In this document: piece after piece, positions 1 to 64,000 of the stretch | How positions within the stretch are numbered: position 1 is the first letter of the stretch | Layout of the letters: each line of letters starts with the position of its first letter | Assembly: GCA_947567425.1 (NCBI GenBank) | Contig: CANOLV010000006.1 | Coordinates: 1-64,000 of the forward strand | Length of the DNA stretch: 64,000 nucleotides | Direction of reading: 5' to 3' | From: an uncultured Porphyromonadaceae bacterium | GTDB lineage: Bacteria > Bacteroidota > Bacteroidia > Bacteroidales > Muribaculaceae | Made by a program: the position numbers and the translations under genes | Notes under the pieces: model-generated | The model's database searches: none | What the model saw: the letters and a program-made list of their open reading frames with translations, nothing else | What the model was told of the DNA's origin: nothing

Positions 1-46
1 CCCCAACCTTGGCAAGGTTGTGCTCTACCAACTGAGCTATTTTCGC
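1..46 (-). tRNA. tRNA-Gly (GCC), 5' part only
   Basis: Read on the minus strand, the sequence starts with a 7-base acceptor strand GCGAAAA, then TA, a D arm GCTCAG-TTGGTAGAGC, and an anticodon arm whose loop reads TTGCCAA, giving anticodon GCC at bases 11-13. This is glycine tRNA. The variable loop, T arm and 3' acceptor strand lie beyond base 1 of the window, so the gene is partial only because of the window edge. A promoter of the Bacteroidota type sits just upstream. Confidence 0.93.
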
Positions 47-77
47 GTTGGGCAATCGTTGTTTCTCAATTGCGATG

Positions 78-110
78 CAAAGGTAGGGATTATTTTTTAA
101 TTGGCAAAAC
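78..110 (-). promoter_or_regulatory. Promoter for tRNA-Gly
   Basis: On the minus strand a TTTG (-33 box) is followed after 20 bases by TACCTTTG (-7 box, bases 85-78). This fits the Bacteroidota primary-sigma consensus and lies about 30 bases upstream of the tRNA 5' end. Confidence 0.75.
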
Positions 111-114
111 TTAT

Positions 115-148
115 GGCAAAAAAAATGCGACCGTGGTCGCATTTTTTT
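115..148 (-). terminator. Rho-independent terminator, bidirectional
   Basis: A 7-bp perfect stem (TGCGACC / GGTCGCA) with a 2-base loop is flanked by an A tract on one side and a T tract on the other, so it can act on either strand. It lies after the stop of the minus-strand glycosyltransferase and before the tRNA-Gly promoter, separating the two transcripts. Confidence 0.85.
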
Positions 149-274
149 AGTGAAAATATCTTTTGAGGTTTTCCGGTCTACATCTCTGTCCCGTAGGCGG
201 GCCTATTGGCGGCATCTTTAACTGATTGTGTCCTAATGCACTATGACCTTAACTGTGCGCGGAATGCATCGGTG

Positions 275-1228
275 TCAGTCCATGAGCCTGTCGCGGATGG
301 CATAGCGGGGTCGGTGTTTGACTTCGTTGAAGATTTTTCCGATATACTCGCCCACGATGCCGATACTCATCAATGTTATGCTTCCGAGAAACCATACAGA
401 AAGCATCAGCGACGTCCATCCCAATATGGTCTTGTCGGCAAAATATGCGCTGAACACGTAGATGGCCACCGCTATGTCGAGAAGCATCAGTATGAGCCCG
501 GTCATAAAGATTACGCGGATCGGTTTGGCCGAGAACGAGGTGATTCCGTCTATCGAGAAGCTTATCATCTTGGCCAGCGGATATTTCGATTCTCCGGCCA
601 CGCGTTCATGGCGTTCGTAGGTGACGATGGCTGTGTCGAGTCCTATCTGCGGGATTATGCCGCGGAGAAAGAGGTTGCTTTCGCCGTACTCTTCGAGCAG
701 TCCGAGCGCACGGTCGCTCATAAGGCGGTAGTCGGCATGGTCATATACGGTGTCGAGTCCCATCAGTCGCTGGAAGGAGTAGAAGCCGTGGGCGGTGGTG
801 CGTTTGAACCACGTGTCCGTGGCCCGGCTTGAACGCACGCCATATACGATTTCCTTACCCTCCCTGAACCGGCGCACCATCTCGACGATTGCATTCGGAT
901 CGTCCTGAAGGTCGGCGTCGATCGATATGGCCGCGTCGCAGTGTCCATGAGCTGCCATGAGTCCGGCAAGGAGCGCATATTGATGGCCTCTGTTGTGCGC
1001 GAGCGAGATTCCCTTGATGCGCGGATCTTCCGAGTGCAGCCTCGTGATAACCTGCCACGTATTGTCGCGGCTTCCGTCGTTGCTGCAGAGTATGTAGCTG
1101 TCGAGCGACACCAGCTCCTCCCCGGCCATTTTGTCGAGAAGCTCAAGAAGCTTCGACGCTGTTATAGGAAGTGCTTCCTGCTCATTGTAGCACGGAATCA
1201 CGATGGCTATGCGGGGAGTGCTGTTCAT
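275..1228 (-). CDS. GT2 polyprenol-phosphate glycosyltransferase (DPM1/GtrB/ArnC-like)
   Basis: A 317-residue family 2 glycosyltransferase of the type that moves a sugar from a nucleotide donor onto a polyprenyl phosphate at the cytoplasmic face of the inner membrane. The N-terminus has the GT-A start AIVIPCYNEQEALP, the donor and metal-binding region DADLQDDP near residue 105, and a C-terminal half with two hydrophobic segments (about residues 235-260 and 270-295), the classic GtrB/ArnC architecture and length. The stop is followed by a strong terminator. It begins 33 bases after the proS stop and is probably co-transcribed with it, although no functional link is obvious. The sugar and acceptor cannot be told from sequence; lipid-A or O-antigen modification is an inference from the family. 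Confidence 0.88.
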   Translation of the reverse strand: MNSTPRIAIVIPCYNEQEALPITASKLLELLDKMAGEELVSLDSYILCSNDGSRDNTWQVITRLHSEDPRIKGISLAHNRGHQYALLAGLMAAHGHCDAAISIDADLQDDPNAIVEMVRRFREGKEIVYGVRSSRATDTWFKRTTAHGFYSFQRLMGLDTVYDHADYRLMSDRALGLLEEYGESNLFLRGIIPQIGLDTAIVTYERHERVAGESKYPLAKMISFSIDGITSFSAKPIRVIFMTGLILMLLDIAVAIYVFSAYFADKTILGWTSLMLSVWFLGSITLMSIGIVGEYIGKIFNEVKHRPRYAIRDRLMD

Positions 1229-1261
1229 GTCGGTGTCAACTTTGGTGGTGTGGATGTCTGT

Positions 1262-2743
1262 TTAATAGTTGCGGGCGAATATCACACGCTGGGCCGAGGG
1301 CTTGCCTGTCACCATGCAGAAGCCCGGAGTCTTGTCGCCGTCCAGAGGTATGCAACGGATTGTGGCTTTTGTCTCCTCCTTGATCTTTTCTTCCGTTTCG
1401 GTGGTGCCGTCCCAATGGGCGAGGATGAATCCTCCCTTTTCGATTTCTTCCTTGAATTCCTCGTATGTCTCCACGGTGCGGGTCATCTCCTCGCGGTGCT
1501 TGAGAGCCTTGCGGTAGATGTTGGTCTGAATCTCTTCGAGCAGGTTCTTTACATATTCCTCGATGCCTTTCAGCGGAGCCTCGTGTTTCTCCAGAGTGTC
1601 GCGGCGCATCACTTCTACGGTGCCGTTTTCGAGGTCGCGTGCGCCGAGTGCCAGGCGTACGGGCACGCCTTTGAGCTCGTAGTCGGCAAATTTGAATCCT
1701 GGACGGCGGTTCTCTGCGTCGTCATACTTCACGCTGATGCCGAGTTCGCGCAGGCGTGCCACGATCGGAAGCACCTCCTTGGTGATTTCGGCAAGTTGCT
1801 CTGAATTCTTGTATATCGGCACGATCACCACCTGTATCGGGGCCAGATGAGGGGGTAGCACGAGTCCGTTGTCGTCGGAGTGGGTCATTATCAATGCGCC
1901 CATAAGTCGGGTCGACACGCCCCATGAGTTGGCCCACACATATTCGGGTTTATTCTCTTTATTTACGAATGTCACATCGAATGCCTTGGCGAAGTTCTGG
2001 CCGAGATTGTGCGATGTGCCTGACTGAAGGGCCTTGCCGTCCTGCATCATGGCTTCGATGGTGTAGGTGTTTAATGCTCCTGCAAAGCGTTCGTTGGCCG
2101 ATTTCACGCCTTTTATCACGGGCATGGCCATGTAGCGCTCGGCGAAGTCGGCATACAGGTTGATCATCTGTACTGTCCTGGCTTCCGACTCTTCGGCGGT
2201 TTCGTGGGCGCAGTGGCCTTCCTGCCAGAGGAATTCTGATGTGCGCAGGAACATGCGCGTGCGCATCTCCCAGCGCATCACGTTGGCCCATTGGTTGCAC
2301 AGGATGGGGAGGTCGCGGTATGAGTGGATCCAGTTCTTATATGTGCCCCAGATGATTGTCTCGGAGGTCGGACGTATTATGAGTTCCTCTTCCAGACGTG
2401 CTTCCGGATCTACCACCACGCCGTTGCCGTTGGGGTCGTTCTTCAGGCGGTAGTGTGTCACCACGGCGCATTCTTTGGCGAATCCTTCTACATGCTCGGC
2501 CTCGCGGCAAAGAAATGACTTCGGCACGAGCAGGGGGAAATATGCATTCTGCACGCCGGTCTCCTTGAACATCTTGTCGAGTGTCTGCTGGATCTTTTCC
2601 CAGATGGCGTAGCCGTACGGCTTGATGACCATGCAACCGCGCACTGCGCTCTGTTCGGCCAAATCAGCCTTGACTACCAGCTCGTTATACCATTTTGAAT
2701 AGTCCTCACTGCGTTTGGTGAGATTCTTTAGTTCCTTTGCCAT
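1262..2743 (-). CDS. proS: Proline-tRNA ligase (archaeal/eukaryote-like type)
   Basis: Charges tRNA-Pro with proline in the cytoplasm. At 493 residues it is the short ProS class without the bacterial editing insertion, the form usual in Bacteroidetes. Visible class II synthetase features are [12 protein letters not shown] in motif 2, [20 protein letters not shown] for ATP and proline binding, and the motif 3 region [17 protein letters not shown]. An anticodon-binding domain follows (from about residue 300), and the extra C-terminal domain ends in a tyrosine, as in other members of this class. The ATG start is preceded by a well-formed promoter about 45-75 bases upstream. Confidence 0.97.
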
Positions 2744-2787
2744 AGCAAGTTTAGTTGTATTTAGTGATTATTATATTCTTTAGTGTG

Positions 2788-2819
2788 CGCAAATTTACGG
2801 AAAAAGGTGCAATTAGCCA
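2788..2819 (-). promoter_or_regulatory. Promoter for proS
   Basis: On the minus strand, TTTGGC (-33 box, bases 2819-2814) is followed 20 bases after its TTTG by TAAATTTG (-7 box, 2795-2788). This matches the Bacteroidota consensus and implies a leader of about 35-40 bases before the proS ATG. The rest of the 400-base gap up to 3143 shows no gene. Only a weak partial match, CATATTTG near 3063, could be a -7 box for the plus-strand amino-sugar cassette. Confidence 0.72.
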
Positions 2820-3143
2820 AAGCTTTTTCGGTTCGGTGCCTGATTCGGTGCGGTTTGCGGGGGCGAGAAGTGGTGACCGGCTGTCGGTGCGGGAGTCTGC
2901 CGGATGCAGGTTTCTGAAAAATATGGGGTGGCCGTAGTTGCCGTTAATCAAAAAAAGTGGTAACTTGCGGTCGTGTTAACGCATTAACTTAATATGGCTA
3001 AAATCATTTATGCGCAATTTTATTATTGCCTTTTGTCAACAAGTTGTGCTGCAAACGTGTTACATATTTGAAAATCGATTGGATCACATGGATGCTTGAA
3101 GGATTGCATGGGATCTTAATGAGGGAAATTAATTAAAGAACAA

Positions 3144-3563
3144 ATGTCAAATTCATCCGACATAAAGATTATCGATTTGCCGAGGATACAGGATCCGAGG
3201 GGCAATCTGTCGTTTTTGCAGTATCCCGACCAGGTTCCGTTTCCGGTCGAACGTGCCTATTGGGTCTACGACGTTCCTGGCGGCGCCGAGCGCAAGGGAC
3301 ACGCTTTCCGCACCCAGCATGAATTGATAATAGCTTTGTCGGGGGCATTTGACGTTGTGCTCGACCGGGGGGCCGGTGTGATAAGGCATCACCTGTCGAG
3401 GTCGTACTACGGTGTCTACGTGCCTCCGATGACTTGGAGGATGCTTGACAACTTTTCTACCAACGCGGTGGCGCTCGTGCTGTCGTCGACTTTATATGAT
3501 CCTGCGGATTACATAGAGGACTTTGATGAATTTATGAAGCTTGTTAATATCGGGAACAATTAA
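3144..3563 (+). CDS. FdtA/QdtA-like sugar 3,4-ketoisomerase paralogue (WxcM-like cupin), copy 1
   Basis: A 139-residue single-domain cupin of the FdtA/QdtA/WxcM family, which moves the keto group of dTDP-4-keto-6-deoxyglucose from C4 to C3 before transamination. Family signatures are DPRGNLSFLQ near the start, the RAYWVYDVPGG strand, and the end YDPADYIEDFDEF. The conserved HAH active-site motif reads HAF here (GHAFRTQHE), whereas the second copy at 4704 keeps HAH. The copy may therefore be altered in activity or act as a partner subunit; that is inference. It is the first gene of a three-gene cassette, 15 bases before the aminotransferase. Confidence 0.82.
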   Translation: MSNSSDIKIIDLPRIQDPRGNLSFLQYPDQVPFPVERAYWVYDVPGGAERKGHAFRTQHELIIALSGAFDVVLDRGAGVIRHHLSRSYYGVYVPPMTWRMLDNFSTNAVALVLSSTLYDPADYIEDFDEFMKLVNIGNN

Positions 3564-3578
3564 AACGCTCAACTATTT

Positions 3579-4694
3579 ATGTGTACTATCAGATACCCCT
3601 TTTTGGACTTGGGAAAGGTCAACGGACGTTATGCCGACGAGATTAAAGGCGTATGCGCGAAGGTCATTGACGGCGGACGCTATATCGGCGGACGCGAAGT
3701 GGAGAAATTTGAAGAAAAGCTCGCCAAGTATGTCGGGTCGAAGCATGCGGTCGGCGTGGGATGCGGTCTGGATGCTCTTCGGCTGATTCTGCTCGGGTAT
3801 ATAGCTCTGGGGCACCTTAAAGAGGGCGATGAGGTGATAGTGCCATCCAACACTTATATCGCCACGGTGCTTGCTGTCAGCACGAGCCGTCTGAAGCCTG
3901 TGCTTGTGGAACCGTCGAAGACTACGTTCAATCTGAATCCATATCTGATCGAACAGGCTATAACGCCACGTACCAAGGCCATAATAACGGTGCATCTCTA
4001 TGGGCGCCCGTCGTTTGACGACGATCTTGCCGACGTGGCTTCACGCTACGGGCTGAAGATTATCGAGGACAATGCACAGGCCATCGGAGCCAGCGTGAAC
4101 GGTGTCAAGACCGGACATCTCGGTTGTGCCGCCGCGTTCAGCTTCTATCCCACGAAGAATCTCGGGGCTTTGGGCGACGGTGGAGCTGTCACCACCGACG
4201 ACGACGAACTGGCGGCCATCATACGCAGACTCCGCGACTATGGACGCACGGAGGATCCGTATATCAACGACATACAGGGGTTCAACAGCCGGCTTGACAC
4301 GATGCAGGCCGCCGTGCTTAACCTTAAGATGCTCTATATCGACGAGGAGAATGCTTCGCGAAGGTGTCTGGCTGCCGTATATGACAAGGAGATCGACAAT
4401 CATCTCGTGACCACTCCCGATCCGGGACCTGACTACCACGTCTATCACCAGTACGTGGTGAGGGTGAAGGACCGCGACAGGTTCCGGAAGTTCCTGCTTG
4501 ACCGGGGTGTCGAGACGGCCGTGCACTATCCGGTGCCTCCCCACCGCCAGAAGTGCTATCCCGAACTCGGAAATATAAATCTGACCATTGCCGACCGTCT
4601 TGCCGAAGAGGTGGTGAGCCTGCCGATAAGTCCGGCTTATATCTCGGTCGACGATGCGAGGGCGATCGCATACGTGATTAATTCATTTAGATAG
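3579..4694 (+). CDS. fdtB: DegT/DnrJ/EryC1/StrS sugar aminotransferase (FdtB/QdtB-like)
   Basis: A PLP-dependent aminotransferase of 371 residues that would convert dTDP-3-keto-6-deoxyhexose into the 3-amino sugar. Family markers are the start YPFLDLGKVNG, the PLP-phosphate site VGVGCGLDALRL, the aspartate in EDNAQAIGA, and the Schiff-base lysine in FSFYPTKNLGALGDGGA (near residue 195). Two FdtA-like isomerases flank it, so the substrate is probably a 3-keto sugar, matching the Fdt and Qdt pathways for Fuc3N or Qui3N. No N-acetyltransferase (FdtC/QdtC) and no dTDP-glucose synthase are in the cassette, so those steps must come from elsewhere. The exact sugar is not determinable. Confidence 0.88.
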   Translation: MCTIRYPFLDLGKVNGRYADEIKGVCAKVIDGGRYIGGREVEKFEEKLAKYVGSKHAVGVGCGLDALRLILLGYIALGHLKEGDEVIVPSNTYIATVLAVSTSRLKPVLVEPSKTTFNLNPYLIEQAITPRTKAIITVHLYGRPSFDDDLADVASRYGLKIIEDNAQAIGASVNGVKTGHLGCAAAFSFYPTKNLGALGDGGAVTTDDDELAAIIRRLRDYGRTEDPYINDIQGFNSRLDTMQAAVLNLKMLYIDEENASRRCLAAVYDKEIDNHLVTTPDPGPDYHVYHQYVVRVKDRDRFRKFLLDRGVETAVHYPVPPHRQKCYPELGNINLTIADRLAEEVVSLPISPAYISVDDARAIAYVINSFR

Positions 4695-4703
4695 CCGTAC
4701 ACT

Positions 4704-5132
4704 ATGAAGGGATATGATGTGGACGACTGCGGAATAGTCGATATCGAGACTCATTCCCACGGGCGGGAAGGCAGCCTGTCGGTGATGCAGAATGACGGGA
4801 ATGCGCTGTTTCCTGTCAGGCGGGTTTACTATCTGTATGACGTGCCGGGCGGAGAGAGCCGTGGAGGCCATGCGCATAGGAAGCTGCACGAGATGCTGGT
4901 GGCTGTAAGCGGAAGTTTCTCCGTCACTTTGAACGATGGAAATAAGTCGCGCACTGTCATGCTCAACCGTTCCAACCGGGGGCTTCATATCGTGCCTGGG
5001 ATATGGCGCACGCTCGATGATTTCTCTTCAGGGGCAGTGTGCCTCGTCATGTCGTCGCTTCCTTACGACGAATCTGACTATATTCGCGACTACCGTGGAT
5101 ATTTGGACTATAAAAAAGGGAATAACGACTAA
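4704..5132 (+). CDS. fdtA: FdtA/QdtA-like sugar 3,4-ketoisomerase (WxcM-like cupin), copy 2
   Basis: A 142-residue cupin closely related to the gene at 3144. It keeps the complete active-site motif (GGHAHRKLHEML), the RRVYYLYDVPGG strand and the C-terminal YDESDYIRDYRGYL, so it is the better candidate for the active dTDP-4-keto-6-deoxyglucose 3,4-ketoisomerase. It starts 9 bases after the aminotransferase stop and is the last gene of the cassette. Whether it makes the galacto or the gluco product cannot be decided by eye. Product: a nucleotide 3-keto sugar for surface polysaccharide or glycoprotein glycan. Confidence 0.87.
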   Translation: MKGYDVDDCGIVDIETHSHGREGSLSVMQNDGNALFPVRRVYYLYDVPGGESRGGHAHRKLHEMLVAVSGSFSVTLNDGNKSRTVMLNRSNRGLHIVPGIWRTLDDFSSGAVCLVMSSLPYDESDYIRDYRGYLDYKKGNND

Positions 5133-5175
5133 TCCTTTCTGAAACCTTTTGCCTATATTGGCCGTTAAAATTATA

Positions 5176-5207
5176 TGCATGCGGAATGTCTTGGCAGACC
5201 GCATGCA
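5176..5207 (+). terminator. Hairpin between the amino-sugar cassette and glpK
   Basis: A perfect 9-bp inverted repeat, TGCATGCGG / CCGCATGCA, with a 14-base loop lies 44 bases after the cassette stop and about 65 bases before the glpK ATG. There is no T tract. It may end the amino-sugar transcript or be a leader or operator element of glpK. The sequence alone does not choose between them. Confidence 0.45.
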
Positions 5208-5271
5208 ATAATAGTCCTAACACTTTAAATCGGGTCACTTACACCATGGAGTGACACACACATTGAATATT

Positions 5272-6768
5272 ATGGATCAGTACATTCTTTCTCTGGACCA
5301 AGGCACAAGCAGCTCGCGTGCCATAGTGTTTGACCGCAACGGATCGATCCGGGCCGTGGCTCAGCACGAGTTTGAACAGATATTCCCAAGATCGGGGTGG
5401 GTGGAGCATGACCCCCATCAGATCTGGGCGTCGCAGGCTTCTGTCATCGCGGAAGCCATTTCTAAAATTGACATCAACGGAACCAACATCGCCGCCATAG
5501 GTATCACCAACCAGCGTGAGACCACCATTGTGTGGGACGTCGATACCGACGAGCCTGTCTACAATGCCATCGTGTGGCAGGACCGGCGGACTTCTGAGTT
5601 CTGCGATGAACTGCGAGAAAAGGGCTTGACTGAGACGATTCAGAATAAGACCGGATTGATAATCGACGCCTACTTCAGCGCCACTAAGATTAAATGGATT
5701 CTCGACAATGTCCCGGGGGCGAGGAAACGCGCTTCGGAAGGGAAGCTGCGCTTCGGCACGGTGGACTCGTGGCTTGTGTGGCGACTTACAAGGGGCTCGG
5801 TGCATGTCACCGACGTCAGCAATGCGTCGCGCACTATGCTGTTCAACATCCACACCATGGAGTGGGATAAGGAATTGCTCGAACTATTTGACATTCCGGA
5901 GTCGATGATGCCTCAGGTCAAGTCGTCGAGCGAGGTTTACGGCTATACCACCACTACTTTGTTTGCCCACAAGGTGCCTATAGCAGGAATGGCAGGCGAC
6001 CAGCAGGCCGCGCTGTTCGGTCAGATGTGCGTAGAGCCGGGTTCGGTGAAGAACACCTACGGAACCGGATGCTTCCTTCTGATGAACACCGGAGGCAAGC
6101 CGATTGCCTCGAAAAATAAGTTGCTCACCACGGTGGCGTGGAAAATAAACGGCGAGGTGACATACGCGCTTGAGGGTTCGATATTCGTGGCCGGCTCTGT
6201 GGTGCAGTGGCTGCGCGACGGTTTGAGGTGCATAGAAAGTTCTTCGGATGTGGAGAAGCTCGCCGCTTCCGTTCCCGATACTAACGGCGTATATTTCGTG
6301 CCTGCGCTGACAGGACTCGGCGCACCTTACTGGGACCAGTATGCGCGCGGCTCTATCTCAGGCATCAGCAGAGGCACTACAGTGGCCCATATAGCGCGGG
6401 CGGCGCTCGAAGGTATTGCCTACCAGACATACGACATTGTGTCGGCCATGGAGCGCGACGCCAATCTCCCTATTGCCAATCTTAAAGTCGACGGCGGCGC
6501 TTCGCGCAACGACCTTTTGATGCAGTTCCAGAGCGACATACTCAACACCGAGGTGCTTCGTCCAGTGGTGACTGAGACTACGGCTCTCGGTGCCGCTTAT
6601 CTGGCCGGTCTTGCTGTGGGCTATTGGAAGGATATCGATGAAATCAGGATGCAGTGGCAGGTCGAGAAGTCGTTCAAGCCGGTGCTTGACGAGGATAAGG
6701 TCGAGAAGGAGATCTCCGGCTGGCACGATGCTGTCAGAAGGGTTTTGTCTAAGGATGCCGAAAATTAA
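5272..6768 (+). CDS. glpK: Glycerol kinase
   Basis: Phosphorylates glycerol to glycerol 3-phosphate with ATP in the cytoplasm, trapping what the facilitator lets in. The protein (498 residues from this start) has the FGGY-kinase phosphate-1 motif [14 protein letters not shown] at the N-terminus, the substrate region [20 protein letters not shown] in the middle, and the second ATPase-domain motif [15 protein letters not shown] longer reading frame begins with GTG at 5251, but the ATG at 5272 places the conserved ALDQGT-type motif at the usual distance from the start and is preferred. glpF follows 18 bases later. No glycerol-3-phosphate dehydrogenase gene is in the window. Confidence 0.96.
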
Positions 6769-6786
6769 CCGTACAGGAGGATCGCT

Positions 6787-7572
6787 ATGGAACAGGAAGT
6801 ATCAATATTCGTGCAGTGTGTGTTCGAGTTTATCGGGACTTTGGTGTTGATTTTGCTCGGATGCGGAGTAGTGGCTTGTGTGAGCCTTAAGAAGTCCAAA
6901 GGCGAGGGGGGCGGATGGATTGTCGTCACGCTTGCCTGGGGTCTTGCAGTGTTCTGCGGTGTGCTTATCGCCGGCCCGTGGTCGGGTGCTCATCTTAATC
7001 CTGCCGTGACCCTCGGACTTGCCGCCGCGGGCAAGTTCCCTTGGACTGACGTGGGTCCGTTTATCGTGGCCCAGATTTTGGGCGGTATACTCGGAGCGGT
7101 TCTTGTCTACGTGTTCTACAAGGATCATTTCGATGCTACCGACGATGCGCAGACTAAGCTCGGTGTGTTTTCTACGATACCGGCTATACAGAACAAGACC
7201 CGCAATCTGATCTGTGAGATTATAGGCACATTCATCCTCGTACTGGTGATCCTGTTTATAGGCGACGAGGGCAACTCCGCACAGATGGTGGCCGAGTCGG
7301 GCTATAAGGCCAAGGTCGGTCTGGGAAGTGTGGGAGCTCTCCCCGTGGCGTTGCTCGTCGTGGTCATAGGGCTTAGCCTTGGAGGCACTACCGGCTATGC
7401 CATTAATCCTGCGAGAGATCTCGGACCGCGTATCGCACATGCCATTCTTCCGATCAAAGGAAAGGGCGATAGCCAATGGCATTACAGCTGGGTGCCGATT
7501 ATCGGTCCGGTATTGGGCGGTATAATAGCCGCTCTCGTATATTGGATCATCAAGACGATGATGCACGCTTGA
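6787..7572 (+). CDS. glpF: Glycerol uptake facilitator (aquaglyceroporin)
   Basis: A 261-residue inner-membrane channel of the MIP family that lets glycerol diffuse in. Both half-helix motifs are present: HLNPAVTLG near residue 70 and AINPARDLGPR near residue 207. The aspartate after the second NPA-R (NPARD) is typical of glycerol-conducting members rather than water-only aquaporins. Six hydrophobic segments are visible. The ATG is preceded by a strong GGAGG ribosome-binding site (bases 6777-6781). Directly downstream of glpK, so kinase and channel form one operon ending in a clear terminator. Confidence 0.95.
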   Translation: MEQEVSIFVQCVFEFIGTLVLILLGCGVVACVSLKKSKGEGGGWIVVTLAWGLAVFCGVLIAGPWSGAHLNPAVTLGLAAAGKFPWTDVGPFIVAQILGGILGAVLVYVFYKDHFDATDDAQTKLGVFSTIPAIQNKTRNLICEIIGTFILVLVILFIGDEGNSAQMVAESGYKAKVGLGSVGALPVALLVVVIGLSLGGTTGYAINPARDLGPRIAHAILPIKGKGDSQWHYSWVPIIGPVLGGIIAALVYWIIKTMMHA

Positions 7573-7592
7573 CAAGCTCTGAATAAGATAGG

Positions 7593-7634
7593 AATATCCG
7601 GTCAAAACGGCAATCGACCATTTGACCGGATATT
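7593..7634. terminator. Terminator between glpF and the acetyltransferase gene (convergent)
   Basis: An inverted repeat with a 14-base arm (AATATCCGGTCAAA / TTTGACCGGATATT) and a 14-base loop lies between the two convergent genes. It has AT-rich flanks on both sides and can serve either strand. The stem is long and perfect, though the T tract is short. Confidence 0.8.
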
Positions 7635-7655
7635 ATTATGCGGTTATGTTCAGAA

Positions 7656-8741
7656 CTATATCTTGATGTATATATGCTTTCTGTAGAGCATATAGCCGAA
7701 CATCCACATGAGCATTACGAATGCCGCGGAATAGACGGCGGATGCAAGATAGGGGTCGGCTATCACCGAATGTATCGCTTCGTAGATACAGGCTTTGGAG
7801 CCTGTGGTACTTGCCACTGAGGCCACGGCCTCGCTCAGGACATAGAGGAACAGCGGGTTTACTCCGAAAATCTCAAAGAAGCGGCACCACCGCCTATACC
7901 CGGACATGTCGATGACATATATCAGTGTGGCAAGGAGCGACGAGGCCAGTCCGCAGGTGACAAGCACGAATGTGGGCGACCAGATACGCTTGTTCAGTGG
8001 CAGCCATTCCGTCAGCAGGTAGCCTCCGGCCGTCAGGATGAAGCCGGCCGCGAATATGCGTATGACTTTGTCTGCGATAGGTCTTTTGCTGAACACCGTA
8101 TGGCCGAAGCAGAAGCCGATAAGTGTATGGGCTATGGCCGATATCGTGCTTGCCAGCCCTTCGGGGTCTATCGGACTCTTGCTGTAAAGATGATTTTCGC
8201 CGAGTATTGCACGGTCAAATTTGCAGATAAAGTTAGTGTCGTCGGGCGCATATCCGTTTGACAGGCACAGAAGCGCCGTATACGCCGCGAGCAATATCGC
8301 CGTGGTTTTGACGAGCGTCCGCCGACTAAAATGCAGGGCCATGAACGAGACTATGCAGTAGCATATCGCTATTCGGGTGAGCACTCCGGTCAGGCGCAGA
8401 TGGCCGAACACCAGAAATTCGCCGTCGATTATGTGGTCAAACCAATGTAGAAGCCAGCCGATGATGAGTATGAGGAGTGTACGTCTGATGATTTTCCTGT
8501 TTACGCCGGCCGATGGCCTGAAGCCGAATTTGTTCAGAGCGATATAGGTTGAGACACCCATTATGAACAGAAAGAACGGAAACACGAGGTCGCACGGGGT
8601 CAGTCCGTTCCATGCCGAGTGCCGCAGATAGTCGTATGACTGTCTGCCTCCGGCATTGTTGACGGCGATCATGCCTGCCACGGTGATGCCGCGGAGTATG
8701 TCGAGCGACAGTAGCCTTCTATTCGGTGCAGTCTCCGTCAT
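7656..8741 (-). CDS. HGSNAT-like membrane acetyltransferase (NagX/DUF5009, COG4299)
   Basis: A 361-residue polytopic inner-membrane protein related to human heparan-alpha-glucosaminide N-acetyltransferase, which uses cytosolic acetyl-CoA to acetylate terminal glucosamine on the far side of the membrane. The start RRLLSLDILRGITVAGMI and the block LRHSAWNGLTPCDLVFPFF (residues 39-57) closely match the human enzyme. His41 corresponds to the histidine proposed as acetyl carrier there. About ten hydrophobic segments follow. The N-terminal lumenal domain of the human protein is absent, as in other bacterial homologues. The start overlaps the end of the GH89 gene by 23 bases, so the two are translated from one message. 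Family homology is clear; the substrate is inferred from the neighbour. Confidence 0.85.
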   Translation of the reverse strand: MTETAPNRRLLSLDILRGITVAGMIAVNNAGGRQSYDYLRHSAWNGLTPCDLVFPFFLFIMGVSTYIALNKFGFRPSAGVNRKIIRRTLLILIIGWLLHWFDHIIDGEFLVFGHLRLTGVLTRIAICYCIVSFMALHFSRRTLVKTTAILLAAYTALLCLSNGYAPDDTNFICKFDRAILGENHLYSKSPIDPEGLASTISAIAHTLIGFCFGHTVFSKRPIADKVIRIFAAGFILTAGGYLLTEWLPLNKRIWSPTFVLVTCGLASSLLATLIYVIDMSGYRRWCRFFEIFGVNPLFLYVLSEAVASVASTTGSKACIYEAIHSVIADPYLASAVYSAAFVMLMWMFGYMLYRKHIYIKI

Positions 8742-10896
8742 TTCCGAATACGTTGGCGAATACTTCTTTGGCTACGGTCACGCAGTCGCCTTCGGCGTCA
8801 GCTTCGTAATGCTTTTTGTCGAGGGTCCATGGCTCCTCCATGGCGTAGTAGTCGAGGATCACCTCCGGTTTTCCTGCTAATTGATCATCCAGAGTCTTCC
8901 AGTAAGCTTCCCAGCGTGGATAGTAGAAGTCGCGGAGTATGCCGTTCCATTCCTTATGCGCGTAGTCGCGTAGTCCGCCCTCGTTGGCGCACGGGCGGTT
9001 TCCCCAAGTGGTTATCTGCACGCGTGCGTTCCACTCGTAAAGATCTTTTTCCTCTTCGGTGTTTCCGAGGTTGCGTGCCTGCGCTATCCATCGTCCCACT
9101 CTGAATTCGCTTCGAGTGGCCAGCAGACGGTCTTGGTTTAGTAGTATGTCGAGAAATCGCTTTGAATGGCGGTCGAAGCTGTTTTTGTCGAAGCTTTTGA
9201 AGTCGGCAATGGCTCTGTTGTAGGTGATTCGTCCTTCGTCAGACAGCGACTGGCGCACGATGTCCACAAGGTCGTATTCAAAGTTGTTGTTGCCGCGGTA
9301 TTTGTCGGCCACATCGAGCATCAGCCGTGCCGCGCGTGCCGTGGCTGTCGGGTCGTAATAGTTCTTCATCTTCGACCAGCTCGATGCCTGGAAGTTGTTG
9401 AGCGAGGGCCTGCCGCAGAAGATTGATTCGTGCGGACCCTGCTGGATATTGCCCAACGGAGCATTGTAGATGCTGTTGGCCAGTATGTTCCATGCTTCCT
9501 CTATTTTCTCGTCCTTCACTCCGTAGCGTGCCTGGGCATATTCCTTAAGCCATTCTTCTTTAGTGAATTTTTCGTTGCGCCAGGGCAGTTCGCACATGAG
9601 CTCAAACATGACCGGATTGTTCTCGGATCCCTCCATGGTGAGTCCGATACCCTTCATGTTTCTGGCCATCGGGTTGGTCTTGGCCTCGTAGAAGTTTTCG
9701 ATGAGGAAATCCATTCGTCCGTGGAGGCCCACATTGGCTCCGAAGTTTTCGAGCATGCACATCAACCAGTCATGCTGTTCAAATCCGTTGTCACGCTTGC
9801 CGGGCGATTCTATTCCCCACATGGGCTTGCATTCGCTGAACAGGTCAAGCACCAGCAGGTCGCCGGCGTTTAGGTTCTTGATCATCTCAGGTCTGGGGTT
9901 CTTGCCCCATGCCTGCACTACCCATACGGCTTTGTCGTTGGCACGCTTCATGGCCGACATCACGGCCTTGCCTGCCGCATCGAAATCGACACTGTTCTCC
10001 TTGCCGGCTTCATGGAGCGGGTCCATGGAGTAGAAGTCGGCTTTTCCATAAAGCTTTTCAAGTTCGGAATAGTATAGGTCGGCAATTTCGTTGTATCTCG
10101 GATCGGTGGGATTGATGAACGCCGGGCGCACGAATCCGTTCCAAAGGTCGGACTTAGTGATGTTGAGTCCGAGCTTTTCGTCGGCATTGTGCGGCACCAT
10201 GCCTGAATATCCGGGGAATACGGGCATTATTCCGTATTCGTCCATGCGTTTGAGTATCTTTTTCTGCAGAGCTTCCTGCTGGGCATACCATGAGTCGGGA
10301 TTCGGACCTCCCCAGCCTTCGAGATTGTTCATGGCCCACCACGCGAGAAATGCCGGACCGGCTATGAAGGCATTGATCTCCTCCTTGGAATAGCCGAGCT
10401 TGGAGAGCATGTTGTACCACACGCATTCCTGTCCGACCACGGCGAGAGGCAGATTTATGCCGTGGAGAGCCATCCAGTCGATCTCGCGTTCCCAGCGTTC
10501 CCAGTCCCAAAAAGCCATGGTGTAGGAGAAGGTGCAGTAGTTGAAGTCGTATCTCAGACCGAGATTGGTCTCTCTACGTTCGGGCTTTTCCACTTTCGGT
10601 AGCCGGTCGGGCAGTTGTGCCTGCATTCCGTTCCACGACAGGTGGATTCCGGCATAGTGCTTGAGATACCAGTTGATTCCGGTGGCTATGTTGACGTAGT
10701 TGTTGCCTCTGACCACCACTTTGTTGCCTTTCTGGTCGAGTTCAAAGAAGTCCTGAGGACCTTTTTTTAGTTCAATTTGGAATTTTTTTGAGGCTCCTCG
10801 GTCGATGCGTTCGAGCATCCCGGTTATAGGATTGGACGCGGACAGGCACACGGTGGTGAGTATCGCCGCTAATACAAGTAGTTTGCGCAGTATCAT
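8719..10896 (-). CDS. Alpha-N-acetylglucosaminidase, GH89 (NAGLU family)
   Basis: A secreted glycosidase of 725 residues that removes non-reducing alpha-linked N-acetylglucosamine, as in heparan sulfate or GlcNAc-alpha-1,4-Gal mucin caps. A signal peptide (LLVLAAILTTVCLSAS) is followed by a small N-terminal domain, then the GH89 barrel with NYCTFSYTMAFWDWERWEREI, GMVPHNADEKLG, the acid/base region MDPLHEAGKE, and the nucleophile region GIGLTMEGSENNPVMFELM. These match NAGLU and bacterial GH89. The long helical C-terminal domain is also present. Its 3' end overlaps the HGSNAT-like gene, suggesting that glucosamine acetylation and GlcNAc removal are coupled in the periplasm. Confidence 0.95.
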   Translation of the reverse strand: MILRKLLVLAAILTTVCLSASNPITGMLERIDRGASKKFQIELKKGPQDFFELDQKGNKVVVRGNNYVNIATGINWYLKHYAGIHLSWNGMQAQLPDRLPKVEKPERRETNLGLRYDFNYCTFSYTMAFWDWERWEREIDWMALHGINLPLAVVGQECVWYNMLSKLGYSKEEINAFIAGPAFLAWWAMNNLEGWGGPNPDSWYAQQEALQKKILKRMDEYGIMPVFPGYSGMVPHNADEKLGLNITKSDLWNGFVRPAFINPTDPRYNEIADLYYSELEKLYGKADFYSMDPLHEAGKENSVDFDAAGKAVMSAMKRANDKAVWVVQAWGKNPRPEMIKNLNAGDLLVLDLFSECKPMWGIESPGKRDNGFEQHDWLMCMLENFGANVGLHGRMDFLIENFYEAKTNPMARNMKGIGLTMEGSENNPVMFELMCELPWRNEKFTKEEWLKEYAQARYGVKDEKIEEAWNILANSIYNAPLGNIQQGPHESIFCGRPSLNNFQASSWSKMKNYYDPTATARAARLMLDVADKYRGNNNFEYDLVDIVRQSLSDEGRITYNRAIADFKSFDKNSFDRHSKRFLDILLNQDRLLATRSEFRVGRWIAQARNLGNTEEEKDLYEWNARVQITTWGNRPCANEGGLRDYAHKEWNGILRDFYYPRWEAYWKTLDDQLAGKPEVILDYYAMEEPWTLDKKHYEADAEGDCVTVAKEVFANVFGNDGDCTE

Positions 10897-10954
10897 TAAG
10901 AAGTGTGATATAATGGTTGTGGTAATGATTAGATATTTGACTGGCCGGCTGTGA

Positions 10955-12061
10955 TTATGACTTGTTCAATAGATTGAAGTAGTAGTCGAGCACGTCGCGC
11001 GCCGCCGTAAACGACGACTGCTGATTGTTGAGCACTCTTACTTCCTTCTCTTCAAGCATTTGCTTCACTTCGGGGTTCGTATAGAAGTTGCGCCGCAGCT
11101 TCTCGTCGATGGTCTCGAACATCCAGTAGCGTGCCTGCTCCTGACGTTTACGGTCAAAATAACCGTTTTCTTTCACAAAGTCAAAGTAGCGGTCGATCAT
11201 GTCCCAGACCTCTTCTATGCCGATTCCGTAGTAGCCGGAGTAGCAGAGTACTTCCGGAAACCATCCTGACTGTGTGGGCGGAAACAGATGCAGGGCGCTT
11301 CTGAACTGTGCCTGTGCCAGGCGTGCCCGGTCCACATTGTCGCCGTCGGCCTTGTTGATGACGATTCCGTCGGCCATCTCCATTATGCCTCGCTTGATGC
11401 CTTGGAGTTCATCGCCGGTTCCGGCAAGCTGTATCAGCAGGAAGAAGTCGACCATGGAGTGTACGGCTGTCTCGCTTTGGCCTACGCCCACTGTCTCAAC
11501 GAAAATGTTGTTGTAGCCGGCGGCTTCGCAGAGCACTATGGTCTCGCGGGTCTTTCTCGCCACACCGCCCAGGCTTCCTGCCGACGGGCTGGGGCGGATG
11601 AATGCCGATGGATGCACGGCGAGGCGTTCCATTCTGGTTTTGTCGCCGAGTATGGATCCTTTGGTGCGTTCGCTCGACGGGTCGATGGCGAGGACGGCAA
11701 GTTTGCCACCCTCCTTTAGCACATGGAGTCCGAACACATCGATGGATGTCGACTTCCCGGCTCCCGGCACTCCGGTTATACCGATGCGCTTCGAGTTGCC
11801 GGAGTAGGGGAGACACTTTTCTATCACTTCCTGTGCGATAGTCTGATGTTCTGCCGACAGGCTTTCCACGAGGGTCACCGCTCTCGAAAGGGTGGTGATG
11901 TCACCTTTAAGGATGCCTTCGACAAGTTCTCCCGAAGTCGGCAACGGTCTGCGTTTGCGGGGTTTGAGATATGGATTGACCACAGGTTGCTGTTTGACGC
12001 CGCTGTTGACGGTCAGTCCGGTATATTTTTCGTCGTTCTCGATATGTTCGTGCTGGTTCAT
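10955..12061 (-). CDS. meaB: MeaB/ArgK-type G-protein chaperone of methylmalonyl-CoA mutase
   Basis: A cytoplasmic GTPase that guards and reloads adenosylcobalamin in methylmalonyl-CoA mutase, which Bacteroidales use to make propionate from succinate. The P-loop GVPGAGKST, the switch block AVLAIDPSSERTKGSILGDK, and VETVGVGQSE and NKADGD (G4) are visible. The C-terminal dimerisation region is complete. An upstream ATG at 12097 would overlap the preceding gene by 17 bases. The ATG at 12061 (MNQHEHIEN, 368 residues) aligns better with the usual short, hydrophilic N-terminus and is preferred, though neither start has a strong ribosome-binding site. The mutase genes are not in the window. Confidence 0.93.
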   Translation of the reverse strand: MNQHEHIENDEKYTGLTVNSGVKQQPVVNPYLKPRKRRPLPTSGELVEGILKGDITTLSRAVTLVESLSAEHQTIAQEVIEKCLPYSGNSKRIGITGVPGAGKSTSIDVFGLHVLKEGGKLAVLAIDPSSERTKGSILGDKTRMERLAVHPSAFIRPSPSAGSLGGVARKTRETIVLCEAAGYNNIFVETVGVGQSETAVHSMVDFFLLIQLAGTGDELQGIKRGIMEMADGIVINKADGDNVDRARLAQAQFRSALHLFPPTQSGWFPEVLCYSGYYGIGIEEVWDMIDRYFDFVKENGYFDRKRQEQARYWMFETIDEKLRRNFYTNPEVKQMLEEKEVRVLNNQQSSFTAARDVLDYYFNLLNKS

Positions 12062-12080
12062 GGGCTTTGTTGCAGATGGG

Positions 12081-13163
12081 TTATTTAGTGAATTCACCGA
12101 CTATTCTCACTGACGACTGCGGCCGTTGTGGGTCGTTGGTGATGATGATAAGTTTGCTGTTTAGCATAGACGAATCGGTTGATTTCGACGTGTCGATGCT
12201 TATGGTCAGTCGGGCGTGTGAGCCGTGTTTGATTTTGTCCTTGTTGACTTTTACCGATATTTCCGGATCCACACATGATAATTTGCGTATGATCAGCGGG
12301 TCGTTGCCGTAATTGTCTATGCTCAGTTCCGCCACATGCTTTGATCCGGGCTTGATGCGTCCTAAATCCACTGTCGATTCCGACACTGCTATGCGGGGAG
12401 CGTTGGCCTTCTGCTTTTCTGTCATCTTACTGAAGTCTTCATTGACAATGGCTATCAATGACACAGGACGGCCCTCCTGCGAATCTGGATTGCCGAAGAT
12501 GGTAGCTTCGGTGGTCGAGAGTCCCCAGTCGTCGTTCTTGGCGGAGTTGTAGAAGAATGTGAAGGTAAGCTGCTCTCCCGGAGGTACGGCTTTGGGGGCT
12601 ATGTTGACATCTATATATTCGGGCAGACCTTCTACACGCGGACGGATAGTGTCGTTGCTCTGGTTGTAGCCGTCAAGGAAGGCTGTTTTTGTGCGTCCTT
12701 TCGTAATCTCGCCGAACGGCACGGCTGTGTTCCGTATCTTGAGTTTCCCGACTTCGATAGGATAGTGGGCACGCAGGGTCTTTGTGGCTCCTATGACCAC
12801 CCCTTTTATGGTGATCACGCTTTGGGCGGGATGGGTGTTGGTCTCTATTTTGACGCGTTTGTCAAATTTGCCGGGCCTGCCTGCCGGATTATAGGTCACA
12901 TCTACGGATGCGGTGTCGCCAGGTGCGATGGGGTCATGGGTATAGCTCGGGACAGTGCACCCGCAGGTGGCTCTTGCCGCCACTATTACGAGCGGTTCCG
13001 TGCCTGTGTTGACGAGCTGGAACGTGCTTGTCACCGGACCCATATCCTCGTCGAATGCTCCGAAGTCGTGGACATTCTGGAGCCATTTAACCTGTGGCTG
13101 TGCCGACAGGACCAATGCGCAGCACAGAGCGCAAAGTGCAGTGATGTATCTTGTGATATGCAT
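12081..13163 (-). CDS. Exported DUF1573 protein, three-domain
   Basis: A 360-residue exported protein with a signal peptide (residues about 1-21) and at least two Ig-like DUF1573 units. The first is typical: VHDFGAFDEDMGPVTSTFQL followed by TCGCTVPSY and DVTYNPAGRPGKFDKRV. Later copies are more divergent (VDLGRIKPGSKHVAELSIDNYG near residue 270). DUF1573 proteins are abundant in Bacteroidetes and lie at the cell envelope, but no reaction is known. The gene follows a single-domain DUF1573 gene by 30 bases and precedes meaB by 19 bases, so the three are likely one transcript. Confidence 0.85.
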   Translation of the reverse strand: MHITRYITALCALCCALVLSAQPQVKWLQNVHDFGAFDEDMGPVTSTFQLVNTGTEPLVIVAARATCGCTVPSYTHDPIAPGDTASVDVTYNPAGRPGKFDKRVKIETNTHPAQSVITIKGVVIGATKTLRAHYPIEVGKLKIRNTAVPFGEITKGRTKTAFLDGYNQSNDTIRPRVEGLPEYIDVNIAPKAVPPGEQLTFTFFYNSAKNDDWGLSTTEATIFGNPDSQEGRPVSLIAIVNEDFSKMTEKQKANAPRIAVSESTVDLGRIKPGSKHVAELSIDNYGNDPLIIRKLSCVDPEISVKVNKDKIKHGSHARLTISIDTSKSTDSSMLNSKLIIITNDPQRPQSSVRIVGEFTK

Positions 13164-13193
13164 TTTTTTTCTTGAAGTTGTGATGGCTGTGCG

Positions 13194-13589
13194 TTACTTT
13201 TTCTTGCTTTTGGGGATGACCGTGCCCATAATCTTGAGCTTGAATTTTGACGGTTTGGCATTTGACCTTACGGTAATGTCCTTGCTGAATTCGCCCGGCC
13301 GTCCGGAAGGGTTGAATGTCACGCGGATGATGGCTTCCTCTCCGCTCTTTATCGGTTCTTTGGGAATGACGGGGGTGGTGCATCCGCATGAAGCGTTGGC
13401 CGATGTTATGATCAGCGGCGACTCTCCGATGTTTTTGATGACAAAGTCGTGGCTTACGTCGCCTCCGCTCTCCTTTATGGTGCCGAAGTCGTAGCTTTTT
13501 TCCATAATTTTCACCTTCGGGGCTCCTCCTGCCAATGCCGATGTGACTGTGAGTATAGCCATAAAGACTAATGTAAGTAATCTGGTCAT
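13194..13589 (-). CDS. Exported DUF1573 protein, single-domain
   Basis: A 131-residue protein with a signal peptide ending near ALAGG and one DUF1573 unit: KSYDFGTIKESGGDVSHDFV, ANASCGCTTPVIPK, and RVTFNPSGRPGEFSKDITV. The C-terminus is short and lysine-rich (PKSKKK). It probably arose by duplication together with the larger neighbour, whose first domain has the same cysteine pair and NP-GRPG-F motif. Role unknown. It starts 68 bases after the DUF2400 gene. A near-consensus TAACTTTA box lies between them and may be a weak promoter. Confidence 0.85.
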   Translation of the reverse strand: MTRLLTLVFMAILTVTSALAGGAPKVKIMEKSYDFGTIKESGGDVSHDFVIKNIGESPLIITSANASCGCTTPVIPKEPIKSGEEAIIRVTFNPSGRPGEFSKDITVRSNAKPSKFKLKIMGTVIPKSKKK

Positions 13590-13657
13590 TGCATTAAATT
13601 TTTGTGTATAACATGTAAAGTTAACAAGTAACTGCTATCTGATGGATGCAATTAGGG

Positions 13658-14437
13658 TTAATTAACGTTAATGTCCTTGCCGTTCACACCTATTCCGAAC
13701 AGGGCATAGTCATATATGACGGGGTCGTCGGGACGCATCTCCTTAAGGCACGATGTCAGCTGTATGACGGCGTTCTTGTCGTTGCTCTTGCGTGTGAGCA
13801 GATTCAGTCCGCGTGCCGTGTTTCCGACATGGACATCAAGCGGTATGAACAGTTGGGCCGGTGTGATGACCCCTTTCCATACGCCTATATCCACGATTCC
13901 GTCGTCGCGCACGAGCCAGCGGAGAGCCATGTTGACGCGCTTCAAGGCGGTGGAGTCGAGGTTGCCGGGTAGGCATCGTGAGTTGGTGACTCCTCCGTTG
14001 GCCAGGGCGAGCTCCTGATTGAGATGCTCGACGAGTCGCCATGCCGGCAGGCTGTCGTCGTGTATTTTTTTTGATTTGGCAAATTCGGCTATCGACGGAA
14101 ATTGGGTGTAGACCCGGTTGAGTCCGCGCAGGAAGTGCCTCATGTCCTTTGCGAAGAAAGTTCTGTGGATGTTCATGTCAGGAAGCTCTTCGTAGCCTTG
14201 GTCCATGACGTAGCTGTATGGCTGGTAGTCCATGAGCTTAAGCATCTTTTCGCAGTTTGAGCATATCATCTTTCTGTTGCCCCATGCTATCGAGGCAGAC
14301 AACAGTGCGACAATCTCAATGTCCTGGAGTCGGTCGAAACGCCGCGGAAACTGTACGGGGTCTTTGTCGATGAAATCGGGGTTGTTGATCACCGAGGCTT
14401 CGTGGTCGAGCAGTTCCTTTATTTCTGGATCAATCAT
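13658..14437 (-). CDS. TIGR02757 / DUF2400 family protein
   Basis: A 259-residue cytoplasmic protein of the DUF2400 (TIGR02757) family, common in Bacteroidetes and spirochaetes and of unknown function. Recognisable stretches are NPDFIDKDPVQFPRRF, a helical middle (IEIVALLSASIAWGNRKMI), and the C-terminal LFIPLDVHVGNTARGLNLL with PDDPVIYDYALFGIGVNG. The C-terminal half resembles the helix-hairpin-helix DNA glycosylase fold (LDVHVGN at the place of the glycosylase DXHV motif), which would suggest a DNA-repair role. That is only a fold-level inference. The ATGA overlap with the MscS gene stop shows translational coupling. Confidence 0.85.
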   Translation of the reverse strand: MIDPEIKELLDHEASVINNPDFIDKDPVQFPRRFDRLQDIEIVALLSASIAWGNRKMICSNCEKMLKLMDYQPYSYVMDQGYEELPDMNIHRTFFAKDMRHFLRGLNRVYTQFPSIAEFAKSKKIHDDSLPAWRLVEHLNQELALANGGVTNSRCLPGNLDSTALKRVNMALRWLVRDDGIVDIGVWKGVITPAQLFIPLDVHVGNTARGLNLLTRKSNDKNAVIQLTSCLKEMRPDDPVIYDYALFGIGVNGKDINVN

Positions 14438-15645
14438 GCTTTGGTTAATGTGTTGCCGTTGATGTTAAGTAGTGATGTTATATCGGTGCCGGTGGGCGAT
14501 TGGAATATGCGCAGTCCGAATTCGTTGACTATGGCTATCACGTGGTCGAATATGTCGGCGGCTATGGTCTCGTATGATTTCCATTCGGTCTCCGATGTGA
14601 AGAAATAGAGCTGTACGGGCAGTCCCTGGGTAGTGGGGTCGAGTTGCCGGATCATGGTGAGCATCTCCTTTGACAGAACCTTCGGATGTGAGGATATGTA
14701 GTGTTCGACATATCTCCTGAACAGGTGCAGGTTCACGATTCTACCTGCCGGATCCGAAGCTTCGTCCTGGATTAGTCCGAGTTCGCGCAGACGCGCCGTC
14801 TCCGGGTCGGTCATAAACCGTATAGTGTTCATGTCGATGTTTATGGCCCGCATGACTCTTCTGCCCCCGCTCAGCTGCATGCCTCTCCAGTTCTGGAACG
14901 ATTCGGAGACGAGCGTGTATGGAGGCACGGTTATGATGGTATTGTCGTAGTTCTGGATTTTTACAGTGGTGAGGCTCACTTCTCTCACTATGCCGTTGGC
15001 GTTGCGGGAGGGTATTGTGATCCAGTCGCCCACGCGGAGCATATTGTTGACAGTGAGCTGTATTCCTGCCACCAGGCCTAATATCGAGTCTTTGAACACG
15101 AGCATGAGCACTGTGGCCGCCGCTCCGAACCCGGTCAGGATCGTGAGCGGGTTCTTGCTGAGCATGGTGCTGATGCCTACGATCACCCCGACGAATATTA
15201 TGGCGAGCTTAAGCATCTGGTAGAGCCCTTTCAGCGGATGGTTTTCCAGCCCTCTGACTGACAATGAACCTACGTAGACCCCCTTCAGGAGGGAGCATGT
15301 CAGCCTTACCGATACGGCTGTGATGTAAAGCAGCAGGACTTTCGACACGTAGAATTCAAGTGTGGGCAGTCCGTGAAGTATGGCCGGAATGAAGAAGAAT
15401 ACTATGACCGGAAGCACCAGATGCCATAGGTTGTTGAGCACTTGGTCGCTAAGCAGGTAGTCGTCCCACTTCGTTTCGGTCTTTCTGATAATCTTTTGGA
15501 TTATACGGGTGACGACGTTGCGGCAGAAATAGTCTACACCGGCTGTCACTACCAGCACCAGCAGAAGTATTATCATGCGTGTGGTCCACGCCATCTCTTC
15601 TTCAGGTATGCCGATTGCTGTCAGGAGATCGTCCAACTGGTTCAT
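14434..15645 (-). CDS. Mechanosensitive channel, MscS family (YbdG/MscM-like)
   Basis: An inner-membrane channel that opens under hypo-osmotic membrane tension. It has five or so hydrophobic segments, then the pore helix and beta domain with GFGAAATVLMLVFKDSILGL, RVGDWITIPSRNANGIVREV and TIITVPPYTLVSESFQNWRG. The long C-terminal domain is like E. coli YbdG. The open frame extends to an ATG at 15684, but that segment lies inside an inverted repeat (15668-15709), so the ATG at 15645 (MNQLDDLLTAIG, 403 residues) is the likelier start. The gene lies downstream of pheT and yebC and overlaps the DUF2400 gene by 4 bases. Confidence 0.9.
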   Translation of the reverse strand: MNQLDDLLTAIGIPEEEMAWTTRMIILLLVLVVTAGVDYFCRNVVTRIIQKIIRKTETKWDDYLLSDQVLNNLWHLVLPVIVFFFIPAILHGLPTLEFYVSKVLLLYITAVSVRLTCSLLKGVYVGSLSVRGLENHPLKGLYQMLKLAIIFVGVIVGISTMLSKNPLTILTGFGAAATVLMLVFKDSILGLVAGIQLTVNNMLRVGDWITIPSRNANGIVREVSLTTVKIQNYDNTIITVPPYTLVSESFQNWRGMQLSGGRRVMRAINIDMNTIRFMTDPETARLRELGLIQDEASDPAGRIVNLHLFRRYVEHYISSHPKVLSKEMLTMIRQLDPTTQGLPVQLYFFTSETEWKSYETIAADIFDHVIAIVNEFGLRIFQSPTGTDITSLLNINGNTLTKA

Positions 15646-15667
15646 GGTGATGGTATGCTTTATTGTA

Positions 15668-15709
15668 AATAGCTCCATAGTCATAGATGGATATGGCCAT
15701 GGAGCTATT
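15668..15709 (-). terminator. Hairpin between yebC and the MscS gene
   Basis: An 11-bp perfect inverted repeat (AATAGCTCCAT / ATGGAGCTATT) with a 20-base loop lies 41 bases after the yebC stop. No T tract follows on the minus strand, so it may act as a partial terminator or mRNA-processing site rather than a full stop. It also argues against the upstream MscS start at 15684. Confidence 0.5.
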
Positions 15710-15749
15710 GCAGATGTTTCTTATAGGATACGCGGATGGAGGAGTATGT

Positions 15750-16478
15750 CTACTCGTCGATGTCCTCTTCCTTCATGTTGTGGAACACGTTCTGGACATC
15801 TTCATCCTCTTCGAGTTTTTCGAGAAGCTTGTCGATTGCCACGCGCTGTTCCGGAGTCACATCCTTAAGCTCGTGCGGAATGCGCTCGAATTCAGAGCTG
15901 ATGATCTCAAATCCATTGTCTTCGAGATACTTCTGGATGTTGGAATATTCTTCGAAAGCGCCGTAGATCATCAGTTCGTCCTCGTCGTTTTCGATTTCGT
16001 CTACTCCGTAGTCGATGAGTTCGAGTTCGAGGTCTTCAAGCGATACGCCTTCTTTGGCTTTGATCTTGAACACTGACTTATGGTCGAAAAGGAATGTCAG
16101 TGAACCCTGTGTTCCGAGGTTGCCTCCGTGCTTGTTGAAGTATGAGCGCACGTTGGCCACGGTGCGGGTGTTGTTGTCGGTGGCGGCTTCTACGAAGATG
16201 GCGATTCCGTGGGGTCCGTATCCTTCGTATGTGATTTCCTTGTAGTCGCCGGCATCCTTGTCGGTAGCCTTTTTGATGGCACGTTCCACGGTGTCCTTAG
16301 GCATGTTCTCGGCCTTGGCATTCTGCATCAATGCCCTGAGGCGGGGATTGGTCGTGGGATCGGGGCCGCCGGCCTTCACCGCGATGGTGATTTCCTTACC
16401 TATTCGGGTAAATGTACGGGACATGTTGCCCCAACGTTTAAGCTTTCTTGCTTTGCGGTATTCAAACGCTCTTCCCAT
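15750..16478 (-). CDS. yebC: YebC/PmpR family protein
   Basis: A 242-residue cytoplasmic protein of the YebC family. Members were described as DNA-binding regulators, and more recent work links the family to rescue of ribosomes stalled at proline stretches. The family N-terminus is intact: MGRAFEYRKARKLKRW followed by KEITIAVKAGGPDPTTNPRL and NAKAENMPKDTVERAI. The middle holds YEGYGPHGIAIFVEAATDN. The acidic C-terminal tail (EEDEDVQNVFHNMKEEDIDE) is typical. It begins 37 bases after pheT and is probably in the same transcript. Confidence 0.95.
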   Translation of the reverse strand: MGRAFEYRKARKLKRWGNMSRTFTRIGKEITIAVKAGGPDPTTNPRLRALMQNAKAENMPKDTVERAIKKATDKDAGDYKEITYEGYGPHGIAIFVEAATDNNTRTVANVRSYFNKHGGNLGTQGSLTFLFDHKSVFKIKAKEGVSLEDLELELIDYGVDEIENDEDELMIYGAFEEYSNIQKYLEDNGFEIISSEFERIPHELKDVTPEQRVAIDKLLEKLEEDEDVQNVFHNMKEEDIDE

Positions 16479-16515
16479 ATTTATTGTGTATGTGAAAATT
16501 TAAAAATTGTTGATT

Positions 16516-18993
16516 TTATCGTAATTGAGCCCCGAGCTGGTTCTTCAGCGTGGTCACGATCTTGTTCATTACGGCTTCGATCTGCTTGTCCTGAAGAGTC
16601 TTTTCGTCATCCTGAAGGGTGATGGCTACGGCGTAGCTCTTTTTGCCCGGTTCGAGATTCTTGCCCTCGTATACGTCGAAGAGGGTCACGTCGCGGAGCA
16701 GACGCTTCTCGCTGTCGCGGATGGCTTTCTCCACCTGGGCCATGGTGACTGCGTTGTCGAGCAGCAGGGCCAGGTCGCGTTTCACGGGTTGTGTGCGTGG
16801 CAGCGGAGTGTAGGTCACCTTTTTCTTGACTGCGAGTTTTACGATTGAGTTCCAGTCGAGTTCAGCGAACAGCACTTCCTGCTTTACGTCGCACATCTTT
16901 AGCCACTTTTTGGCTACGATGCCCATCGTTCCGAGTTCTTTGCCGGAACGGGTGCTGATGCTCATGGCCGAACTAAGCAGTGGGTGTTCTACTGCTTTCA
17001 ATTGAATCTCTTTGAGCGATATGCCAAGCCGGGCGAATATATTGGCCACGTCGGCCTTGAGGTCGAAGAATGAGGCTTTCTCCTGCTGGCGGCTCCAGTT
17101 GCCCTGACGGCTGTTTCCGGTCATCCATATTCCGAGATGCTCGCATTCGGTGTATGGTGCTATGGGAGCTTCGGCGGTGGATTCTATCGTAGAATCCGCT
17201 GAATATACATTGCCGAACTCATACAGCATCAAGTCGGGGTCGCGGTGGTTGATATTGTGGCTGATCACTTCCAGACCTCCGAACAGGAGCGTCATGCGCA
17301 TAACGTTAAGGTCGCCGCTCAGAGGGTTGAGCAGTTTTACGGGAATGCGTTTCGGATCGTCTGAAAGGTCCGCGTAGTAGCTTTCGGCAGTGAGGGAGTT
17401 GTTGAGAATCTCGTTGAATCCGACTGCTGTAAGCTGATTGCTGATAAGCTCGCGGAGCTGATTGGATGAGTCGGTCAGCTTCTTGTATGACAGGCTTGAG
17501 TGCAACGTCTGTGAAAATTCCACATTGTTGTAGCCGTATATTCTGAGGATATCCTCTACTACGTCGCAGGGACGCTGTACGTCTACGCGATATGTGGGCA
17601 CGAGCAGGTTGACGCCGCCGTCATTGTGGCCTGTGATCTGCATTTCAAGTGCTTCGGCTATGCCGTCGATCTGTTCTGCCGGAATCTCCTTCCCTACGAG
17701 CGATGTGAAATATTCGTAGCTCAATTCTACGGGGAAAGGCTTTACCGGATCCGGATAGATGTCGACCACCGGGCCGCATATCTCACCTCCTGCAAGCTCT
17801 TTGACCAGAAGAGCGGCGAGCTTGAGGCAGTACATGGTGTCGTTCGGGTCTGTACCGCGTTCGTATCTGAATGAAGCGTCGGTGTTAAGTCCGTGGCGAC
17901 GTGCAGTCTTTCTTATAGAAGTGGGGTTGAAGTATGCGCTTTCGAGGAATATGGAGGTGGTGGATTCGGTCACTCCCGAATCGAGTCCGCCGAACACGCC
18001 TCCGATGCACATCGGCTCCTCTTCGTTGCAGATCATAAGGTCGCGGCTGTCGAGCTTGCGCTCCACACCGTCGAGTGTGGTGAACGGGGTGTCCTGCGGA
18101 CAAGTCTTGACAATGACTTTCCCGCCCTTGATCTTGTCCACGTCGAAGCAGTGGAGGGGCTGGCCCATTCCGAGTAGAATGAAGTTGGTGATGTCGACGA
18201 TATTATTGATGGGGCGCTGTCCGATTGCCGAAAGGAAGTCCTTCAGCCATTTGGGGCTTTCTGCCACTTTGATGCCGCGGATGGTCACTCCGGAGTAGCG
18301 CGGGCAGGCCTGGCTGTCGGCCACGGTCACTTCGATGGCTTTGGCCGCATCCATGCAGTCGGGCTTAAACGTCTCGACTGAAGGACGGTGGACTTTGGGC
18401 GCATCCTTGCCTTCGTGGCAGGCCATCCATGCGCTCAAGTCGCGGGCCACGCCATAGTGCGATGCCGCATCCACGCGGTTTGGAGTCAGGTCCACTTCGA
18501 GCACATAGTCTGATGAAAGTCCGAAATATTCGGCGGCAGGTGTTCCGGGTTTGAGCTGCGTGTCGATGACCATTATGCCGTCATGCGACGTTCCGACTCC
18601 GATCTCGTCCTCGGCGCAGATCATTCCGAACGATTCGACGCCTCTGATCTTCGACTTCTTTATCTGAAACTCCTTGTCGCCGTCATAGAGCGTGGTGCCT
18701 ACTGTGGCCACCACCACAGTCTGTCCGGCGGCTACATTGGGTGCACCGCATACAATCTGCACGGGCGATTCGCCTCCTAAATCCACTGTGGTTATGTGCA
18801 GATGGTCGCTGTTGGGATGCTCTTCGCATGTCAGCACATGTCCGATGACGATGCCGCGAAGACCGCCGCGTATGGATTCTACCTCCTCTACGCCTCCTAC
18901 CTCAAGTCCTGTCGAGGTCAGGATGTCGGCAAGTTTTTCCGGGGTTGCCGACAGGTCGATATACTGTTTTAGCCAATTATATGATATGTTCAT
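16516..18993 (-). CDS. pheT: Phenylalanine-tRNA ligase beta subunit
   Basis: The 825-residue beta chain of the (alpha-beta)2 phenylalanyl-tRNA synthetase. Domains in order: N-terminal MNISYNWLKQYIDLS, an EMAP-like tRNA-binding domain (about residues 40-150), the B3/B4 editing domain (about 215-390), the B5 DNA-binding-like domain (about 405-475), the catalytic-like core, and a ferredoxin-fold anticodon-binding domain at the C-terminus. Editing-site and B5 motifs look intact and the length is normal. The alpha subunit (pheS) is not in the window, as is common in Bacteroidetes where the two genes are unlinked. Confidence 0.97.
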   Translation of the reverse strand: MNISYNWLKQYIDLSATPEKLADILTSTGLEVGGVEEVESIRGGLRGIVIGHVLTCEEHPNSDHLHITTVDLGGESPVQIVCGAPNVAAGQTVVVATVGTTLYDGDKEFQIKKSKIRGVESFGMICAEDEIGVGTSHDGIMVIDTQLKPGTPAAEYFGLSSDYVLEVDLTPNRVDAASHYGVARDLSAWMACHEGKDAPKVHRPSVETFKPDCMDAAKAIEVTVADSQACPRYSGVTIRGIKVAESPKWLKDFLSAIGQRPINNIVDITNFILLGMGQPLHCFDVDKIKGGKVIVKTCPQDTPFTTLDGVERKLDSRDLMICNEEEPMCIGGVFGGLDSGVTESTTSIFLESAYFNPTSIRKTARRHGLNTDASFRYERGTDPNDTMYCLKLAALLVKELAGGEICGPVVDIYPDPVKPFPVELSYEYFTSLVGKEIPAEQIDGIAEALEMQITGHNDGGVNLLVPTYRVDVQRPCDVVEDILRIYGYNNVEFSQTLHSSLSYKKLTDSSNQLRELISNQLTAVGFNEILNNSLTAESYYADLSDDPKRIPVKLLNPLSGDLNVMRMTLLFGGLEVISHNINHRDPDLMLYEFGNVYSADSTIESTAEAPIAPYTECEHLGIWMTGNSRQGNWSRQQEKASFFDLKADVANIFARLGISLKEIQLKAVEHPLLSSAMSISTRSGKELGTMGIVAKKWLKMCDVKQEVLFAELDWNSIVKLAVKKKVTYTPLPRTQPVKRDLALLLDNAVTMAQVEKAIRDSEKRLLRDVTLFDVYEGKNLEPGKKSYAVAITLQDDEKTLQDKQIEAVMNKIVTTLKNQLGAQLR

Positions 18994-19075
18994 CGCTGAT
19001 AATATTGTCGTTGGTCAGTTTTTATAGGTGGTCTGTGATTTGGCCTTTTTTGATTTGAAGGCTCAATTTTACGCG

Positions 19076-19083
19076 CAAATTTA
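19076..19083 (-). promoter_or_regulatory. -7 box probably serving pheT
   Basis: TAAATTTG on the minus strand matches the Bacteroidota -7 consensus 83 bases upstream of the pheT ATG. A convincing TTTG -33 box is not seen at the expected distance. The surrounding gap (18994-19390) otherwise holds only this box and the efflux promoter. Confidence 0.5.
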
Positions 19084-19252
19084 CGAAAAATATTCTAATG
19101 AGTATAACATTTTGCTTATCCATATTTCAGATTGGTTGAAAAACAGTGCGTCTGCCGTCGTGGCGCATTCTCCGGGGGCACCGGACTGTGATGAACAAAA
19201 GTCGGTAATTGTTGTTAAAATTTCGTATTTGCATTTCTTTGGAATGCCGTAT

Positions 19253-19284
19253 TTTGCTCATTTACGTAATATAGTATAATTTTG
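19253..19284 (+). promoter_or_regulatory. Promoter for the RND efflux operon
   Basis: TTTG (19253-19256), a 20-base spacer and TAATTTTG (19277-19284) form a consensus Bacteroidota promoter. The implied start of transcription leaves a leader of about 100 bases before the adaptor ATG. No TetR or other regulator gene adjoins the operon, so control is either constitutive or in trans. Confidence 0.75.
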
Positions 19285-19390
19285 TGAGTTTAAATAATGT
19301 GTCTATAGTCTTTCTGAGTCTCAGTTGTGTCAGGCGACTGCATATAGCTGTCAGATAGAGTTTTTATTATTAATCAAGGGAAATTTATTT

Positions 19391-20608
19391 ATGAAAAAGC
19401 CCGTATTGAAGTCGAAAAAGTCAGTGATGGTGATGTCTGCCATTGCATTGTGCGTGATTGCCGCGGTTGTGGTCATATTCGCCATCAAGGGCGGACGCCG
19501 TCATAAGGTGGCCGATGAACCTGTGGTGGGCGTCACTCAGGCTTTGGCCGACGATGTGGAGATTTATGGGGAATATGTAGGACGTGTCCGTGCCAGCCAG
19601 TTCGTCGAAGTGAGAGCGCGAGTGGAGGGTTATCTCGAGAAAATGCTTTTTGAGGAGGGTTCGGAAGTCAGCAAGGGCCAGGTGCTGTTTGTGATAAATC
19701 CTGACACCTACAAGGCCCGTGTCGACAAGGCGCGTGCCCAGCTGAAGAAGGACGAAGCGCAGGCGCAGAAGACCCGTCGCGACCTTGAACGTATACGGCC
19801 GCTTTATGAGCAGAATGCGGCGAGTCAGCTTGACCTTGACAATGCGGTGGCCGCCTACGAGACGGCCAATGCCTCGGTAGGTATGAGCAAGGCCGATCTG
19901 GCGCAGGCTGAACTTGAACTCAGCTACACTACGGTGCGATCGCCCATCCGCGGCCGTATCAGCGAACGTATGGTCGATGTCGGCACTCTCGTGGGGCCCG
20001 GTGCCAAAAGCCTGCTTGCCACCATTGTGGAGAGCGACACGGTGCTGATCGATTTCAGCATGACCGCGCTCGACTATCTTAAGAGCAAGGAGCGAAATGT
20101 GGAGCTGGGCGAGAAGAACGCTACCCGCGGTTGGCAGCCGTATGTCACGATAACGCTCGCCGACAACACCGTATATCTTCACCGGGGTATGGTGGACTTT
20201 GCCGAACCGCAGGTCGATCCTAACACCGGTACGTTTTCGGTCAGGGCGCGGATGCCGAACCCTGAGCGTTCGATATTGCCCGGACAGTTCACTAAAGTCA
20301 GGGTGCTTCTTGACGTGAGGGAAGATGCCACCGTGGTGCCTCTTAAAGGTGTCATCATGGAGAAGGGGGGAGCCTACATATATGTCATGCGCCAGGATTC
20401 GACGGTGGAGAAGCGTTTCATAGAGCTCGGACCAGAAGTGGAGAACAGGGCTGTGGTTGAGCGCGGACTTGTGGCCGGAGAAAATGTAGTGGTCGAGGGT
20501 CAGCACAAGCTGACTCCGGGCATGAAGGTGCGTCCGGAGGAGGAGACTTTCAGCGGCGAGCGCATCCCGGTCGATGCAGGTGATAATGTTGATGACAAAA
20601 CAGAGTAG
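19391..20608 (+). CDS. RND efflux periplasmic adaptor (membrane fusion protein)
   Basis: The periplasmic linker of a tripartite drug/toxin pump, 405 residues from this ATG. A basic N-terminus and one hydrophobic segment (VMVMSAIALCVIAAVVVIF) anchor or export it. Then come the first lipoyl half (EVRARVEGYLEKMLFEEGSEV), an alpha-hairpin of about residues 85-150, the second lipoyl half (VRSPIRGRISERMVDVGTLV), a beta-barrel domain and the membrane-proximal domain ending in VVVEGQHKLTPGMKV. The reading frame continues upstream to a GTG at 19325, but the ATG at 19391 gives the normal HlyD/AcrA N-terminus. The permease gene starts 5 bases after the stop. Confidence 0.95.
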   Translation: MKKPVLKSKKSVMVMSAIALCVIAAVVVIFAIKGGRRHKVADEPVVGVTQALADDVEIYGEYVGRVRASQFVEVRARVEGYLEKMLFEEGSEVSKGQVLFVINPDTYKARVDKARAQLKKDEAQAQKTRRDLERIRPLYEQNAASQLDLDNAVAAYETANASVGMSKADLAQAELELSYTTVRSPIRGRISERMVDVGTLVGPGAKSLLATIVESDTVLIDFSMTALDYLKSKERNVELGEKNATRGWQPYVTITLADNTVYLHRGMVDFAEPQVDPNTGTFSVRARMPNPERSILPGQFTKVRVLLDVREDATVVPLKGVIMEKGGAYIYVMRQDSTVEKRFIELGPEVENRAVVERGLVAGENVVVEGQHKLTPGMKVRPEEETFSGERIPVDAGDNVDDKTE

Positions 20609-20613
20609 GATTT

Positions 20614-23600
20614 ATGAAAGTAAGCTTTTTCATCGACAGGCCGGTTCTATCGGCAGTGCTGTCGATCATCATAATAGTGGTGGGAGTCATAGGCCTTGTG
20701 TCGCTGCCCATCGACCAGTATCCGCAGATTACGCCTCCGGTGGTCAAAGTCAGCGCGTCATATCCGGGAGCAAGTGCGCTGACGGTCTCCCAGGCCGTGG
20801 CCACGCCTATAGAGCAGGAGCTTAACGGTACGCCGGAGATGCTCTACATGGAGTCGTCGTCGAGCAATTCCGGTGGCTTCTCGGCCACCATCACTTTTGA
20901 CATCAATGCCAATCCGGAACTTTCGGCGGTCGAGGTGCAGAACCGTATCAAGCTGGCCGAGAGCCGTCTGCCTCAGGAAGTGGTGCAGAACGGCATTTCG
21001 GTCGAGAAGCAGGCTTCGAGCCAGCTGATGACCATCTGCCTCAATTCGAGCGACGCTAAGTTTGACGAGATATATCTGAGTAACTTCGCCACTTTGAACG
21101 TGGTCGACCTGTTGCGCCGTCTGCCCGGCGTAGGACGTGTGTCCAACATCGGAAGCCGCTACTATGCCATGCAGATATGGGTGCAGCCCGACAAGCTGGC
21201 CAATCTGGGCATAACGGTGGCCGACCTTCAGAAGGCGCTTAAGGACCAGAACCGCGAATCGGCGGCCGGTGTGCTCGGACAGCAGCCTGTGACAGGCCTG
21301 GACATAACGATTCCCATCACCACGCAGGGGCGTCTGTCGTCGGTCAACCAGTTTGAGGAGATCGTGGTCAGGGCAAATCCCGACGGATCTATCATACGTC
21401 TGCGCGACGTGGCCCGCATATCGCTCGAAGCGCAGTCATACAACACGGAGAGTGCCATCAACGGCGAGAATGCCGCGGTCCTGGCCGTGTATATGCTTCC
21501 CGGCGCAAATGCCATGGAGGTGGCCGGACAGGTCAAGGAGGCTATGGAGGAAATCAGCCGCAACTTCCCGGAAGGACTGTCCTACAGCATCCCGTTCGAC
21601 ATGACCACATATATATCGGAGTCGATACATGAGGTCTATAAGACGCTGTTTGAGGCTCTGTTTCTGGTGATTCTGGTGGTGTTCCTGTCGTTGCAGAGCT
21701 GGCGCGCCACGTTGATTCCGCTCGTGGCGGTGCCTATATCGCTTGTCGGTACGTTCGGCTTTATGCTCGTGTTCGGCTTCTCGCTCAATATGCTCACTCT
21801 GCTTGGCCTCGTGCTGGCCATCGGTATAGTGGTCGACGACGCCATCGTGGTGGTCGAGAATGTCGAGCGTGTCATGGAAGAGGAGGGACTGCCTCCCCGG
21901 GAGGCCACCAAAAAGGCCATGCAGGGACTGGCAAGTCCCATCATAGCCACGTCGCTGGTGCTTGCGGCCGTGTTTGTGCCGGTAAGTTTCCTCGGTGGCA
22001 TCACCGGGTTGCTCTACCGCCAGTTTACGGTGACCATAGTCGTGTCGGTGCTTCTTTCTGCGGTTGTGGCCTTGACTCTCAGTCCGGCCATGTGTTCGCT
22101 GATCCTGAAGCCCCGCGACAGCAATCGGCAGAAGAACGTGGTGTTCCGCACCATCGACCGCTGGCTTGCTTCCGGCAATGACAGTTTTGTGTCGATCATA
22201 GGAAAGACGCTGGCGGCTAAGAAGCGGATGTTTGTGGCGTTTGCCGTTATGATAGCATTTATTTTTGTCATTAACAGGCTTATGCCGTCGAGTTTCCTTC
22301 CGATAGAGGACCAGGGATATTTTAAAGTGGAGCTTGAACTTCCCGAAGGGGCTACGCTTGAACGTACCCGCAAAGTGGCCGACCGTGCCATCCAGTATCT
22401 GATGGCCAATCCGGCGGTGGAGTATGTCCAGAGTGTGGCCGGCAGCAGCGGACGTGTCGGCAGCAACCAGTCGCGATGCGATCTTACGGTCATATTGAAG
22501 CCGTGGGAGGAGCGCGACGGAGCCACTATCGACGACATAATGGCGCAGGTCAAAGCCGACATGGGCGAGTACCCGGAGTGCCGTATCTATCTGTCGCGTC
22601 CGCCGGTCATTCCCGGCCTTGGTACGTCAGGTGGATTTGAGATGCAGCTTGAGGCGCGGTCCGATGCCACTCTCGAAGATCTGGAGAGTGCTACCGACAC
22701 GCTGATGTACTATGCGTCGAAGTGCAAGGCCATATCCGGACTGTCGTCGTCGCTTCAGGCCGATATACCTCAATTGTATTTCGACGTCGACCGTGACAAG
22801 GTGAAATTTGCCGGCGTTCCTCTCGCTGATGTATTCTCGACTATGAAAGCATACACCGGTGCCGTCTATGTCAATGACTTCAATATGTTTAACCGCATCT
22901 ACCGTGTGTATCTGCAGGCCGAGGCTCCTTACCGCGAGCATCGCGACAATATAAATCTGTTTTTTGTCAGGGGTTCCGGCGATGTGATGATTCCGTTGAC
23001 CGCGCTCGGAACGGCATCGTACACCACCGGCCCGGGAAGCATACGCCGATTCAATATGTTCAATACGTCGCTGATCCAGGGCGATGCCGCCAATGGCTAC
23101 AGTTCAGGCGAGGCTATGGAGGCTCTTGAAAAGATCGCTTCCGAACATCTGCCCGACAATATCGGAGTGGAGTGGAGCGGACTTTCCTATCAGCAGAAAA
23201 AGGCCGACGGACAGACCGGGCTCGTGCTCGGATTGGTGTTCATGTTCGTATTCCTATTTCTTGCCGCGCTTTACGAAAGCTGGACCGTTCCGTTGGCCGT
23301 GCTGTTGTCGTTGCCGGTAGCCGCGCTCGGGGCTTATCTCGGAGAGTGGGCCTTCGGACTTGAGAATGACATCTATTTCCAGATCGGTCTTGTGATGCTG
23401 ATGGGTATGGCCGCCAAGAATGCCATATTGATCGTGGAGTTTGCCAAGGAGCAGACCGACAAAGGCGAAGATGCCTACCAGGCGGCCGTCTATGCCGCGC
23501 GTCTGCGTTTCCGTCCTATTGTGATGACTTCGCTTGCGTTTATCCTCGGTATGGTGCCCATGGTGCTTGCTTCCGGTCCGGGTTCGGCAAGCCGGCAGGC

Positions 23601-23748
23601 CATAGGCACGGGCGTATTTTTCGGAATGCTGTTTGCGGTGGTGTTCGGCATATTGACTGTGCCTTTCTTCTTTGTGATAATCAAAAATGCCCTGTCGAGG
23701 AGAAAAAAGTCGTCCTCAGTGGAACTCGATGAATCAAATATGCGCTGA
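20614..23748 (+). CDS. RND efflux permease, HAE1 family (AcrB/MexB-like)
   Basis: The inner-membrane proton-driven pump of the tripartite system, 1044 residues, full length for the family. The N-terminus MKVSFFIDRPVLSAVLSIII and the TM4 proton-relay pair in AIGIVVDDAIVVVENVER identify it as a HAE1 transporter. The relay lysine sits in GMAAKNAILIVEFAKEQ near residue 935. Two large periplasmic loops (about residues 35-335 and 560-870) carry the porter and docking domains. Substrates are typically amphiphilic antibiotics, dyes or bile acids, but this cannot be read from sequence. It is translated between adaptor and outer-membrane genes with gaps of 5 and 2 bases. Confidence 0.96.
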   Translation: MKVSFFIDRPVLSAVLSIIIIVVGVIGLVSLPIDQYPQITPPVVKVSASYPGASALTVSQAVATPIEQELNGTPEMLYMESSSSNSGGFSATITFDINANPELSAVEVQNRIKLAESRLPQEVVQNGISVEKQASSQLMTICLNSSDAKFDEIYLSNFATLNVVDLLRRLPGVGRVSNIGSRYYAMQIWVQPDKLANLGITVADLQKALKDQNRESAAGVLGQQPVTGLDITIPITTQGRLSSVNQFEEIVVRANPDGSIIRLRDVARISLEAQSYNTESAINGENAAVLAVYMLPGANAMEVAGQVKEAMEEISRNFPEGLSYSIPFDMTTYISESIHEVYKTLFEALFLVILVVFLSLQSWRATLIPLVAVPISLVGTFGFMLVFGFSLNMLTLLGLVLAIGIVVDDAIVVVENVERVMEEEGLPPREATKKAMQGLASPIIATSLVLAAVFVPVSFLGGITGLLYRQFTVTIVVSVLLSAVVALTLSPAMCSLILKPRDSNRQKNVVFRTIDRWLASGNDSFVSIIGKTLAAKKRMFVAFAVMIAFIFVINRLMPSSFLPIEDQGYFKVELELPEGATLERTRKVADRAIQYLMANPAVEYVQSVAGSSGRVGSNQSRCDLTVILKPWEERDGATIDDIMAQVKADMGEYPECRIYLSRPPVIPGLGTSGGFEMQLEARSDATLEDLESATDTLMYYASKCKAISGLSSSLQADIPQLYFDVDRDKVKFAGVPLADVFSTMKAYTGAVYVNDFNMFNRIYRVYLQAEAPYREHRDNINLFFVRGSGDVMIPLTALGTASYTTGPGSIRRFNMFNTSLIQGDAANGYSSGEAMEALEKIASEHLPDNIGVEWSGLSYQQKKADGQTGLVLGLVFMFVFLFLAALYESWTVPLAVLLSLPVAALGAYLGEWAFGLENDIYFQIGLVMLMGMAAKNAILIVEFAKEQTDKGEDAYQAAVYAARLRFRPIVMTSLAFILGMVPMVLASGPGSASRQAIGTGVFFGMLFAVVFGILTVPFFFVIIKNALSRRKKSSSVELDESNMR

Positions 23749-23750
23749 TT

Positions 23751-25169
23751 ATGAAATTGAATGGTTATTTATTTAGATATCTGATGGTGTCGGCGGCCGT
23801 GGCCTGCTGCCTGTCGTCGTGCAAGCTCGGGCAGAAGTACGTAAGCCCTGAGATTGACCTGCCCCAGGAGCTGTATGAAGGCGTTCCCGGAAGTCTGGCA
23901 CTGTCGGACGACACTATCACCGTGGCCGACTTAAGCTGGTGGGAGGTGTACAGCGACACTGCTTTGCATGCGCTAATAGCTCGGACGCTCGAACATAATA
24001 AGGATCTGCTGATGGCGCGTGCAAGGATTCAGGAGCTGGCCGCGTTGAAGCGGGTCAGCACCTCGCAGCTGTTTCCTCAAGTGGGAGGCGAGGCTTATGC
24101 TCAGAAGGAAGGACTTAATTACGGAGGCGACAACTTTAAGCCCGATCCGGAATATGGCATCAAGGTGTCGGCTACGTGGGAGCTTGACCTGTGGGGCAAT
24201 ATACGGTGGGCGCGCGACAAGAGCGTAGCTGAATATCTGTCGGCGGTCGAGTCGCGCCGGGCGCTTCAGATAAGTCTGGTGGCGCAGGTGGCCACGTCAT
24301 ATTTCCAGCTTCTGGCTCTTGACACGGAGCTGGACATCGTGCGCCGTACCCTGCATGCCAGGGAGGAGGGCGTGCGTCTGGCCAAACTGCGTTTTGAGGG
24401 CGGACTGACCTCCGAGATGGCCTATCAGCAGGCGAGGGTCGAGTATGCCCGCACAGCCACTCTCATACCTACTCTTGAACGGTCCATCGCCATCAAGGAG
24501 TCTGACATAGCTTTTATAGCCGGCGATTATCCGAGGCACATCGCACGCAATATATCGTCGATCGACACTGTGATGCCGTCGACGCTTCCTGTGGGACTGC
24601 CTTCGGAGTTGCTTCAGCGGCGTCCTGACGTGCGTGCCGCCGAGCAGAGCCTGCGTGCGGCCAATGCGGCGGTCGGCGTGGCGTATACCAACAGATTCCC
24701 GCGGCTGGCGCTTACAGCTCGCGGAGGTTTTGAGAATGATGAGCTTGCCGACTTCCTTAAGTCGCCGATGTACTTCTTCAGCGGAGCCATAACCGGCCCG
24801 ATATTCGATGCCGGCAACCGTCAGGCGGCATACCGCGCGAAGCAGGCCGCTTACGAGCGCGAGACGCTGAACTATGAGAAGACGGTGCTTGCCGCATTCA
24901 AGGATGCTCACGACGCGATAGTCAACTATTCAAAGACGAGCGACATATATAAGTCAAGGCTTGAACTTCTCCGCGCGGCCAAGACTGCCACCGACCTGGC
25001 GCAGCTCCAGTATATCAACGGTGTGATCGGATACCTTGATGTGCTTGATGCCCAGCGTTCATACTTCGACGCTCAGATCAGCTTCAGCAATGCCAACCGC
25101 GACGCGTGCATAGCCTTCGTGGACCTTTATGCCGCGCTTGGAGGCGGATGGTCGCCGGCTTCGGAATGA
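23751..25169 (+). CDS. RND efflux outer-membrane lipoprotein (OprM/NodT family)
   Basis: The TolC-like outer-membrane channel of the pump, 472 residues. A lipoprotein signal with lipobox LSSC (Cys near residue 24) is followed by the NodT-family start YVSPEIDLPQELY and two outer-membrane efflux repeats. The second has the characteristic LLQRRPDVRAAEQSLRAANA and FDAGNRQAAYRAKQAAYE. The mature protein forms a trimeric barrel and periplasmic tunnel. It begins 2 bases after the permease stop. A GC-rich inverted repeat GCCGGC...GCCGGC (25171-25204) follows the stop and might help termination, though it lacks a T tract. Confidence 0.95.
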   Translation: MKLNGYLFRYLMVSAAVACCLSSCKLGQKYVSPEIDLPQELYEGVPGSLALSDDTITVADLSWWEVYSDTALHALIARTLEHNKDLLMARARIQELAALKRVSTSQLFPQVGGEAYAQKEGLNYGGDNFKPDPEYGIKVSATWELDLWGNIRWARDKSVAEYLSAVESRRALQISLVAQVATSYFQLLALDTELDIVRRTLHAREEGVRLAKLRFEGGLTSEMAYQQARVEYARTATLIPTLERSIAIKESDIAFIAGDYPRHIARNISSIDTVMPSTLPVGLPSELLQRRPDVRAAEQSLRAANAAVGVAYTNRFPRLALTARGGFENDELADFLKSPMYFFSGAITGPIFDAGNRQAAYRAKQAAYERETLNYEKTVLAAFKDAHDAIVNYSKTSDIYKSRLELLRAAKTATDLAQLQYINGVIGYLDVLDAQRSYFDAQISFSNANRDACIAFVDLYAALGGGWSPASE

Positions 25170-25279
25170 CGCCGGCTGGTGCCTTCAAGAGGGATGATGC
25201 CGGCCGTGTCACGACGTCCAGCGGGCGGCGGTGAAAAATTTTATCCCAATTTTGCAGTATAATCCGGCGCAGGGTGTAT

Positions 25280-25287
25280 TAACTTTG
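25280..25287 (+). promoter_or_regulatory. Possible -7 box for the small basic protein gene
   Basis: TAACTTTG matches the -7 consensus 28 bases before the ATG at 25316. The nearest upstream TTTG (25251) is 25 bases away, longer than usual, so the promoter is tentative. Confidence 0.4.
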
Positions 25288-25315
25288 CAGAAAATAAACC
25301 TTAAAACATACTGCA

Positions 25316-25786
25316 ATGAGAAGACACACCACACCGCGCGCACCGCGCTTTGACCGCGAATGGAAAGAGATGATAGAACTGTTGCCCGAACATCGCCGGG
25401 CAGTAATGGAGCGGGCTATCAGGGAATATCAACTATCCGGCAGTGAGCCTTCCGGTCTGGAGGGGGCTGAAGTCATGGCATTCATGCTGGTCAGAAAGAT
25501 TGTCGACCGACGCGCCAGACAGCGTAATGCCCGGCTAAGGAGAATGCAGAGCCTGACCCGACAGGACTGTGTTACGGCTGCAGGAGATAACGCTGGAGAA
25601 GAGTCAAAGCGTCCGGCTCCGGTTAATGAGTCTGCCGATAAGCCAGATGATGGACCTGCCGATAAGCCCCATCCGACACCGCGCACCTCCAGCAGTAAAT
25701 CGCAAAATCGACAGCCCAAGTCCGACCCTGCCCGCCGTCACCGCCCGATAGTCAAGCGTCTGAACCGCCTAAATCCAAAAAGATGA
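25316..25786 (+). CDS. Small basic protein, N-terminal region like DUF6291-type phage/replisome proteins
   Basis: A 156-residue protein with no signal peptide. Its N-terminal 65 residues (WKEMIELLPEHRRAVMERAI, then LEGAEVMAFMLVRKIVDRRA) follow the pattern of DUF6291-like Bacteroidales proteins, where a helix is followed by a G/E-P turn and an MAF-hydrophobic-D-R block. In related proteins this region precedes a DNA-associated part. The remaining half is low-complexity, rich in Pro, Lys, Arg and Ser, and probably disordered and able to bind nucleic acid. No function is assigned. It has its own likely promoter and is not tightly linked to the efflux operon. It marks the left edge of the accessory region. 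Confidence 0.55.
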   Translation: MRRHTTPRAPRFDREWKEMIELLPEHRRAVMERAIREYQLSGSEPSGLEGAEVMAFMLVRKIVDRRARQRNARLRRMQSLTRQDCVTAAGDNAGEESKRPAPVNESADKPDDGPADKPHPTPRTSSSKSQNRQPKSDPARRHRPIVKRLNRLNPKR

Positions 25787-25836
25787 ATATCAATAATTGG
25801 AGGGTAGCGTTATGATTCCCTCAAGTGGTAAAAGAT

Positions 25837-25880
25837 CCAAAAACGACACAGACTCTCAGAAATTCCGGGAGTCTGCGTTA
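25837..25880 (-). terminator. Terminator of the secreted-protein operon
   Basis: A hairpin with arms CAGACTCTC / GGGAGTCTG (one G-T pair, extended by AACG/CGTT) has on the minus strand a run of T immediately after it (complement of 25837-25842). It lies 22 bases beyond the stop of the minus-strand gene at 25902 and ends that operon. Confidence 0.7.
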
Positions 25881-25901
25881 TGGGATTGAATCTTCAGTAT
25901 A

Positions 25902-26534
25902 TCATTTAAAAATAGCGCCGTCAAGAGAGGAATTAACTCCGTATAAGCTCTTAGTTGCCGTTAAATAATGCAATACATAGTTACACTTGTCATTGTCTGA
26001 ATCCCGATAGACTATAATGACAATATTACCGTCGATATAATAAGTGGCAGAGGTCGGATTTTCGTCATTCCAGTCCAATTTGCAGGTATCATCAGAATAA
26101 AATATTATGGCTGGCGGGTATCCTCGACTCCATCGTTTATTACATAATAATTCCTTAGAGAGAACTCCTGTTTTCCTTGCATATAATGCGATAGGTACAT
26201 TTAAAATATCGCTTGAACCAATATTAATCCCATCGACAGAGGCTGTAATTCTAAATGGAGTATTTTGCCAATTGGCATTGTCGAATGTGGTCTCGTTTCC
26301 GATGGTCAGGGACAATACGCCAAAGGCATCCGATGTTGCGGTCGTCTGTTCGTCGCAGATTATAGCTCCTTTACTGTCAGTTATCTTAATGGATACATTG
26401 ACTTTTTCATTTGTCCTGGGTTCTCCGGTATTTGTGTCAAGTAATGACACTTGATACCCTATTTGAGCATTGCCTTGAAATACAAAGCTACTAATAAATA
26501 GTAAAATAATTGTTGTGCTAATTTTCAGTTTCAT
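25902..26534 (-). CDS. Secreted protein: shared N-terminal Ig-like module, lipocalin-like C-terminus
   Basis: A 210-residue exported protein with a signal peptide (cleavage likely after FQGNAQ). Residues about 25-125 form a beta-sandwich-like module (YQVSLLDTNTGEPRTNEKVN to VPIALYARKTG). It resembles the N-terminal module of many Bacteroidetes surface proteins, which typically ends in a motif like LSVPYALYA. The remaining 85 residues are beta-rich (IIFYSDDTCKLDW, YYIDGNIVIIVYRD) and read like a small lipocalin-type ligand domain. The module is identical at DNA level to that of the next gene over 248 bases, while the C-termini differ. Last gene of a four-gene run. Function unknown. Confidence 0.7.
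   Translation of the reverse strand: MKLKISTTIILLFISSFVFQGNAQIGYQVSLLDTNTGEPRTNEKVNVSIKITDSKGAIICDEQTTATSDAFGVLSLTIGNETTFDNANWQNTPFRITASVDGINIGSSDILNVPIALYARKTGVLSKELLCNKRWSRGYPPAIIFYSDDTCKLDWNDENPTSATYYIDGNIVIIVYRDSDNDKCNYVLHYLTATKSLYGVNSSLDGAIFK
26209..26456 (-). repeat. 248-bp direct repeat, copy A
   Basis: This segment reads base for base the same as 26838-27085. It encodes the shared N-terminal module of two neighbouring secreted proteins. The identity stops abruptly at both ends, inside the coding regions, while the signal-peptide and C-terminal parts differ. Confidence 0.9.
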
Positions 26535-26557
26535 ATTATAATTATCTCGCAGGTTAG

Positions 26558-27148
26558 TTAGTCGTCCACCATATATAATTTGCCATTTTTAACGCTGTAA
26601 TGAAAGGCCCATCCGGAATTAGCATTCCGATAGACGTATACATTATTTCCATCTATTTCAAAAGGACATTTTTCTGTACGAGGTTCGTATGGATCAGGAT
26701 CCACGTATGTGGCTATTCCATTTGAGGAAAATGTCATACGACAATTATCATACATACTGACAGTCATATTTGTAAGAATGTCGAGTGTGAGAACTCCTGT
26801 CCGCTTTGCATATTCTGCAATTGGAACTGAAAGGATGTCGCTTGAACCAATATTAATCCCATCGACAGAGGCTGTAATTCTAAATGGAGTATTTTGCCAA
26901 TTGGCATTGTCGAATGTGGTCTCGTTTCCGATGGTCAGGGACAATACGCCAAAGGCATCCGATGTTGCGGTCGTCTGTTCGTCGCAGATTATAGCTCCTT
27001 TACTGTCAGTTATCTTAATGGATACATTGACTTTTTCATTTGTCCTGGGTTCTCCGGTATTTGTGTCAAGTAATGACACTTGATAACCCATTTGTCCGTA
27101 GGCGGTGAATGCCATAAACATGGCAATTATTGAAATGATCTGTTTCAT
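26558..27148 (-). CDS. Secreted protein: shared N-terminal Ig-like module, different lipocalin-like C-terminus
   Basis: A 196-residue exported protein, paralogous to the gene at 25902. Its own signal peptide (IISIIAMFMAFTAYGQ) is followed by the same module. The C-terminal 75 residues differ in sequence but have the same beta-strand pattern (NCRMTFSSNGIATYVDPD, FEIDGNNVYVYRN, FHYSVKNGKLYMVDD), like a half-length lipocalin-type domain. It begins 10 bases after the 698-residue protein gene. The perfect repeat indicates a recent duplication or gene conversion of the constant part. Probable location is the periplasm or cell surface; ligand unknown. Confidence 0.7.
   Translation of the reverse strand: MKQIISIIAMFMAFTAYGQMGYQVSLLDTNTGEPRTNEKVNVSIKITDSKGAIICDEQTTATSDAFGVLSLTIGNETTFDNANWQNTPFRITASVDGINIGSSDILSVPIAEYAKRTGVLTLDILTNMTVSMYDNCRMTFSSNGIATYVDPDPYEPRTEKCPFEIDGNNVYVYRNANSGWAFHYSVKNGKLYMVDD
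26838..27085 (-). repeat. 248-bp direct repeat, copy B
   Basis: Second copy of the segment at 26209-26456, offset by 629 bases, with no mismatch seen on reading through it. It covers residues of the beta-sandwich module only. Confidence 0.9.
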
Positions 27149-27158
27149 GAGTTCTGAA

Positions 27159-29255
27159 TTATTTTCTGCGATATATGTTTATGGTGCTTTTACCTTTTTT
27201 CTTTAAGGCAAGAATATCGTCGGTCAGCTCTATAATGGTATAGGTGAGATTGGAATGTTCGGAATCGTCAAATTTTATTTTTATGTCGCCCGCCTGAGGC
27301 TTATTCAACACAAAAGTGAATGAAGCGCCATTATGTTCACCGCTTAAGTCTGTGTTGAAAATAAGGATTTCTTCCTCGTCTGACGATTCATTTTGCCATG
27401 TCCCATATATCATCGGGCCAAGAACTTCTATTGGCAAGTTAATGCCATACCCTCCGTCAAAACTGAAAAGTTGATTCTTTTTAAACCGTGGAAAGTAATT
27501 GCCGATAAGCATGCAAGTACCGTCATGTGTCTTGGTACGCACGTCCACCGCACCACCTATAATGCTCGCTCCTGCGACCTTTGCATGTGCAAAGTAATTG
27601 TAGTACATATTCTTAGATGCATAGGACGGCTTAGCTTTAATGACGAAACCGTCATAATTGAACACAGGATTGATATAAGTGTTTTCAAGTTTGTTGTAAG
27701 GTAAGGCAATTCCTTCAAAACTATGCGTCAATCCCAACGGCTCATCATTATTGGCATCCAATACTTCATCAAGAAAGGCTGTGGCTATAGGCTCTTCGTT
27801 ACCCTCTGTTTCGACGTTAAATCCCACCTCTACCGGATATACGATTGGTTCGCTGACCTCGGTGCGGGTCACTAAACTTTGTGCACTTGTTGTAATACAA
27901 GTCGTATTCTCAAAAGGAGGGAAAAGATTATGTTCTTGTTTTAAAAAATCAAAGCTTAATTTAGGACCTATATCTTCTGTCTCAAATTCTTGGTTGAATA
28001 AATTCTCGAGGGTTTTATAATATAGGAATATCTGCCAGTCTATTCCGATAGATGCGGCAAGGACACCTTTGGCATAAGTCTCAGGATTATAAATTTCACT
28101 CAGATTCCTCAACACTCCATATCCCAGTTCTCCTGTAAACCGAGGTCCTGCATTAACTCTAATCCCGGCTCCTGCAAGATCGCCGATTAAACCAAATCTT
28201 GCGGCTATCTCCAGTCCGGTAAAAATTTCTCCATCCAGCTGAATATATGTCTTTACTTGGCCTAAATCATCGGGCTCAGCGTTATTGCGCATCACGAGGG
28301 GTTCGGAGAATATGTTTGAACCGTTCTGACGAGTCCATTCATACATTATGGCAAATTCCCGCGTCAAGTCAAGTTTGAGCTTCAAAGCCGCTTCAATTTT
28401 TAAAAATGCGGCAAAGTCAAACGATGGGATAAATACGAGAGCAATCGGCGTGAGCGTCCGTGTCCGTTCTAAGTATGTTTTCTTTGACTCAGTCTTATCG
28501 AGGTCAATATTAAGCCCGATCTCAGCCTTAGGTTTCAATATACACTGCAGATGATAGAAGTGTCTGCGGGGGTTAAACACCACGTCAGTAAATTCTACAT
28601 CTAATGATATACCCGCGTTGACATAATCTGTACTTAGGTTAATGCTTCCCAAATTACCATTATAGCCGGGAGCATGGCTCATAATCTTAGCCATCTTCTG
28701 TAATTCCGGATCAGATGAGTCGCCGGCATAGAAATACTCTGAAAATATTTCAGATGGGTCTACAGTCTCGATGTTAATTCTGACACCGTCGGACTCTCTG
28801 CTTGAAGATGTAACTCGAGCGCAGACGCCGACGGGAAACAATTCGGTAATTTGTCCATAAAAAATAAGTTCTCCAACATCAGGTACAACAGATGACGGTG
28901 CCGCAATAGAGTAAAGAATTGATTTCCCATTGTATGATTTGATGTGGGGCATATCAATGTCGTCTTTTAAAACCCTTACATTTGGCTTTATTTCCAATCT
29001 GTTGCGGCTGCCAAATGCCACACTGTCAATCTCTGCTATTGGAATGGCGCGTTTAATGTCTCCATGGGATTGAAAAACCTGGCATAATCCGAGTGAATCG
29101 TTGTTTTCAATAGTGATTGATTGTATACTGTCGGTATAGAAAAGGTTGACTTCTCCTGAATTGCGGAATACAAGCAACTGCTTATGCGGAGTTTCAGAAG
29201 CGTATGATATCAAGAATGTCAACGTGGCTACAAGTATGAAGAAGATCTTTTTCAT
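27159..29255 (-). CDS. Large secreted protein of unknown function
   Basis: A 698-residue exported protein not recognised as a known family. After a signal peptide (IFFILVATLTFLISYAS) comes a short module with the pattern IPIAEIDSVAFGSRN, seen at the N-terminus of many Bacteroidetes surface proteins. A long beta-rich central part follows (about residues 95-560), with alternating hydrophobic stretches such as AAFLKIEAALKLKLDLTREF and FTGLEIAARFGLIGDLAGAG. The last 80 residues (IYGTWQNESSDEEEILIF to STINIYRRK) look like a lipocalin-type domain, as in the two smaller downstream proteins. Its start overlaps the preceding gene by 4 bases (ATGA). An outer-membrane or surface role is likely. Confidence 0.65.
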   Translation of the reverse strand: MKKIFFILVATLTFLISYASETPHKQLLVFRNSGEVNLFYTDSIQSITIENNDSLGLCQVFQSHGDIKRAIPIAEIDSVAFGSRNRLEIKPNVRVLKDDIDMPHIKSYNGKSILYSIAAPSSVVPDVGELIFYGQITELFPVGVCARVTSSSRESDGVRINIETVDPSEIFSEYFYAGDSSDPELQKMAKIMSHAPGYNGNLGSINLSTDYVNAGISLDVEFTDVVFNPRRHFYHLQCILKPKAEIGLNIDLDKTESKKTYLERTRTLTPIALVFIPSFDFAAFLKIEAALKLKLDLTREFAIMYEWTRQNGSNIFSEPLVMRNNAEPDDLGQVKTYIQLDGEIFTGLEIAARFGLIGDLAGAGIRVNAGPRFTGELGYGVLRNLSEIYNPETYAKGVLAASIGIDWQIFLYYKTLENLFNQEFETEDIGPKLSFDFLKQEHNLFPPFENTTCITTSAQSLVTRTEVSEPIVYPVEVGFNVETEGNEEPIATAFLDEVLDANNDEPLGLTHSFEGIALPYNKLENTYINPVFNYDGFVIKAKPSYASKNMYYNYFAHAKVAGASIIGGAVDVRTKTHDGTCMLIGNYFPRFKKNQLFSFDGGYGINLPIEVLGPMIYGTWQNESSDEEEILIFNTDLSGEHNGASFTFVLNKPQAGDIKIKFDDSEHSNLTYTIIELTDDILALKKKGKSTINIYRRK

Positions 29256-29725
29256 TTTTTGATGAACTTTAATGTGGAACGCTGAAAACTTAACAAGTAA
29301 ACTCCTGCGGTTAAATCCGTAATATCAATTCGTGTCGGTTGACAAGCATTATCAACCTTAAAAGTCTTAATTTGAGTACCTTTAGTATCGTAAATTGAAC
29401 ACTTTGAGTCGATCATATTTCCGGTATTGCGATAAATCACTATTTCATTGTCCTTAAACACCACATAGGGTGCATCACCATATATGTTGTTGACCGATGA
29501 TTCCTCTGAGTTGCCGAAGCTATAGCTGACAATATCGTCAATCAGATAGCTTTTTGAGTCAATAACTATTGACTCACCCTCAAAGTGGATTTGAGGTTTT
29601 TCTTCCAGCATGACACAACTTAAGGAATTATCGGCATGCTTTAACCAAATGCAGTTGATTTCAGATTTTGCAAAAGCTGTCACTGAAAAGGTGATGATTA
29701 AAAAACTAATAAAATAAATTCTCAT
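29252..29725 (-). CDS. Secreted protein with a C-terminal sorting-domain-like end
   Basis: A 157-residue exported protein (signal peptide FISFLIITFSVTAFAKS). Residues 22-70 carry the same Bacteroidetes surface module as its neighbour (CVMLEEKPQIHFEGESIVI, then LIDDIVSYSFGN). The last 75 residues resemble a type A C-terminal sorting domain of the type IX secretion system: CSIYDTKGTQIKTFKV, then ITDLTAGVYLLSF and a basic end FIKK. Whether this organism has a type IX system cannot be seen here, and related domains persist in species that lack it. It is the first gene of the four-gene run and overlaps the next by 4 bases. Confidence 0.65.
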   Translation of the reverse strand: MRIYFISFLIITFSVTAFAKSEINCIWLKHADNSLSCVMLEEKPQIHFEGESIVIDSKSYLIDDIVSYSFGNSEESSVNNIYGDAPYVVFKDNEIVIYRNTGNMIDSKCSIYDTKGTQIKTFKVDNACQPTRIDITDLTAGVYLLSFQRSTLKFIKK

Positions 29726-29746
29726 TATGATTGGGGAGTGTTAAAA

Positions 29747-29854
29747 TTATCTGTTCATCCAAATGCGTAACCAGTAGTCATAGTCCACATCGTTAAAATA
29801 ATTCGGCAGAGAGCCATTATAAGTAGACTTTGCAAATGGTATGCGGTAGCTAAG
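29747..29854 (-). pseudogene. Possible coding remnant (C-terminal tail only)
   Basis: On the minus strand a 35-codon open stretch between two stops reads with protein-like composition (ending STYNGSLPNYFNDVDYDYW, then LRIWMNR and a stop) but has no ATG and no start signal. It lies in the 278-base gap between the anti-sigma gene and the four-gene run. It could be the broken tail of a deleted gene. No family recognised. Confidence 0.25.
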
Positions 29855-30003
29855 TTAAAACTTTTTGCGCTCACAACAAAGCGATTTACTGGAAATCATC
29901 AAAAATAACCGGCTCCAGGCTTTTCGGATTTAATATTTCCCGATTCGATTATGTTCGTTGTATCGTCAAATTATAAGGAGAGCCGCAGAGTTGTATGTGT
30001 ATG

Positions 30004-30969
30004 TCATTTGATAAATATGCTGTCGCCGCGCAGCTCGGTCTTGACATGGAATACTTTTTCGATGATTCTTAATGATTTATCAAGGTCGTTAGTCGGGATT
30101 GGGCCTGTGAACAGTTCGGAATCCAATGATGGAGCGGCAATGACATTTTTGCCGTAGTAAAGTTCTATCGCATTTACGATGTCGCTGAACCGTCGTGATT
30201 CGAAGCGTATGTCTGTGGGTCCGATAGAATATCTGTGGCCGGCATCATTCCGATACACATTTATTTCGCCATTTAATTTGGATATGAATGCTGTTTCTCC
30301 CGGTTTCATTTCCATGTCCTTATGGTATGTAGGTACGGATACTTTTATGGCGCCTTTTTCGAGATATATCTCTACCTGGTCAGAACTGTTTCTGCTATGG
30401 AGATTGAACGTAGTGCCTAATACCGTAATTTCGACAAATTCCGTGGATATGATAAATGGATTACCCGAGATTTTGGCTATTTGAAACAAACCTTCACCTT
30501 CCCAATTGATAGATCTTATCGTGTCGTTAAACGACGACAGCTTATAGCATATCGTAGATGCCGGGCCAAGCTTTATGGTGCTGCCGTCGGGAAGAGTGGC
30601 ATTTGCCGACTCGCCATTTGAAGTGCTGATTGAGATTTCTTTTGTGATGATATCCTCATATATGCCGTAATTTGACGATTGGATGAAGAAGTATATGCTT
30701 ACGATGACGAGAATCGGTATTACTGCGGCCGCTATGCCGAGATATACCCTGTACTTCTTGTATCGGCGGCTGTTGTCGGAATTTATATCGGAAAGGATGT
30801 TTTCGTATATCGAATCTATGTCGAGATCCGTATCGTCATGAATATCCCCGATGCTGTTTAGTCCGGCATCGAGTTCTTCATCGGTCATAGCTTTTGCTTC
30901 CTCAATGAATGCCTTAAGCTCTTCCGAGTTTAATTCGTTATCGTGAAATTGTCTGAACTTGTCATTCAT
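30004..30969 (-). CDS. FecR-type anti-sigma factor
   Basis: A 321-residue inner-membrane regulator that holds the adjacent ECF sigma factor and, on a signal from the outer-membrane receptor, releases or activates it. The N-terminal 75 residues are cytoplasmic and helical, a single membrane segment follows (YLGIAAAVIPILVIVSIYFF), and then come the periplasmic FecR domain (TSNGESANATLPDGSTIKLG, GTTFNLHSRNSS, KPGETAFISK) and the DUF4974 C-terminal domain (IRFESRRFSDIVNAIELYYG). This is the standard Bacteroidetes architecture. It begins 15 bases after the sigma gene, on the opposite strand to the SusC gene it should sense. Confidence 0.93.
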   Translation of the reverse strand: MNDKFRQFHDNELNSEELKAFIEEAKAMTDEELDAGLNSIGDIHDDTDLDIDSIYENILSDINSDNSRRYKKYRVYLGIAAAVIPILVIVSIYFFIQSSNYGIYEDIITKEISISTSNGESANATLPDGSTIKLGPASTICYKLSSFNDTIRSINWEGEGLFQIAKISGNPFIISTEFVEITVLGTTFNLHSRNSSDQVEIYLEKGAIKVSVPTYHKDMEMKPGETAFISKLNGEINVYRNDAGHRYSIGPTDIRFESRRFSDIVNAIELYYGKNVIAAPSLDSELFTGPIPTNDLDKSLRIIEKVFHVKTELRGDSIFIK

Positions 30970-30984
30970 AATTTGAAATGATTG

Positions 30985-31548
30985 TTATGATCGCCAGTCG
31001 ATAGTTCTGGCCAGTTTATCCTTTAATATTTTTAATCCTGCAGACAGGCCGTTTCTGACAGTCTTTTCCGATAGGCCCATCTGTATGGCTATTTCTGTAT
31101 TTGACATTCCTTTCAAGCGTGACATCACGATCATTTGACGCTGCTTGGAGGGAAGAGATTCGATTATCTTATTGAATACGCGCAAAAAGTCCTTATACTC
31201 CAGCGAATAATTATCTTTTGACGATATTATATTCTGATATTCCAGATAATCCTCATAGATGGGACTGCTCAACCGTTTGCGGAATATGTCGATTCGACGT
31301 TTATATGCCCAGGAATACAAAAGTGTCGATAAGCTTTTGCGGGGGTCGATATTCTCCCGATGGTTCCAGAGATAAAGAAATATATCCTGGACAATCTCTT
31401 CAGCATCCTGAGTGCCTACCGTGGCTTTACTGAGGTAATTAATCAGACGCCGCACGTACAGTCTATAAATGGCATTGAACGCCTTGATGGAACCTTTCCG
31501 CATTGATTCCACTAAGAGTTGTTCCGATATGTCGTTGTTTGTATCCAA
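30985..31548 (-). CDS. ECF sigma factor (FecI-like, Bacteroidetes SusCD-linked type)
   Basis: An alternative sigma factor of about 187 residues. Region 2 is at residues about 20-85 (AFNAIYRLYVRRLINYLSKA, then TQDAEEIVQDIFLYLWNHRE), and region 4 is the helix-turn-helix LPSKQRQMIVMSRLKGMSNT plus EIAIQMGLSEKTVRNGLSAG. The open frame runs back to an ATG at 31662, but a consensus promoter (31569-31598) lies inside that extension, so transcription would start after it. A TTG at 31548 (then DTNNDISEQLL) gives the normal FecI-like N-terminus and is chosen; the next ATG at 31500 would cut into region 2. It should direct transcription of the divergent SusCD genes. Confidence 0.85.
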   Translation of the reverse strand: MDTNNDISEQLLVESMRKGSIKAFNAIYRLYVRRLINYLSKATVGTQDAEEIVQDIFLYLWNHRENIDPRKSLSTLLYSWAYKRRIDIFRKRLSSPIYEDYLEYQNIISSKDNYSLEYKDFLRVFNKIIESLPSKQRQMIVMSRLKGMSNTEIAIQMGLSEKTVRNGLSAGLKILKDKLARTIDWRS

Positions 31549-31568
31549 TAGTCTTGTTGAAAATGTTG

Positions 31569-31598
31569 CAAAATTAATTGAAAATCCAATAAGGCCAA
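31569..31598 (-). promoter_or_regulatory. Promoter for the sigma/anti-sigma operon
   Basis: On the minus strand TTG (31598-31596), a 19-base spacer and TAATTTTG (31576-31569) match the primary-sigma consensus. Transcription would begin near 31560, only about a dozen bases before the proposed TTG start codon. Confidence 0.65.
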
Positions 31599-31615
31599 TA
31601 GGGATGGTGTAAAAA

Positions 31616-31631
31616 CTAAAATATGTTTTAG
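31616..31631. promoter_or_regulatory. Short palindrome in the sigma-SusC divergent region
   Basis: CTAAAATATGTTTTAG is an inverted repeat with 6-bp arms and a 4-base centre, placed between the sigma promoter and the SusC start. It could be an operator or part of an ECF-dependent promoter for SusC. AT-rich palindromes of this size also occur by chance, so this is tentative. Confidence 0.3.
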
Positions 31632-31711
31632 AACATAAAAAAATGTCGGGACATAACGGCACCTGTTACGAATGCCATATTGAAACAAATTCATCAACTA
31701 ACCTTAATTAC

Positions 31712-34700
31712 ATGAATAGTAGATTTTACATTCGTATTGCCTCAATTATCATATTGAGTTTTACATCTATCCTGCACGCGGGTGCCGTGAAGACACAGAA
31801 TGTGACGGTAAGCATCGAGAACGGAACTTTAAAAAGTCTGTTCAAGATGATAGAAGAACAAACGTCATACGAGTTTTCATATAAGGATAATGCCGTCGAC
31901 AGTGTGGTAGGATTGACATTTAAAATGAACAATGCTCCAGTGTCAAAAGTCCTGGACAGGGTGTTTAAGAACCGCAATTTGGAATATCATATCATTTCGG
32001 GCCATTTGATAGTGGTGACTGATAAAGTCAATACTGACCCGTCAGGCCGGAATGCAGGTAAGGAGATGATATCCGGAGAGGTGTTTGATGGATCGGGCCA
32101 GCCTGCGATCGGTGCCACGGTCATGGTGAAAGGTACGAATCATGGCACTTCGACAGATGTGGACGGGAAATACTATCTGTCGGACGTTCCCGAAGATGCA
32201 GTTGTAGTGGTGTCGCTTATTGGATGCCAGCCGGTTGAGATTCCGGTTTCCGACACGGGTTCATTGGCTAAGATAGAGCTTAAGGACGATGCAAAATTGC
32301 TGGATGAAGTGGTTGTGGTCGGTTATGGAACCCAAAAGAAGTCGGATGTTACCGGTTCGGTGGCGCGTGTAAAGCTCGGCGACGTGGCCACTTCACCTAA
32401 TGCCAGCATCGTTTCGGCACTCCAAGGTGCCGTGGCAGGACTAAATATAGGTCAGGTCAATTCCGCCGGCGGCTCGGCCAATATCGAAGTCCGCGGCCGC
32501 TCAACTCTTAACGGCAACACAAATGTGCTGATAGTCCTGGATGGAATAGTCTACAATGGAACAATGGCATCGCTGAATCCTGCCGACATAGAGTCGATCG
32601 ATGTCCTTAAGGATGCCAGTTCTAAGGCTATATATGGAGCTTCCGCTTCAAATGGAGTGATTTTGATCACTTCAAAGAAAGGCGTCAGAGGAAAACCTGT
32701 TGTGAATCTTTCAGCATCTTTCGCCTTCCAGTCGCCTACTAAAAAGCTTCATCCGATGAACAGGGAGCAGAAGATACGTTCGTTGTACGATTACTATTGG
32801 AATGACGGCGGCTATGTTCAGAATTCCAATGGAGACTGGGTTGTCAATGCCGATTTTGACGTGGCTTCAAAGGTTGAGGCAACACAGGTGGACGGCTACA
32901 ACAGCGGGTTGGACTTCGATTGGGTGGATGCCGGTACACAGGACAGCTATTATATGAACTATCAGTTCAGCGTAAGTCAGCAGACAGACCAGACGCGTTA
33001 CTACATATCTCTCGGTTGGACCGATCAGCACGGATATATACTTAATGATAACTTTGACAGGAAAAATGCCCGTGTGAATATCGAAAGTTCCATATTCCCA
33101 TGGATGAGAATCGGCACACAGACTTTTGGCTCATTCATGAACTATTCGGGATCGTCTCCTAACTTGCATGATCTTTACATCTATAGCCCTTTGAATTCCC
33201 CCTGCGACTCTGATGGCAATTTCGTTTACCAGCCGAACGGTACGCTTGTCAATCCATTGATCTCCACAGACAGCAGTGATAAGAATCTGCAGAATCAACT
33301 TTCGGCACTTGCTTATGTAGATATTGATTTCCCATTTCTTAAGGGATTGAATTATAGGATGAACTGGGGTAACAACTACAAGTGGAATCAGCATTTCTAC
33401 AGCAGCGAATGGGGCGCCAACCTGAAAGGGAATGCCTATAAAAATACAAGTTCGACCTACGATTATACATTTGACAATATATTTACATACCGTGGCATTA
33501 TTGCGGATAAGCACAAATTTGACATAACGGCGGTGTTCGGATGGCGTAAACAGTCATACGAGTATACTGGTTCGACAGGCGAGCAGTTTACAGACTTATC
33601 GTTGGGATACAACAATCTCGGCCTGGCTACAATCCAAAAGATAACCTCAAGTGCATGGCAGGAACAGTATGAATATCAGATGGGTCGTGTAAATTATAAT
33701 TTTGACAACCGTTATCTGTTGACTGCAACGCTTCGCCGTGACGGCTTCTCAGGATTCTCAGCCGCCAACCGCTATGGACTTTTCCCTTCGTGTGCAGTAG
33801 GCAGGGTGCTTTCTAATGAGAAATTTTTCAGGTATGACAAAGTTGACAATTTAAAGGTTAGGGTATCGTATGGTTCCAACGGCAATCTGACAAACCGCTA
33901 TTCGTCGCTTGCCACCATGCAGAATGACAAATATGTATTTGGCGACGGCGGCCAGACGTCGTTTGGGCAGCACATGCATAGCATGCCCTCCAACCTGAAA
34001 TGGGAATCTACAAGAGGAATGAACTATGGTTTTGACCTGGCGATGTTTGACTATCGTCTGAATGTCGGATTTGACTATTACCGCATGACCACCGATAATC
34101 TGCTTTGGAGCGTGCGCATTCCTTCAATCACCGGTTTCGAGACCATCTTGTCGAATATCGGTAATCTGCAGAACCGGGGAGTAGAAATCTCTATCGACGG
34201 CGACATAATCCGCAATCGTGAATGGAGGTGGAATGTAGGTCTGAACTTCTCCCGGAACGTAAACAAGATAACAAAGCTTCTTGGCGATGTTGACGGCGAC
34301 GGAAAGGAGGACGATCTCGTGGCGAGCGGTCTGTTCATCGGTCATTCGAACAACGTCATATATGACTATAACGTACTCGGTCTATGGGGTACTGAGGATG
34401 AAAAGAATGGTATCATTCCGGCAGGGACCTATGTGGGATGTGAAAGAATCGAAGACCTGGACGACAGCGGCTCGATCGACGCTACTAACGACAGGAAGAT
34501 AATCGGCTCGAAGGATCCGTCGTTCCGTGCAAGTCTGACGTGCAATGTGTCGTATAAGCAATGGAGCCTTTATGCGATGTTCAATTCAATTGTCGGTGTT
34601 AAGGACAACTATTTGGGTAATAATAACCCGCTGTCGGACCTTGCCAACAACTCGGGCGACAACTTTATCAAGCACAATATGTTTACCGAGGTTGATTATT

Positions 34701-34999
34701 GGCGTCCGGACCATCAGGATGCCGAGTACCGTGTGCCGGTGCGTGTTCCGAGTGTGCAGCCCGGTCATTGGAAAAACCGTAGCTTTGTGCGGCTTCAGGA
34801 TCTGTCGCTGGCCTATGATTTTGACCGTAAAGTTCTGAGAAAAATCGGTCTGCAGAGCTTGAGACTGTCGATTACGGGTAAGAACCTATTTACATTGACC
34901 AAGTGGAAGGGTTGGGATCCTGAAACCGGCGACGGACTGTCCATTTCGTCATATCCTGTCATGCGGTCGTATACATTCGGTATTAATATGTCTTTTTAA
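31712..34999 (+). CDS. SusC/RagA TonB-dependent outer-membrane transporter with STN signalling domain
   Basis: The glycan (or peptide) importer of the outer membrane, 1095 residues from the chosen ATG (signal peptide IRIASIIILSFTSILHAGA). Domains: STN secretin/TonB N-terminal domain (about residues 30-95), carboxypeptidase-regulatory-like domain (ISGEVFDGSGQPAIGATVMV), a TonB box and SusC signature (LDEVVVVGYGTQKKSDVTGS), plug with IEVRGRSTLNGNTNVLIVLD, and a 22-strand barrel ending in a terminal phenylalanine (YTFGINMSF). The STN domain is what FecR partners contact, so this receptor is expected to signal to the divergent anti-sigma and sigma pair. The upstream ATG at 31643 would add a non-signal-like extension and is rejected. 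Confidence 0.95.
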   Translation: MNSRFYIRIASIIILSFTSILHAGAVKTQNVTVSIENGTLKSLFKMIEEQTSYEFSYKDNAVDSVVGLTFKMNNAPVSKVLDRVFKNRNLEYHIISGHLIVVTDKVNTDPSGRNAGKEMISGEVFDGSGQPAIGATVMVKGTNHGTSTDVDGKYYLSDVPEDAVVVVSLIGCQPVEIPVSDTGSLAKIELKDDAKLLDEVVVVGYGTQKKSDVTGSVARVKLGDVATSPNASIVSALQGAVAGLNIGQVNSAGGSANIEVRGRSTLNGNTNVLIVLDGIVYNGTMASLNPADIESIDVLKDASSKAIYGASASNGVILITSKKGVRGKPVVNLSASFAFQSPTKKLHPMNREQKIRSLYDYYWNDGGYVQNSNGDWVVNADFDVASKVEATQVDGYNSGLDFDWVDAGTQDSYYMNYQFSVSQQTDQTRYYISLGWTDQHGYILNDNFDRKNARVNIESSIFPWMRIGTQTFGSFMNYSGSSPNLHDLYIYSPLNSPCDSDGNFVYQPNGTLVNPLISTDSSDKNLQNQLSALAYVDIDFPFLKGLNYRMNWGNNYKWNQHFYSSEWGANLKGNAYKNTSSTYDYTFDNIFTYRGIIADKHKFDITAVFGWRKQSYEYTGSTGEQFTDLSLGYNNLGLATIQKITSSAWQEQYEYQMGRVNYNFDNRYLLTATLRRDGFSGFSAANRYGLFPSCAVGRVLSNEKFFRYDKVDNLKVRVSYGSNGNLTNRYSSLATMQNDKYVFGDGGQTSFGQHMHSMPSNLKWESTRGMNYGFDLAMFDYRLNVGFDYYRMTTDNLLWSVRIPSITGFETILSNIGNLQNRGVEISIDGDIIRNREWRWNVGLNFSRNVNKITKLLGDVDGDGKEDDLVASGLFIGHSNNVIYDYNVLGLWGTEDEKNGIIPAGTYVGCERIEDLDDSGSIDATNDRKIIGSKDPSFRASLTCNVSYKQWSLYAMFNSIVGVKDNYLGNNNPLSDLANNSGDNFIKHNMFTEVDYWRPDHQDAEYRVPVRVPSVQPGHWKNRSFVRLQDLSLAYDFDRKVLRKIGLQSLRLSITGKNLFTLTKWKGWDPETGDGLSISSYPVMRSYTFGINMSF

Positions 35000-35011
35000 A
35001 TCCTTGTAACA

Positions 35012-36691
35012 ATGAAACTTAAATATATCTTAAAAAGTATAGTGCTGGGCACTGTCATCTTCTCCTCAACCTCCTGCTCTGATTTTCTTGATGAAAAGGC
35101 ACTTGATTTTAAGAGCGATACGAATTCATATTCGACTGTGTCTGATTTTGACAAATCATTGGTGTACATGTATGCCAAGGTGCGAGATGAATTTTACTCC
35201 GGAGGCGAACAGCCGGTGTCGGACTACATATTCGGATGCGATCTTGTCTGGGATGGGCAGATTCAAGGTGCGCAGCGGTTTAACGACTACTTAAATACGT
35301 GTAATCCGAGCAATGACTATCTATTGGTACATTGGCGAAATCTTTATCGTCTGATAGGTGAGTGCAACACGGTTCTCAACAGGCTTGCGTCGTCGGGAGC
35401 GGGTGACGCGGATAGAATCCGGATTGAGGCAACTGCCAGATTCTTCCGTGGATTTGCATACCGCAGCCTGGTGTATCTCTATGGAGGTGTGCCTTTGGAA
35501 CTTCAGGAAGTCAGGTCGCCGAAGACAGACTATGTGCGTGCATCAAAGGAGGATGTACTGAAGGCTATCGTTGAGGATTTGAAGTTTGCATCGGAGAATC
35601 TGCCGGCGATAGACGCCGTTAAGGATGGCTATGTCTCCGATTTGGCCGCTTACCACCTGTTGTCTGAGGTGTATTTGGCATCGGGTGAATACCAGAAAGC
35701 TTATGATGCAGCTTCAAAAGTGATCGATTCGCCGTCGATGGCCTTGATGACCGAGCGTTTCGGTTCGTTGAAAAATGATGAGGGCGACGTGTACTACGAT
35801 CTGTTCAGAAGCAACAATCAGAACCGTGCAGGGGGTAATACCGAGGCCATCTGGGTCATCCAATATGAAACAGGTGTGGAAGGTGGACATAATGATGTGA
35901 CTAATGTGTATGGGAGCGGGTATAAACTGGAAAGACTTATGGCTCCTCTTGTTCGCGACCTTAAGATCGATGGAGAGTCCGTGTCGCCTTTCCTTTGGCC
36001 ATATTCAACATTTCAGTCAGGTGGACGCGGAGTGGGTTGGGGCATTCCCACAATCTATTTTTCAAATACGATCTGGGAGACTTCCGATTGGAATGATATG
36101 CGCAATTCAAACTATAATGTACACAGGAAGTTCTATTGCGATAATCCGAAGTCAAAATTTTATGGACAGATACTGGACACGGAAAATCCTCCGGCCGGTG
36201 TGACGGTGCCATGTCGTGAGTGGTATGCCTATTCGACCAAATGCACGACTCCGGGACAGCATCCTGCAAATCTTTTATCGAATGCGTCCGGACTGCTTAC
36301 CGGTAATGCCGGGTTCACTTATACGGATCAATACGTAATGCGTCTGGCCGAGACTTATCTGCTTAGGGCTGAAGCATCGTTCGGCCTCGGCAATGCAGAG
36401 TTGGCAGCGGAGGATATCAATGTCATAAGAAGCCGTGCGAACGCTAAGCCGTGTTCAGCTGCAGAGGTGGATATCGACTATATCCTTGACGAAAGAATGA
36501 GAGAACTCGGTATTGAAGAGAAGCGCAGGCTTACTCTCGGCCGACTTGGACAAGTTTATCGGCGTACGGTGCAGGTGGCCAAGAATCCTTTGGTTAGAAA
36601 TATGGCCGAACACCATAATTTGTGGCCCATACCTTATTCAGAAATTGAAAGGAATAAGGATGCGGTTTTGGAGCAGAATCCGGGATATTGA
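35012..36691 (+). CDS. SusD/RagB surface glycan-binding lipoprotein
   Basis: The lid subunit that caps the SusC barrel and binds the substrate at the cell surface, 559 residues. A lipoprotein signal with lipobox TSC (SSTSCSDFLDEKALDF) is followed by the SusD-like N-terminal domain, TPR-like helices (FFRGFAYRSLVYLYGGVPLE is the typical SusD motif), and the RagB/SusD C-terminal domain with YLLRAEASFGLGNAELAAED and DERMRELGIEEKRRLTLGRL. The end LWPIPYSEIERNKDAVLEQN is also diagnostic. The gene starts 12 bases after SusC. The ligand is unknown. Confidence 0.95.
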   Translation: MKLKYILKSIVLGTVIFSSTSCSDFLDEKALDFKSDTNSYSTVSDFDKSLVYMYAKVRDEFYSGGEQPVSDYIFGCDLVWDGQIQGAQRFNDYLNTCNPSNDYLLVHWRNLYRLIGECNTVLNRLASSGAGDADRIRIEATARFFRGFAYRSLVYLYGGVPLELQEVRSPKTDYVRASKEDVLKAIVEDLKFASENLPAIDAVKDGYVSDLAAYHLLSEVYLASGEYQKAYDAASKVIDSPSMALMTERFGSLKNDEGDVYYDLFRSNNQNRAGGNTEAIWVIQYETGVEGGHNDVTNVYGSGYKLERLMAPLVRDLKIDGESVSPFLWPYSTFQSGGRGVGWGIPTIYFSNTIWETSDWNDMRNSNYNVHRKFYCDNPKSKFYGQILDTENPPAGVTVPCREWYAYSTKCTTPGQHPANLLSNASGLLTGNAGFTYTDQYVMRLAETYLLRAEASFGLGNAELAAEDINVIRSRANAKPCSAAEVDIDYILDERMRELGIEEKRRLTLGRLGQVYRRTVQVAKNPLVRNMAEHHNLWPIPYSEIERNKDAVLEQNPGY

Positions 36692-36703
36692 TAATCGACG
36701 ACT

Positions 36704-38446
36704 ATGATTAAAGAACAGATATTACGTATAGGTATGGCGGCAGTGGCTTCTGTGTTCGGGGCGATGTATTCTGATGCTCAGTCATTGCCGTATGTCCTTG
36801 ATTTTGTACATAATAATCCTGGAGAAGCCCCTTATGTGACGAAGTATACCGATCCATATTATCTAAAGACGCTCGGGTTCAACGGGTCGGTGGTTCATTG
36901 GCATGTGAATTGCGCGGTAGATTACTCCAGTCTTGCTCCGGATGCTATTGCACCGGAAAGTGATGAATACAGATGGATACATGGTAAGGCATCGGCGATA
37001 GACAGTGCGCTTGCAGTATTTGACCAGGCCGGGCTGGCGGTGTATCCGTTTACGGACTTCTGTGTGTTTCCAAAAAGTATATGGGAAAAGTTCGGGAACG
37101 AGATATCGGCCGGCTCGTCGGGCAAGCCCGATATAAACATGCCGATGACCCGGAAACTTCTGAAGGTGCAGATCGACGAGATATTTTCACGCTTTCCGTC
37201 GTTGGGCGGATTGACGCTTAGGTTCGGGGAGACATATCTGCATGACACTCCATGGCATAGCGGCAATAGTCCGATAGGGACAAATGCCGTCGACGACCAT
37301 GTGACGTTAATCAATCTGCTCCGCGAGGAAGTCTGTGTCAAGCGGAATAAAAAGCTTTTCTACCGCACATGGGATTTTGGATTTAACTTTCACAATAATC
37401 CGGAGTTTTATCTGGCTGTTACCGACCGGGTGGATCCTCATCCAAATTTGATTTTCTCAATTAAGTATCAGCAGGACGATTACCACAGGATGACTCCATT
37501 TAATCCGACTTTAGGCATCGGCCGGCATCAACAGATCGTCGAGTCGCAGTCGAGGATGGAAGCATACGGAAAGGGGGCGCATCCGTACTATGTGGCGTCG
37601 GGAGTGATAGACGGTTGGCCTGAAACGGTCAAGGAGATTGAATTCGGCACTCATAGATTTACCGGGAGAATGACTCCGGAAGGTTCTCCTCGCGGTATAT
37701 CAGACCTGGTTGATACAGGGCTTCTCAAAGGTGTTATGACTTGGTCGCACGGCGGCGGATGGCAGGGTCCATACATAAAGAATGAAATCTGGACTGATCT
37801 TAACACCTATGTGGTGGCGAAATGGGCTCAGAATCCATCACTTTCAGAGTCGGAGCTATTCAATGATTTCTGTAGCCATATAGGATTAGATTCGGCGAAT
37901 GCGGCCTTGTTCCGCAGGATTGCTACGCTAAGTATAGAAGGAGTCAGGAAGGGGCAACTTAACAGCTATGTCAAAAATGATGTGTGGTGGAGCCGCGATG
38001 AATTCTTTTCCGCATCTTCCAATGTCCCGATAATCAGAGAAGCATTCCAACTCGGTGTCGTTGATTCCATATTGGCAGAAAAGGATGAAGCCGTAAGTAT
38101 ATGGTCAGAGATAGCGAGCCTTTCAGATTCCATGAATTGTGAAGACGAGGAGCTTCTTGATGCTATACGGGTGTCGTGTGAGTATGGAAGGATCAAATAT
38201 GACCTGATAAGGCACATGTGGCGTCTGATGGTGGAGTCATATAAGTATGATGCATTTGGCGAGATGGATAAGGCTCGGGTAAAGATATCGCTCGATTCGT
38301 ATGATAGATTATGGAATGAATGGCGACGGCTTAAGGACAACAGTGACTCGTGTGCATCGATATATACAGATCTGGCTTTCCGGAATAAAAGGGAGGGAAG
38401 CGTCGGCGAACTTGTCGACAGGCTTAAGAAGCTGACGGAATATTGA
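36704..38446 (+). CDS. Secreted TIM-barrel-like protein, putative new glycoside hydrolase of the SusCD locus
   Basis: A 580-residue exported protein (signal peptide to about SDAQS) that starts 12 bases after SusD. I do not recognise a defined family. The order of motifs is barrel-like: NGSVVHWHVN, AVFDQAGLAVYPFTDFCVFP, GGLTLRFGETYLHDTPW (possible catalytic Glu), FYRTWDFGFNFHNNPEF, IFSIKYQQDDYHR, MTWSHGGGWQGPYIKNEIW, then a helical C-terminal part (LNTYVVAKWAQNPSLSESEL) that recalls alpha-glucuronidases of GH67, where a tryptophan- and glycine-rich loop precedes a helix ending in NP-LS. Many aromatics and charged residues line these segments. It is probably the enzyme that trims the imported glycan. 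Substrate and mechanism are unknown. Confidence 0.6.
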   Translation: MIKEQILRIGMAAVASVFGAMYSDAQSLPYVLDFVHNNPGEAPYVTKYTDPYYLKTLGFNGSVVHWHVNCAVDYSSLAPDAIAPESDEYRWIHGKASAIDSALAVFDQAGLAVYPFTDFCVFPKSIWEKFGNEISAGSSGKPDINMPMTRKLLKVQIDEIFSRFPSLGGLTLRFGETYLHDTPWHSGNSPIGTNAVDDHVTLINLLREEVCVKRNKKLFYRTWDFGFNFHNNPEFYLAVTDRVDPHPNLIFSIKYQQDDYHRMTPFNPTLGIGRHQQIVESQSRMEAYGKGAHPYYVASGVIDGWPETVKEIEFGTHRFTGRMTPEGSPRGISDLVDTGLLKGVMTWSHGGGWQGPYIKNEIWTDLNTYVVAKWAQNPSLSESELFNDFCSHIGLDSANAALFRRIATLSIEGVRKGQLNSYVKNDVWWSRDEFFSASSNVPIIREAFQLGVVDSILAEKDEAVSIWSEIASLSDSMNCEDEELLDAIRVSCEYGRIKYDLIRHMWRLMVESYKYDAFGEMDKARVKISLDSYDRLWNEWRRLKDNSDSCASIYTDLAFRNKREGSVGELVDRLKKLTEY

Positions 38447-38474
38447 CGTATCGTGTGGATTATTTAGAAAGAAG

Positions 38475-38512
38475 GCCGTCGCATTTATCCGAATAGGAAA
38501 GTGCGACGGCTT
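38475..38512. terminator. Terminator at the end of the SusCD locus
   Basis: A hairpin with a 9-bp GC-rich core (GCCGTCGCA / TGCGACGGC), extended by A-T pairs, lies 28 bases after the stop of the putative hydrolase and before the convergent ligase gene. The T tract is weak on both sides. Confidence 0.7.
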
Positions 38513-38553
38513 AATGTCTAATAGGCGCAAGTTGCGTAATCCGCTATGGGGCC

Positions 38554-40209
38554 TTATTTTGCTTTTTGGTAGAGGTAGCGTTTGATGGAGCGTTTGGGGG
38601 TCTTTTCAAATTCCTGGTAGAGGACTTTGACGTGGCGGATCTGCGAGTAGGCGGGGAGTTCTTTGTTCAGTTCGGTCACGTTGTCGTTCATAAGTTTTTC
38701 CATTCCGTCCATCCTGACGCCGTCTTTGGTGGCTTGTTCGAGATCGGGATAGATGAGTGCCGCGAGCTGTCCTCCTCCTTCGTCGATGACGAGCGACTCG
38801 GCTACGAGGGGCATGTTGTTTAGCTTCTGTTCGATTTCCTCCGGGTATATGTTTTGTCCTGACGGACCGAGGATCATGTTCTTGTTGCGTCCTCTGATAT
38901 AGATGAATCCATCGGGATCTACGGTGCAGAGGTCGCCCGTGTTCATCCAGCCGTCGCGGAATATTTCATCGGTGGCTTTCTGATTCTTAAAGTAGCCCTT
39001 CATGACGTTGTCGCCTTTGACCCAAAGTTCGCCGGGAACATTTTCCGGATCCGGCGATTCGACCCGGCACGCCATCCTGTCGACCACACGTCCGCAGGAT
39101 CCGGGACGCTGTATGTCCCATGGCGCGTAGGCCACGAGCGGACCGCATTCGGTCATGCCGTAGCCGACGGTGTACGGAAACTGTATGCGGCGCAGGAATG
39201 TCTCCACCTCCTTGTTCAGCCCGGCTCCGCCCACGATAATCTCGTTGACGTTTCCGCCGAATGCGTCCATAAGTCCGTTCTTGATTTTGGCGAGGAGCTT
39301 GTCGTCGACGACCGGTATGTGCATCAGCACTTTCATCAGCGGTTTTTCGAGAAGCGGGAACACTTTGGTCTTGACTATCTTCTCGATGATCAGCGGCACG
39401 GTCACCACGAGTTTCGGCTTTACCTGCGCGAAGGCTTCGAGTATGACCCTCGGCGAGGGGACTCTGGTCAGGAAGTATATGTGGCATCCTTTGACGAGCG
39501 GATGCAGAAGCTCGACGACAAGCCCGTACATGTGGGCCAGGGGGAGCATGCACACCACGCCGTCGCCCGGCTTAAGGAATGTCAGGCCGTCGACGGTGAA
39601 CTGGATGTTGCTCCACAGATTATTATAGGTGAGCATTACACCTTTTGAGAATCCAGTCGAACCGGAGGTGTAGTTGATGACTGCCACGTCGTCTTTAGGG
39701 CGTGGCTCATATATGACATCTTCGGGTGTAAAGCGCTCGGGGTATTTTTTGCCGAACAGTTCGTTCAGGCGTTCGCGGGCTTTGGTGAGTCTGTCGTTGC
39801 GCGACATGAACAGCGAGAAGTCCGTAAGGTTAAGCACTCCTTCAAGTCCGGGGATCGATTCGGGGTCGAGGTTTTCCCAGATGGATTCATCTGTGAAGAG
39901 CAGACGGGCGTCGCTGTGCGAGACGAGGTGGTGGACGTTGTCGGCCTTGAACTCATGCAGAATCGGGACCGCTACCGCGCCATAGGTTATGGCGGAGATG
40001 AATCCTACGGCCCACTGCGACGAATTCTTGCCGCACAGGGCTATCTTGTCGCCCGGCTTTATGCCGGTGTGCTGGTAGAGAAGGTGTAGTTTAGCTACTT
40101 TACGGGCTATGTCGCGGTATTGGTAAGATACGCCGTTGAAGTCGGTCAGTGCGAGTTCTTCCCAATATGTCCTGACTGCATGCTGCAGATATTCCATCAA
40201 TGTGTCCAT
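38554..40209 (-). CDS. AMP-forming acyl-CoA/acyl ligase (long-chain fatty acid ligase-like)
   Basis: A 551-residue member of the ANL adenylating family that activates a carboxylic acid, usually a fatty acid, with ATP. The core A3 motif INYTSGSTGFSKGVMLTYNN, the A5 motif GYGMTECGPLVAYAP, and the C-terminal DGWMNTGDLCTVDPDGFIYI with GRNKNMILGPSGQNIYPEEI (A8-A10) are intact, ending with a catalytic lysine region KTPKRSIKRYLYQKAK. The C-terminus is full length. The substrate (fatty acid, or another acid in lipid or siderophore metabolism) cannot be read. It is transcribed alone, downstream of dsbD and a hairpin. Confidence 0.88.
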   Translation of the reverse strand: MDTLMEYLQHAVRTYWEELALTDFNGVSYQYRDIARKVAKLHLLYQHTGIKPGDKIALCGKNSSQWAVGFISAITYGAVAVPILHEFKADNVHHLVSHSDARLLFTDESIWENLDPESIPGLEGVLNLTDFSLFMSRNDRLTKARERLNELFGKKYPERFTPEDVIYEPRPKDDVAVINYTSGSTGFSKGVMLTYNNLWSNIQFTVDGLTFLKPGDGVVCMLPLAHMYGLVVELLHPLVKGCHIYFLTRVPSPRVILEAFAQVKPKLVVTVPLIIEKIVKTKVFPLLEKPLMKVLMHIPVVDDKLLAKIKNGLMDAFGGNVNEIIVGGAGLNKEVETFLRRIQFPYTVGYGMTECGPLVAYAPWDIQRPGSCGRVVDRMACRVESPDPENVPGELWVKGDNVMKGYFKNQKATDEIFRDGWMNTGDLCTVDPDGFIYIRGRNKNMILGPSGQNIYPEEIEQKLNNMPLVAESLVIDEGGGQLAALIYPDLEQATKDGVRMDGMEKLMNDNVTELNKELPAYSQIRHVKVLYQEFEKTPKRSIKRYLYQKAK

Positions 40210-40241
40210 CCTGTTAATGAATTGTTAGATAATTGAAACGT

Positions 40242-40276
40242 CTACAGACACCGCGTGTCAGCGACGGTGTCTGTAG
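40242..40276 (-). terminator. Hairpin after dsbD
   Basis: A 12-bp perfect stem (CTACAGACACCG / CGGTGTCTGTAG) with an 11-base loop lies 77 bases beyond the dsbD stop and 33 bases before the ligase start. On the minus strand the 3' flank (ACGTTTCAATT) is only weakly T-rich. It is probably the dsbD terminator. Confidence 0.65.
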
Positions 40277-40352
40277 GAAAAGTCTTACATGTATAATTAA
40301 CAGACAATTGCATAAGAATGTTTTATGCAACGGCTATGAAAACTCGTGCCGG

Positions 40353-42377
40353 CTATTTCTTGAACCGATCAAGGCCTTTGAGAAGGAAATTGCTGAATTT
40401 GTCGATGTTTTCATCGTAGGAGTAGGGTCCGGACAGAAGCTGTCCGTCGCCGTCGAGAACTACGTAGTAGGGCTGTGCATTGGCCTGGAACTTATATCTC
40501 TGCAGGTAGCTCCAGCGGTCGCCGTAGGTGTCGAGTTTTACGGTTTTGTCGTTTTCCTCCACCATCATCGGTTGGGGGAGCGGGCGCTTCTCGTCGACCA
40601 TGAGTTTTATCACCACGAAGTTGTCTTCGATTAGAGTGCGCACATTTTCGTTGTCAAGAACCGCGCCTTCCATCTTTCTGCAATTGACGCATCCGTAGCC
40701 TGAAAAATCGAGGAACACGGGCTTTCCTTCCCGTTGGGCGGCTTCCATCCCTTTATCGTAATCGTCATACTCCTTGAATCCGTCGCCGTAGAGATTGAAG
40801 TCCTGGGTGTAAAGCGGCGGTACGAATGCGCTCACGCCTTTGAGCGGCGCTCCCCACAGACCGGGAATTAGGTAGATGGTGAACGCAAGCGAGATCATGG
40901 CGAGGAAGAAGCGGAATGTGCCTATGCCGTTCTGGGGCTTGCCGTAGTGTGAGAAGCTGAACTGTCCGAGCAGGTATAGTCCGAGCAGACCGAATATGGC
41001 AATCCACAGAGCCAGGAACACCTCTCGGTCGAGGATGTGCCATCCGTAGGCGAGGTCGGCCACCGAAAGGAATTTAAGAGAGAGGGCGAGTTCGATGAAT
41101 CCGAGCACCACTTTCACTGTGTTCATCCATCCTCCGGATTTAGGCGCGCTCTGAAGCCATGACGGGAACATGGCAAACAGGCAGAACGGTATGGCAAGGG
41201 CCAGCGAGAATCCGAACATTCCGATGGCCGGGCCGAACTTGTCGCCGGAAGTGGCGGCTTCCACCAGGAGTGTGCCGATTATAGGTCCGGTGCATGAGAA
41301 TGACACTAATGTCAGGGTGAACGCCATGAAAAATATGCTTATAAGACCGGTGGTCTTTTCTGCGTTGGCGTCCATCTTGTTTGCCCACTTCGAAGGGAGC
41401 TGAATGTCAAATGCTCCGAAAAAGGATACGGCGAACACTATCAGAAGCAGGAAGAATATGATGTTGCACACGGCGCTTGTCGAAAGTGCGTTTAGCTCGC
41501 TCGGTCCGAATATGGCGGTGACGATCAGTCCGAGAAGCAGGTAGATCACGATGATGGATACTCCGTAGCACAATGCGTCGGCGATGGACTGTGCGCGGCT
41601 TTTGCCTTTCTTAAGGAAGAAACTCACTGTCAACGGAATCATAGGCCATACGCATGGGGTAAGGAGCGCGACAAAGCCTCCGATGAAGCATGCGATGAAT
41701 ATGTACCAGAGCGATGTGGATGTCTGCTGCGACTCTTCAGATCCGGAGAAGTCGACCGGTGCCCATAGATCGGCAGATGATGCGGCGGGACGGATTGCCG
41801 TAGACTGGACATCCGGCTCGGAATCGGATGATGTGGTGTCGGCTTCAGTTGCGGCCGCTTGCGGTTCGGCGGAAATTTGTGCCGGAGCGTCGGCGGTCTC
41901 TGTCCGGGCGGCCACGTCGGCGGTGCCGTTGAAGCTGAACGGTGCTTTCTGCGGGGGAATGCAGTTCTGGTCGTTGCAGGCCGCATACTTTAGAGTGCCT
42001 TCGATGGCATATCTGCTTCCGGTGACTTTAAATGCCTGGACCAACTTGACGGCACCGGTCCACCAGCTAAGTTCGGCTTCAAACATGTCGTCATATTGCG
42101 TATGGGGTTTTTGGTCGGCTTTCAGTCCGCCGGTCAGTTCCACTCCTTCAAGTTTTTCCCAGATGATTTCAAGCGGTTGCGGTCCGATGTTTGGGTCGAT
42201 GTTGTCGGAATATACATGCCATCCGTCCTGAATCTTGGCGGCCATCACTATCTCGCCGTGTGTTTTGTCGGTCATTTTAACCGATATGTCCCATTTGGCC
42301 GGATCTGCCATCTGGGCGAATGTGGAGACGGCCGACGACAAAATTATAGTCAATAGTAGAGTTATAAAACGTGTCAT
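40353..42377 (-). CDS. dsbD: Thiol:disulfide interchange protein DsbD-like
   Basis: Carries reducing electrons from cytoplasmic thioredoxin across the inner membrane to periplasmic proteins. After a signal peptide (ITLLLTIILSSAVSTFAQ), the periplasmic alpha domain has the redox pair in ACNDQNCIPPQK. A Pro/Ala-rich linker leads to eight hydrophobic segments of the beta domain (TPCVWPMIPLTVSFFLKKGK holds the first membrane cysteine). The C-terminal thioredoxin-like gamma domain has the active site GYGCVNCRKMEG near residue 570. All three parts are full length (674 residues). It stands alone with its own promoter, opposite a glycosyltransferase gene. Confidence 0.93.
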   Translation of the reverse strand: MTRFITLLLTIILSSAVSTFAQMADPAKWDISVKMTDKTHGEIVMAAKIQDGWHVYSDNIDPNIGPQPLEIIWEKLEGVELTGGLKADQKPHTQYDDMFEAELSWWTGAVKLVQAFKVTGSRYAIEGTLKYAACNDQNCIPPQKAPFSFNGTADVAARTETADAPAQISAEPQAAATEADTTSSDSEPDVQSTAIRPAASSADLWAPVDFSGSEESQQTSTSLWYIFIACFIGGFVALLTPCVWPMIPLTVSFFLKKGKSRAQSIADALCYGVSIIVIYLLLGLIVTAIFGPSELNALSTSAVCNIIFFLLLIVFAVSFFGAFDIQLPSKWANKMDANAEKTTGLISIFFMAFTLTLVSFSCTGPIIGTLLVEAATSGDKFGPAIGMFGFSLALAIPFCLFAMFPSWLQSAPKSGGWMNTVKVVLGFIELALSLKFLSVADLAYGWHILDREVFLALWIAIFGLLGLYLLGQFSFSHYGKPQNGIGTFRFFLAMISLAFTIYLIPGLWGAPLKGVSAFVPPLYTQDFNLYGDGFKEYDDYDKGMEAAQREGKPVFLDFSGYGCVNCRKMEGAVLDNENVRTLIEDNFVVIKLMVDEKRPLPQPMMVEENDKTVKLDTYGDRWSYLQRYKFQANAQPYYVVLDGDGQLLSGPYSYDENIDKFSNFLLKGLDRFKK

Positions 42378-42413
42378 TAGCTATGGTTGTTAACTGATTA
42401 TAGTAAGTAATTG

Positions 42414-42421
42414 CAAAGTTA
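42414..42421 (-). promoter_or_regulatory. -7 box for dsbD
   Basis: TAACTTTG on the minus strand, about 37 bases upstream of the dsbD ATG, matches the -7 consensus. No clear TTTG is seen 19-21 bases further upstream. It is back-to-back with the promoter of the plus-strand glycosyltransferase gene. Confidence 0.5.
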
Positions 42422-42428
42422 CGCAATT

Positions 42429-42462
42429 TTTGCACGAATATCGAAAATAATGCCTATATTTG
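42429..42462 (+). promoter_or_regulatory. Promoter for the glycosyltransferase-GYF-DUF4286-ruvC run
   Basis: TTTG (42429-42432) and TATATTTG (42455-42462) are separated by 22 bases, slightly more than the usual 19-21. A start near 42470 leaves a leader of about 20 bases before the ATG at 42490. Confidence 0.6.
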
Positions 42463-42489
42463 CTATATATTAAATATCATTACGAATCA

Positions 42490-43260
42490 ATGTCGCCGCT
42501 ATTCTCTATCATAACAGTCACTTACAATGCCGCCGCCACGCTCCCGGTGACGCTGGAAAGCGTCAAGGAGCAGTCGTGCAAACTATTCGAGTATATTGTT
42601 ATGGACGGAGTGTCGTCGGACAGGACTCTGAAACTTGCCATCGATGCCGGAATCGAGCAGTCGAGGATATATTCGAGTCCGGATTCGGGGATATATGACG
42701 CTATGAACAAGGCCATGCAGGTGGCCAAGGGGGAATATCTTATCTTTCTCAATGCCGGCGACAGGTTTCATTCGTCCGACACTCTGCAGAGAATTGCCGA
42801 CGCCGTGATGAACAATGATTTTCCCGGCATAGTCTATGGGCAGACTGACCTTGTGGATATCCGTGGACGCTACATCGCTCCGAGGCATCTGTCGGCTCCC
42901 GATGAACTGACGCTGAAGTCTTTTGCCGGTGGAATGGTGGTCTGCCATCAGGCGTTTGTGGTGCTCCGCAAGCTGGCTCAGCCGTATGATCTGAAGTACC
43001 GGTATTCGGCCGACTATGAGTGGTGTATACGGTGTCTGCAGCGTTCGCGCCGCAATGTACTTATAGACGGAGTCATAATAGACTATCTGAACGAGGGTAC
43101 AACGACTGCCAACCGCCGGGCATCGCTTATGGAGCGCTTCAGGATAATGAGCTATTATTACGGCTTTTGGCCTACGCTGGTGAGGCATTTAGGATTTATT
43201 CCGAGATTTGTCCGGCATAGGTCTATGGAGAATAAGGGAGTGAAGGCTCTCGAGGATTGA
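42490..43260 (+). CDS. GT2 family glycosyltransferase (WcaA/colanic-acid type)
   Basis: A 256-residue soluble GT-A enzyme. The start PLFSIITVTYNAAATLPVTL, the donor-binding region IVMDGVSSDRTLKLAIDAGI, the block SGIYDAMNKAMQVAKGEYLI with FLNAGDRF (metal-binding region), and a C-terminal basic tail identify the family that adds a sugar during surface polysaccharide assembly. The open frame begins 30 bases earlier at 42460, but that start overlaps the -7 box, so the ATG at 42490 is preferred. Donor and acceptor sugars are unknown. It heads a plus-strand run of four genes that appear unrelated in role. Confidence 0.88.
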   Translation: MSPLFSIITVTYNAAATLPVTLESVKEQSCKLFEYIVMDGVSSDRTLKLAIDAGIEQSRIYSSPDSGIYDAMNKAMQVAKGEYLIFLNAGDRFHSSDTLQRIADAVMNNDFPGIVYGQTDLVDIRGRYIAPRHLSAPDELTLKSFAGGMVVCHQAFVVLRKLAQPYDLKYRYSADYEWCIRCLQRSRRNVLIDGVIIDYLNEGTTTANRRASLMERFRIMSYYYGFWPTLVRHLGFIPRFVRHRSMENKGVKALED

Positions 43261-43284
43261 TTAAATTTTAAATAACATATAATT

Positions 43285-43947
43285 ATGAAGTATTACATAA
43301 TTGAAAACGGCAATCCGGTGGGTCCGTTTGAAGTGGTGGAACTTATCGGTAAGGGATTAAAAGGCGCTGATCTGGTGTGGACAGAAGGATATACTGACTG
43401 GGTAGCGGCGGCCAATGTCGAAGAGATAGCCATAGCCCTGAATGACGCCAGCAGGCAGTCCATGCCCGAAATGCCGAGGCAACCTCAATATCAGCAGCCT
43501 CAGGGCTATGCGCAGCCCCCTTATCAGCAACCGGGCGCTTATCAGTCGGGAGGACCTTATCAGCAGGCTCCCGGCAACGGTTACTACCAGCAACCCTACG
43601 GACAGACTCAATATCAGCCTCAGGGTGCCGCTTATCCGCAACCTCAGCAACCGGGCTGGCAGGGACAGCAGGGCGCACCGTATGAAGTGCCTCCGAAGAG
43701 TTGGCTCGCCGAGTCGATAATCCTCACTCTGTGCTGCTGTCTGCCGATAGGCATTTACTGTATAGTAAAGGCTTCGTCGGTCAACAGCCTGTGGGCGGCA
43801 GGGCAGTATGACGAGGCCCGAGCCGCTTCTGATAAAGCGAAAAAGTGGCTCATAATCGGATTGATCGCCGGTATTGTGCTCAATATAGTGGTCACTATAC
43901 TTAATTTTGCTCTGTCTAATTCGGTTAGTTCACTGTACGATATATGA
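43285..43947 (+). CDS. GYF_2 domain and CD225/dispanin-like membrane protein
   Basis: A 220-residue protein with three parts. Residues 1-50 form a GYF_2/DUF4339-type domain (YYIIENGNPVGPFEVVELIG, VWTEGYTDWVAAA). Residues 60-135 are a Pro/Gln/Tyr/Gly-rich flexible linker with repeated YQQP-type units. The last 85 residues are a CD225-like domain: an inner hydrophobic segment with CCCLPIGIYCIVKASSV, a cytoplasmic loop (LWAAGQYDEARAASDKAKKW), and a final membrane segment. This combination occurs widely in bacteria, but its function is not known. A role in membrane organisation or fusion is inferred only from eukaryotic IFITM relatives. Its stop overlaps the DUF4286 start by 4 bases (ATGA). Confidence 0.83.
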   Translation: MKYYIIENGNPVGPFEVVELIGKGLKGADLVWTEGYTDWVAAANVEEIAIALNDASRQSMPEMPRQPQYQQPQGYAQPPYQQPGAYQSGGPYQQAPGNGYYQQPYGQTQYQPQGAAYPQPQQPGWQGQQGAPYEVPPKSWLAESIILTLCCCLPIGIYCIVKASSVNSLWAAGQYDEARAASDKAKKWLIIGLIAGIVLNIVVTILNFALSNSVSSLYDI

Positions 43948-44249
43948 TTCTGATCAACACGACATTTCATGTGGAGTCGGATGTCGAGAAGGAGTGGGTG
44001 GCATGGGTTCATGCCACCTATTTAGCTTTGGCTACGGCTGAAGGCACGGCATTGTCTCCATTGTTTCTGAAGATTATGTCGCAGATGGAGGGGGGAGTCG
44101 GCTACGCTGTGCAGGTGCAGGCCGGCAGCCAGTCAGATGTCGATATGTGGCTCGGTGAGATGCAGCCTAAGCTTCTGTCGGAGATGTACGGGCGTTGGGG
44201 CGACAAGGTGCTTTTCTTCACCACATTGATGGAGGAGGTAAAGGCGTGA
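43944..44249 (+). CDS. DUF4286 family protein
   Basis: A 101-residue cytoplasmic protein of the DUF4286 family, common in Bacteroidetes. It is a small ferredoxin-like alpha/beta protein ([48 protein letters not shown]). No role is known. It overlaps both neighbours by 4 bases: the GYF_2-CD225 gene at its start and ruvC at its stop, so the three are translationally coupled. DUF4286 next to ruvC is a recurring arrangement in this phylum to my knowledge, but that is recollection rather than a search result. Confidence 0.83.
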
Positions 44250-44830
44250 GCGCGTCGCGTAACGATGCTCTGTCCGGATGGGACAGAATAATAATGGGTG
44301 TGGACCCCGGAACGAATGTCATGGGCTATGGAATGCTCGGTGTGAGCAAAGGTAAGCCTTATATGATAGCCATGGGGGTCATAAAGCTGAACAAGTTTGA
44401 CAGCCACTATCTGCGCCTCGGGCATATATTCAGTCGCGTGACGGGCATTATAGAGCAGTATCTTCCGGACGAGATGGCCATAGAGGCTCCTTTCTTCGGC
44501 AAGAACGTGCAGTCTATGCTGAAGCTCGGGCGTGCGCAGGGGGTTGCCATGGCCGCCGCTATAAGCCGCGACGTGTGCATCACTGAATATGAGCCACGCA
44601 AAATCAAGATGTCAATCACGGGAAACGGCGCGGCTTCAAAAGAACAGGTGCAGGAGATGCTCCGCAGAATCCTGAGCATCGATAGGGAAAATCTGCTTCC
44701 TGAGCTTGATGCCACTGATGCTCTCGCGGCGGCGCTGTGTCATTTTTATGAAAGCTCCAAGCCTGCTGTAGCTTCCGGACCACGTTCATGGAAGGAGTTT
44801 ATCGCCAAGAACCCCGGACGCATCAGATGA
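44246..44830 (+). CDS. ruvC: Holliday junction resolvase RuvC
   Basis: The endonuclease that cuts four-way DNA junctions in recombination and repair. Catalytic acidic residues lie in [15 protein letters not shown] (Asp), [11 protein letters not shown] (Glu) and the pair in [15 protein letters not shown] (Asp, Asp). The length (194 residues) is normal. The start was set at the GTG (44246), which overlaps the DUF4286 stop by 4 bases and has a strong upstream GGAGGAGG Shine-Dalgarno region (44231-44238). The longer frame from 44195 lies inside DUF4286 and is rejected. A start at the ATG of MGVDPG is also possible but lacks a ribosome-binding site. It is the last gene of the run, ended by a perfect terminator. 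Confidence 0.94.
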
Positions 44831-44842
44831 AACGTAGATAAT

Positions 44843-44884
44843 AAAATAAGCGGGGAAGCTTGATCGAGCTTCCCCGCTTATTTT
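44843..44884. terminator. Bidirectional terminator between ruvC and fabF
   Basis: A long perfect hairpin (AAAATAAGCGGGGAAGCT / AGCTTCCCCGCTTATTTT) with a 6-base loop, carrying A and T tracts on the two sides. It lies between the two convergent genes and serves both. Confidence 0.93.
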
Positions 44885-44911
44885 ATATACAGTGAATATT
44901 CGTTCTTGATA

Positions 44912-46174
44912 TTATTCAGTGTATTTCTTCACGATAAGACTTGCATTGTGTCCGCCGAAACCGAAAGTGTTGGACAGTGCGGCATTGACGGTACGCTTCT
45001 GCGCTTTGTCAAAAGTGAAGTTCAAGTCGTAGTCTATTTCCTCGTCCTTGTCCTCCGGATCGTGGTTGATGGTCGGGGGAACAACGTCGTCCTGGACAGA
45101 CTTCACGCAGAACAGTGCCTCCAAAGCTCCGGTGGCACCGAGGAGGTGTCCGGTCATAGACTTTGTCGAACTAATGTTCAGTTTGTAAGCGTGGTCGCCA
45201 AAGACTTCCTTGATGGCTTTGACTTCGGAAATATCACCCACCGGAGTGGATGTGCCATGTACGTTGATGTAGTCGATATCCTCAGGTTTCATCCCGGCGT
45301 CTTCAAGCGCATTTTCCATTACGAGCTTAGCTCCTAATCCCTCGGGATGGGTGGCTGTCAGGTGGTATGCATCGGCAGAAAGTCCTCCGCCTACCACTTC
45401 TGCATATATCTTGGCGCCACGAGCCTTGGCGTGCTCGAGTTCTTCGAGCACCAGTACTGCGGAGCCTTCACCCATTACGAATCCGTCGCGCGACTTGCTG
45501 AACGGACGCGATGCGGTCTCAGGACTGTCGTTGCGGGTTGATAGTGCGCGCATGGAGTTAAAACCGCCTACACCTGCGGGGTAGATGGCTGCTTCGGCTC
45601 CACCAGACACTATGGCATCGGCTTTGCCTAAGCGGATAAGATTGTATGCGTCAATAAGCGCGTTGGTCGATGATGCGCATGCGGACACCACACCGAAGTT
45701 CGGACCGTGGTAGCCGTATTCCATGCTGACATGGCCAGAAGCTATGTCTGCAATCATCTTAGGGATGAAGAAAGGATTGTATTTTGGCCCCATGTCAGCG
45801 TGCATCGCATAGTAACCGGCTTCCTCTTCAAAAGTGTGGAGGCCTCCGATACCGGCAGCGATGATGACTCCTACGCGATTCTTGTCGATGTCTTCAGAAT
45901 CGAGATTTGCATCTTTGACCGCCTGACGGGCGGCTACTATGGCGTACTGCGCATAGAGGTCGAGCTGACGGACAAACTTACGGTCGAAATGATCGGCCGC
46001 ATTGAATCCTTTTACCTCGCATGCAAACTGAGTCTTGAACTTAGAGGCATCAAAATGAGTAATAGGAGCGGCGCCGCTCTTGCCGTTGACGGCGGCTTCC
46101 CAAGTGGAGGCCACGTCGTTGCCAAGCGGTGTCAGCGCGCCAAGTCCTGTTACAACAACTCTCTTTAATTCCAT
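44912..46174 (-). CDS. fabF: Beta-ketoacyl-ACP synthase II
   Basis: Condenses malonyl-ACP with acyl-ACP during fatty acid elongation in the cytoplasm, 420 residues. The nucleophile is the cysteine in VVSACASSTNALIDAY. The two histidines are in INVHGTSTPVGD and KSMTGHLLGATGALEA, with the lysine of ISSTKSMTGH next to the second. The start RVVVTGLGALTPLGNDV is typical. The acyl carrier protein gene lies 41 bases upstream, so partner and substrate carrier are made from one transcript. Stop followed by the shared terminator. Confidence 0.97.
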   Translation of the reverse strand: MELKRVVVTGLGALTPLGNDVASTWEAAVNGKSGAAPITHFDASKFKTQFACEVKGFNAADHFDRKFVRQLDLYAQYAIVAARQAVKDANLDSEDIDKNRVGVIIAAGIGGLHTFEEEAGYYAMHADMGPKYNPFFIPKMIADIASGHVSMEYGYHGPNFGVVSACASSTNALIDAYNLIRLGKADAIVSGGAEAAIYPAGVGGFNSMRALSTRNDSPETASRPFSKSRDGFVMGEGSAVLVLEELEHAKARGAKIYAEVVGGGLSADAYHLTATHPEGLGAKLVMENALEDAGMKPEDIDYINVHGTSTPVGDISEVKAIKEVFGDHAYKLNISSTKSMTGHLLGATGALEALFCVKSVQDDVVPPTINHDPEDKDEEIDYDLNFTFDKAQKRTVNAALSNTFGFGGHNASLIVKKYTE

Positions 46175-46215
46175 TTAATTAATTAATAAAGATGAAAGAA
46201 AGAATCTGGTTATGA

Positions 46216-46452
46216 TTAGTTCTTTGCAGCTTCGATGTATTCGATAGCATCCTTTACAGTAGTGATGCCTTCGGCTTTGTCATCGGGAATAGTGATGCCG
46301 AATTCTTTCTCAAATTCCATGATGAGTTCAACGGTGTCGAGGCTGTCTGCGCCAAGATCCTTGGTGAATTCTGCAGTTTCTGTTACTTCGTTTTCATCAA
46401 CGTTGAGCTTGTCAGCGATAATAGCCTTTACTCGAGATGCAATTTCTGACAT
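46216..46452 (-). CDS. acpP: Acyl carrier protein
   Basis: A 78-residue acidic four-helix protein that carries growing acyl chains on a phosphopantetheine arm. The attachment serine is in [18 protein letters not shown], and the N-terminus [16 protein letters not shown] and the C-terminal half [16 protein letters not shown] are typical. First gene of the acpP-fabF pair. A near-consensus -7 box (TTACTTTG, complement of 46496-46503) sits about 45 bases upstream, with one mismatch. Confidence 0.97.
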
Positions 46453-46844
46453 AGTTATAAATTTTAATTAATAATGATTTTGCGATTTTGCAGTGCAAAG
46501 TAAGTAATTTTAATCGAATTACTAAAACTTTTCAGTGCACAAAGTTGGTTTTTTTGCGCAATTTGTTCGATAAAGACCTTTTTATTGTCTGTTTTACCTG
46601 ATTATTTGGCACTTATGTCGGCATGTCGGGCGAGGCTGTTGGTTACAATGCTGTTACACTATATGGTTGTAAATGACCGCTGGCTGTGATTTAAAATGCT
46701 TAATGAATGTTAATTAGGCTGTCGGAAGTATCGTCGCGGTAATAATTTCGGCTTTTCAGACGGTCAATGCAGTCCGTGGAACAAACTTGGAAGCGTGGAT
46801 ATTGTTTTAATTATTATTGAATGAATTTAAAATCAGATATTGTG
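46453..46844. other. Divergent intergenic region, acpP and DUF3298 lipoprotein
   Basis: About 390 bases with no gene. It holds the acpP leader and, probably, the promoters of both neighbours. Only weak -7-like boxes are seen (TTACTTTG on minus near 46500; TAATAATTTCG on plus near 46739). No hairpin, repeat or RNA gene was recognised. Confidence 0.4.
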
Positions 46845-47702
46845 ATGAATAACCGTTTAATTGGTGCGCTTTGGTGCGCGGTCGGCATGCTGGGGCTGTC
46901 AGGCTGCGGAGGAGGGAACGTCGACACCGCTTCGGGCGCCGACGACGCTATAAGTCAGTTCAAGATGGTGCAGGTGCTTAAATCGGCTGAACGGGACTAT
47001 CTTTGCGAGGGAGCTTTGTTTGCTGATTCGCTCAGTCTGTACAGCAAGGTAAACGTGGCGGTGGAGTGGCCGGTGCAGATGGGCGGCTATGACATACGCC
47101 CGCTGCAGGATTCTTTGATCGCCAGAGCATTTCTCCATCCCAAGGAGTCGCTTGAACAGTCGATGATGGCTTCTCTTGACAATCCCCAGGGGAGCGATAC
47201 ATATAAGATGGTGCGTGTGGATTCGATTCCGGACAGGTCCAGCGCCGTGGTGCTCTATCACGGCACGGTGGTGTCGTCGGTGGCATTCAGTCCGCGGTTC
47301 ATAGTCTATCAGATCATGTCGAGCATGTATGAGGGTGGAGCGCACGGCATTACGGTGTCCACATTCCTTAACTATGACTTTGTCAAGGGGCGGGTGATAG
47401 ACTTTGATTCGGCTTTTCTGCCGGAGTCGTCGGAGGCGCTTCTGAATGCCGTCAAGGAACAGTTGATGTCGGACAATGGCGTTGAGTCGTTGAAGGAGCT
47501 TGATGCCAAGGGATTCTTTACTGATCAGCTGTTTCTGTCGAGAAACTTCTATCTGCAGGGATATAACGTGGTGTTCCATTATCAGCCCTACGACATCGCT
47601 CCTTATGCCACGGGGGCCGTCGATGTGAGCATCCCGTTCTACGTCATCAGCGATTATCTGTCGCCCGACGTGGTGGAAATGTTGTCGAAAGACTCTTTCT
47701 GA
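46845..47702 (+). CDS. DUF3298-containing lipoprotein
   Basis: A 285-residue lipoprotein with lipobox LSGC (GMLGLSGCGGGNVD). The C-terminal half has the RsiV/DUF3298 features SMYEGGAHGITVSTFLNYDF, NFYLQGYNVVFHYQPYDIAP and IPFYVISDYLSP, preceded by a region typical of DUF4163-like proteins (VNVAVEWPVQMGGYDI). Relatives in Firmicutes sense lysozyme, but in Bacteroidetes the role is unknown. The frame also starts at 46821; the ATG at 46845 gives a cleaner lipoprotein signal and is preferred. The last 49 bases run into the convergent truA gene on the other strand. Confidence 0.8.
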   Translation: MNNRLIGALWCAVGMLGLSGCGGGNVDTASGADDAISQFKMVQVLKSAERDYLCEGALFADSLSLYSKVNVAVEWPVQMGGYDIRPLQDSLIARAFLHPKESLEQSMMASLDNPQGSDTYKMVRVDSIPDRSSAVVLYHGTVVSSVAFSPRFIVYQIMSSMYEGGAHGITVSTFLNYDFVKGRVIDFDSAFLPESSEALLNAVKEQLMSDNGVESLKELDAKGFFTDQLFLSRNFYLQGYNVVFHYQPYDIAPYATGAVDVSIPFYVISDYLSPDVVEMLSKDSF

Positions 47703-48463
47703 TTGTAATAAGGATATTCGATGTCCCACAGGAACAGAGGGTGGGGAGGCATAGAGGTGCCTGCGGCGCATCGGTCGCGGGCATCCACCACTTGTCTGAA
47801 TTGTTCGCAAGTCAGTTTGCCCCGGCCGACGTCGACGAGGGTTCCGACTACGGCGCGGACCATATTGCGCAGAAATCTGTCGGCTGTGATTATGAACACG
47901 TGGCGCCCTTCGCCGAGATCGTGCCATGCGGCGTGTGTCACGCGGCAGATGTTGGTCTTGGCGTCGGAATGCAGTTTGGCGAACGACGTGAAGTCGCTTA
48001 TCTTTGTCAATATATCCGCGGCCCGGTTCATGGCATCGTAGTCGAGTCTTTCCGGTGCCTGCCAGCTTAACGGATACAGGAAAGGCGACTTTCCGGTATG
48101 GACGTAGTAGTGGTAGGTTCTTGAGGTGGCGTCGAACCGCGCATGTGCATCATCGCTTACCCGCACGATCTCTTCTATGGCGATGTCGGGTCCGAGCAGC
48201 GAGTTAAGTCCACGGATATACGGCTCTGTGTGGTCAATCGGCCGGCTGATGTCGAAGTGGGCCACCATCATCCGGGCATTCACACCGGTGTCGGTTCGTC
48301 CGGCACCGGTGATCTTTATCTCTTCCCGGGCTATTTTAGACAAGCTCTCCTCGATGGCTGACTGTACGCTCGGTGCGTTGGGCTGTGTCTGCCAGCCGTG
48401 GAAGCGCGCGCCTCTGTATGAAAGCCGCATGAAATATCTGAACCGTGGCGTGGTCTGCTCCAT
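47654..48463 (-). CDS. truA: tRNA pseudouridine synthase A
   Basis: Converts uridines 38-40 of the tRNA anticodon arm to pseudouridine. The 269-residue protein has RGARFHGWQTQPNAPSVQ, the catalytic aspartate in GAGRTDTGVNARMMVAHFD, and KTNICRVTHAAWHD with RNMVRAVVGTLVDVGRGK. The family usually ends soon after the LFLWDIEYP stretch; here about 18 more residues follow (YYNQKESFDNISTTSGDR) and lie over the 3' end of the convergent lipoprotein gene. The gene starts one base after the speA stop, so the two form one transcription unit. Confidence 0.95.
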   Translation of the reverse strand: MEQTTPRFRYFMRLSYRGARFHGWQTQPNAPSVQSAIEESLSKIAREEIKITGAGRTDTGVNARMMVAHFDISRPIDHTEPYIRGLNSLLGPDIAIEEIVRVSDDAHARFDATSRTYHYYVHTGKSPFLYPLSWQAPERLDYDAMNRAADILTKISDFTSFAKLHSDAKTNICRVTHAAWHDLGEGRHVFIITADRFLRNMVRAVVGTLVDVGRGKLTCEQFRQVVDARDRCAAGTSMPPHPLFLWDIEYPYYNQKESFDNISTTSGDR

Positions 48464-48464
48464 G

Positions 48465-50369
48465 CTATAGATCCTTGCCGAGGTATGTGTAGCCGTACAG
48501 TCCGGAACGGTATTGGCTCATAAATTCGCGTCCTTCTTCCGGAGTTATCTTGCCGTTCTTCATTGAAGACGTCACCCATGTCTCGACGTTGCGCACGAGC
48601 TTTTTGGGGTTGTACTGTACGTAGTCGAGCACCTCGTCGACAGTCTCGCCGTAGATGATCTGGTCAATCTCGTAGTGGTCTTTGTAGACGCTGATATGAA
48701 CGGCATTGGTGTCGCCGAACAGATTGTGCATGTCGCCGAGAATCTCCTGGTAGGCTCCTACGAGAAATACACCTATATAATAGGGGTCGCCCTGTTTGAA
48801 GGTGTGGACGGGCAGAGAGTTTGCCGTGCCGCCGTGGGGCGAAATGAAGTTTGCTATTTTGCCGTCGGAGTCGCATGTGATGTCCTGTATGGTGGCCGTG
48901 CGCGAAGGTTTCTCGTCGAGCCTTGCTATCGGCATGATCGGGAACACCTGGTCGATGGCCCAGGAATCTGGAAGCGACTGAAACAGGGAGAAGTTGCAGA
49001 AATATTTGTCGGGAAGCATCTTTGCTATCTTGCGCAGTTCTTCCGGCGCGTGCTTCATCGACGATGCGATCTCGCCCACTTCGCGGGCTATCGACCAGAA
49101 TAGTTTTTCTATCTGGGAGCGTGTCCGCAGGTCGAGCATGCCGAGGCTGAATCTGTCGAGCGCTTCTTCTCTGATCTGAAGGGCGTCGTGCCAGCTTTCA
49201 AACAGACGCGGCTGGCTGAGTTTGTCCCAGATGTCGTATAGTTCGCGAGCCAGCTCGTGGTCGTCGGCCGATACCTCTTCGCGTTCGTCCCACTGCGGAA
49301 GGGATGTGGTGGCGAGCACTTCAAATATCAGTACCGAATGATGGGCAGTCAGCGACCGGCCGCTCTCGGTGATTATGTTGGGCTGTTTTAGACCGTTTTT
49401 TACACAAGCATCGACCAATGCCGACACGGAGTCGTTGGCGTATTCCTGGATGGAATAGTTCATTGAGCTTTCGCTTGCGGAGCTTCTCGTACCGTCGTAG
49501 TCCACGCCGAGACCGCCGCCTATGTCGATAAAGTCGATGTCAAATCCCATCTTAGATAGTTGTACGTAGAATTGGGTGGCCTCGCGCAGGGCGTTCTTTA
49601 TTCGGCGTATCTTGGTTATCTGGCTTCCGATGTGGAAGTGGATGAGCTTGAGGCACCCCGTCATCTTGTTTTTTTCGAGGAAGTCGAGCGCGTTGAACAG
49701 TTCGCTCGAGTTGAGGCCGAATTTGGACTGGTCGCCGCCGGATTCTTCCCACTTGCCGGATCCAGCGCTTGACAGCTTGATGCGGATTCCGACGTTGGGG
49801 GTTATGTTCATGCGTTTGGCGGCGCTTGCGATTGTGGCAAGTTCATTGAGCTTCTCTACAACGAGGAATATTCGGCGTCCCATCTTCTGTGCGAGAAGCG
49901 CCAGCTCGATATAGTCCTTGTCCTTATATCCGTTGCATATAATCAGAGCGTCATCGGCGATATTTGTGGCGAGCACTGCATGAAGTTCGGGCTTGGATCC
50001 GGCTTCAAGTCCGATGTTGAACTTTTTACCGTGTGACACGATCTCTTCTACTACCTCGCGGATCTGATTGACCTTTATCGGGTAGATAATGAAGTTCTGC
50101 GCGTCGTATTTGTATTCCTCGGCGGCCTGGCGGAAGCACCGCGAGATCTTTTCGACACGGTTATCGAGGATGTCGGGGAAGCGGAGCAGCAGAGGAGCGG
50201 CCACGTCGCGCACCTGCAGTTCGTCAAGCACATCCTTGATGTCCACGGATGCATGTCCCTCTTTCGGGGTTACCGTGACATGCCCTTTTTCGTTGATGGA
50301 GAAATATTTCATTCCCCACCCATTGATGTTGTACAGCTCCGCGCTGTCCTCAATGCGCCACTTTCTCAT
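48465..50369 (-). CDS. speA: Biosynthetic arginine decarboxylase
   Basis: A PLP enzyme of fold type III (634 residues) that makes agmatine from arginine, the first step of polyamine synthesis. Visible are the PLP lysine region FIIYPIKVNQIREVVEEIV, the phosphate-binding glycines in IDIGGGLGVDYDGTRS, and the substrate region QSLPDSWAIDQVFPIMPIAR. The C-terminal insertion and helical domain are full length. Agmatine deiminase and carbamoylputrescine amidase are not nearby. A -7 box TAAATTTG is seen on the minus strand about 50 bases upstream. truA follows after one base. Confidence 0.95.
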   Translation of the reverse strand: MRKWRIEDSAELYNINGWGMKYFSINEKGHVTVTPKEGHASVDIKDVLDELQVRDVAAPLLLRFPDILDNRVEKISRCFRQAAEEYKYDAQNFIIYPIKVNQIREVVEEIVSHGKKFNIGLEAGSKPELHAVLATNIADDALIICNGYKDKDYIELALLAQKMGRRIFLVVEKLNELATIASAAKRMNITPNVGIRIKLSSAGSGKWEESGGDQSKFGLNSSELFNALDFLEKNKMTGCLKLIHFHIGSQITKIRRIKNALREATQFYVQLSKMGFDIDFIDIGGGLGVDYDGTRSSASESSMNYSIQEYANDSVSALVDACVKNGLKQPNIITESGRSLTAHHSVLIFEVLATTSLPQWDEREEVSADDHELARELYDIWDKLSQPRLFESWHDALQIREEALDRFSLGMLDLRTRSQIEKLFWSIAREVGEIASSMKHAPEELRKIAKMLPDKYFCNFSLFQSLPDSWAIDQVFPIMPIARLDEKPSRTATIQDITCDSDGKIANFISPHGGTANSLPVHTFKQGDPYYIGVFLVGAYQEILGDMHNLFGDTNAVHISVYKDHYEIDQIIYGETVDEVLDYVQYNPKKLVRNVETWVTSSMKNGKITPEEGREFMSQYRSGLYGYTYLGKDL

Positions 50370-50415
50370 CGGCTGATATAATTTTTGAATATAAAACTAA
50401 TAAATATTTAACATG

Positions 50416-50423
50416 CAAATTTA
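50416..50423 (-). promoter_or_regulatory. -7 box for speA
   Basis: TAAATTTG on the minus strand, 47 bases upstream of the speA ATG, matches the consensus. A -33 TTTG is not evident at the usual spacing. Confidence 0.5.
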
Positions 50424-50562
50424 GTAATTTATGCTCAATAAAACATCTATTCCCACCATAAATGTTTCCGCAACCGCTACCGCCGGGGAGAATTGTGGAA
50501 AAGTATGATAATATTTAACATACCGAGCGGATGATAATGGGTAATTTATTCAAAATTATTCT

Positions 50563-50570
50563 TATATTTG
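50563..50570 (+). promoter_or_regulatory. -7 box for the TPR lipoprotein gene
   Basis: TATATTTG, 79 bases before the ATG at 50649, is a consensus -7 box. The expected -33 region is AT-rich without a clean TTTG. Confidence 0.55.
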
Positions 50571-50648
50571 CACTGCAAATTATTTGGGCAAACATTCACG
50601 TGTATCGAATAATCATTTATCACATAACAAAATAATTTAAATTTAATC

Positions 50649-52331
50649 ATGAACAGCAAATTGTGCTATTCGCTGATTCTGGGAAGTGCACTGCTACTTA
50701 CCGGATGCGGCAAGAAAATGAACCAGTTCAAGGCTGATTATTTTTCTGTAAATCCCAACCCTCTGGAAGTGGTCGGCGACAAAGTCCCCGGAACAGTCAC
50801 GGGCAATATCCCTGCAAAATTTTTCCAGAAAAATGCAGAAGTCACCGTTACGCCTTATCTGGAGTTCGACGGAATGGAAGTAGCATCCGCTCCGTATACG
50901 TTCCAGGGTGAGAAGGTTCGCGGCAACAACCCTGTGATCAATTATGAGAACGGCGGTACTGTGACTATACCGGTCCAGTATGTCTACAATCCGGAGATGC
51001 GTAATAGCCAGCTGTTGCTTTCGTTCACAGTGCGTCAGGGCAACAAGCAGTATGTGCTTCCTCGTGTGAAGGTGGCCGACGGCGTAGTGGCTACCGCCGC
51101 TCTCGCCGATGCGGGTTCTGTCAGCCCGGCGATTGCTCCCGACAAGTTCCAGCGTATAATCAACGAAAAGTTTGATGCCGACATCAAGTTCCTTATCAAT
51201 CAGGCGAACATCCGCGACGGAGAGCTACGCACCCGTCAGATGCAGGACCTGCACGAAGAACTTGCCCAGGCCAACGACGACGGACGCCGTGAGATCAAGG
51301 AGATCAACGTCACCTCGTACGCTTCGCCTGACGGCGGCGTGGAGCTGAACACCAAGCTTGCCGAGAACCGCGAGAAGAATACTCTCGGCTATGTCGAGAA
51401 AAAACTTAAGAAGGATCATATAACCGACTTCGGAGAGCTTACCGCCGACTTCACTCCCCAGGACTGGGAAGGATTCAAGACTCTTGTGGCGGCAAGCAAT
51501 ATCCAAGACAAGGAACTTATCCTGAGCGTTCTGTCGATGTACAAAGATCCCGAACAGCGCGAACGTGAGATCCGCAACCTTTCGTCAGTGTTTGACCAGC
51601 TCGCCGAGGAGATCCTTCCTCAGCTCCGCTATTCGCGCATCACGGCATCGATCGACGTGATCGGCAAGAGCGACGAAGAGATTATGAACATCTATTTGAT
51701 GAATCCGAAGGCTCTGAGTGTGGACGAGATTCTGTATGCCGGCACTCTTACCGACGACAACGACAAGCGCCTACAGATATATGACACAGCCATAAGCCTG
51801 TATCCGAAGGACTACCGCGCATATAACAACCTCGGTATGTGCCAGTTTATCGACAAGGACTATGAGGCCGCGGCCGCATGTTTCGAGCAGGCCGCCAAAA
51901 TCGACCCTAACAGCGGCGAGGCTCAGATGAACCTCGGACTCGTGTCGTTGCTAAACAACAACTATAAGGATGCCACTGCTAAGTTCGGCAACGCATCAGG
52001 CGTTCCGGAACTCGCAGATGCGCTCGGAACTTACTACCTCAAGCAGGGCGATTACAATTCTGCCATACGTGCCTTCGGCGACAGCAAGTCGAACAATGCC
52101 GCTTTGGCTCAGATCCTCAACAAGGACTACAGCAAGGCTAAGACCACTCTTGGCGGCATACGTAATCCTGACGCCACAACTTTCTATCTGACTGCCATAC
52201 TCGGTGCACGCACCAACAACGAGAACATGGTGATGAACAATCTCCGCACCGCCATCAAGCTTGACTCAAAAATGAAGGATAAGGCGAAGAGCGACCTTGA
52301 ATTTTCTAAGTTTGATCTCGGAATATTCTGA
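50649..52331 (+). CDS. Envelope lipoprotein with OmpA-like segment and TPR repeats
   Basis: A 560-residue lipoprotein (lipobox LLTGC). Residues about 25-160 are beta-rich (VTPYLEFDGMEVASAPYTFQ, NGGTVTIPVQYVYNPEMR). The middle carries an OmpA-C-like stretch (EINVTSYASPDGGVELNTKL, then AENREKNTLGYVEKKLKK) that may bind peptidoglycan. The C-terminal third consists of TPR units (AYNNLGMCQFIDKDYEAAAA, AQMNLGLVSLLNNNYKDATA). This architecture occurs in Bacteroidetes envelope proteins of unknown function. It has its own -7 box and a terminator follows. Confidence 0.75.
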   Translation: MNSKLCYSLILGSALLLTGCGKKMNQFKADYFSVNPNPLEVVGDKVPGTVTGNIPAKFFQKNAEVTVTPYLEFDGMEVASAPYTFQGEKVRGNNPVINYENGGTVTIPVQYVYNPEMRNSQLLLSFTVRQGNKQYVLPRVKVADGVVATAALADAGSVSPAIAPDKFQRIINEKFDADIKFLINQANIRDGELRTRQMQDLHEELAQANDDGRREIKEINVTSYASPDGGVELNTKLAENREKNTLGYVEKKLKKDHITDFGELTADFTPQDWEGFKTLVAASNIQDKELILSVLSMYKDPEQREREIRNLSSVFDQLAEEILPQLRYSRITASIDVIGKSDEEIMNIYLMNPKALSVDEILYAGTLTDDNDKRLQIYDTAISLYPKDYRAYNNLGMCQFIDKDYEAAAACFEQAAKIDPNSGEAQMNLGLVSLLNNNYKDATAKFGNASGVPELADALGTYYLKQGDYNSAIRAFGDSKSNNAALAQILNKDYSKAKTTLGGIRNPDATTFYLTAILGARTNNENMVMNNLRTAIKLDSKMKDKAKSDLEFSKFDLGIF

Positions 52332-52367
52332 TCAGCTGTAGACAATTGATTTTTTTTCATAAGGCAG

Positions 52368-52402
52368 GCACCGTAAATCGATAGCCGATTTACGGTGCCA
52401 TT
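52368..52402 (+). terminator. Terminator after the TPR lipoprotein gene
   Basis: A perfect 13-bp stem (GGCACCGTAAATC / GATTTACGGTGCC) with a 7-base loop, followed by ATTTATAT, lies 36 bases after the stop. Confidence 0.85.
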
Positions 52403-52430
52403 TATATATGAGGATTAAGAAAAAATTGCT

Positions 52431-52438
52431 ACCTTTGC
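52431..52438 (+). promoter_or_regulatory. -7 box for the SPOR protein and folE
   Basis: TACCTTTG, 29 bases before the ATG at 52468, matches the -7 consensus and follows the previous gene's terminator directly. No clear -33 TTTG at the right spacing. Confidence 0.55.
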
Positions 52439-52467
52439 AATCTATACAGCTGTTAAAGAGATATTAA

Positions 52468-52956
52468 ATGAAAGTAAGCATTTACATATCAGCATTGTTG
52501 CTGGCGCTGTCGTTCATAAATGCGGGAGCGCGGAATGTAGGCGACGGCAATATCGTCGGCCATATCGAGAAGTCGGGTAATGTGACGGTCAATATGCCGT
52601 CGGCTCTGCTGGAGCGCCTTGACCGGGTGAAGGTCGAGGAGGAGAAGCTTGAAGAGCATCCAAAAGCACCGGTGGCCGCTTCAGGGAAAATGGGCGGTTA
52701 CCGCATCCAGGTGTTTTCTGACAACAATGCCCGCACGGCCAAGACCGAGGCTCGCTCGCGTGCGAGAAATGTCAGTGCGAAATTTCCGGATTACGCCACT
52801 TACGTGGTGTTCAGCTCGCCTTACTGGCGTCTGCGTGTGGGCAATTTCCGGACAAAGGACGAGGCCGACAATGCGGCACATCTGCTGAAAGAGGCATTTC
52901 CGGCCTACAGCCGTGAGATCAGGGTGGTGCGCGACCGGATAGTCGTCAGCGAATAA
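52468..52956 (+). CDS. SPOR domain protein
   Basis: A 162-residue exported protein (signal peptide VSIYISALLLALSFINAGA) with a C-terminal SPOR domain (GYRIQVFSDNNARTAKTEAR, then YVVFSSPYWRLRVGNFRTKD and EADNAAHLLKEAF). SPOR domains bind denuded peptidoglycan at division sites. The N-terminal half is short and linker-like (VNMPSALLERLDRVKVEEEK). folE starts 16 bases downstream, so the two share a transcript, though the functions seem unrelated. Confidence 0.9.
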   Translation: MKVSIYISALLLALSFINAGARNVGDGNIVGHIEKSGNVTVNMPSALLERLDRVKVEEEKLEEHPKAPVAASGKMGGYRIQVFSDNNARTAKTEARSRARNVSAKFPDYATYVVFSSPYWRLRVGNFRTKDEADNAAHLLKEAFPAYSREIRVVRDRIVVSE

Positions 52957-52972
52957 TCAATGATTATACACT

Positions 52973-53554
52973 ATGTCAATGGATGAAAAGGACCGGGTGA
53001 TAGAAGAGATTGCCGGACACTATCGTAAGATTATAGAATTAATAGGGGAAAACCCTGACCGTGAAGGTTTGGTGAAGACTCCTATCAGAGCCGCGAAGGC
53101 TCTGTATTTTGCCACTCAGGGCTATAGGCAGAATCCTGACGAGGTAATGAAGTCGGCCATATTCGAATATGCGGGTTCGCAGATGATAATAGTCAAGGAT
53201 ATAGAGTTTTACTCATTTTGCGAGCATCATATACTGCCCTTTTTCGGAAAGGTGTCGATAGGCTATCTGCCTAACGGAAATATGATAGGTCTGTCGAAAC
53301 TGGCACGTGTGGTCAATGTGTTTGCGCGTAGGTTGCAGGTGCAGGAGCGTTTTACGGCCGAGATCTGTCAAGAAGTCTACAGGACGTTGAATGCCCATGG
53401 AGTGATGGTCGTGTGCAATGCCGAACACCTTTGCATGAAGATGCGTGGAGTCGAGAAGCAGGATTCGTCGACCACGACCATGGACTATGCCGGACGTTTT
53501 GCCGACGAACCGGCTCTTCGGCAGGAATTTCTGTCGATGCTTAAGTCGATATGA
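52973..53554 (+). CDS. folE: GTP cyclohydrolase I
   Basis: Catalyses the first step of folate (tetrahydrofolate) synthesis, GTP to dihydroneopterin triphosphate. The zinc-binding cysteine and histidines are in SFCEHHILPFFGKVSIGYLP and the second cysteine in EHLCMKMRGVEKQDSSTTT. QVQERFTAEI is the family QVQER motif. Length of 193 residues is normal. The convergent S4-domain gene ends 53 bases downstream; no strong terminator was seen in that gap. Confidence 0.96.
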   Translation: MSMDEKDRVIEEIAGHYRKIIELIGENPDREGLVKTPIRAAKALYFATQGYRQNPDEVMKSAIFEYAGSQMIIVKDIEFYSFCEHHILPFFGKVSIGYLPNGNMIGLSKLARVVNVFARRLQVQERFTAEICQEVYRTLNAHGVMVVCNAEHLCMKMRGVEKQDSSTTTMDYAGRFADEPALRQEFLSMLKSI

Positions 53555-53607
53555 TGATTGTTTATGCCGCCTGATGTCGGTCAGTCGCGACAGAGGTGTG
53601 TTCGGGA

Positions 53608-54042
53608 TTAATCTTCCTCCTCTTCGTCGTCGAAGTCAAAGTCGAAGTCCCATCCGTCGTCCATCGTTTCCTCTTTGAAGCGTGATAGTTCGCGCCCTTC
53701 CCGTTTTGTGGGTCGGCCGAGTCCCTTGCGCCTGTCGATGAATCCGCTGATTTTAACCACTTCAAGAAGGTCGAGTTCCGATTTTGGAGTTATATTTTCC
53801 ATATATTCCGGAACGAGTTTTGCCCCAAGGCGGTTTTCTGTCAAAGCTATAGCCCGGAATGAATATGTGACCGGCGGCTTTCTAACCTTTATCACGTCGC
53901 CGACTTTGATCATCCGCGATGGCTTTACCGGGTTGTCGCCTATGAGCACTCGCCCTTTTTTGCATGCTTCTGTGGCTATGGTGCGGGTCTTGAATATTCG
54001 CACGGCCCATAGCCATTTGTCTATTCTAACTTCGGTCTTCAA
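53608..54042 (-). CDS. S4-domain RNA-binding protein (Hsp15/HslR-like)
   Basis: A 144-residue protein with an N-terminal S4 RNA-binding domain: RIDKWLWAVRIFKTRTIATE, then KKGRVLIGDNPVKPSRMIKV and GDVIKV. Family members such as E. coli Hsp15 bind free 50S subunits carrying stalled peptidyl-tRNA, which fits its place just after pth (15 bases) and the L25 gene. The C-terminus is strongly acidic (WDFDFDFDDEEEED), unlike the basic tail of E. coli Hsp15. Confidence 0.88.
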   Translation of the reverse strand: MKTEVRIDKWLWAVRIFKTRTIATEACKKGRVLIGDNPVKPSRMIKVGDVIKVRKPPVTYSFRAIALTENRLGAKLVPEYMENITPKSELDLLEVVKISGFIDRRKGLGRPTKREGRELSRFKEETMDDGWDFDFDFDDEEEED

Positions 54043-54057
54043 GGTGTGTAAGTTTCG

Positions 54058-54621
54058 CTATTTGTTGTTGTAATTGCACATGGCAAACTGTATGCCTGAC
54101 AGGCAGAAGGCTTTTATGGCCTCGCAGGCAGTCTCTACCCTTGCCGGCATCTGTTGCCTCTGGTCGAGTGTGAAGTGTCCGAGTACGTAGTCTATCTGAC
54201 AGCCGCGCGGAAAGTCGTTGCCAATTCCGAACCGGAGCCTCGGATAGTTCTGGGTGCCCAGCATCTGGGCTATGTTTTTGAGGCCGTTGTGTCCGGCGTC
54301 GCTGCCGTTTTGTTTTAGCCGTATGGCTCCGAACGGGAGGGCCAGGTCGTCGACAATTACGAGAATGTGGTCGGTGTCTATTCCTTCCTTCTCTTTCCAA
54401 TAGCGCACGGCATTGCCGCTCAGATTCATATAGGTCGAAGGTTTCAGCAGTGTGAGCATCTTGTTTTTCAGACGCATGTGGGCCACGTCGCCGTAACGCT
54501 CCGTTTTAAAAGTAATATTGGATGCCTCGGCAAAGGCATCCAATATTCTAAATCCTATATTGTGGCGGGTTCCCCGGTATTCGTCGCCGATGTTCCCGAG
54601 TCCTACAATAAGATACTTCAT
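54058..54621 (-). CDS. pth: Peptidyl-tRNA hydrolase
   Basis: Frees tRNA from prematurely released peptidyl-tRNA. N-terminal [20 protein letters not shown] with the catalytic histidine in [22 protein letters not shown], the aspartate in [20 protein letters not shown] and [12 protein letters not shown] are all present. Length 187 residues, normal. It lies between the L25 gene (22 bases upstream) and the S4-domain gene, forming a translation-related operon. Confidence 0.96.
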
Positions 54622-54643
54622 TCAGTACTTTGGGTTAAGTGGT

Positions 54644-55294
54644 TTACTTGCCGGCGTTGGCGGCTGCACCACGTGCGGCGCGGGTCAGCTGTACGGCACA
54701 AACTACGGCGTTCTTGGCGTTCATAAGTTCGAGGCCTTCGAAGTGGAGCTCGCCGATCTGGAGGGTCTTGCCGAGGCCGAGGTGGTCGATGTTGATCACC
54801 ACGCGTTCGGGGATGTCGGTATATACGGCCTTAACCTTGATTTTCTTCATAGAGAGAGTGAGCTTACCACCGGCTTTAACACCTTCTGCGTGTCCTTCGA
54901 GCTTGACGGGAACTTCAACTACCACGGGCTTCTTGTCGTTTACTTCGAGAAGATCGATGTGAAGCACAGTGTCCTTTACCGGGTGGAACTGAACTTCGCG
55001 GAGAACAGCGTTGCGCTTTTCGCCGTTTACGTCGAGTTCGATGGCGAACACGTCGGGAGTATAAAGAAGTTTGCGGATGTCATCGTTCTTAACCACGAGG
55101 TCGGTGGTAATGATGCCTTTGCCGTTGCCGATCTCGATGAGCTTTTCGCCCGGCTTGAGTTCGTTGTTGTAGGGGAGGGTGACGATTTCACCGCCGTTTA
55201 GAACTACGGGGATGAGATTTTCTGAACGCAGAGTCTTAGCTGCTTTCTTGCCGAGGTTAGTACGGGGTTCGGCTGACAATTTGTAAGTCTTCAT
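54644..55294 (-). CDS. rplY: 50S ribosomal protein L25 (Ctc form)
   Basis: Binds 5S rRNA in the large subunit. The 216-residue length marks the Ctc-type L25 with the extra C-terminal domain. The N-terminus LSAEPRTNLGKKAAKTLRSE, the block LIPVVLNGGEIVTLPYNNEL, and the C-terminal LTLSMKKIKVKAVYTDIPER with VVINIDHLGLGKTLQIGEL are typical. The end is an Ala/Arg-rich tail. First gene of the rplY-pth-S4 operon, behind a consensus promoter. Confidence 0.95.
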   Translation of the reverse strand: MKTYKLSAEPRTNLGKKAAKTLRSENLIPVVLNGGEIVTLPYNNELKPGEKLIEIGNGKGIITTDLVVKNDDIRKLLYTPDVFAIELDVNGEKRNAVLREVQFHPVKDTVLHIDLLEVNDKKPVVVEVPVKLEGHAEGVKAGGKLTLSMKKIKVKAVYTDIPERVVINIDHLGLGKTLQIGELHFEGLELMNAKNAVVCAVQLTRAARGAAANAGK

Positions 55295-55375
55295 TTCTTT
55301 TGTTTAATTGGTTGTGTTACTCAAAATTAAGAATGCTTCCTAATTTCCCATCACACGGGATGCTAAAAAGCGGTG

Positions 55376-55407
55376 CAAAGGTACGAAATTATTCGTAAAA
55401 ATCCCAA
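55376..55407 (-). promoter_or_regulatory. Promoter for rplY-pth-S4 operon
   Basis: On the minus strand TTG (55407-55405), a 21-base spacer and TACCTTTG (55383-55376) match the consensus. The leader would be about 75 bases. Confidence 0.7.
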
Positions 55408-55449
55408 TCCGACGGGACTTATTTCTGAATTTTCAAAAATGCGGGATGA

Positions 55450-55468
55450 AATGCAGGGTGTTATGTAA
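55450..55468 (+). repeat. Boundary direct repeat, left copy
   Basis: AATGCAGGGTGTTATGTAA. The first 15 bases are identical to 57221-57235, and the two 19-base copies differ at one position. Together they bracket an AT-rich 1.8-kb segment. Confidence 0.8.
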
Positions 55469-55541
55469 GGGATTGACATTATTTTATGATAAAAACGTAT
55501 GAAAGACAATCAGATATTAGTCAGAATAAAAAATAATTATG

Positions 55542-55549
55542 TATATTTG
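55542..55549 (+). promoter_or_regulatory. -7 box inside the islet, before the peptide gene
   Basis: TATATTTG fits the -7 consensus. A TTAG 21 bases upstream is one base from a TTTG -33 box. Transcription would begin near 55556, about 40 bases before the TTG that opens the degenerate peptide gene. Confidence 0.5.
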
Positions 55550-55597
55550 TCGCTGAATAAGAGCTATTTGTAATGATTAAATTCTTTGTTTATAAAA

Positions 55598-55783
55598 TTG
55601 AAGAAACTAAAATTGAATGAATTCAAGAACTCATCTTGAAGAAAGTGTAGATTGTTAGGTGGTGGCACGCCGTATTATCATACTCCACAAGGAATTGGAT
55701 GTGCACTTCCACCACAAAAAGATTGTTTCTTCGCAGCACAGTCGATACTATGTCCGTCAACTCAACACTCTTGTTGGTTTTAA
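55598..55783 (+). pseudogene. Degenerate GG-leader peptide gene (RiPP-precursor-like)
   Basis: In one frame, from a TTG, the product reads KKLKLNEFKNSS, a TGA stop (55637-55639), then RKCRLLGGGTPYY followed by a Cys- and Pro-rich tail ending in SCWF and TAA. The KKLKLNEF start and the LLGGG are the hallmarks of Bacteroidales GG-leader peptides such as TIGR04149-type radical-SAM RiPP precursors. The piece between them also reads LEESVD in the +1 frame, which would fit a leader better and suggests two compensating frameshifts rather than one nonsense change. No maturase gene lies in the window. It stands 52 bases before the aspartic-protease gene and could be its former partner. Reading is direct; the family assignment is inference. 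Confidence 0.4.
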
Positions 55784-55835
55784 TAAGAAGAAAACGTGTA
55801 TGGCATTTTTTTGTAGGGTTTAATCATCTAAATAT

Positions 55836-57110
55836 ATGTGTTTCCAATATATTAATAGAATAACGGGCGCATGTCTACTCATATTATTGTTGGCAGTGTC
55901 ACACAACAGTTGCGATATTGCCAATACAGTAAATGAGAAATATGTGACTTTTGAATTTAATGATGAATATCCCAACCTTGTAATACCAGTCACATTACAA
56001 GACAGTATTTCTGCTAAATTAATTTTTGACACAGGCTGGGGGATTCTAACTTTAGACTCTGCGTTGGTTTCTCAATTTCCTTCATTAACCCCCAAAGACG
56101 TATCATCGCAAGAATATAGTGTGGGGTCAAATTGGAACCCTGCTTCTGCGAGAGAGTGTACGTTGTATTTTGACCAGGAATTTGAAACCCTCAATTTAAA
56201 GTTAGACAACAATCCCATGTATTTTGGTTATTGGATTGTAGGTAACGTTTATAATATTCTTGGTGCAAAAGATGTGAATGGCATTATGGGTATTCCGAGT
56301 GCAGATAGCACTAAGGTGTGGGGTTTTAATTTTGAACACAAGTACATAACAATACAAGAAGCGGATAGCTTTGAGATGCCAAAGGAATTTATGCTGTTTC
56401 CTATGAAGGTGGTCACTAACCCGCATGTCGCCATGACAATCAACGTTAATCTACCGCTGAAAATTCAAACTTCAGATGGAGATACAACGACGTTGTACCG
56501 TGATTTTTTCATTGATACCGGTGCGTGGAACGATATTATTCTTACATCAGAAGCTTCTGAACTTGCTTTCTTTGATACCAAGAAAGATGCCGTATGGATT
56601 GCTACATCTAATGGGCTGTATACAAGAAATCATGCCGTTAAAATCAGCATTGGGGATTACGAGGATAATTCGTTCCGCGTGACTACGTATGGCCATAAAA
56701 CCAAGGTGGCCAACCGTTACCTTATAGGACTGAATTTTTTAAAGCATTTTAATGTGTATTTTGACTTTCAAAGGAAGGTGATGGGGCTGAAACCGATTCC
56801 GCATTTTGAAAGAACTATAGACAAACATGCAAGACGTTATCACATGGGATTCAATATGGAGACGATGAATAAACAACAACGTTTCATTATTGAAACTATC
56901 GCAGATAACAAAGAAAACACCTACTATACAGCCGGACTGCGAGTGGGTGACGAGATAATCTCCGCAAACGGGATACTTTGGAAGAATGTCACACCTGAAC
57001 AAAGAGAGGCAATGTATCAAGGTGACAGTATCCAATTTAAGATTATCCGAGACAATGAGAACATGGAAATTTCAGTTCCGATAGATAAGAATGAGCCTAT
57101 AGGATATTAA
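55836..57110 (+). CDS. Exported aspartic protease-like protein with C-terminal PDZ domain
   Basis: A 424-residue probable lipoprotein (hydrophobic segment, then HNSC with Cys26). Two aspartic-protease-type motifs are present, FDTG at residues 64-67 and FIDTG at 225-229, each followed by a typical second strand (NGIMGIP near 148-154 and LIGLNFLKHFNVYFDF near 305). The enzyme therefore looks like a two-lobed retropepsin/pepsin-type protein. The last 85 residues are a PDZ domain with TAGLRVGDEIISANG. Low GC content sets the gene apart from its neighbours. It lies alone in the repeat-bounded islet, downstream of the degenerate peptide gene. Substrate unknown. Confidence 0.82.
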   Translation: MCFQYINRITGACLLILLLAVSHNSCDIANTVNEKYVTFEFNDEYPNLVIPVTLQDSISAKLIFDTGWGILTLDSALVSQFPSLTPKDVSSQEYSVGSNWNPASARECTLYFDQEFETLNLKLDNNPMYFGYWIVGNVYNILGAKDVNGIMGIPSADSTKVWGFNFEHKYITIQEADSFEMPKEFMLFPMKVVTNPHVAMTINVNLPLKIQTSDGDTTTLYRDFFIDTGAWNDIILTSEASELAFFDTKKDAVWIATSNGLYTRNHAVKISIGDYEDNSFRVTTYGHKTKVANRYLIGLNFLKHFNVYFDFQRKVMGLKPIPHFERTIDKHARRYHMGFNMETMNKQQRFIIETIADNKENTYYTAGLRVGDEIISANGILWKNVTPEQREAMYQGDSIQFKIIRDNENMEISVPIDKNEPIGY

Positions 57111-57220
57111 TAGGGCAAGAAGTCGTTATGTTCTCTGTGTGTAGTATTTAATTTTATAGACACGAATGATAAGGCTGTTGTAGTTTCGCAGTAGAGCATC
57201 CAAATGGAATTTTGCTATAT

Positions 57221-57239
57221 AATGCAGGGTGTTATATAA
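57221..57239 (+). repeat. Boundary direct repeat, right copy
   Basis: AATGCAGGGTGTTATATAA, matching 55450-55468 with one mismatch. It sits directly against the terminator that follows the minus-strand kbl gene. Confidence 0.8.
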
Positions 57240-57242
57240 AGT

Positions 57243-57268
57243 CATTGGCGCCCAAGCGGGCGCCAATG
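57243..57268 (-). terminator. Terminator after kbl
   Basis: A perfect 11-bp GC-rich stem (CATTGGCGCCC / GGGCGCCAATG) with a 4-base loop, 41 bases beyond the kbl stop. On the minus strand it is followed by ACTTTATAT. It may also stop transcripts from the plus-strand protease gene. Confidence 0.8.
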
Positions 57269-57308
57269 CTTGATTTCTAAGGTCAGAAGTGTTATGGCCG
57301 GAGGCAGT

Positions 57309-58502
57309 CTATTTGATGACTCCGAGCTTTTTGCCGACCTTTATGAACGCCGCGATGGCCCGGTCGAGCTGGTCGCGGTCATGTCCGGCTGAAAGCTGCA
57401 CGCGTATGCGTGCCTGTCCTTTCGGCACTACGGGATAGTAGAAACCGGTGACGTATATGCCCTCTTTCTGCATCTCGGCGGCGAAGTCCTGCGATAGTTT
57501 TGCGTCGTAGAGCATCACCGCGCAGATGGCCGACTGGGTCGGCTTGATGTCGAATCCGGCTTCGAGCATTTTAGTGCGGAAATATTCCACATTTTCCATC
57601 AGCTTGGCATGCAGTTCAGAGCTTTCGCCGAGCATCTTGAACATTTCGAGACTTGCTCCCACGATGCCGGGGGCCACTGAGTTCGAGAACAGGTATGGAC
57701 GTGAACGCTGGCGCAGCATGTCGATGATCTCTTTACGTCCGGTGGTAAATCCGCCCATGGCGCCTCCGAATGCCTTGCCGAGAGTGCCGGTGAATATGTC
57801 GATTTTTCCATACAGACCGTACTTTTCAGCAACTCCGTGTCCGGTCGGGCCGACAACTCCAGCGGAGTGGCTTTCGTCGACCATTACGAGTGCGTCGTAC
57901 TTTTCGGCCAGTTCGACGATCTTGTCCATCGGAGCGACATTACCGTCCATCGAGAACACACCGTCGGTGGCAATGATTCTGAATCTCTGGGCCTGAGCTT
58001 CCTGCAGACAGCGTTCGAGCTCGGCCATGTCGGCGTTGGCGTAGCGGTAGCGCTTAGCTTTGCAGAGGCGCACACCGTCGATAATCGAAGCATGGTTGAG
58101 TGCATCGCTTATGATGGCGTCTTCTTCGGTCAGGAGTGGTTCGAAGAGACCTCCGTTGGCGTCGAAGCAGGCGGCATAGAGTATGGTGTCCTCAGTCTTG
58201 AAGTATTCGCTTATGGCCTTTTCAAGCTCCTTGTGCATATCCTGAGTTCCGCATATGAAGCGGACCGACGACATTCCGTAGCCGTGGGTGTCCATGGCGC
58301 GTTTCGAGGCTTCGATCAGACGCTTGTTGTCCGACAGTCCGAGATAGTTGTTGGCGCAGAAGTTCAGCACTTCGCCCTGTGCTCCTTCGACGTTTATTCC
58401 GGCCTTCTGCGGAGAGGTTATGATACGTTCGTTTTTGTACAGTCCGGCATCCTTGATGTCCTGTAACTCTTTCTCCAAATGTGATTTAAAACTGGTGTAC
58501 AT
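57309..58502 (-). CDS. kbl: 2-amino-3-ketobutyrate CoA ligase (glycine C-acetyltransferase)
   Basis: A PLP enzyme (397 residues) that splits 2-amino-3-ketobutyrate with CoA to glycine and acetyl-CoA. Markers are NFCANNYLGLSDNKRLIEAS, MVDESHSAGVVGPTGHGVAE (Asp that binds the PLP ring), and the Schiff-base lysine in IFTGTLGKAFGGAMGG. The threonine dehydrogenase that feeds it is divergently transcribed across a 121-base gap, so both can be controlled together for threonine breakdown. Full length. Confidence 0.96.
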   Translation of the reverse strand: MYTSFKSHLEKELQDIKDAGLYKNERIITSPQKAGINVEGAQGEVLNFCANNYLGLSDNKRLIEASKRAMDTHGYGMSSVRFICGTQDMHKELEKAISEYFKTEDTILYAACFDANGGLFEPLLTEEDAIISDALNHASIIDGVRLCKAKRYRYANADMAELERCLQEAQAQRFRIIATDGVFSMDGNVAPMDKIVELAEKYDALVMVDESHSAGVVGPTGHGVAEKYGLYGKIDIFTGTLGKAFGGAMGGFTTGRKEIIDMLRQRSRPYLFSNSVAPGIVGASLEMFKMLGESSELHAKLMENVEYFRTKMLEAGFDIKPTQSAICAVMLYDAKLSQDFAAEMQKEGIYVTGFYYPVVPKGQARIRVQLSAGHDRDQLDRAIAAFIKVGKKLGVIK

Positions 58503-58534
58503 GGTGAACTGAGTTTTAGCTAAAAATTTTTCTC

Positions 58535-58573
58535 CAAAATTAAGGAAAAATCAGATTAAAACACCTAAATTTG
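58535..58573. promoter_or_regulatory. Divergent -7 boxes for kbl and threonine dehydrogenase
   Basis: TAATTTTG on the minus strand (58542-58535) faces kbl, and TAAATTTG on the plus strand (58566-58573) faces the dehydrogenase. The two boxes are back-to-back with their -33 regions interleaved, so the promoters share DNA. Clean TTTG -33 boxes are not seen. Confidence 0.55.
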
Positions 58574-58623
58574 TGGAATAAAAATTCAGAAAATATAAAG
58601 AAATTGTCTAAACTTTTTTTGCA

Positions 58624-59601
58624 ATGAAGAATGTTCTGATAATCGGTGCTACAGGTCAGATCGGTACGGAGCTGACCATGAAATTGCGGGGTCTGTATCC
58701 TAATGGCAATATCGTTGCCGGTTTTATCAAGGGTGCCGAGCCTAAAGGGGTGTTGGCCGAGAGTGGTCCGTCTGCAGAGGTGGACATAACCAATCCAAAT
58801 CAGATAGCCGATGCGGTTGAAAAATACAATGTGGACACAATTTACAATCTTGCCGCCCTTCTGAGCGCGGTGGCCGAGGCTAAACCTCAGCTTGCATGGA
58901 AGATAGGCGTGGGCGGACTTTACAACACGCTTGAAGTGGCGCGAGAAAAGGGTTGTGCGGTGTTCACTCCGAGTTCGATCGGTTCGTTCGGTCCGGACAC
59001 TCCCCATGACCGGACTCCACAGGACACCATCCAGCGTCCGCACACCATCTACGGCGTGACAAAAGTGACTGGTGAGATGCTGTCCGACTATTATGCACGG
59101 CGTTTCGGGGTCGATACTCGCTCGGTGCGTTTTCCGGGACTGATTTCGTATGTAGCTCCTCCGGGTGGCGGCACCACCGACTATGCCGTGGACATATATT
59201 ATTCGGCGGTCAAGGGTGAGACATTCAAATGTCCGATCCACGCAGGAACTTTCATGGACATGATGTATATGCCTGACGCTCTGCGCGCCGCCGTGGAGAT
59301 AATGGAGGCAGATCCGTCGCGTCTGGTTCACCGCAATTCATTCAACATCGCTTCGATGAGCTTTGATCCGGAGATTATTTACAATAAGATTAAGGAATAT
59401 GTGCCTGAATTCAAGATGGAATATGTTCACGATCCGTTGCGTCAGGCCATTGCCGATTCTTGGCCTAACTCTCTTGATGACACATGTGCCCGAGAGGAAT
59501 GGGACTGGAAGCCGGAGTATGATCTCGACAAGATGACTCAGGACATGCTGTCGCATCTGCGTGTGAAGCTCGGCGTTGCAGAAAAGGAAATGGCATATTA
59601 A
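58624..59601 (+). CDS. L-threonine 3-dehydrogenase, short-chain (epimerase-like) type
   Basis: A 325-residue SDR-fold protein, NAD-dependent, that oxidises threonine to 2-amino-3-ketobutyrate, the substrate of the divergent Kbl. The Rossmann motif is NVLIIGATGQIGTELTMKLR and the SDR catalytic pair lies in TIYGVTKVTGEML (Tyr, Lys). The short-chain threonine dehydrogenases of Bacteroidetes are close to UDP-galactose epimerases in sequence and are often labelled only as epimerase family; the pairing with kbl supports this call. The M18 peptidase follows 22 bases downstream. Confidence 0.87.
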   Translation: MKNVLIIGATGQIGTELTMKLRGLYPNGNIVAGFIKGAEPKGVLAESGPSAEVDITNPNQIADAVEKYNVDTIYNLAALLSAVAEAKPQLAWKIGVGGLYNTLEVAREKGCAVFTPSSIGSFGPDTPHDRTPQDTIQRPHTIYGVTKVTGEMLSDYYARRFGVDTRSVRFPGLISYVAPPGGGTTDYAVDIYYSAVKGETFKCPIHAGTFMDMMYMPDALRAAVEIMEADPSRLVHRNSFNIASMSFDPEIIYNKIKEYVPEFKMEYVHDPLRQAIADSWPNSLDDTCAREEWDWKPEYDLDKMTQDMLSHLRVKLGVAEKEMAY

Positions 59602-59623
59602 AATTTGTAAAAAACATACCCAG

Positions 59624-60928
59624 ATGAATAAATATGGACCTTCGGTGGAGGGCTTGATGCAGTTTATGGACGAGAGCGTGTGCAACTTCTTTGCAGTGCG
59701 CACTCTCCGTGAAATGCTCGACGATGCCGGATTCAGGATGCTCGATCCCCGCGCCAAGTGGACGCTTGAACGCGGCGGAAAGTATTACTTTGTGAAAAAT
59801 GATTCGGCTTTGTTTGCCTTCATCCCGGGAGAGGGTGATTGCTCTGACGGATTCAAGATTATATCCGCCCACAGCGATTCGCCCGGTTTCCGCATCAAGC
59901 CACGTCCGGAGATGCTTTCCGACGGCGGTGTGGTGAAACTGAATACCGAGGTCTACGGCGGGCCGATTTTGTACACGTGGTTCGACCGACCACTTTCAAT
60001 AGCCGGCAGGGTGCTTCTCAAAAGTGATGATCCGCTTAACCCGGAGATGCGCTTGATCAGATTTGACAAGCCGTTGCTGACGATTCCGCATCTTGCTATT
60101 CATTTTAACCGTGCGGTCAACGATGGCAACCCTCTGTCAAAGCAGAAGGATATGCTACCGGTGCTCGGCATGATAAATGATGCTGCTGAGAAGGACGGGT
60201 ATGTACTTCGTCTGGTGGCCGACAGACTCGGTGTGGTCGCTTCGGAGATTCTTGACTTTGATCTTTCGCTTTACGATACGACCAAGGCATCGCTTGTGGG
60301 CGTAAACGGCGAGTTTGTCACGTCCGGACGCCTTGACGATCTTTCGATGGTGCACGCCGCCGTGTCGGCTCTTCTGACGGCCAAGGACGGCGACAGGCGT
60401 ATGAGGGTGATGGCCATCTTTGACAACGAGGAGACAGGCTCCGGCACCAAGCAGGGAGCGGCATCTCCGGTGCTGATGAACGCCATGCGCCGTATAGTCG
60501 GAGCTTTGGGTGGAGAAGAAGAGGATTATCTCCGTGGCATAGCTAATTCGTTCATGGTTTCGGCCGACAATGCCCATGCGCTTCATCCCAACTATCCGGA
60601 GAAGCAGGATCCTACTAACCATCCTGTGCTTGGCGGAGGTCCGGTGATCAAGATAAATGCCAACTGCAAGTATATGACCGATGCCGATTCAGCCGCCGTG
60701 TTTAAAAGCGTATGCGAGGGAGCCGGGGTTCCGTTCCAGTATTTCGTCAATCATTCAGATGTGGCCGGAGGCTCCACTTTGGGCAATATACTGACCTCGC
60801 AGATAGATCTGCGCGGTGTGGATATGGGCGCGGCTATGTGGGCTATGCACTCTGTGCGAGAGACTGCATCAGCCGTCGACCACGAATATATAATCCGTGC
60901 GTTCAGGCATTTTTATGAATTAAGATGA
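59624..60928 (+). CDS. M18 family aminopeptidase
   Basis: A cytoplasmic metallopeptidase (434 residues from the chosen ATG) that removes N-terminal, preferentially acidic, residues. Metal ligands: His in IISAHSDSPGFRIKPRPE, Asp in GRLDDLSMVHAAV, the Glu pair in FDNEETGSGTKQGA, and His in FVNHSDVAGGSTLGN. The frame opens 48 bases earlier inside the previous gene. The ATG at 59624 (MNKYGPSVEGLMQF) is the family start. It probably shares a transcript with the dehydrogenase. A terminator overlapping the opposite gene's stop follows. Confidence 0.93.
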   Translation: MNKYGPSVEGLMQFMDESVCNFFAVRTLREMLDDAGFRMLDPRAKWTLERGGKYYFVKNDSALFAFIPGEGDCSDGFKIISAHSDSPGFRIKPRPEMLSDGGVVKLNTEVYGGPILYTWFDRPLSIAGRVLLKSDDPLNPEMRLIRFDKPLLTIPHLAIHFNRAVNDGNPLSKQKDMLPVLGMINDAAEKDGYVLRLVADRLGVVASEILDFDLSLYDTTKASLVGVNGEFVTSGRLDDLSMVHAAVSALLTAKDGDRRMRVMAIFDNEETGSGTKQGAASPVLMNAMRRIVGALGGEEEDYLRGIANSFMVSADNAHALHPNYPEKQDPTNHPVLGGGPVIKINANCKYMTDADSAAVFKSVCEGAGVPFQYFVNHSDVAGGSTLGNILTSQIDLRGVDMGAAMWAMHSVRETASAVDHEYIIRAFRHFYELR

Positions 60929-60958
60929 TTCGCGGCCGAGTGCCGTGCGATGAATAGG

Positions 60959-60996
60959 AAAGGTGGGATCGTGGATTGCGCGGTCTCACCTTTTTA
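60959..60996 (+). terminator. Terminator after the M18 peptidase gene
   Basis: Arms AAAGGTGGGATCG / CGGTCTCACCTTT (two wobble pairs) with a short loop are followed by TTTTTATTT on the plus strand. The 3' arm covers the stop codon of the convergent glycosyltransferase gene on the minus strand (60986-60988), so the terminator is shared with coding DNA. Confidence 0.75.
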
Positions 60997-61984
60997 TTTG
61001 GCTGAATCTGTGCCGTCCAAGCAGATAATACTGTATGATTATATTGGGACGTTTCGGTAGCAGGTCGATGTCCGGAAATTCAGTGTATGCTCCCTTCATC
61101 CGTCGAAAATCGCGATGAGCCTTTAGAACGGCTCCGGCATTGCCGAATTCAAATTTCAGCAGGAACATCCCCCAGGCAAGCGTGTCGTACAAACGTCTAA
61201 CGATAAGACGGCGTGTGCGCGACTTGTCGGGAAGGTTTTTGTAGAGAAGCAGTAGGTTGTTGCGGAAATTGAGGTAGGTCTTGCGGGGGTCCGATGCGGG
61301 CAGTGTGCCTCCGCCGAGATGGTAAACCCTGCTTTCCGGAAGAGCCATTATGTCGTAGCCCGCGAGCTTTACGCGCCAGCACAGGTCTATTTCCTCCATG
61401 TGGGCGAAAAATCCGGCATCGAGTCCGCCGAGTCTGACATATAGTTCAGTCCGTATCATAAGCGCCGCTCCGGAGGCCCAGAATATGGAGGCTACGGTGT
61501 CATATTGTCCATGGTCGGGTTCGGACACCGCGAACAGTCGTCCGCGGCAGTAAGGGTAGCCGTTCTTGTCGAGGTAGCCGCCGCATGCACCTGCATATTC
61601 AAACTGCTCTGGGCGGCGGTATGACAGAATTTTCGGCTGGCATGCTCCGGTGTCGGGATGCGATTCCATATATGAGTGCAACGGCCCGAGCCATCCGGCG
61701 GCCGGAGCTACGTCGCTGTTAAGGAGCACGGTGTACTTGTGGGGCAATTTGCCGACGGCTATATTATAGCCTTCGGCAAAGCCATAGTTTTGGCCCAGCT
61801 CCATTACTGTCACTTCCGGGAACATGGACTTCAGTATCGACAGCGAATCATCCGTGCTGCCGTTGTCGGCCACGATTATATCGGCAATAGAGGAATCGGT
61901 GTTAGCCGTTACCGCCGGCAGAAATTCCGGGAGCAGCTTTGCGCCGTTCCAGTTAAGGATGACTACGGCTATAGGTTTTGTCAT
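60986..61984 (-). CDS. GT2 family glycosyltransferase (rhamnosyltransferase-like)
   Basis: A 332-residue glycosyltransferase. PIAVVILNWNGAKLLPEFLP, ADNGSTDDSLSILKSMF and LNSDVAPAAGWLGPL form the GT-A donor and metal sites. ASGAALMIRTELYVRLGGLD and FAHMEEIDLCWRVKLAGYDI form the acceptor and base region of WbbL/RfbF-type enzymes. No membrane segments, so it is probably peripheral at the inner membrane. The start is an ATG overlapping the acyltransferase stop by 4 bases. A longer frame with an upstream ATG is rejected because it lies inside that gene. Sugar unknown. Confidence 0.9.
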   Translation of the reverse strand: MTKPIAVVILNWNGAKLLPEFLPAVTANTDSSIADIIVADNGSTDDSLSILKSMFPEVTVMELGQNYGFAEGYNIAVGKLPHKYTVLLNSDVAPAAGWLGPLHSYMESHPDTGACQPKILSYRRPEQFEYAGACGGYLDKNGYPYCRGRLFAVSEPDHGQYDTVASIFWASGAALMIRTELYVRLGGLDAGFFAHMEEIDLCWRVKLAGYDIMALPESRVYHLGGGTLPASDPRKTYLNFRNNLLLLYKNLPDKSRTRRLIVRRLYDTLAWGMFLLKFEFGNAGAVLKAHRDFRRMKGAYTEFPDIDLLPKRPNIIIQYYLLGRHRFSQIKR

Positions 61985-62907
61985 TGTACAGTCGTTGTTA
62001 CGGGTTCGGCGGGCATCTCTACGGGCTTTTTCCATCGCTTGTGCGTCCAAAGCCATATTGCCGGGTTACGGCGTATGGTCTGTTCGAGCATGCGTCCATA
62101 CATGTCGGTGATGGAGTACATCGGCATTTCGTTCGGATGTAACGATATTTCCCTTACGGTCAGTCGGTAGTGTCCGCGCTTTGGCTTTTCGACATCCCAA
62201 TAAAATACGGCGAGATCAAGTCTGCGCGCGAGCACCTCCGTGCCGGTAATGATGGCGGTGGGGTGGTTGAGGAACATCATTATGTGGCCTACATCGCCGT
62301 GTGAAGGTTTCTGGTCGGACATGAATCCGGTGATGGACTGAATGCCGTCGCGCTTTAGCCGGAGAAGGTCGCGGAACACCATCTTTTTGTCAAACGATAC
62401 TGATCCGAACCTGCTTCTGAGCTTGAGGAAATATTGGTCGAACCATTGGTTTTTAAGAGGCCGGTAGACTTGCGCGAATACGAGTTTGTCCGATGGTCGG
62501 TGCTTTGACCACAATGTTATTGACGGGGCCCATTCCCAATTGCCGCAGTGGGAAAAGTAGATGGCAATGGAGCGTCCTTGGTCAAATGCTTTGTCGATCT
62601 CTTCGATTCCGACGAATTCCATCCGCTTCTTCATCTCCATGTCGGATATGTGTCCGAGCTTTACGGTCTCGACGAAGTAGTCGGCAAAGTTGCGGAAAAA
62701 CCGGCGCAGTATCTTCTTGCATTCCTTCTCGTCCTTTTCGGGGAAAGAGGCTGTGATATTCTTAAGTGCTACCTTCTTTCTGTATCTGACCACATAGAAC
62801 AGAAGCACGAATATGAAGTCGCTTATTCCGTATAAAATCCCGAACGGCAGACGGGCGAGTCCGTTCAGAAGCCATTTCACAGGGAGATATTTTATGTCAG
62901 TTTTCAT
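61981..62907 (-). CDS. Lipid A biosynthesis-type acyltransferase (LpxL/HtrB family)
   Basis: A 308-residue membrane-bound acyltransferase. One hydrophobic N-terminal segment (FGILYGISDFIFVLLFYVV), the catalytic HX4E-type motif YFSHCGNWEW, the RPLKNQWFDQYF region and the later GDVGHIMMFLNHPTAIITG are typical of the family that adds secondary acyl chains to lipid A, or acyl groups to other envelope lipids. It overlaps MtaB upstream and the glycosyltransferase downstream by 4 bases each, so the three are translationally coupled. The exact acceptor is not determined. Confidence 0.9.
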   Translation of the reverse strand: MKTDIKYLPVKWLLNGLARLPFGILYGISDFIFVLLFYVVRYRKKVALKNITASFPEKDEKECKKILRRFFRNFADYFVETVKLGHISDMEMKKRMEFVGIEEIDKAFDQGRSIAIYFSHCGNWEWAPSITLWSKHRPSDKLVFAQVYRPLKNQWFDQYFLKLRSRFGSVSFDKKMVFRDLLRLKRDGIQSITGFMSDQKPSHGDVGHIMMFLNHPTAIITGTEVLARRLDLAVFYWDVEKPKRGHYRLTVREISLHPNEMPMYSITDMYGRMLEQTIRRNPAIWLWTHKRWKKPVEMPAEPVTTTVQ

Positions 62908-64000
62908 TTAAGTATTGTTCCGTTGATAAGTTCACTTTCCGGTATAGGAGAGTCGAGCCTTACCGGTACGATGGTGTTGGCCAGCGAGAGGTCGGGGGCC
63001 ATGCATACGCGCAGATAATTGTCGGTCAGCCCGAACATGGGTTTTCCCTTTTTTGGTTCTTCGGGAAGTACGTCGCGCACGGTGCCGATGAATCTTGAAG
63101 TGAAGTCGGCGAGTTTTCTTTCCGAAAGCCCAAGCATGAGGCACGTGCGTCGGTGTTTCTCCTGCTGGGTCACGATTCCGTCAATGTCAAGCGCTCTTGT
63201 GCCGGGACGTTCGGAATAAGGGAACACGTGGAGCCTTGAGATGTCGAGCGAGTCGACAAAGTCGTATGATTTTTGAAACAGATCTTCCGACTCTCCTCTG
63301 GCTCCGACTATCAGGTCGACGCCGATGAATGCATCCGGTATGGAGTGGCGGATGCGTTCGATGCGGTGTCTGAAAAGTTCGGTGTCGTAGTGGCGCCGCA
63401 TTAGCTTGAGAATCTCGTCGGATCCGGCTTGAAGAGGTATGTGGAAGTGGGGCATGAATCTCTTGGAGCCGCCCACCCAGTCGATAATCTCATCGGTCAG
63501 CAGATTAGGTTCGATGGATGATATGCGGTATCGTTCAATTCCGTCGACCTCGTCAAGTTCGCGAATGAGGTCAAAGAATGTGTCCGGCCGTCCTTTTCCG
63601 AAGTCTCCGATGTTTACGCCTGTTAGCACGATCTCCTTTCCGCCCTCCTCTGCCACTTTCCGGGCCTGTCCGACGATTTCGGCGATAGTGCCCGAGCGGC
63701 TTCGCCCGCGGGCCATCGGGATGGTGCAGTATGAACACCAATAGTCGCATCCGTCCTGGATCTTAAGGAAGTAACGTGTGCGGTCTTCTCCAGAGCATGA
63801 TGGATGAAATTCGCGTATATCTTTGGTCGGGGTCACTTCTCTGAGTTTCGGCCTACCGGCCAACCACTTGTCGATGTGTCGCGATATGGCGAGTTTCTGA
63901 TCGGTACCCATTACGATGTCCACTCCCGGCATCTGCGCTATCTCCTGCGATTTGAGCTGGGCGTAGCATCCGGTGACGATGACCAAAGCTTCAGGATACT
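62904..64000 (-). CDS. mtaB: tRNA t6A37 methylthiotransferase MtaB (5' end outside the window)
   Basis: A radical-SAM enzyme that adds a methylthio group to t6A at position 37 of tRNAs reading ANN codons. The radical-SAM cysteines are in KIQDGCDYWCSYCTIPMARG. Just before, the UPF0004 domain ends in VIVTGCYAQLKSQEI and MGTDQ. A C-terminal TRAM-like part follows (KLADFTSRFIGTVRDV). The frame runs open to the window edge with coding-like residues (YPEAL), so about 75-90 N-terminal residues lie outside; the candidate start at 63986 is not the true one. First gene of an operon with the acyltransferase and glycosyltransferase genes. Confidence 0.93.
   Translation of the reverse strand, partial: YPEALVIVTGCYAQLKSQEIAQMPGVDIVMGTDQKLAISRHIDKWLAGRPKLREVTPTKDIREFHPSCSGEDRTRYFLKIQDGCDYWCSYCTIPMARGRSRSGTIAEIVGQARKVAEEGGKEIVLTGVNIGDFGKGRPDTFFDLIRELDEVDGIERYRISSIEPNLLTDEIIDWVGGSKRFMPHFHIPLQAGSDEILKLMRRHYDTELFRHRIERIRHSIPDAFIGVDLIVGARGESEDLFQKSYDFVDSLDISRLHVFPYSERPGTRALDIDGIVTQQEKHRRTCLMLGLSERKLADFTSRFIGTVRDVLPEEPKKGKPMFGLTDNYLRVCMAPDLSLANTIVPVRLDSPIPESELINGTILK

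Follow-up and report, generated by a model that had tools for sequence, protein, structure and literature searches.

A low-GC islet between rplY and kbl in a Muribaculaceae genome, probably a decaying fragment of a radical-SAM RiPP operon that kept its protease

The closest described systems are the TIGR04149/TIGR04148/TIGR04150 clusters of Bacteroides fragilis 3_1_12 and B. uniformis ATCC 8492, in which a precursor with a GG leader is accompanied by radical SAM and pseudo-rSAM proteins (PMC4573289). In the GG-Bacteroidales cluster of B. fragilis 3_1_12, a lipoprotein is encoded between the precursor and radical SAM genes (PMC4573289), and a published survey of RiPPs in Bacteroidales puts the emphasis on C39 exporters for leader removal (PMC10352776). 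Two further systems concern defence: the orphan immunity genes of gut Bacteroidales, which have been described as acquired interbacterial defence (PMC10470768, PMC12247911), and the nisin resistance protein NSR, a membrane protease that cleaves lantibiotics (PMC4698656, PMC4828448). Our literature search returned no paper that pairs an aspartic protease with GG-Bacteroidales precursors, and the word "aspartyl" is absent from the two closest papers (PMC10352776, PMC4573289). Here, we describe an islet in which a gene for such a protease follows the remains of a precursor gene, and which is probably the 5′ part of a TIGR04149 (GG-Bacteroidales) radical-SAM RiPP operon that was acquired horizontally and is decaying, lodged between rplY and kbl with its protease kept.

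The window, by which we mean the whole stretch of 64,000 nucleotides that was analysed, belongs to a 57-contig assembly of 2.9 Mb that is 92% complete. An earlier, sequence-only reading of the window had pointed to a segment of about 1.8 kb, poorer in GC than its flanks, bounded by a direct repeat, situated between the rplY promoter and the kbl terminator and free of integrase or transposase genes, and this description holds throughout. The bracketed segment has a GC content of 36.8%, against 50.3% for the window, whose lowest-GC stretch of equal length begins at 55419. Apart from the protease, no open reading frame inside the islet is longer than 98 aa, which leaves no space for an integrase or a transposase, and neither a recombinase gene nor a known att site was found there. 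We considered the islet as a transposon and rejected this for want of terminal inverted repeats, as those at its inner ends do not exceed chance (909 of 1000 shuffles were as good). Its reading as phage or plasmid cargo was likewise rejected, as the protease was not found in plasmids or, in a search that covered close relatives of it only, in viral contigs. ARAGORN calls no tRNA inside the islet, and the tRNA-Ser that it calls at 59155-59247 (minus strand), inside a long open reading frame (58624-59601), is probably false. The stretch 54000-60000 matches no Rfam family, and a reading of the islet as an RNA element was dropped.

The precursor lesions, the intact protease and a maturase stub that ends at the repeat lead us to read the islet as promoter, dead precursor, live protease and maturase stub. 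The same order of genes is found at two related loci, L119 and L133, where a TIGR04149 precursor comes first, then a retropepsin gene and then one for a radical SAM/SPASM protein; proteins of TIGR04148 and TIGR04150 are encoded close by. The consensus of the Bacteroidota −7 promoter box is TAnnTTTG, and TATATTTG at 55542..55549 (plus strand) fits it, which makes this candidate the probable promoter of the islet. Homology of the DNA to the left of the promoter was considered and dropped: against the stretches that precede the L133 precursors it scores 36 and 44, below the shuffle maxima of 49 and 48, and its score of 59 against L119 (shuffle maximum 55) comes mainly from the precursor part.

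The dead TIGR04149-type precursor gene occupies 55592..55783 on the plus strand and was delimited by blastn to the L133 precursors, by alignment and by its reading frames. Its frame encodes a GG-type leader ending in LLGGGTP and then a core with four Cys residues; it is interrupted by a TGA and has lost its ATG. ATA stands where the start codon is expected, two gaps of 2 nt and 7 nt jointly restore the frame, and the in-frame TGA, at 55637, lies between them. Over 55577-55672 blastn aligns the DNA at 70% identity (105 columns, E 2.4e-7) with the L133 precursors, which themselves score 50.5 and 51.4 bits against TIGR04149 (cut-off 25), and the islet peptide has both KKLKLNE and LGGGTP in common with the L119 precursor. 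The read-through peptide has no match to TIGR04149 at E <= 1, and a search of the genome likewise returned none at E <= 1. Against leader models built here the peptide reaches E 0.013 and 0.056, where the rebuilt model consists of 25 rows, lacks a clean row for five of the 30 loci and keeps one row (L098) that is unlike any precursor. An open reading frame with a start codon, as a TIGR04149 precursor would have, is not present. By its alignment the islet precursor shares descent with the intact members of TIGR04149, and to judge from its lesions the gene is dead.

The gene that follows, at 55836..57110 on the plus strand, is intact and encodes a predicted retropepsin-like (clan AA) aspartic protease of 424 aa with a C-terminal PDZ domain. 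Both catalytic D[TS]G motifs are present as DTG, in FDTGW and in IDTGA. The protein scores 23.1 bits against PF13975, below the gathering score of 28.2, and 21.5 bits against PF00595 (PDZ; E 3e-4), slightly under the cut-off of 23.2; a profile of the protease family retrieves the PDZ parts of DegP-type proteases at E 2.7e-11. An N-terminal signal that ends at a Cys, recognised by eye, makes it a probable lipoprotein.

Matches to the protease were found in four of 397 genomes of the family, namely the source genome itself and three at 24–34% identity, so that none of the 396 other genomes holds a close homologue. The best match comes from a Paraprevotella MAG (locus L071; 71% aa and 75% DNA identity), and these two observations together point to horizontal transfer; the low GC content of the islet also speaks for a foreign origin. 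At E <= 1e-5 an order-wide search gave matches in 14 of 393 genomes, the source genome included, and two further family searches with an alignment gave matches in 5 of 123 and 3 of 56 genomes, each including a genome already known. In a midpoint-rooted maximum-likelihood tree, the islet protease and that of L071 group with support 100/100 and are joined to the four L133 copies with 99/98; long branches were flagged for L120b and the outgroups. At L071 a regulator-like sequence occurs twice (39-446 and 1980-2360) around an AAA-type gene, as if the insertion of this gene had been accompanied by a long duplication (both names were given by eye).

How far has the protease been maintained by selection? 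Between the islet protease and that of L071, dN is 0.16 and dS 1.09 over 380 codons. On the islet branch, changes amount to 35 of 99 for third positions and to 47 of 509 for first and second positions (p 5e-10), and as judged from these counts the protease is under purifying selection along that branch. The islet branch measures 0.29 and that of L071 0.14, and the relative-rate count of 24 versus 15 is not significant. Because much of the islet branch may predate the insertion, and part of it the loss of the peptide, constraint after peptide loss is not proven.

Downstream of the protease lies a remnant of a radical SAM/SPASM maturase gene (57162..57223, plus strand), which corresponds to the first ~20 codons and has a frame-shifted start and no ATG. 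Positions 57185-57223 read FAVEHPNGILLYN, and the counterpart in the L133 maturase is FEIEHLNGILLYN. Among the 127,924 six-frame 13-mers of the window, the remnant has a BLOSUM score of 55 against the L133 stretch (runner-up 25) and of 40 against the L119 stretch (runner-up 33). At the DNA level, the right edge aligns with L133 at a score of 47, above the maximum of 41 in 300 shuffles; against the L119 maturase it scores 37, which equals the shuffle maximum of 37 and is no better than chance. The similarity stops at 57223, ~20 codons in and at most 3 bases from the start of the right repeat copy at 57221, and this copy overlaps the final 3 bases of the similarity. A radical SAM maturase beside the precursor is thus reduced to ~20 garbled codons. 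Elsewhere in the genome one SPASM protein was found at E <= 0.001, flanked by glycosyltransferases, a cut-off that could miss an L133-like maturase with a weak SPASM match.

The left neighbour of the islet is rplY, for 50S ribosomal protein L25 (54644..55294, minus strand), and the right neighbour (57309..58502, minus strand) is a Pfam class I/II aminotransferase gene that we take to be kbl, the label given in the sequence-only reading. A terminator-like hairpin of kbl lies on the host side at 57243..57268 (minus strand). Similarity to relatives stops at ~55389 on the rplY side and at ~57308-57325 on the kbl side, for which reason the flanking bases are not assignable to host or insert by comparison. 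All 13 other genomes of the genus contain rplY, three of the 13 contain a close kbl (86–96% identity), and in none were the two found adjacent, so that no empty site without the islet is seen among them. In the three genomes with a close kbl, rplY and kbl are on separate contigs and other genes come after kbl. In the closest relative, G011, a collinear contig runs to the rplY promoter and ends ~140 bases beyond rplY, and a second contig is collinear from kbl and then carries different genes beyond it, so that synteny is broken in the rplY–kbl interval. The segment itself, which according to the sequence-only reading might instead have been a vertically inherited part of close relatives, is absent from the relatives searched. 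As to the region upstream of rplY, which could be seen in 11 of the 13 genus genomes (L057-L067), three (L057-L059) share a neighbour and eight differ, as compared by eye through the first listed open reading frame, and the region looks as if it were a recurrent gene-order breakpoint.

The repeat was located by pattern search and gapless local alignment. The 15-mer AATGCAGGGTGTTAT starts at 55450 and again at 57221, identical in both places, and with an extension that includes TAA 18 of 19 bases agree. The left copy, AATGCAGGGTGTTATGTAA, spans 55450..55468 (exact 15-mer 55450-55464); the right copy, AATGCAGGGTGTTATATAA, spans 57221..57239 (exact 15-mer 57221-57235) and adjoins the T-rich tail of the kbl terminator; no strand is assigned to either. 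With up to 2 mismatches allowed, the pattern occurs at 7 sites in the 2.9-Mb genome, 2 of them exact and the other five with two mismatches, against 6 sites for the reversed-pattern control. Its 18 specified bases, with at most 1 mismatch, occur in 1 of 397 family genomes, which is the source genome, and there is no exact match in viral contigs. With two exact copies only and a single genome of the family, the repeat as an interspersed or frequent intergenic motif is out.

What can be concluded from a repeat of this length? By itself a 15-bp pair is unremarkable, since about a quarter of simulated windows contain one: among 60 first-order Markov copies of the window, 16 had at least one exact 15-mer pair no more than 5 kb apart (mean 0.27). 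The actual window has two such pairs within 5 kb, the second being a 248-bp exact direct repeat (26209-26456 and 26838-27085, at a distance of 629 bp) from a region that is low in GC. The placement of the islet repeat is more telling than its length, because the start of the right copy at 57221 nearly coincides with the end of the maturase similarity at 57223, an independent landmark. In addition, the edge stretches 55390-55542 and 57200-57250 shared a run of at least 15 bases in only 1 of 3000 shuffles. We infer that the repeat marks both insertion junctions. A chance match flanking an unrelated, old intergenic region would be in keeping with the simulated windows, but the position of the right copy and the edge shuffles make it very improbable.

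Several routes could have led to these junctions. In the explanation that we prefer, a broken piece of a foreign RiPP operon would have been captured between rplY and kbl, and host DNA would have been duplicated at capture through a staggered break and target duplication, for which a recombinase is unnecessary and which would leave a repeat of 15–19 bp. The duplication of a host target at the captured fragment is unproven, and we put its chances at about even; that the right copy adjoins the tail of the kbl terminator favours a host origin for this copy. Alternatively, a larger element or a rearrangement may have delivered the operon, with later deletions leaving only a scrap and the repeat representing the short homology used in the deletion. 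The synteny break in G011 is in line with this, and means that more than a clean insertion may have occurred. However, the repeat does not resemble a maturase gene (it agrees with L119 at 11 of 19 bases and with L133 at 9 of 19, where the best agreement elsewhere in the genes is 12), and after the left copy none of the three frames yields a maturase reading by eye; we therefore regard this course of events as unlikely. The right repeat copy as native maturase sequence was rejected as well, the 11 matching bases with L119 being gene background.

The sequence-only reading had suggested that the repeat could be an attachment-site or target-site footprint of a small mobile cassette, or a recombination scar, with the peptide-like gene and the protease as possible cargo. 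A foreign, repeat-bounded segment with a peptide gene and a protease is indeed what we find, and footprint or scar remains a fair description of the repeat. The self-contained cassette with live cargo does not survive, for the peptide gene is dead and the operon is cut inside the maturase gene at most 3 bases from the start of the right repeat; nor is there a sign of a recombinase site that would speak for attachment. A variant in which the repeats are attL and attR and an integrase acts from elsewhere by site-specific recombination would account for exact 15-bp repeats on both sides of a foreign segment. Yet the restriction of the repeat to one family genome without an exact counterpart in viral contigs, the lack of a recombinase-sized reading frame other than the protease, a cargo that stops mid-gene as that of a cassette would not, and a site free of tRNA and Rfam elements all weigh against it, and we consider this variant distinctly unlikely.

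Returning to the captured operon fragment as the preferred explanation, the related loci show in what company its protease occurs elsewhere. L120 contains two precursors, each followed by its own retropepsin gene, with a TIGR04148 protein after them. At L133, four retropepsin genes and two near-identical precursors lie in one RiPP cluster (5842-16377), and precursor and protease seem to have been duplicated together, as a pair. In L119, what follows other GG precursors (8170-9745 and 14759-16006) is not a retropepsin but a 6-bladed beta-propeller lipoprotein (PF17170). In L134 (3640-10058) and L135 (1170-4055) retropepsins are found beside PF17170 beta-propeller lipoproteins, and no precursor turned up in the 2 kb around these retropepsins. 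Among 12 loci of the protease clade, a count that omits L130 (G885, E 2.7e-22) and the weaker matches L077-L086 and L036-L038, three have a precursor within 2 kb (L119, L120 and L133) and the islet has a dead one. No precursor was found within 2 kb at the other eight (L071, L121, L134, L135, L136, L141, L142 and L143), L141 being covered for ~1 kb upstream; all eight keep both D[TS]G motifs. Conversely, a retropepsin lies within 1.5 kb at three of 30 TIGR04149 loci, two of them in G682 and G580, where the link first emerged, and the third weak, from which it follows that most such clusters do without one.

Why would the protease outlast its peptide? It may have been retained because it has a use of its own even when the peptide is gone. 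It would then act on peptides in the cell envelope, most plausibly as protection against related peptides from neighbours, although this step is weaker than the capture itself. Possibly, then, the protease is still intact because it is protective for the cell. Pairing with a precursor in some genomes and solitary occurrence in more is the pattern that an immunity or resistance gene would show, and a general protease recruited into such operons would show it too. There is nearly an even chance that the protease does not protect: it would instead be a peptidase for the leader or the maturation of the RiPP, or else a general protease of the envelope that persists through inertia or serves an unrelated purpose. 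That in L119 and L133 its gene separates the precursor from the maturase is consistent with this, and among the listed open reading frames of the L120 (14 kb) and L133 (20 kb) stretches no exporter was recognised by eye, so that another protease could cut the leader there. However, L119 encodes an ABC exporter with a C39 peptidase domain as well, and the eight loci with no precursor found within 2 kb have all retained the catalytic motifs. More broadly, and only tentatively, since we think it rather unlikely as a whole, the retropepsin-PDZ lipoprotein and the beta-propeller lipoproteins of the L119 type could be dedicated immunity proteins of Bacteroidales radical-SAM RiPPs that persist and travel without the peptide as a layer of acquired immunity, singly (islet, L071, L121) or in small arrays (L134, L135), as orphan type VI immunity genes do.

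In the preferred explanation, the islet is a snapshot of a peptide operon after its passage from one family to another, with the peptide gone and a single envelope protease remaining. If the protease protects, resistance to the RiPPs of gut Bacteroidales may be common and missed by genome mining that is keyed to precursors and maturases, and such resistance is directly testable with intact clusters, for example L133.

Set against the described systems, the islet resembles the GG-Bacteroidales clusters in its gene content, with a precursor gene, one for a probable lipoprotein and the beginning of one for a radical SAM protein (PMC4573289), the lipoprotein of B. fragilis 3_1_12 being likened to ours by position, as the passages of that paper on the cluster do not state a retropepsin. 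It differs in that the precursor is dead and fails TIGR04149, the maturase is truncated and no exporter lies inside. As with the orphan immunity genes, the islet protease is elsewhere paired with a partner gene and has been kept alone after horizontal transfer; type VI effectors are the targets of the former, whereas the partner of the islet protease is a RiPP precursor and its protection is putative. Finally, the islet protein recalls NSR in that a modified peptide is the proposed target of a protease in the envelope, which would inactivate it; NSR belongs to the S41 family of serine proteases, whereas the islet protein is a predicted aspartic protease with a PDZ domain.
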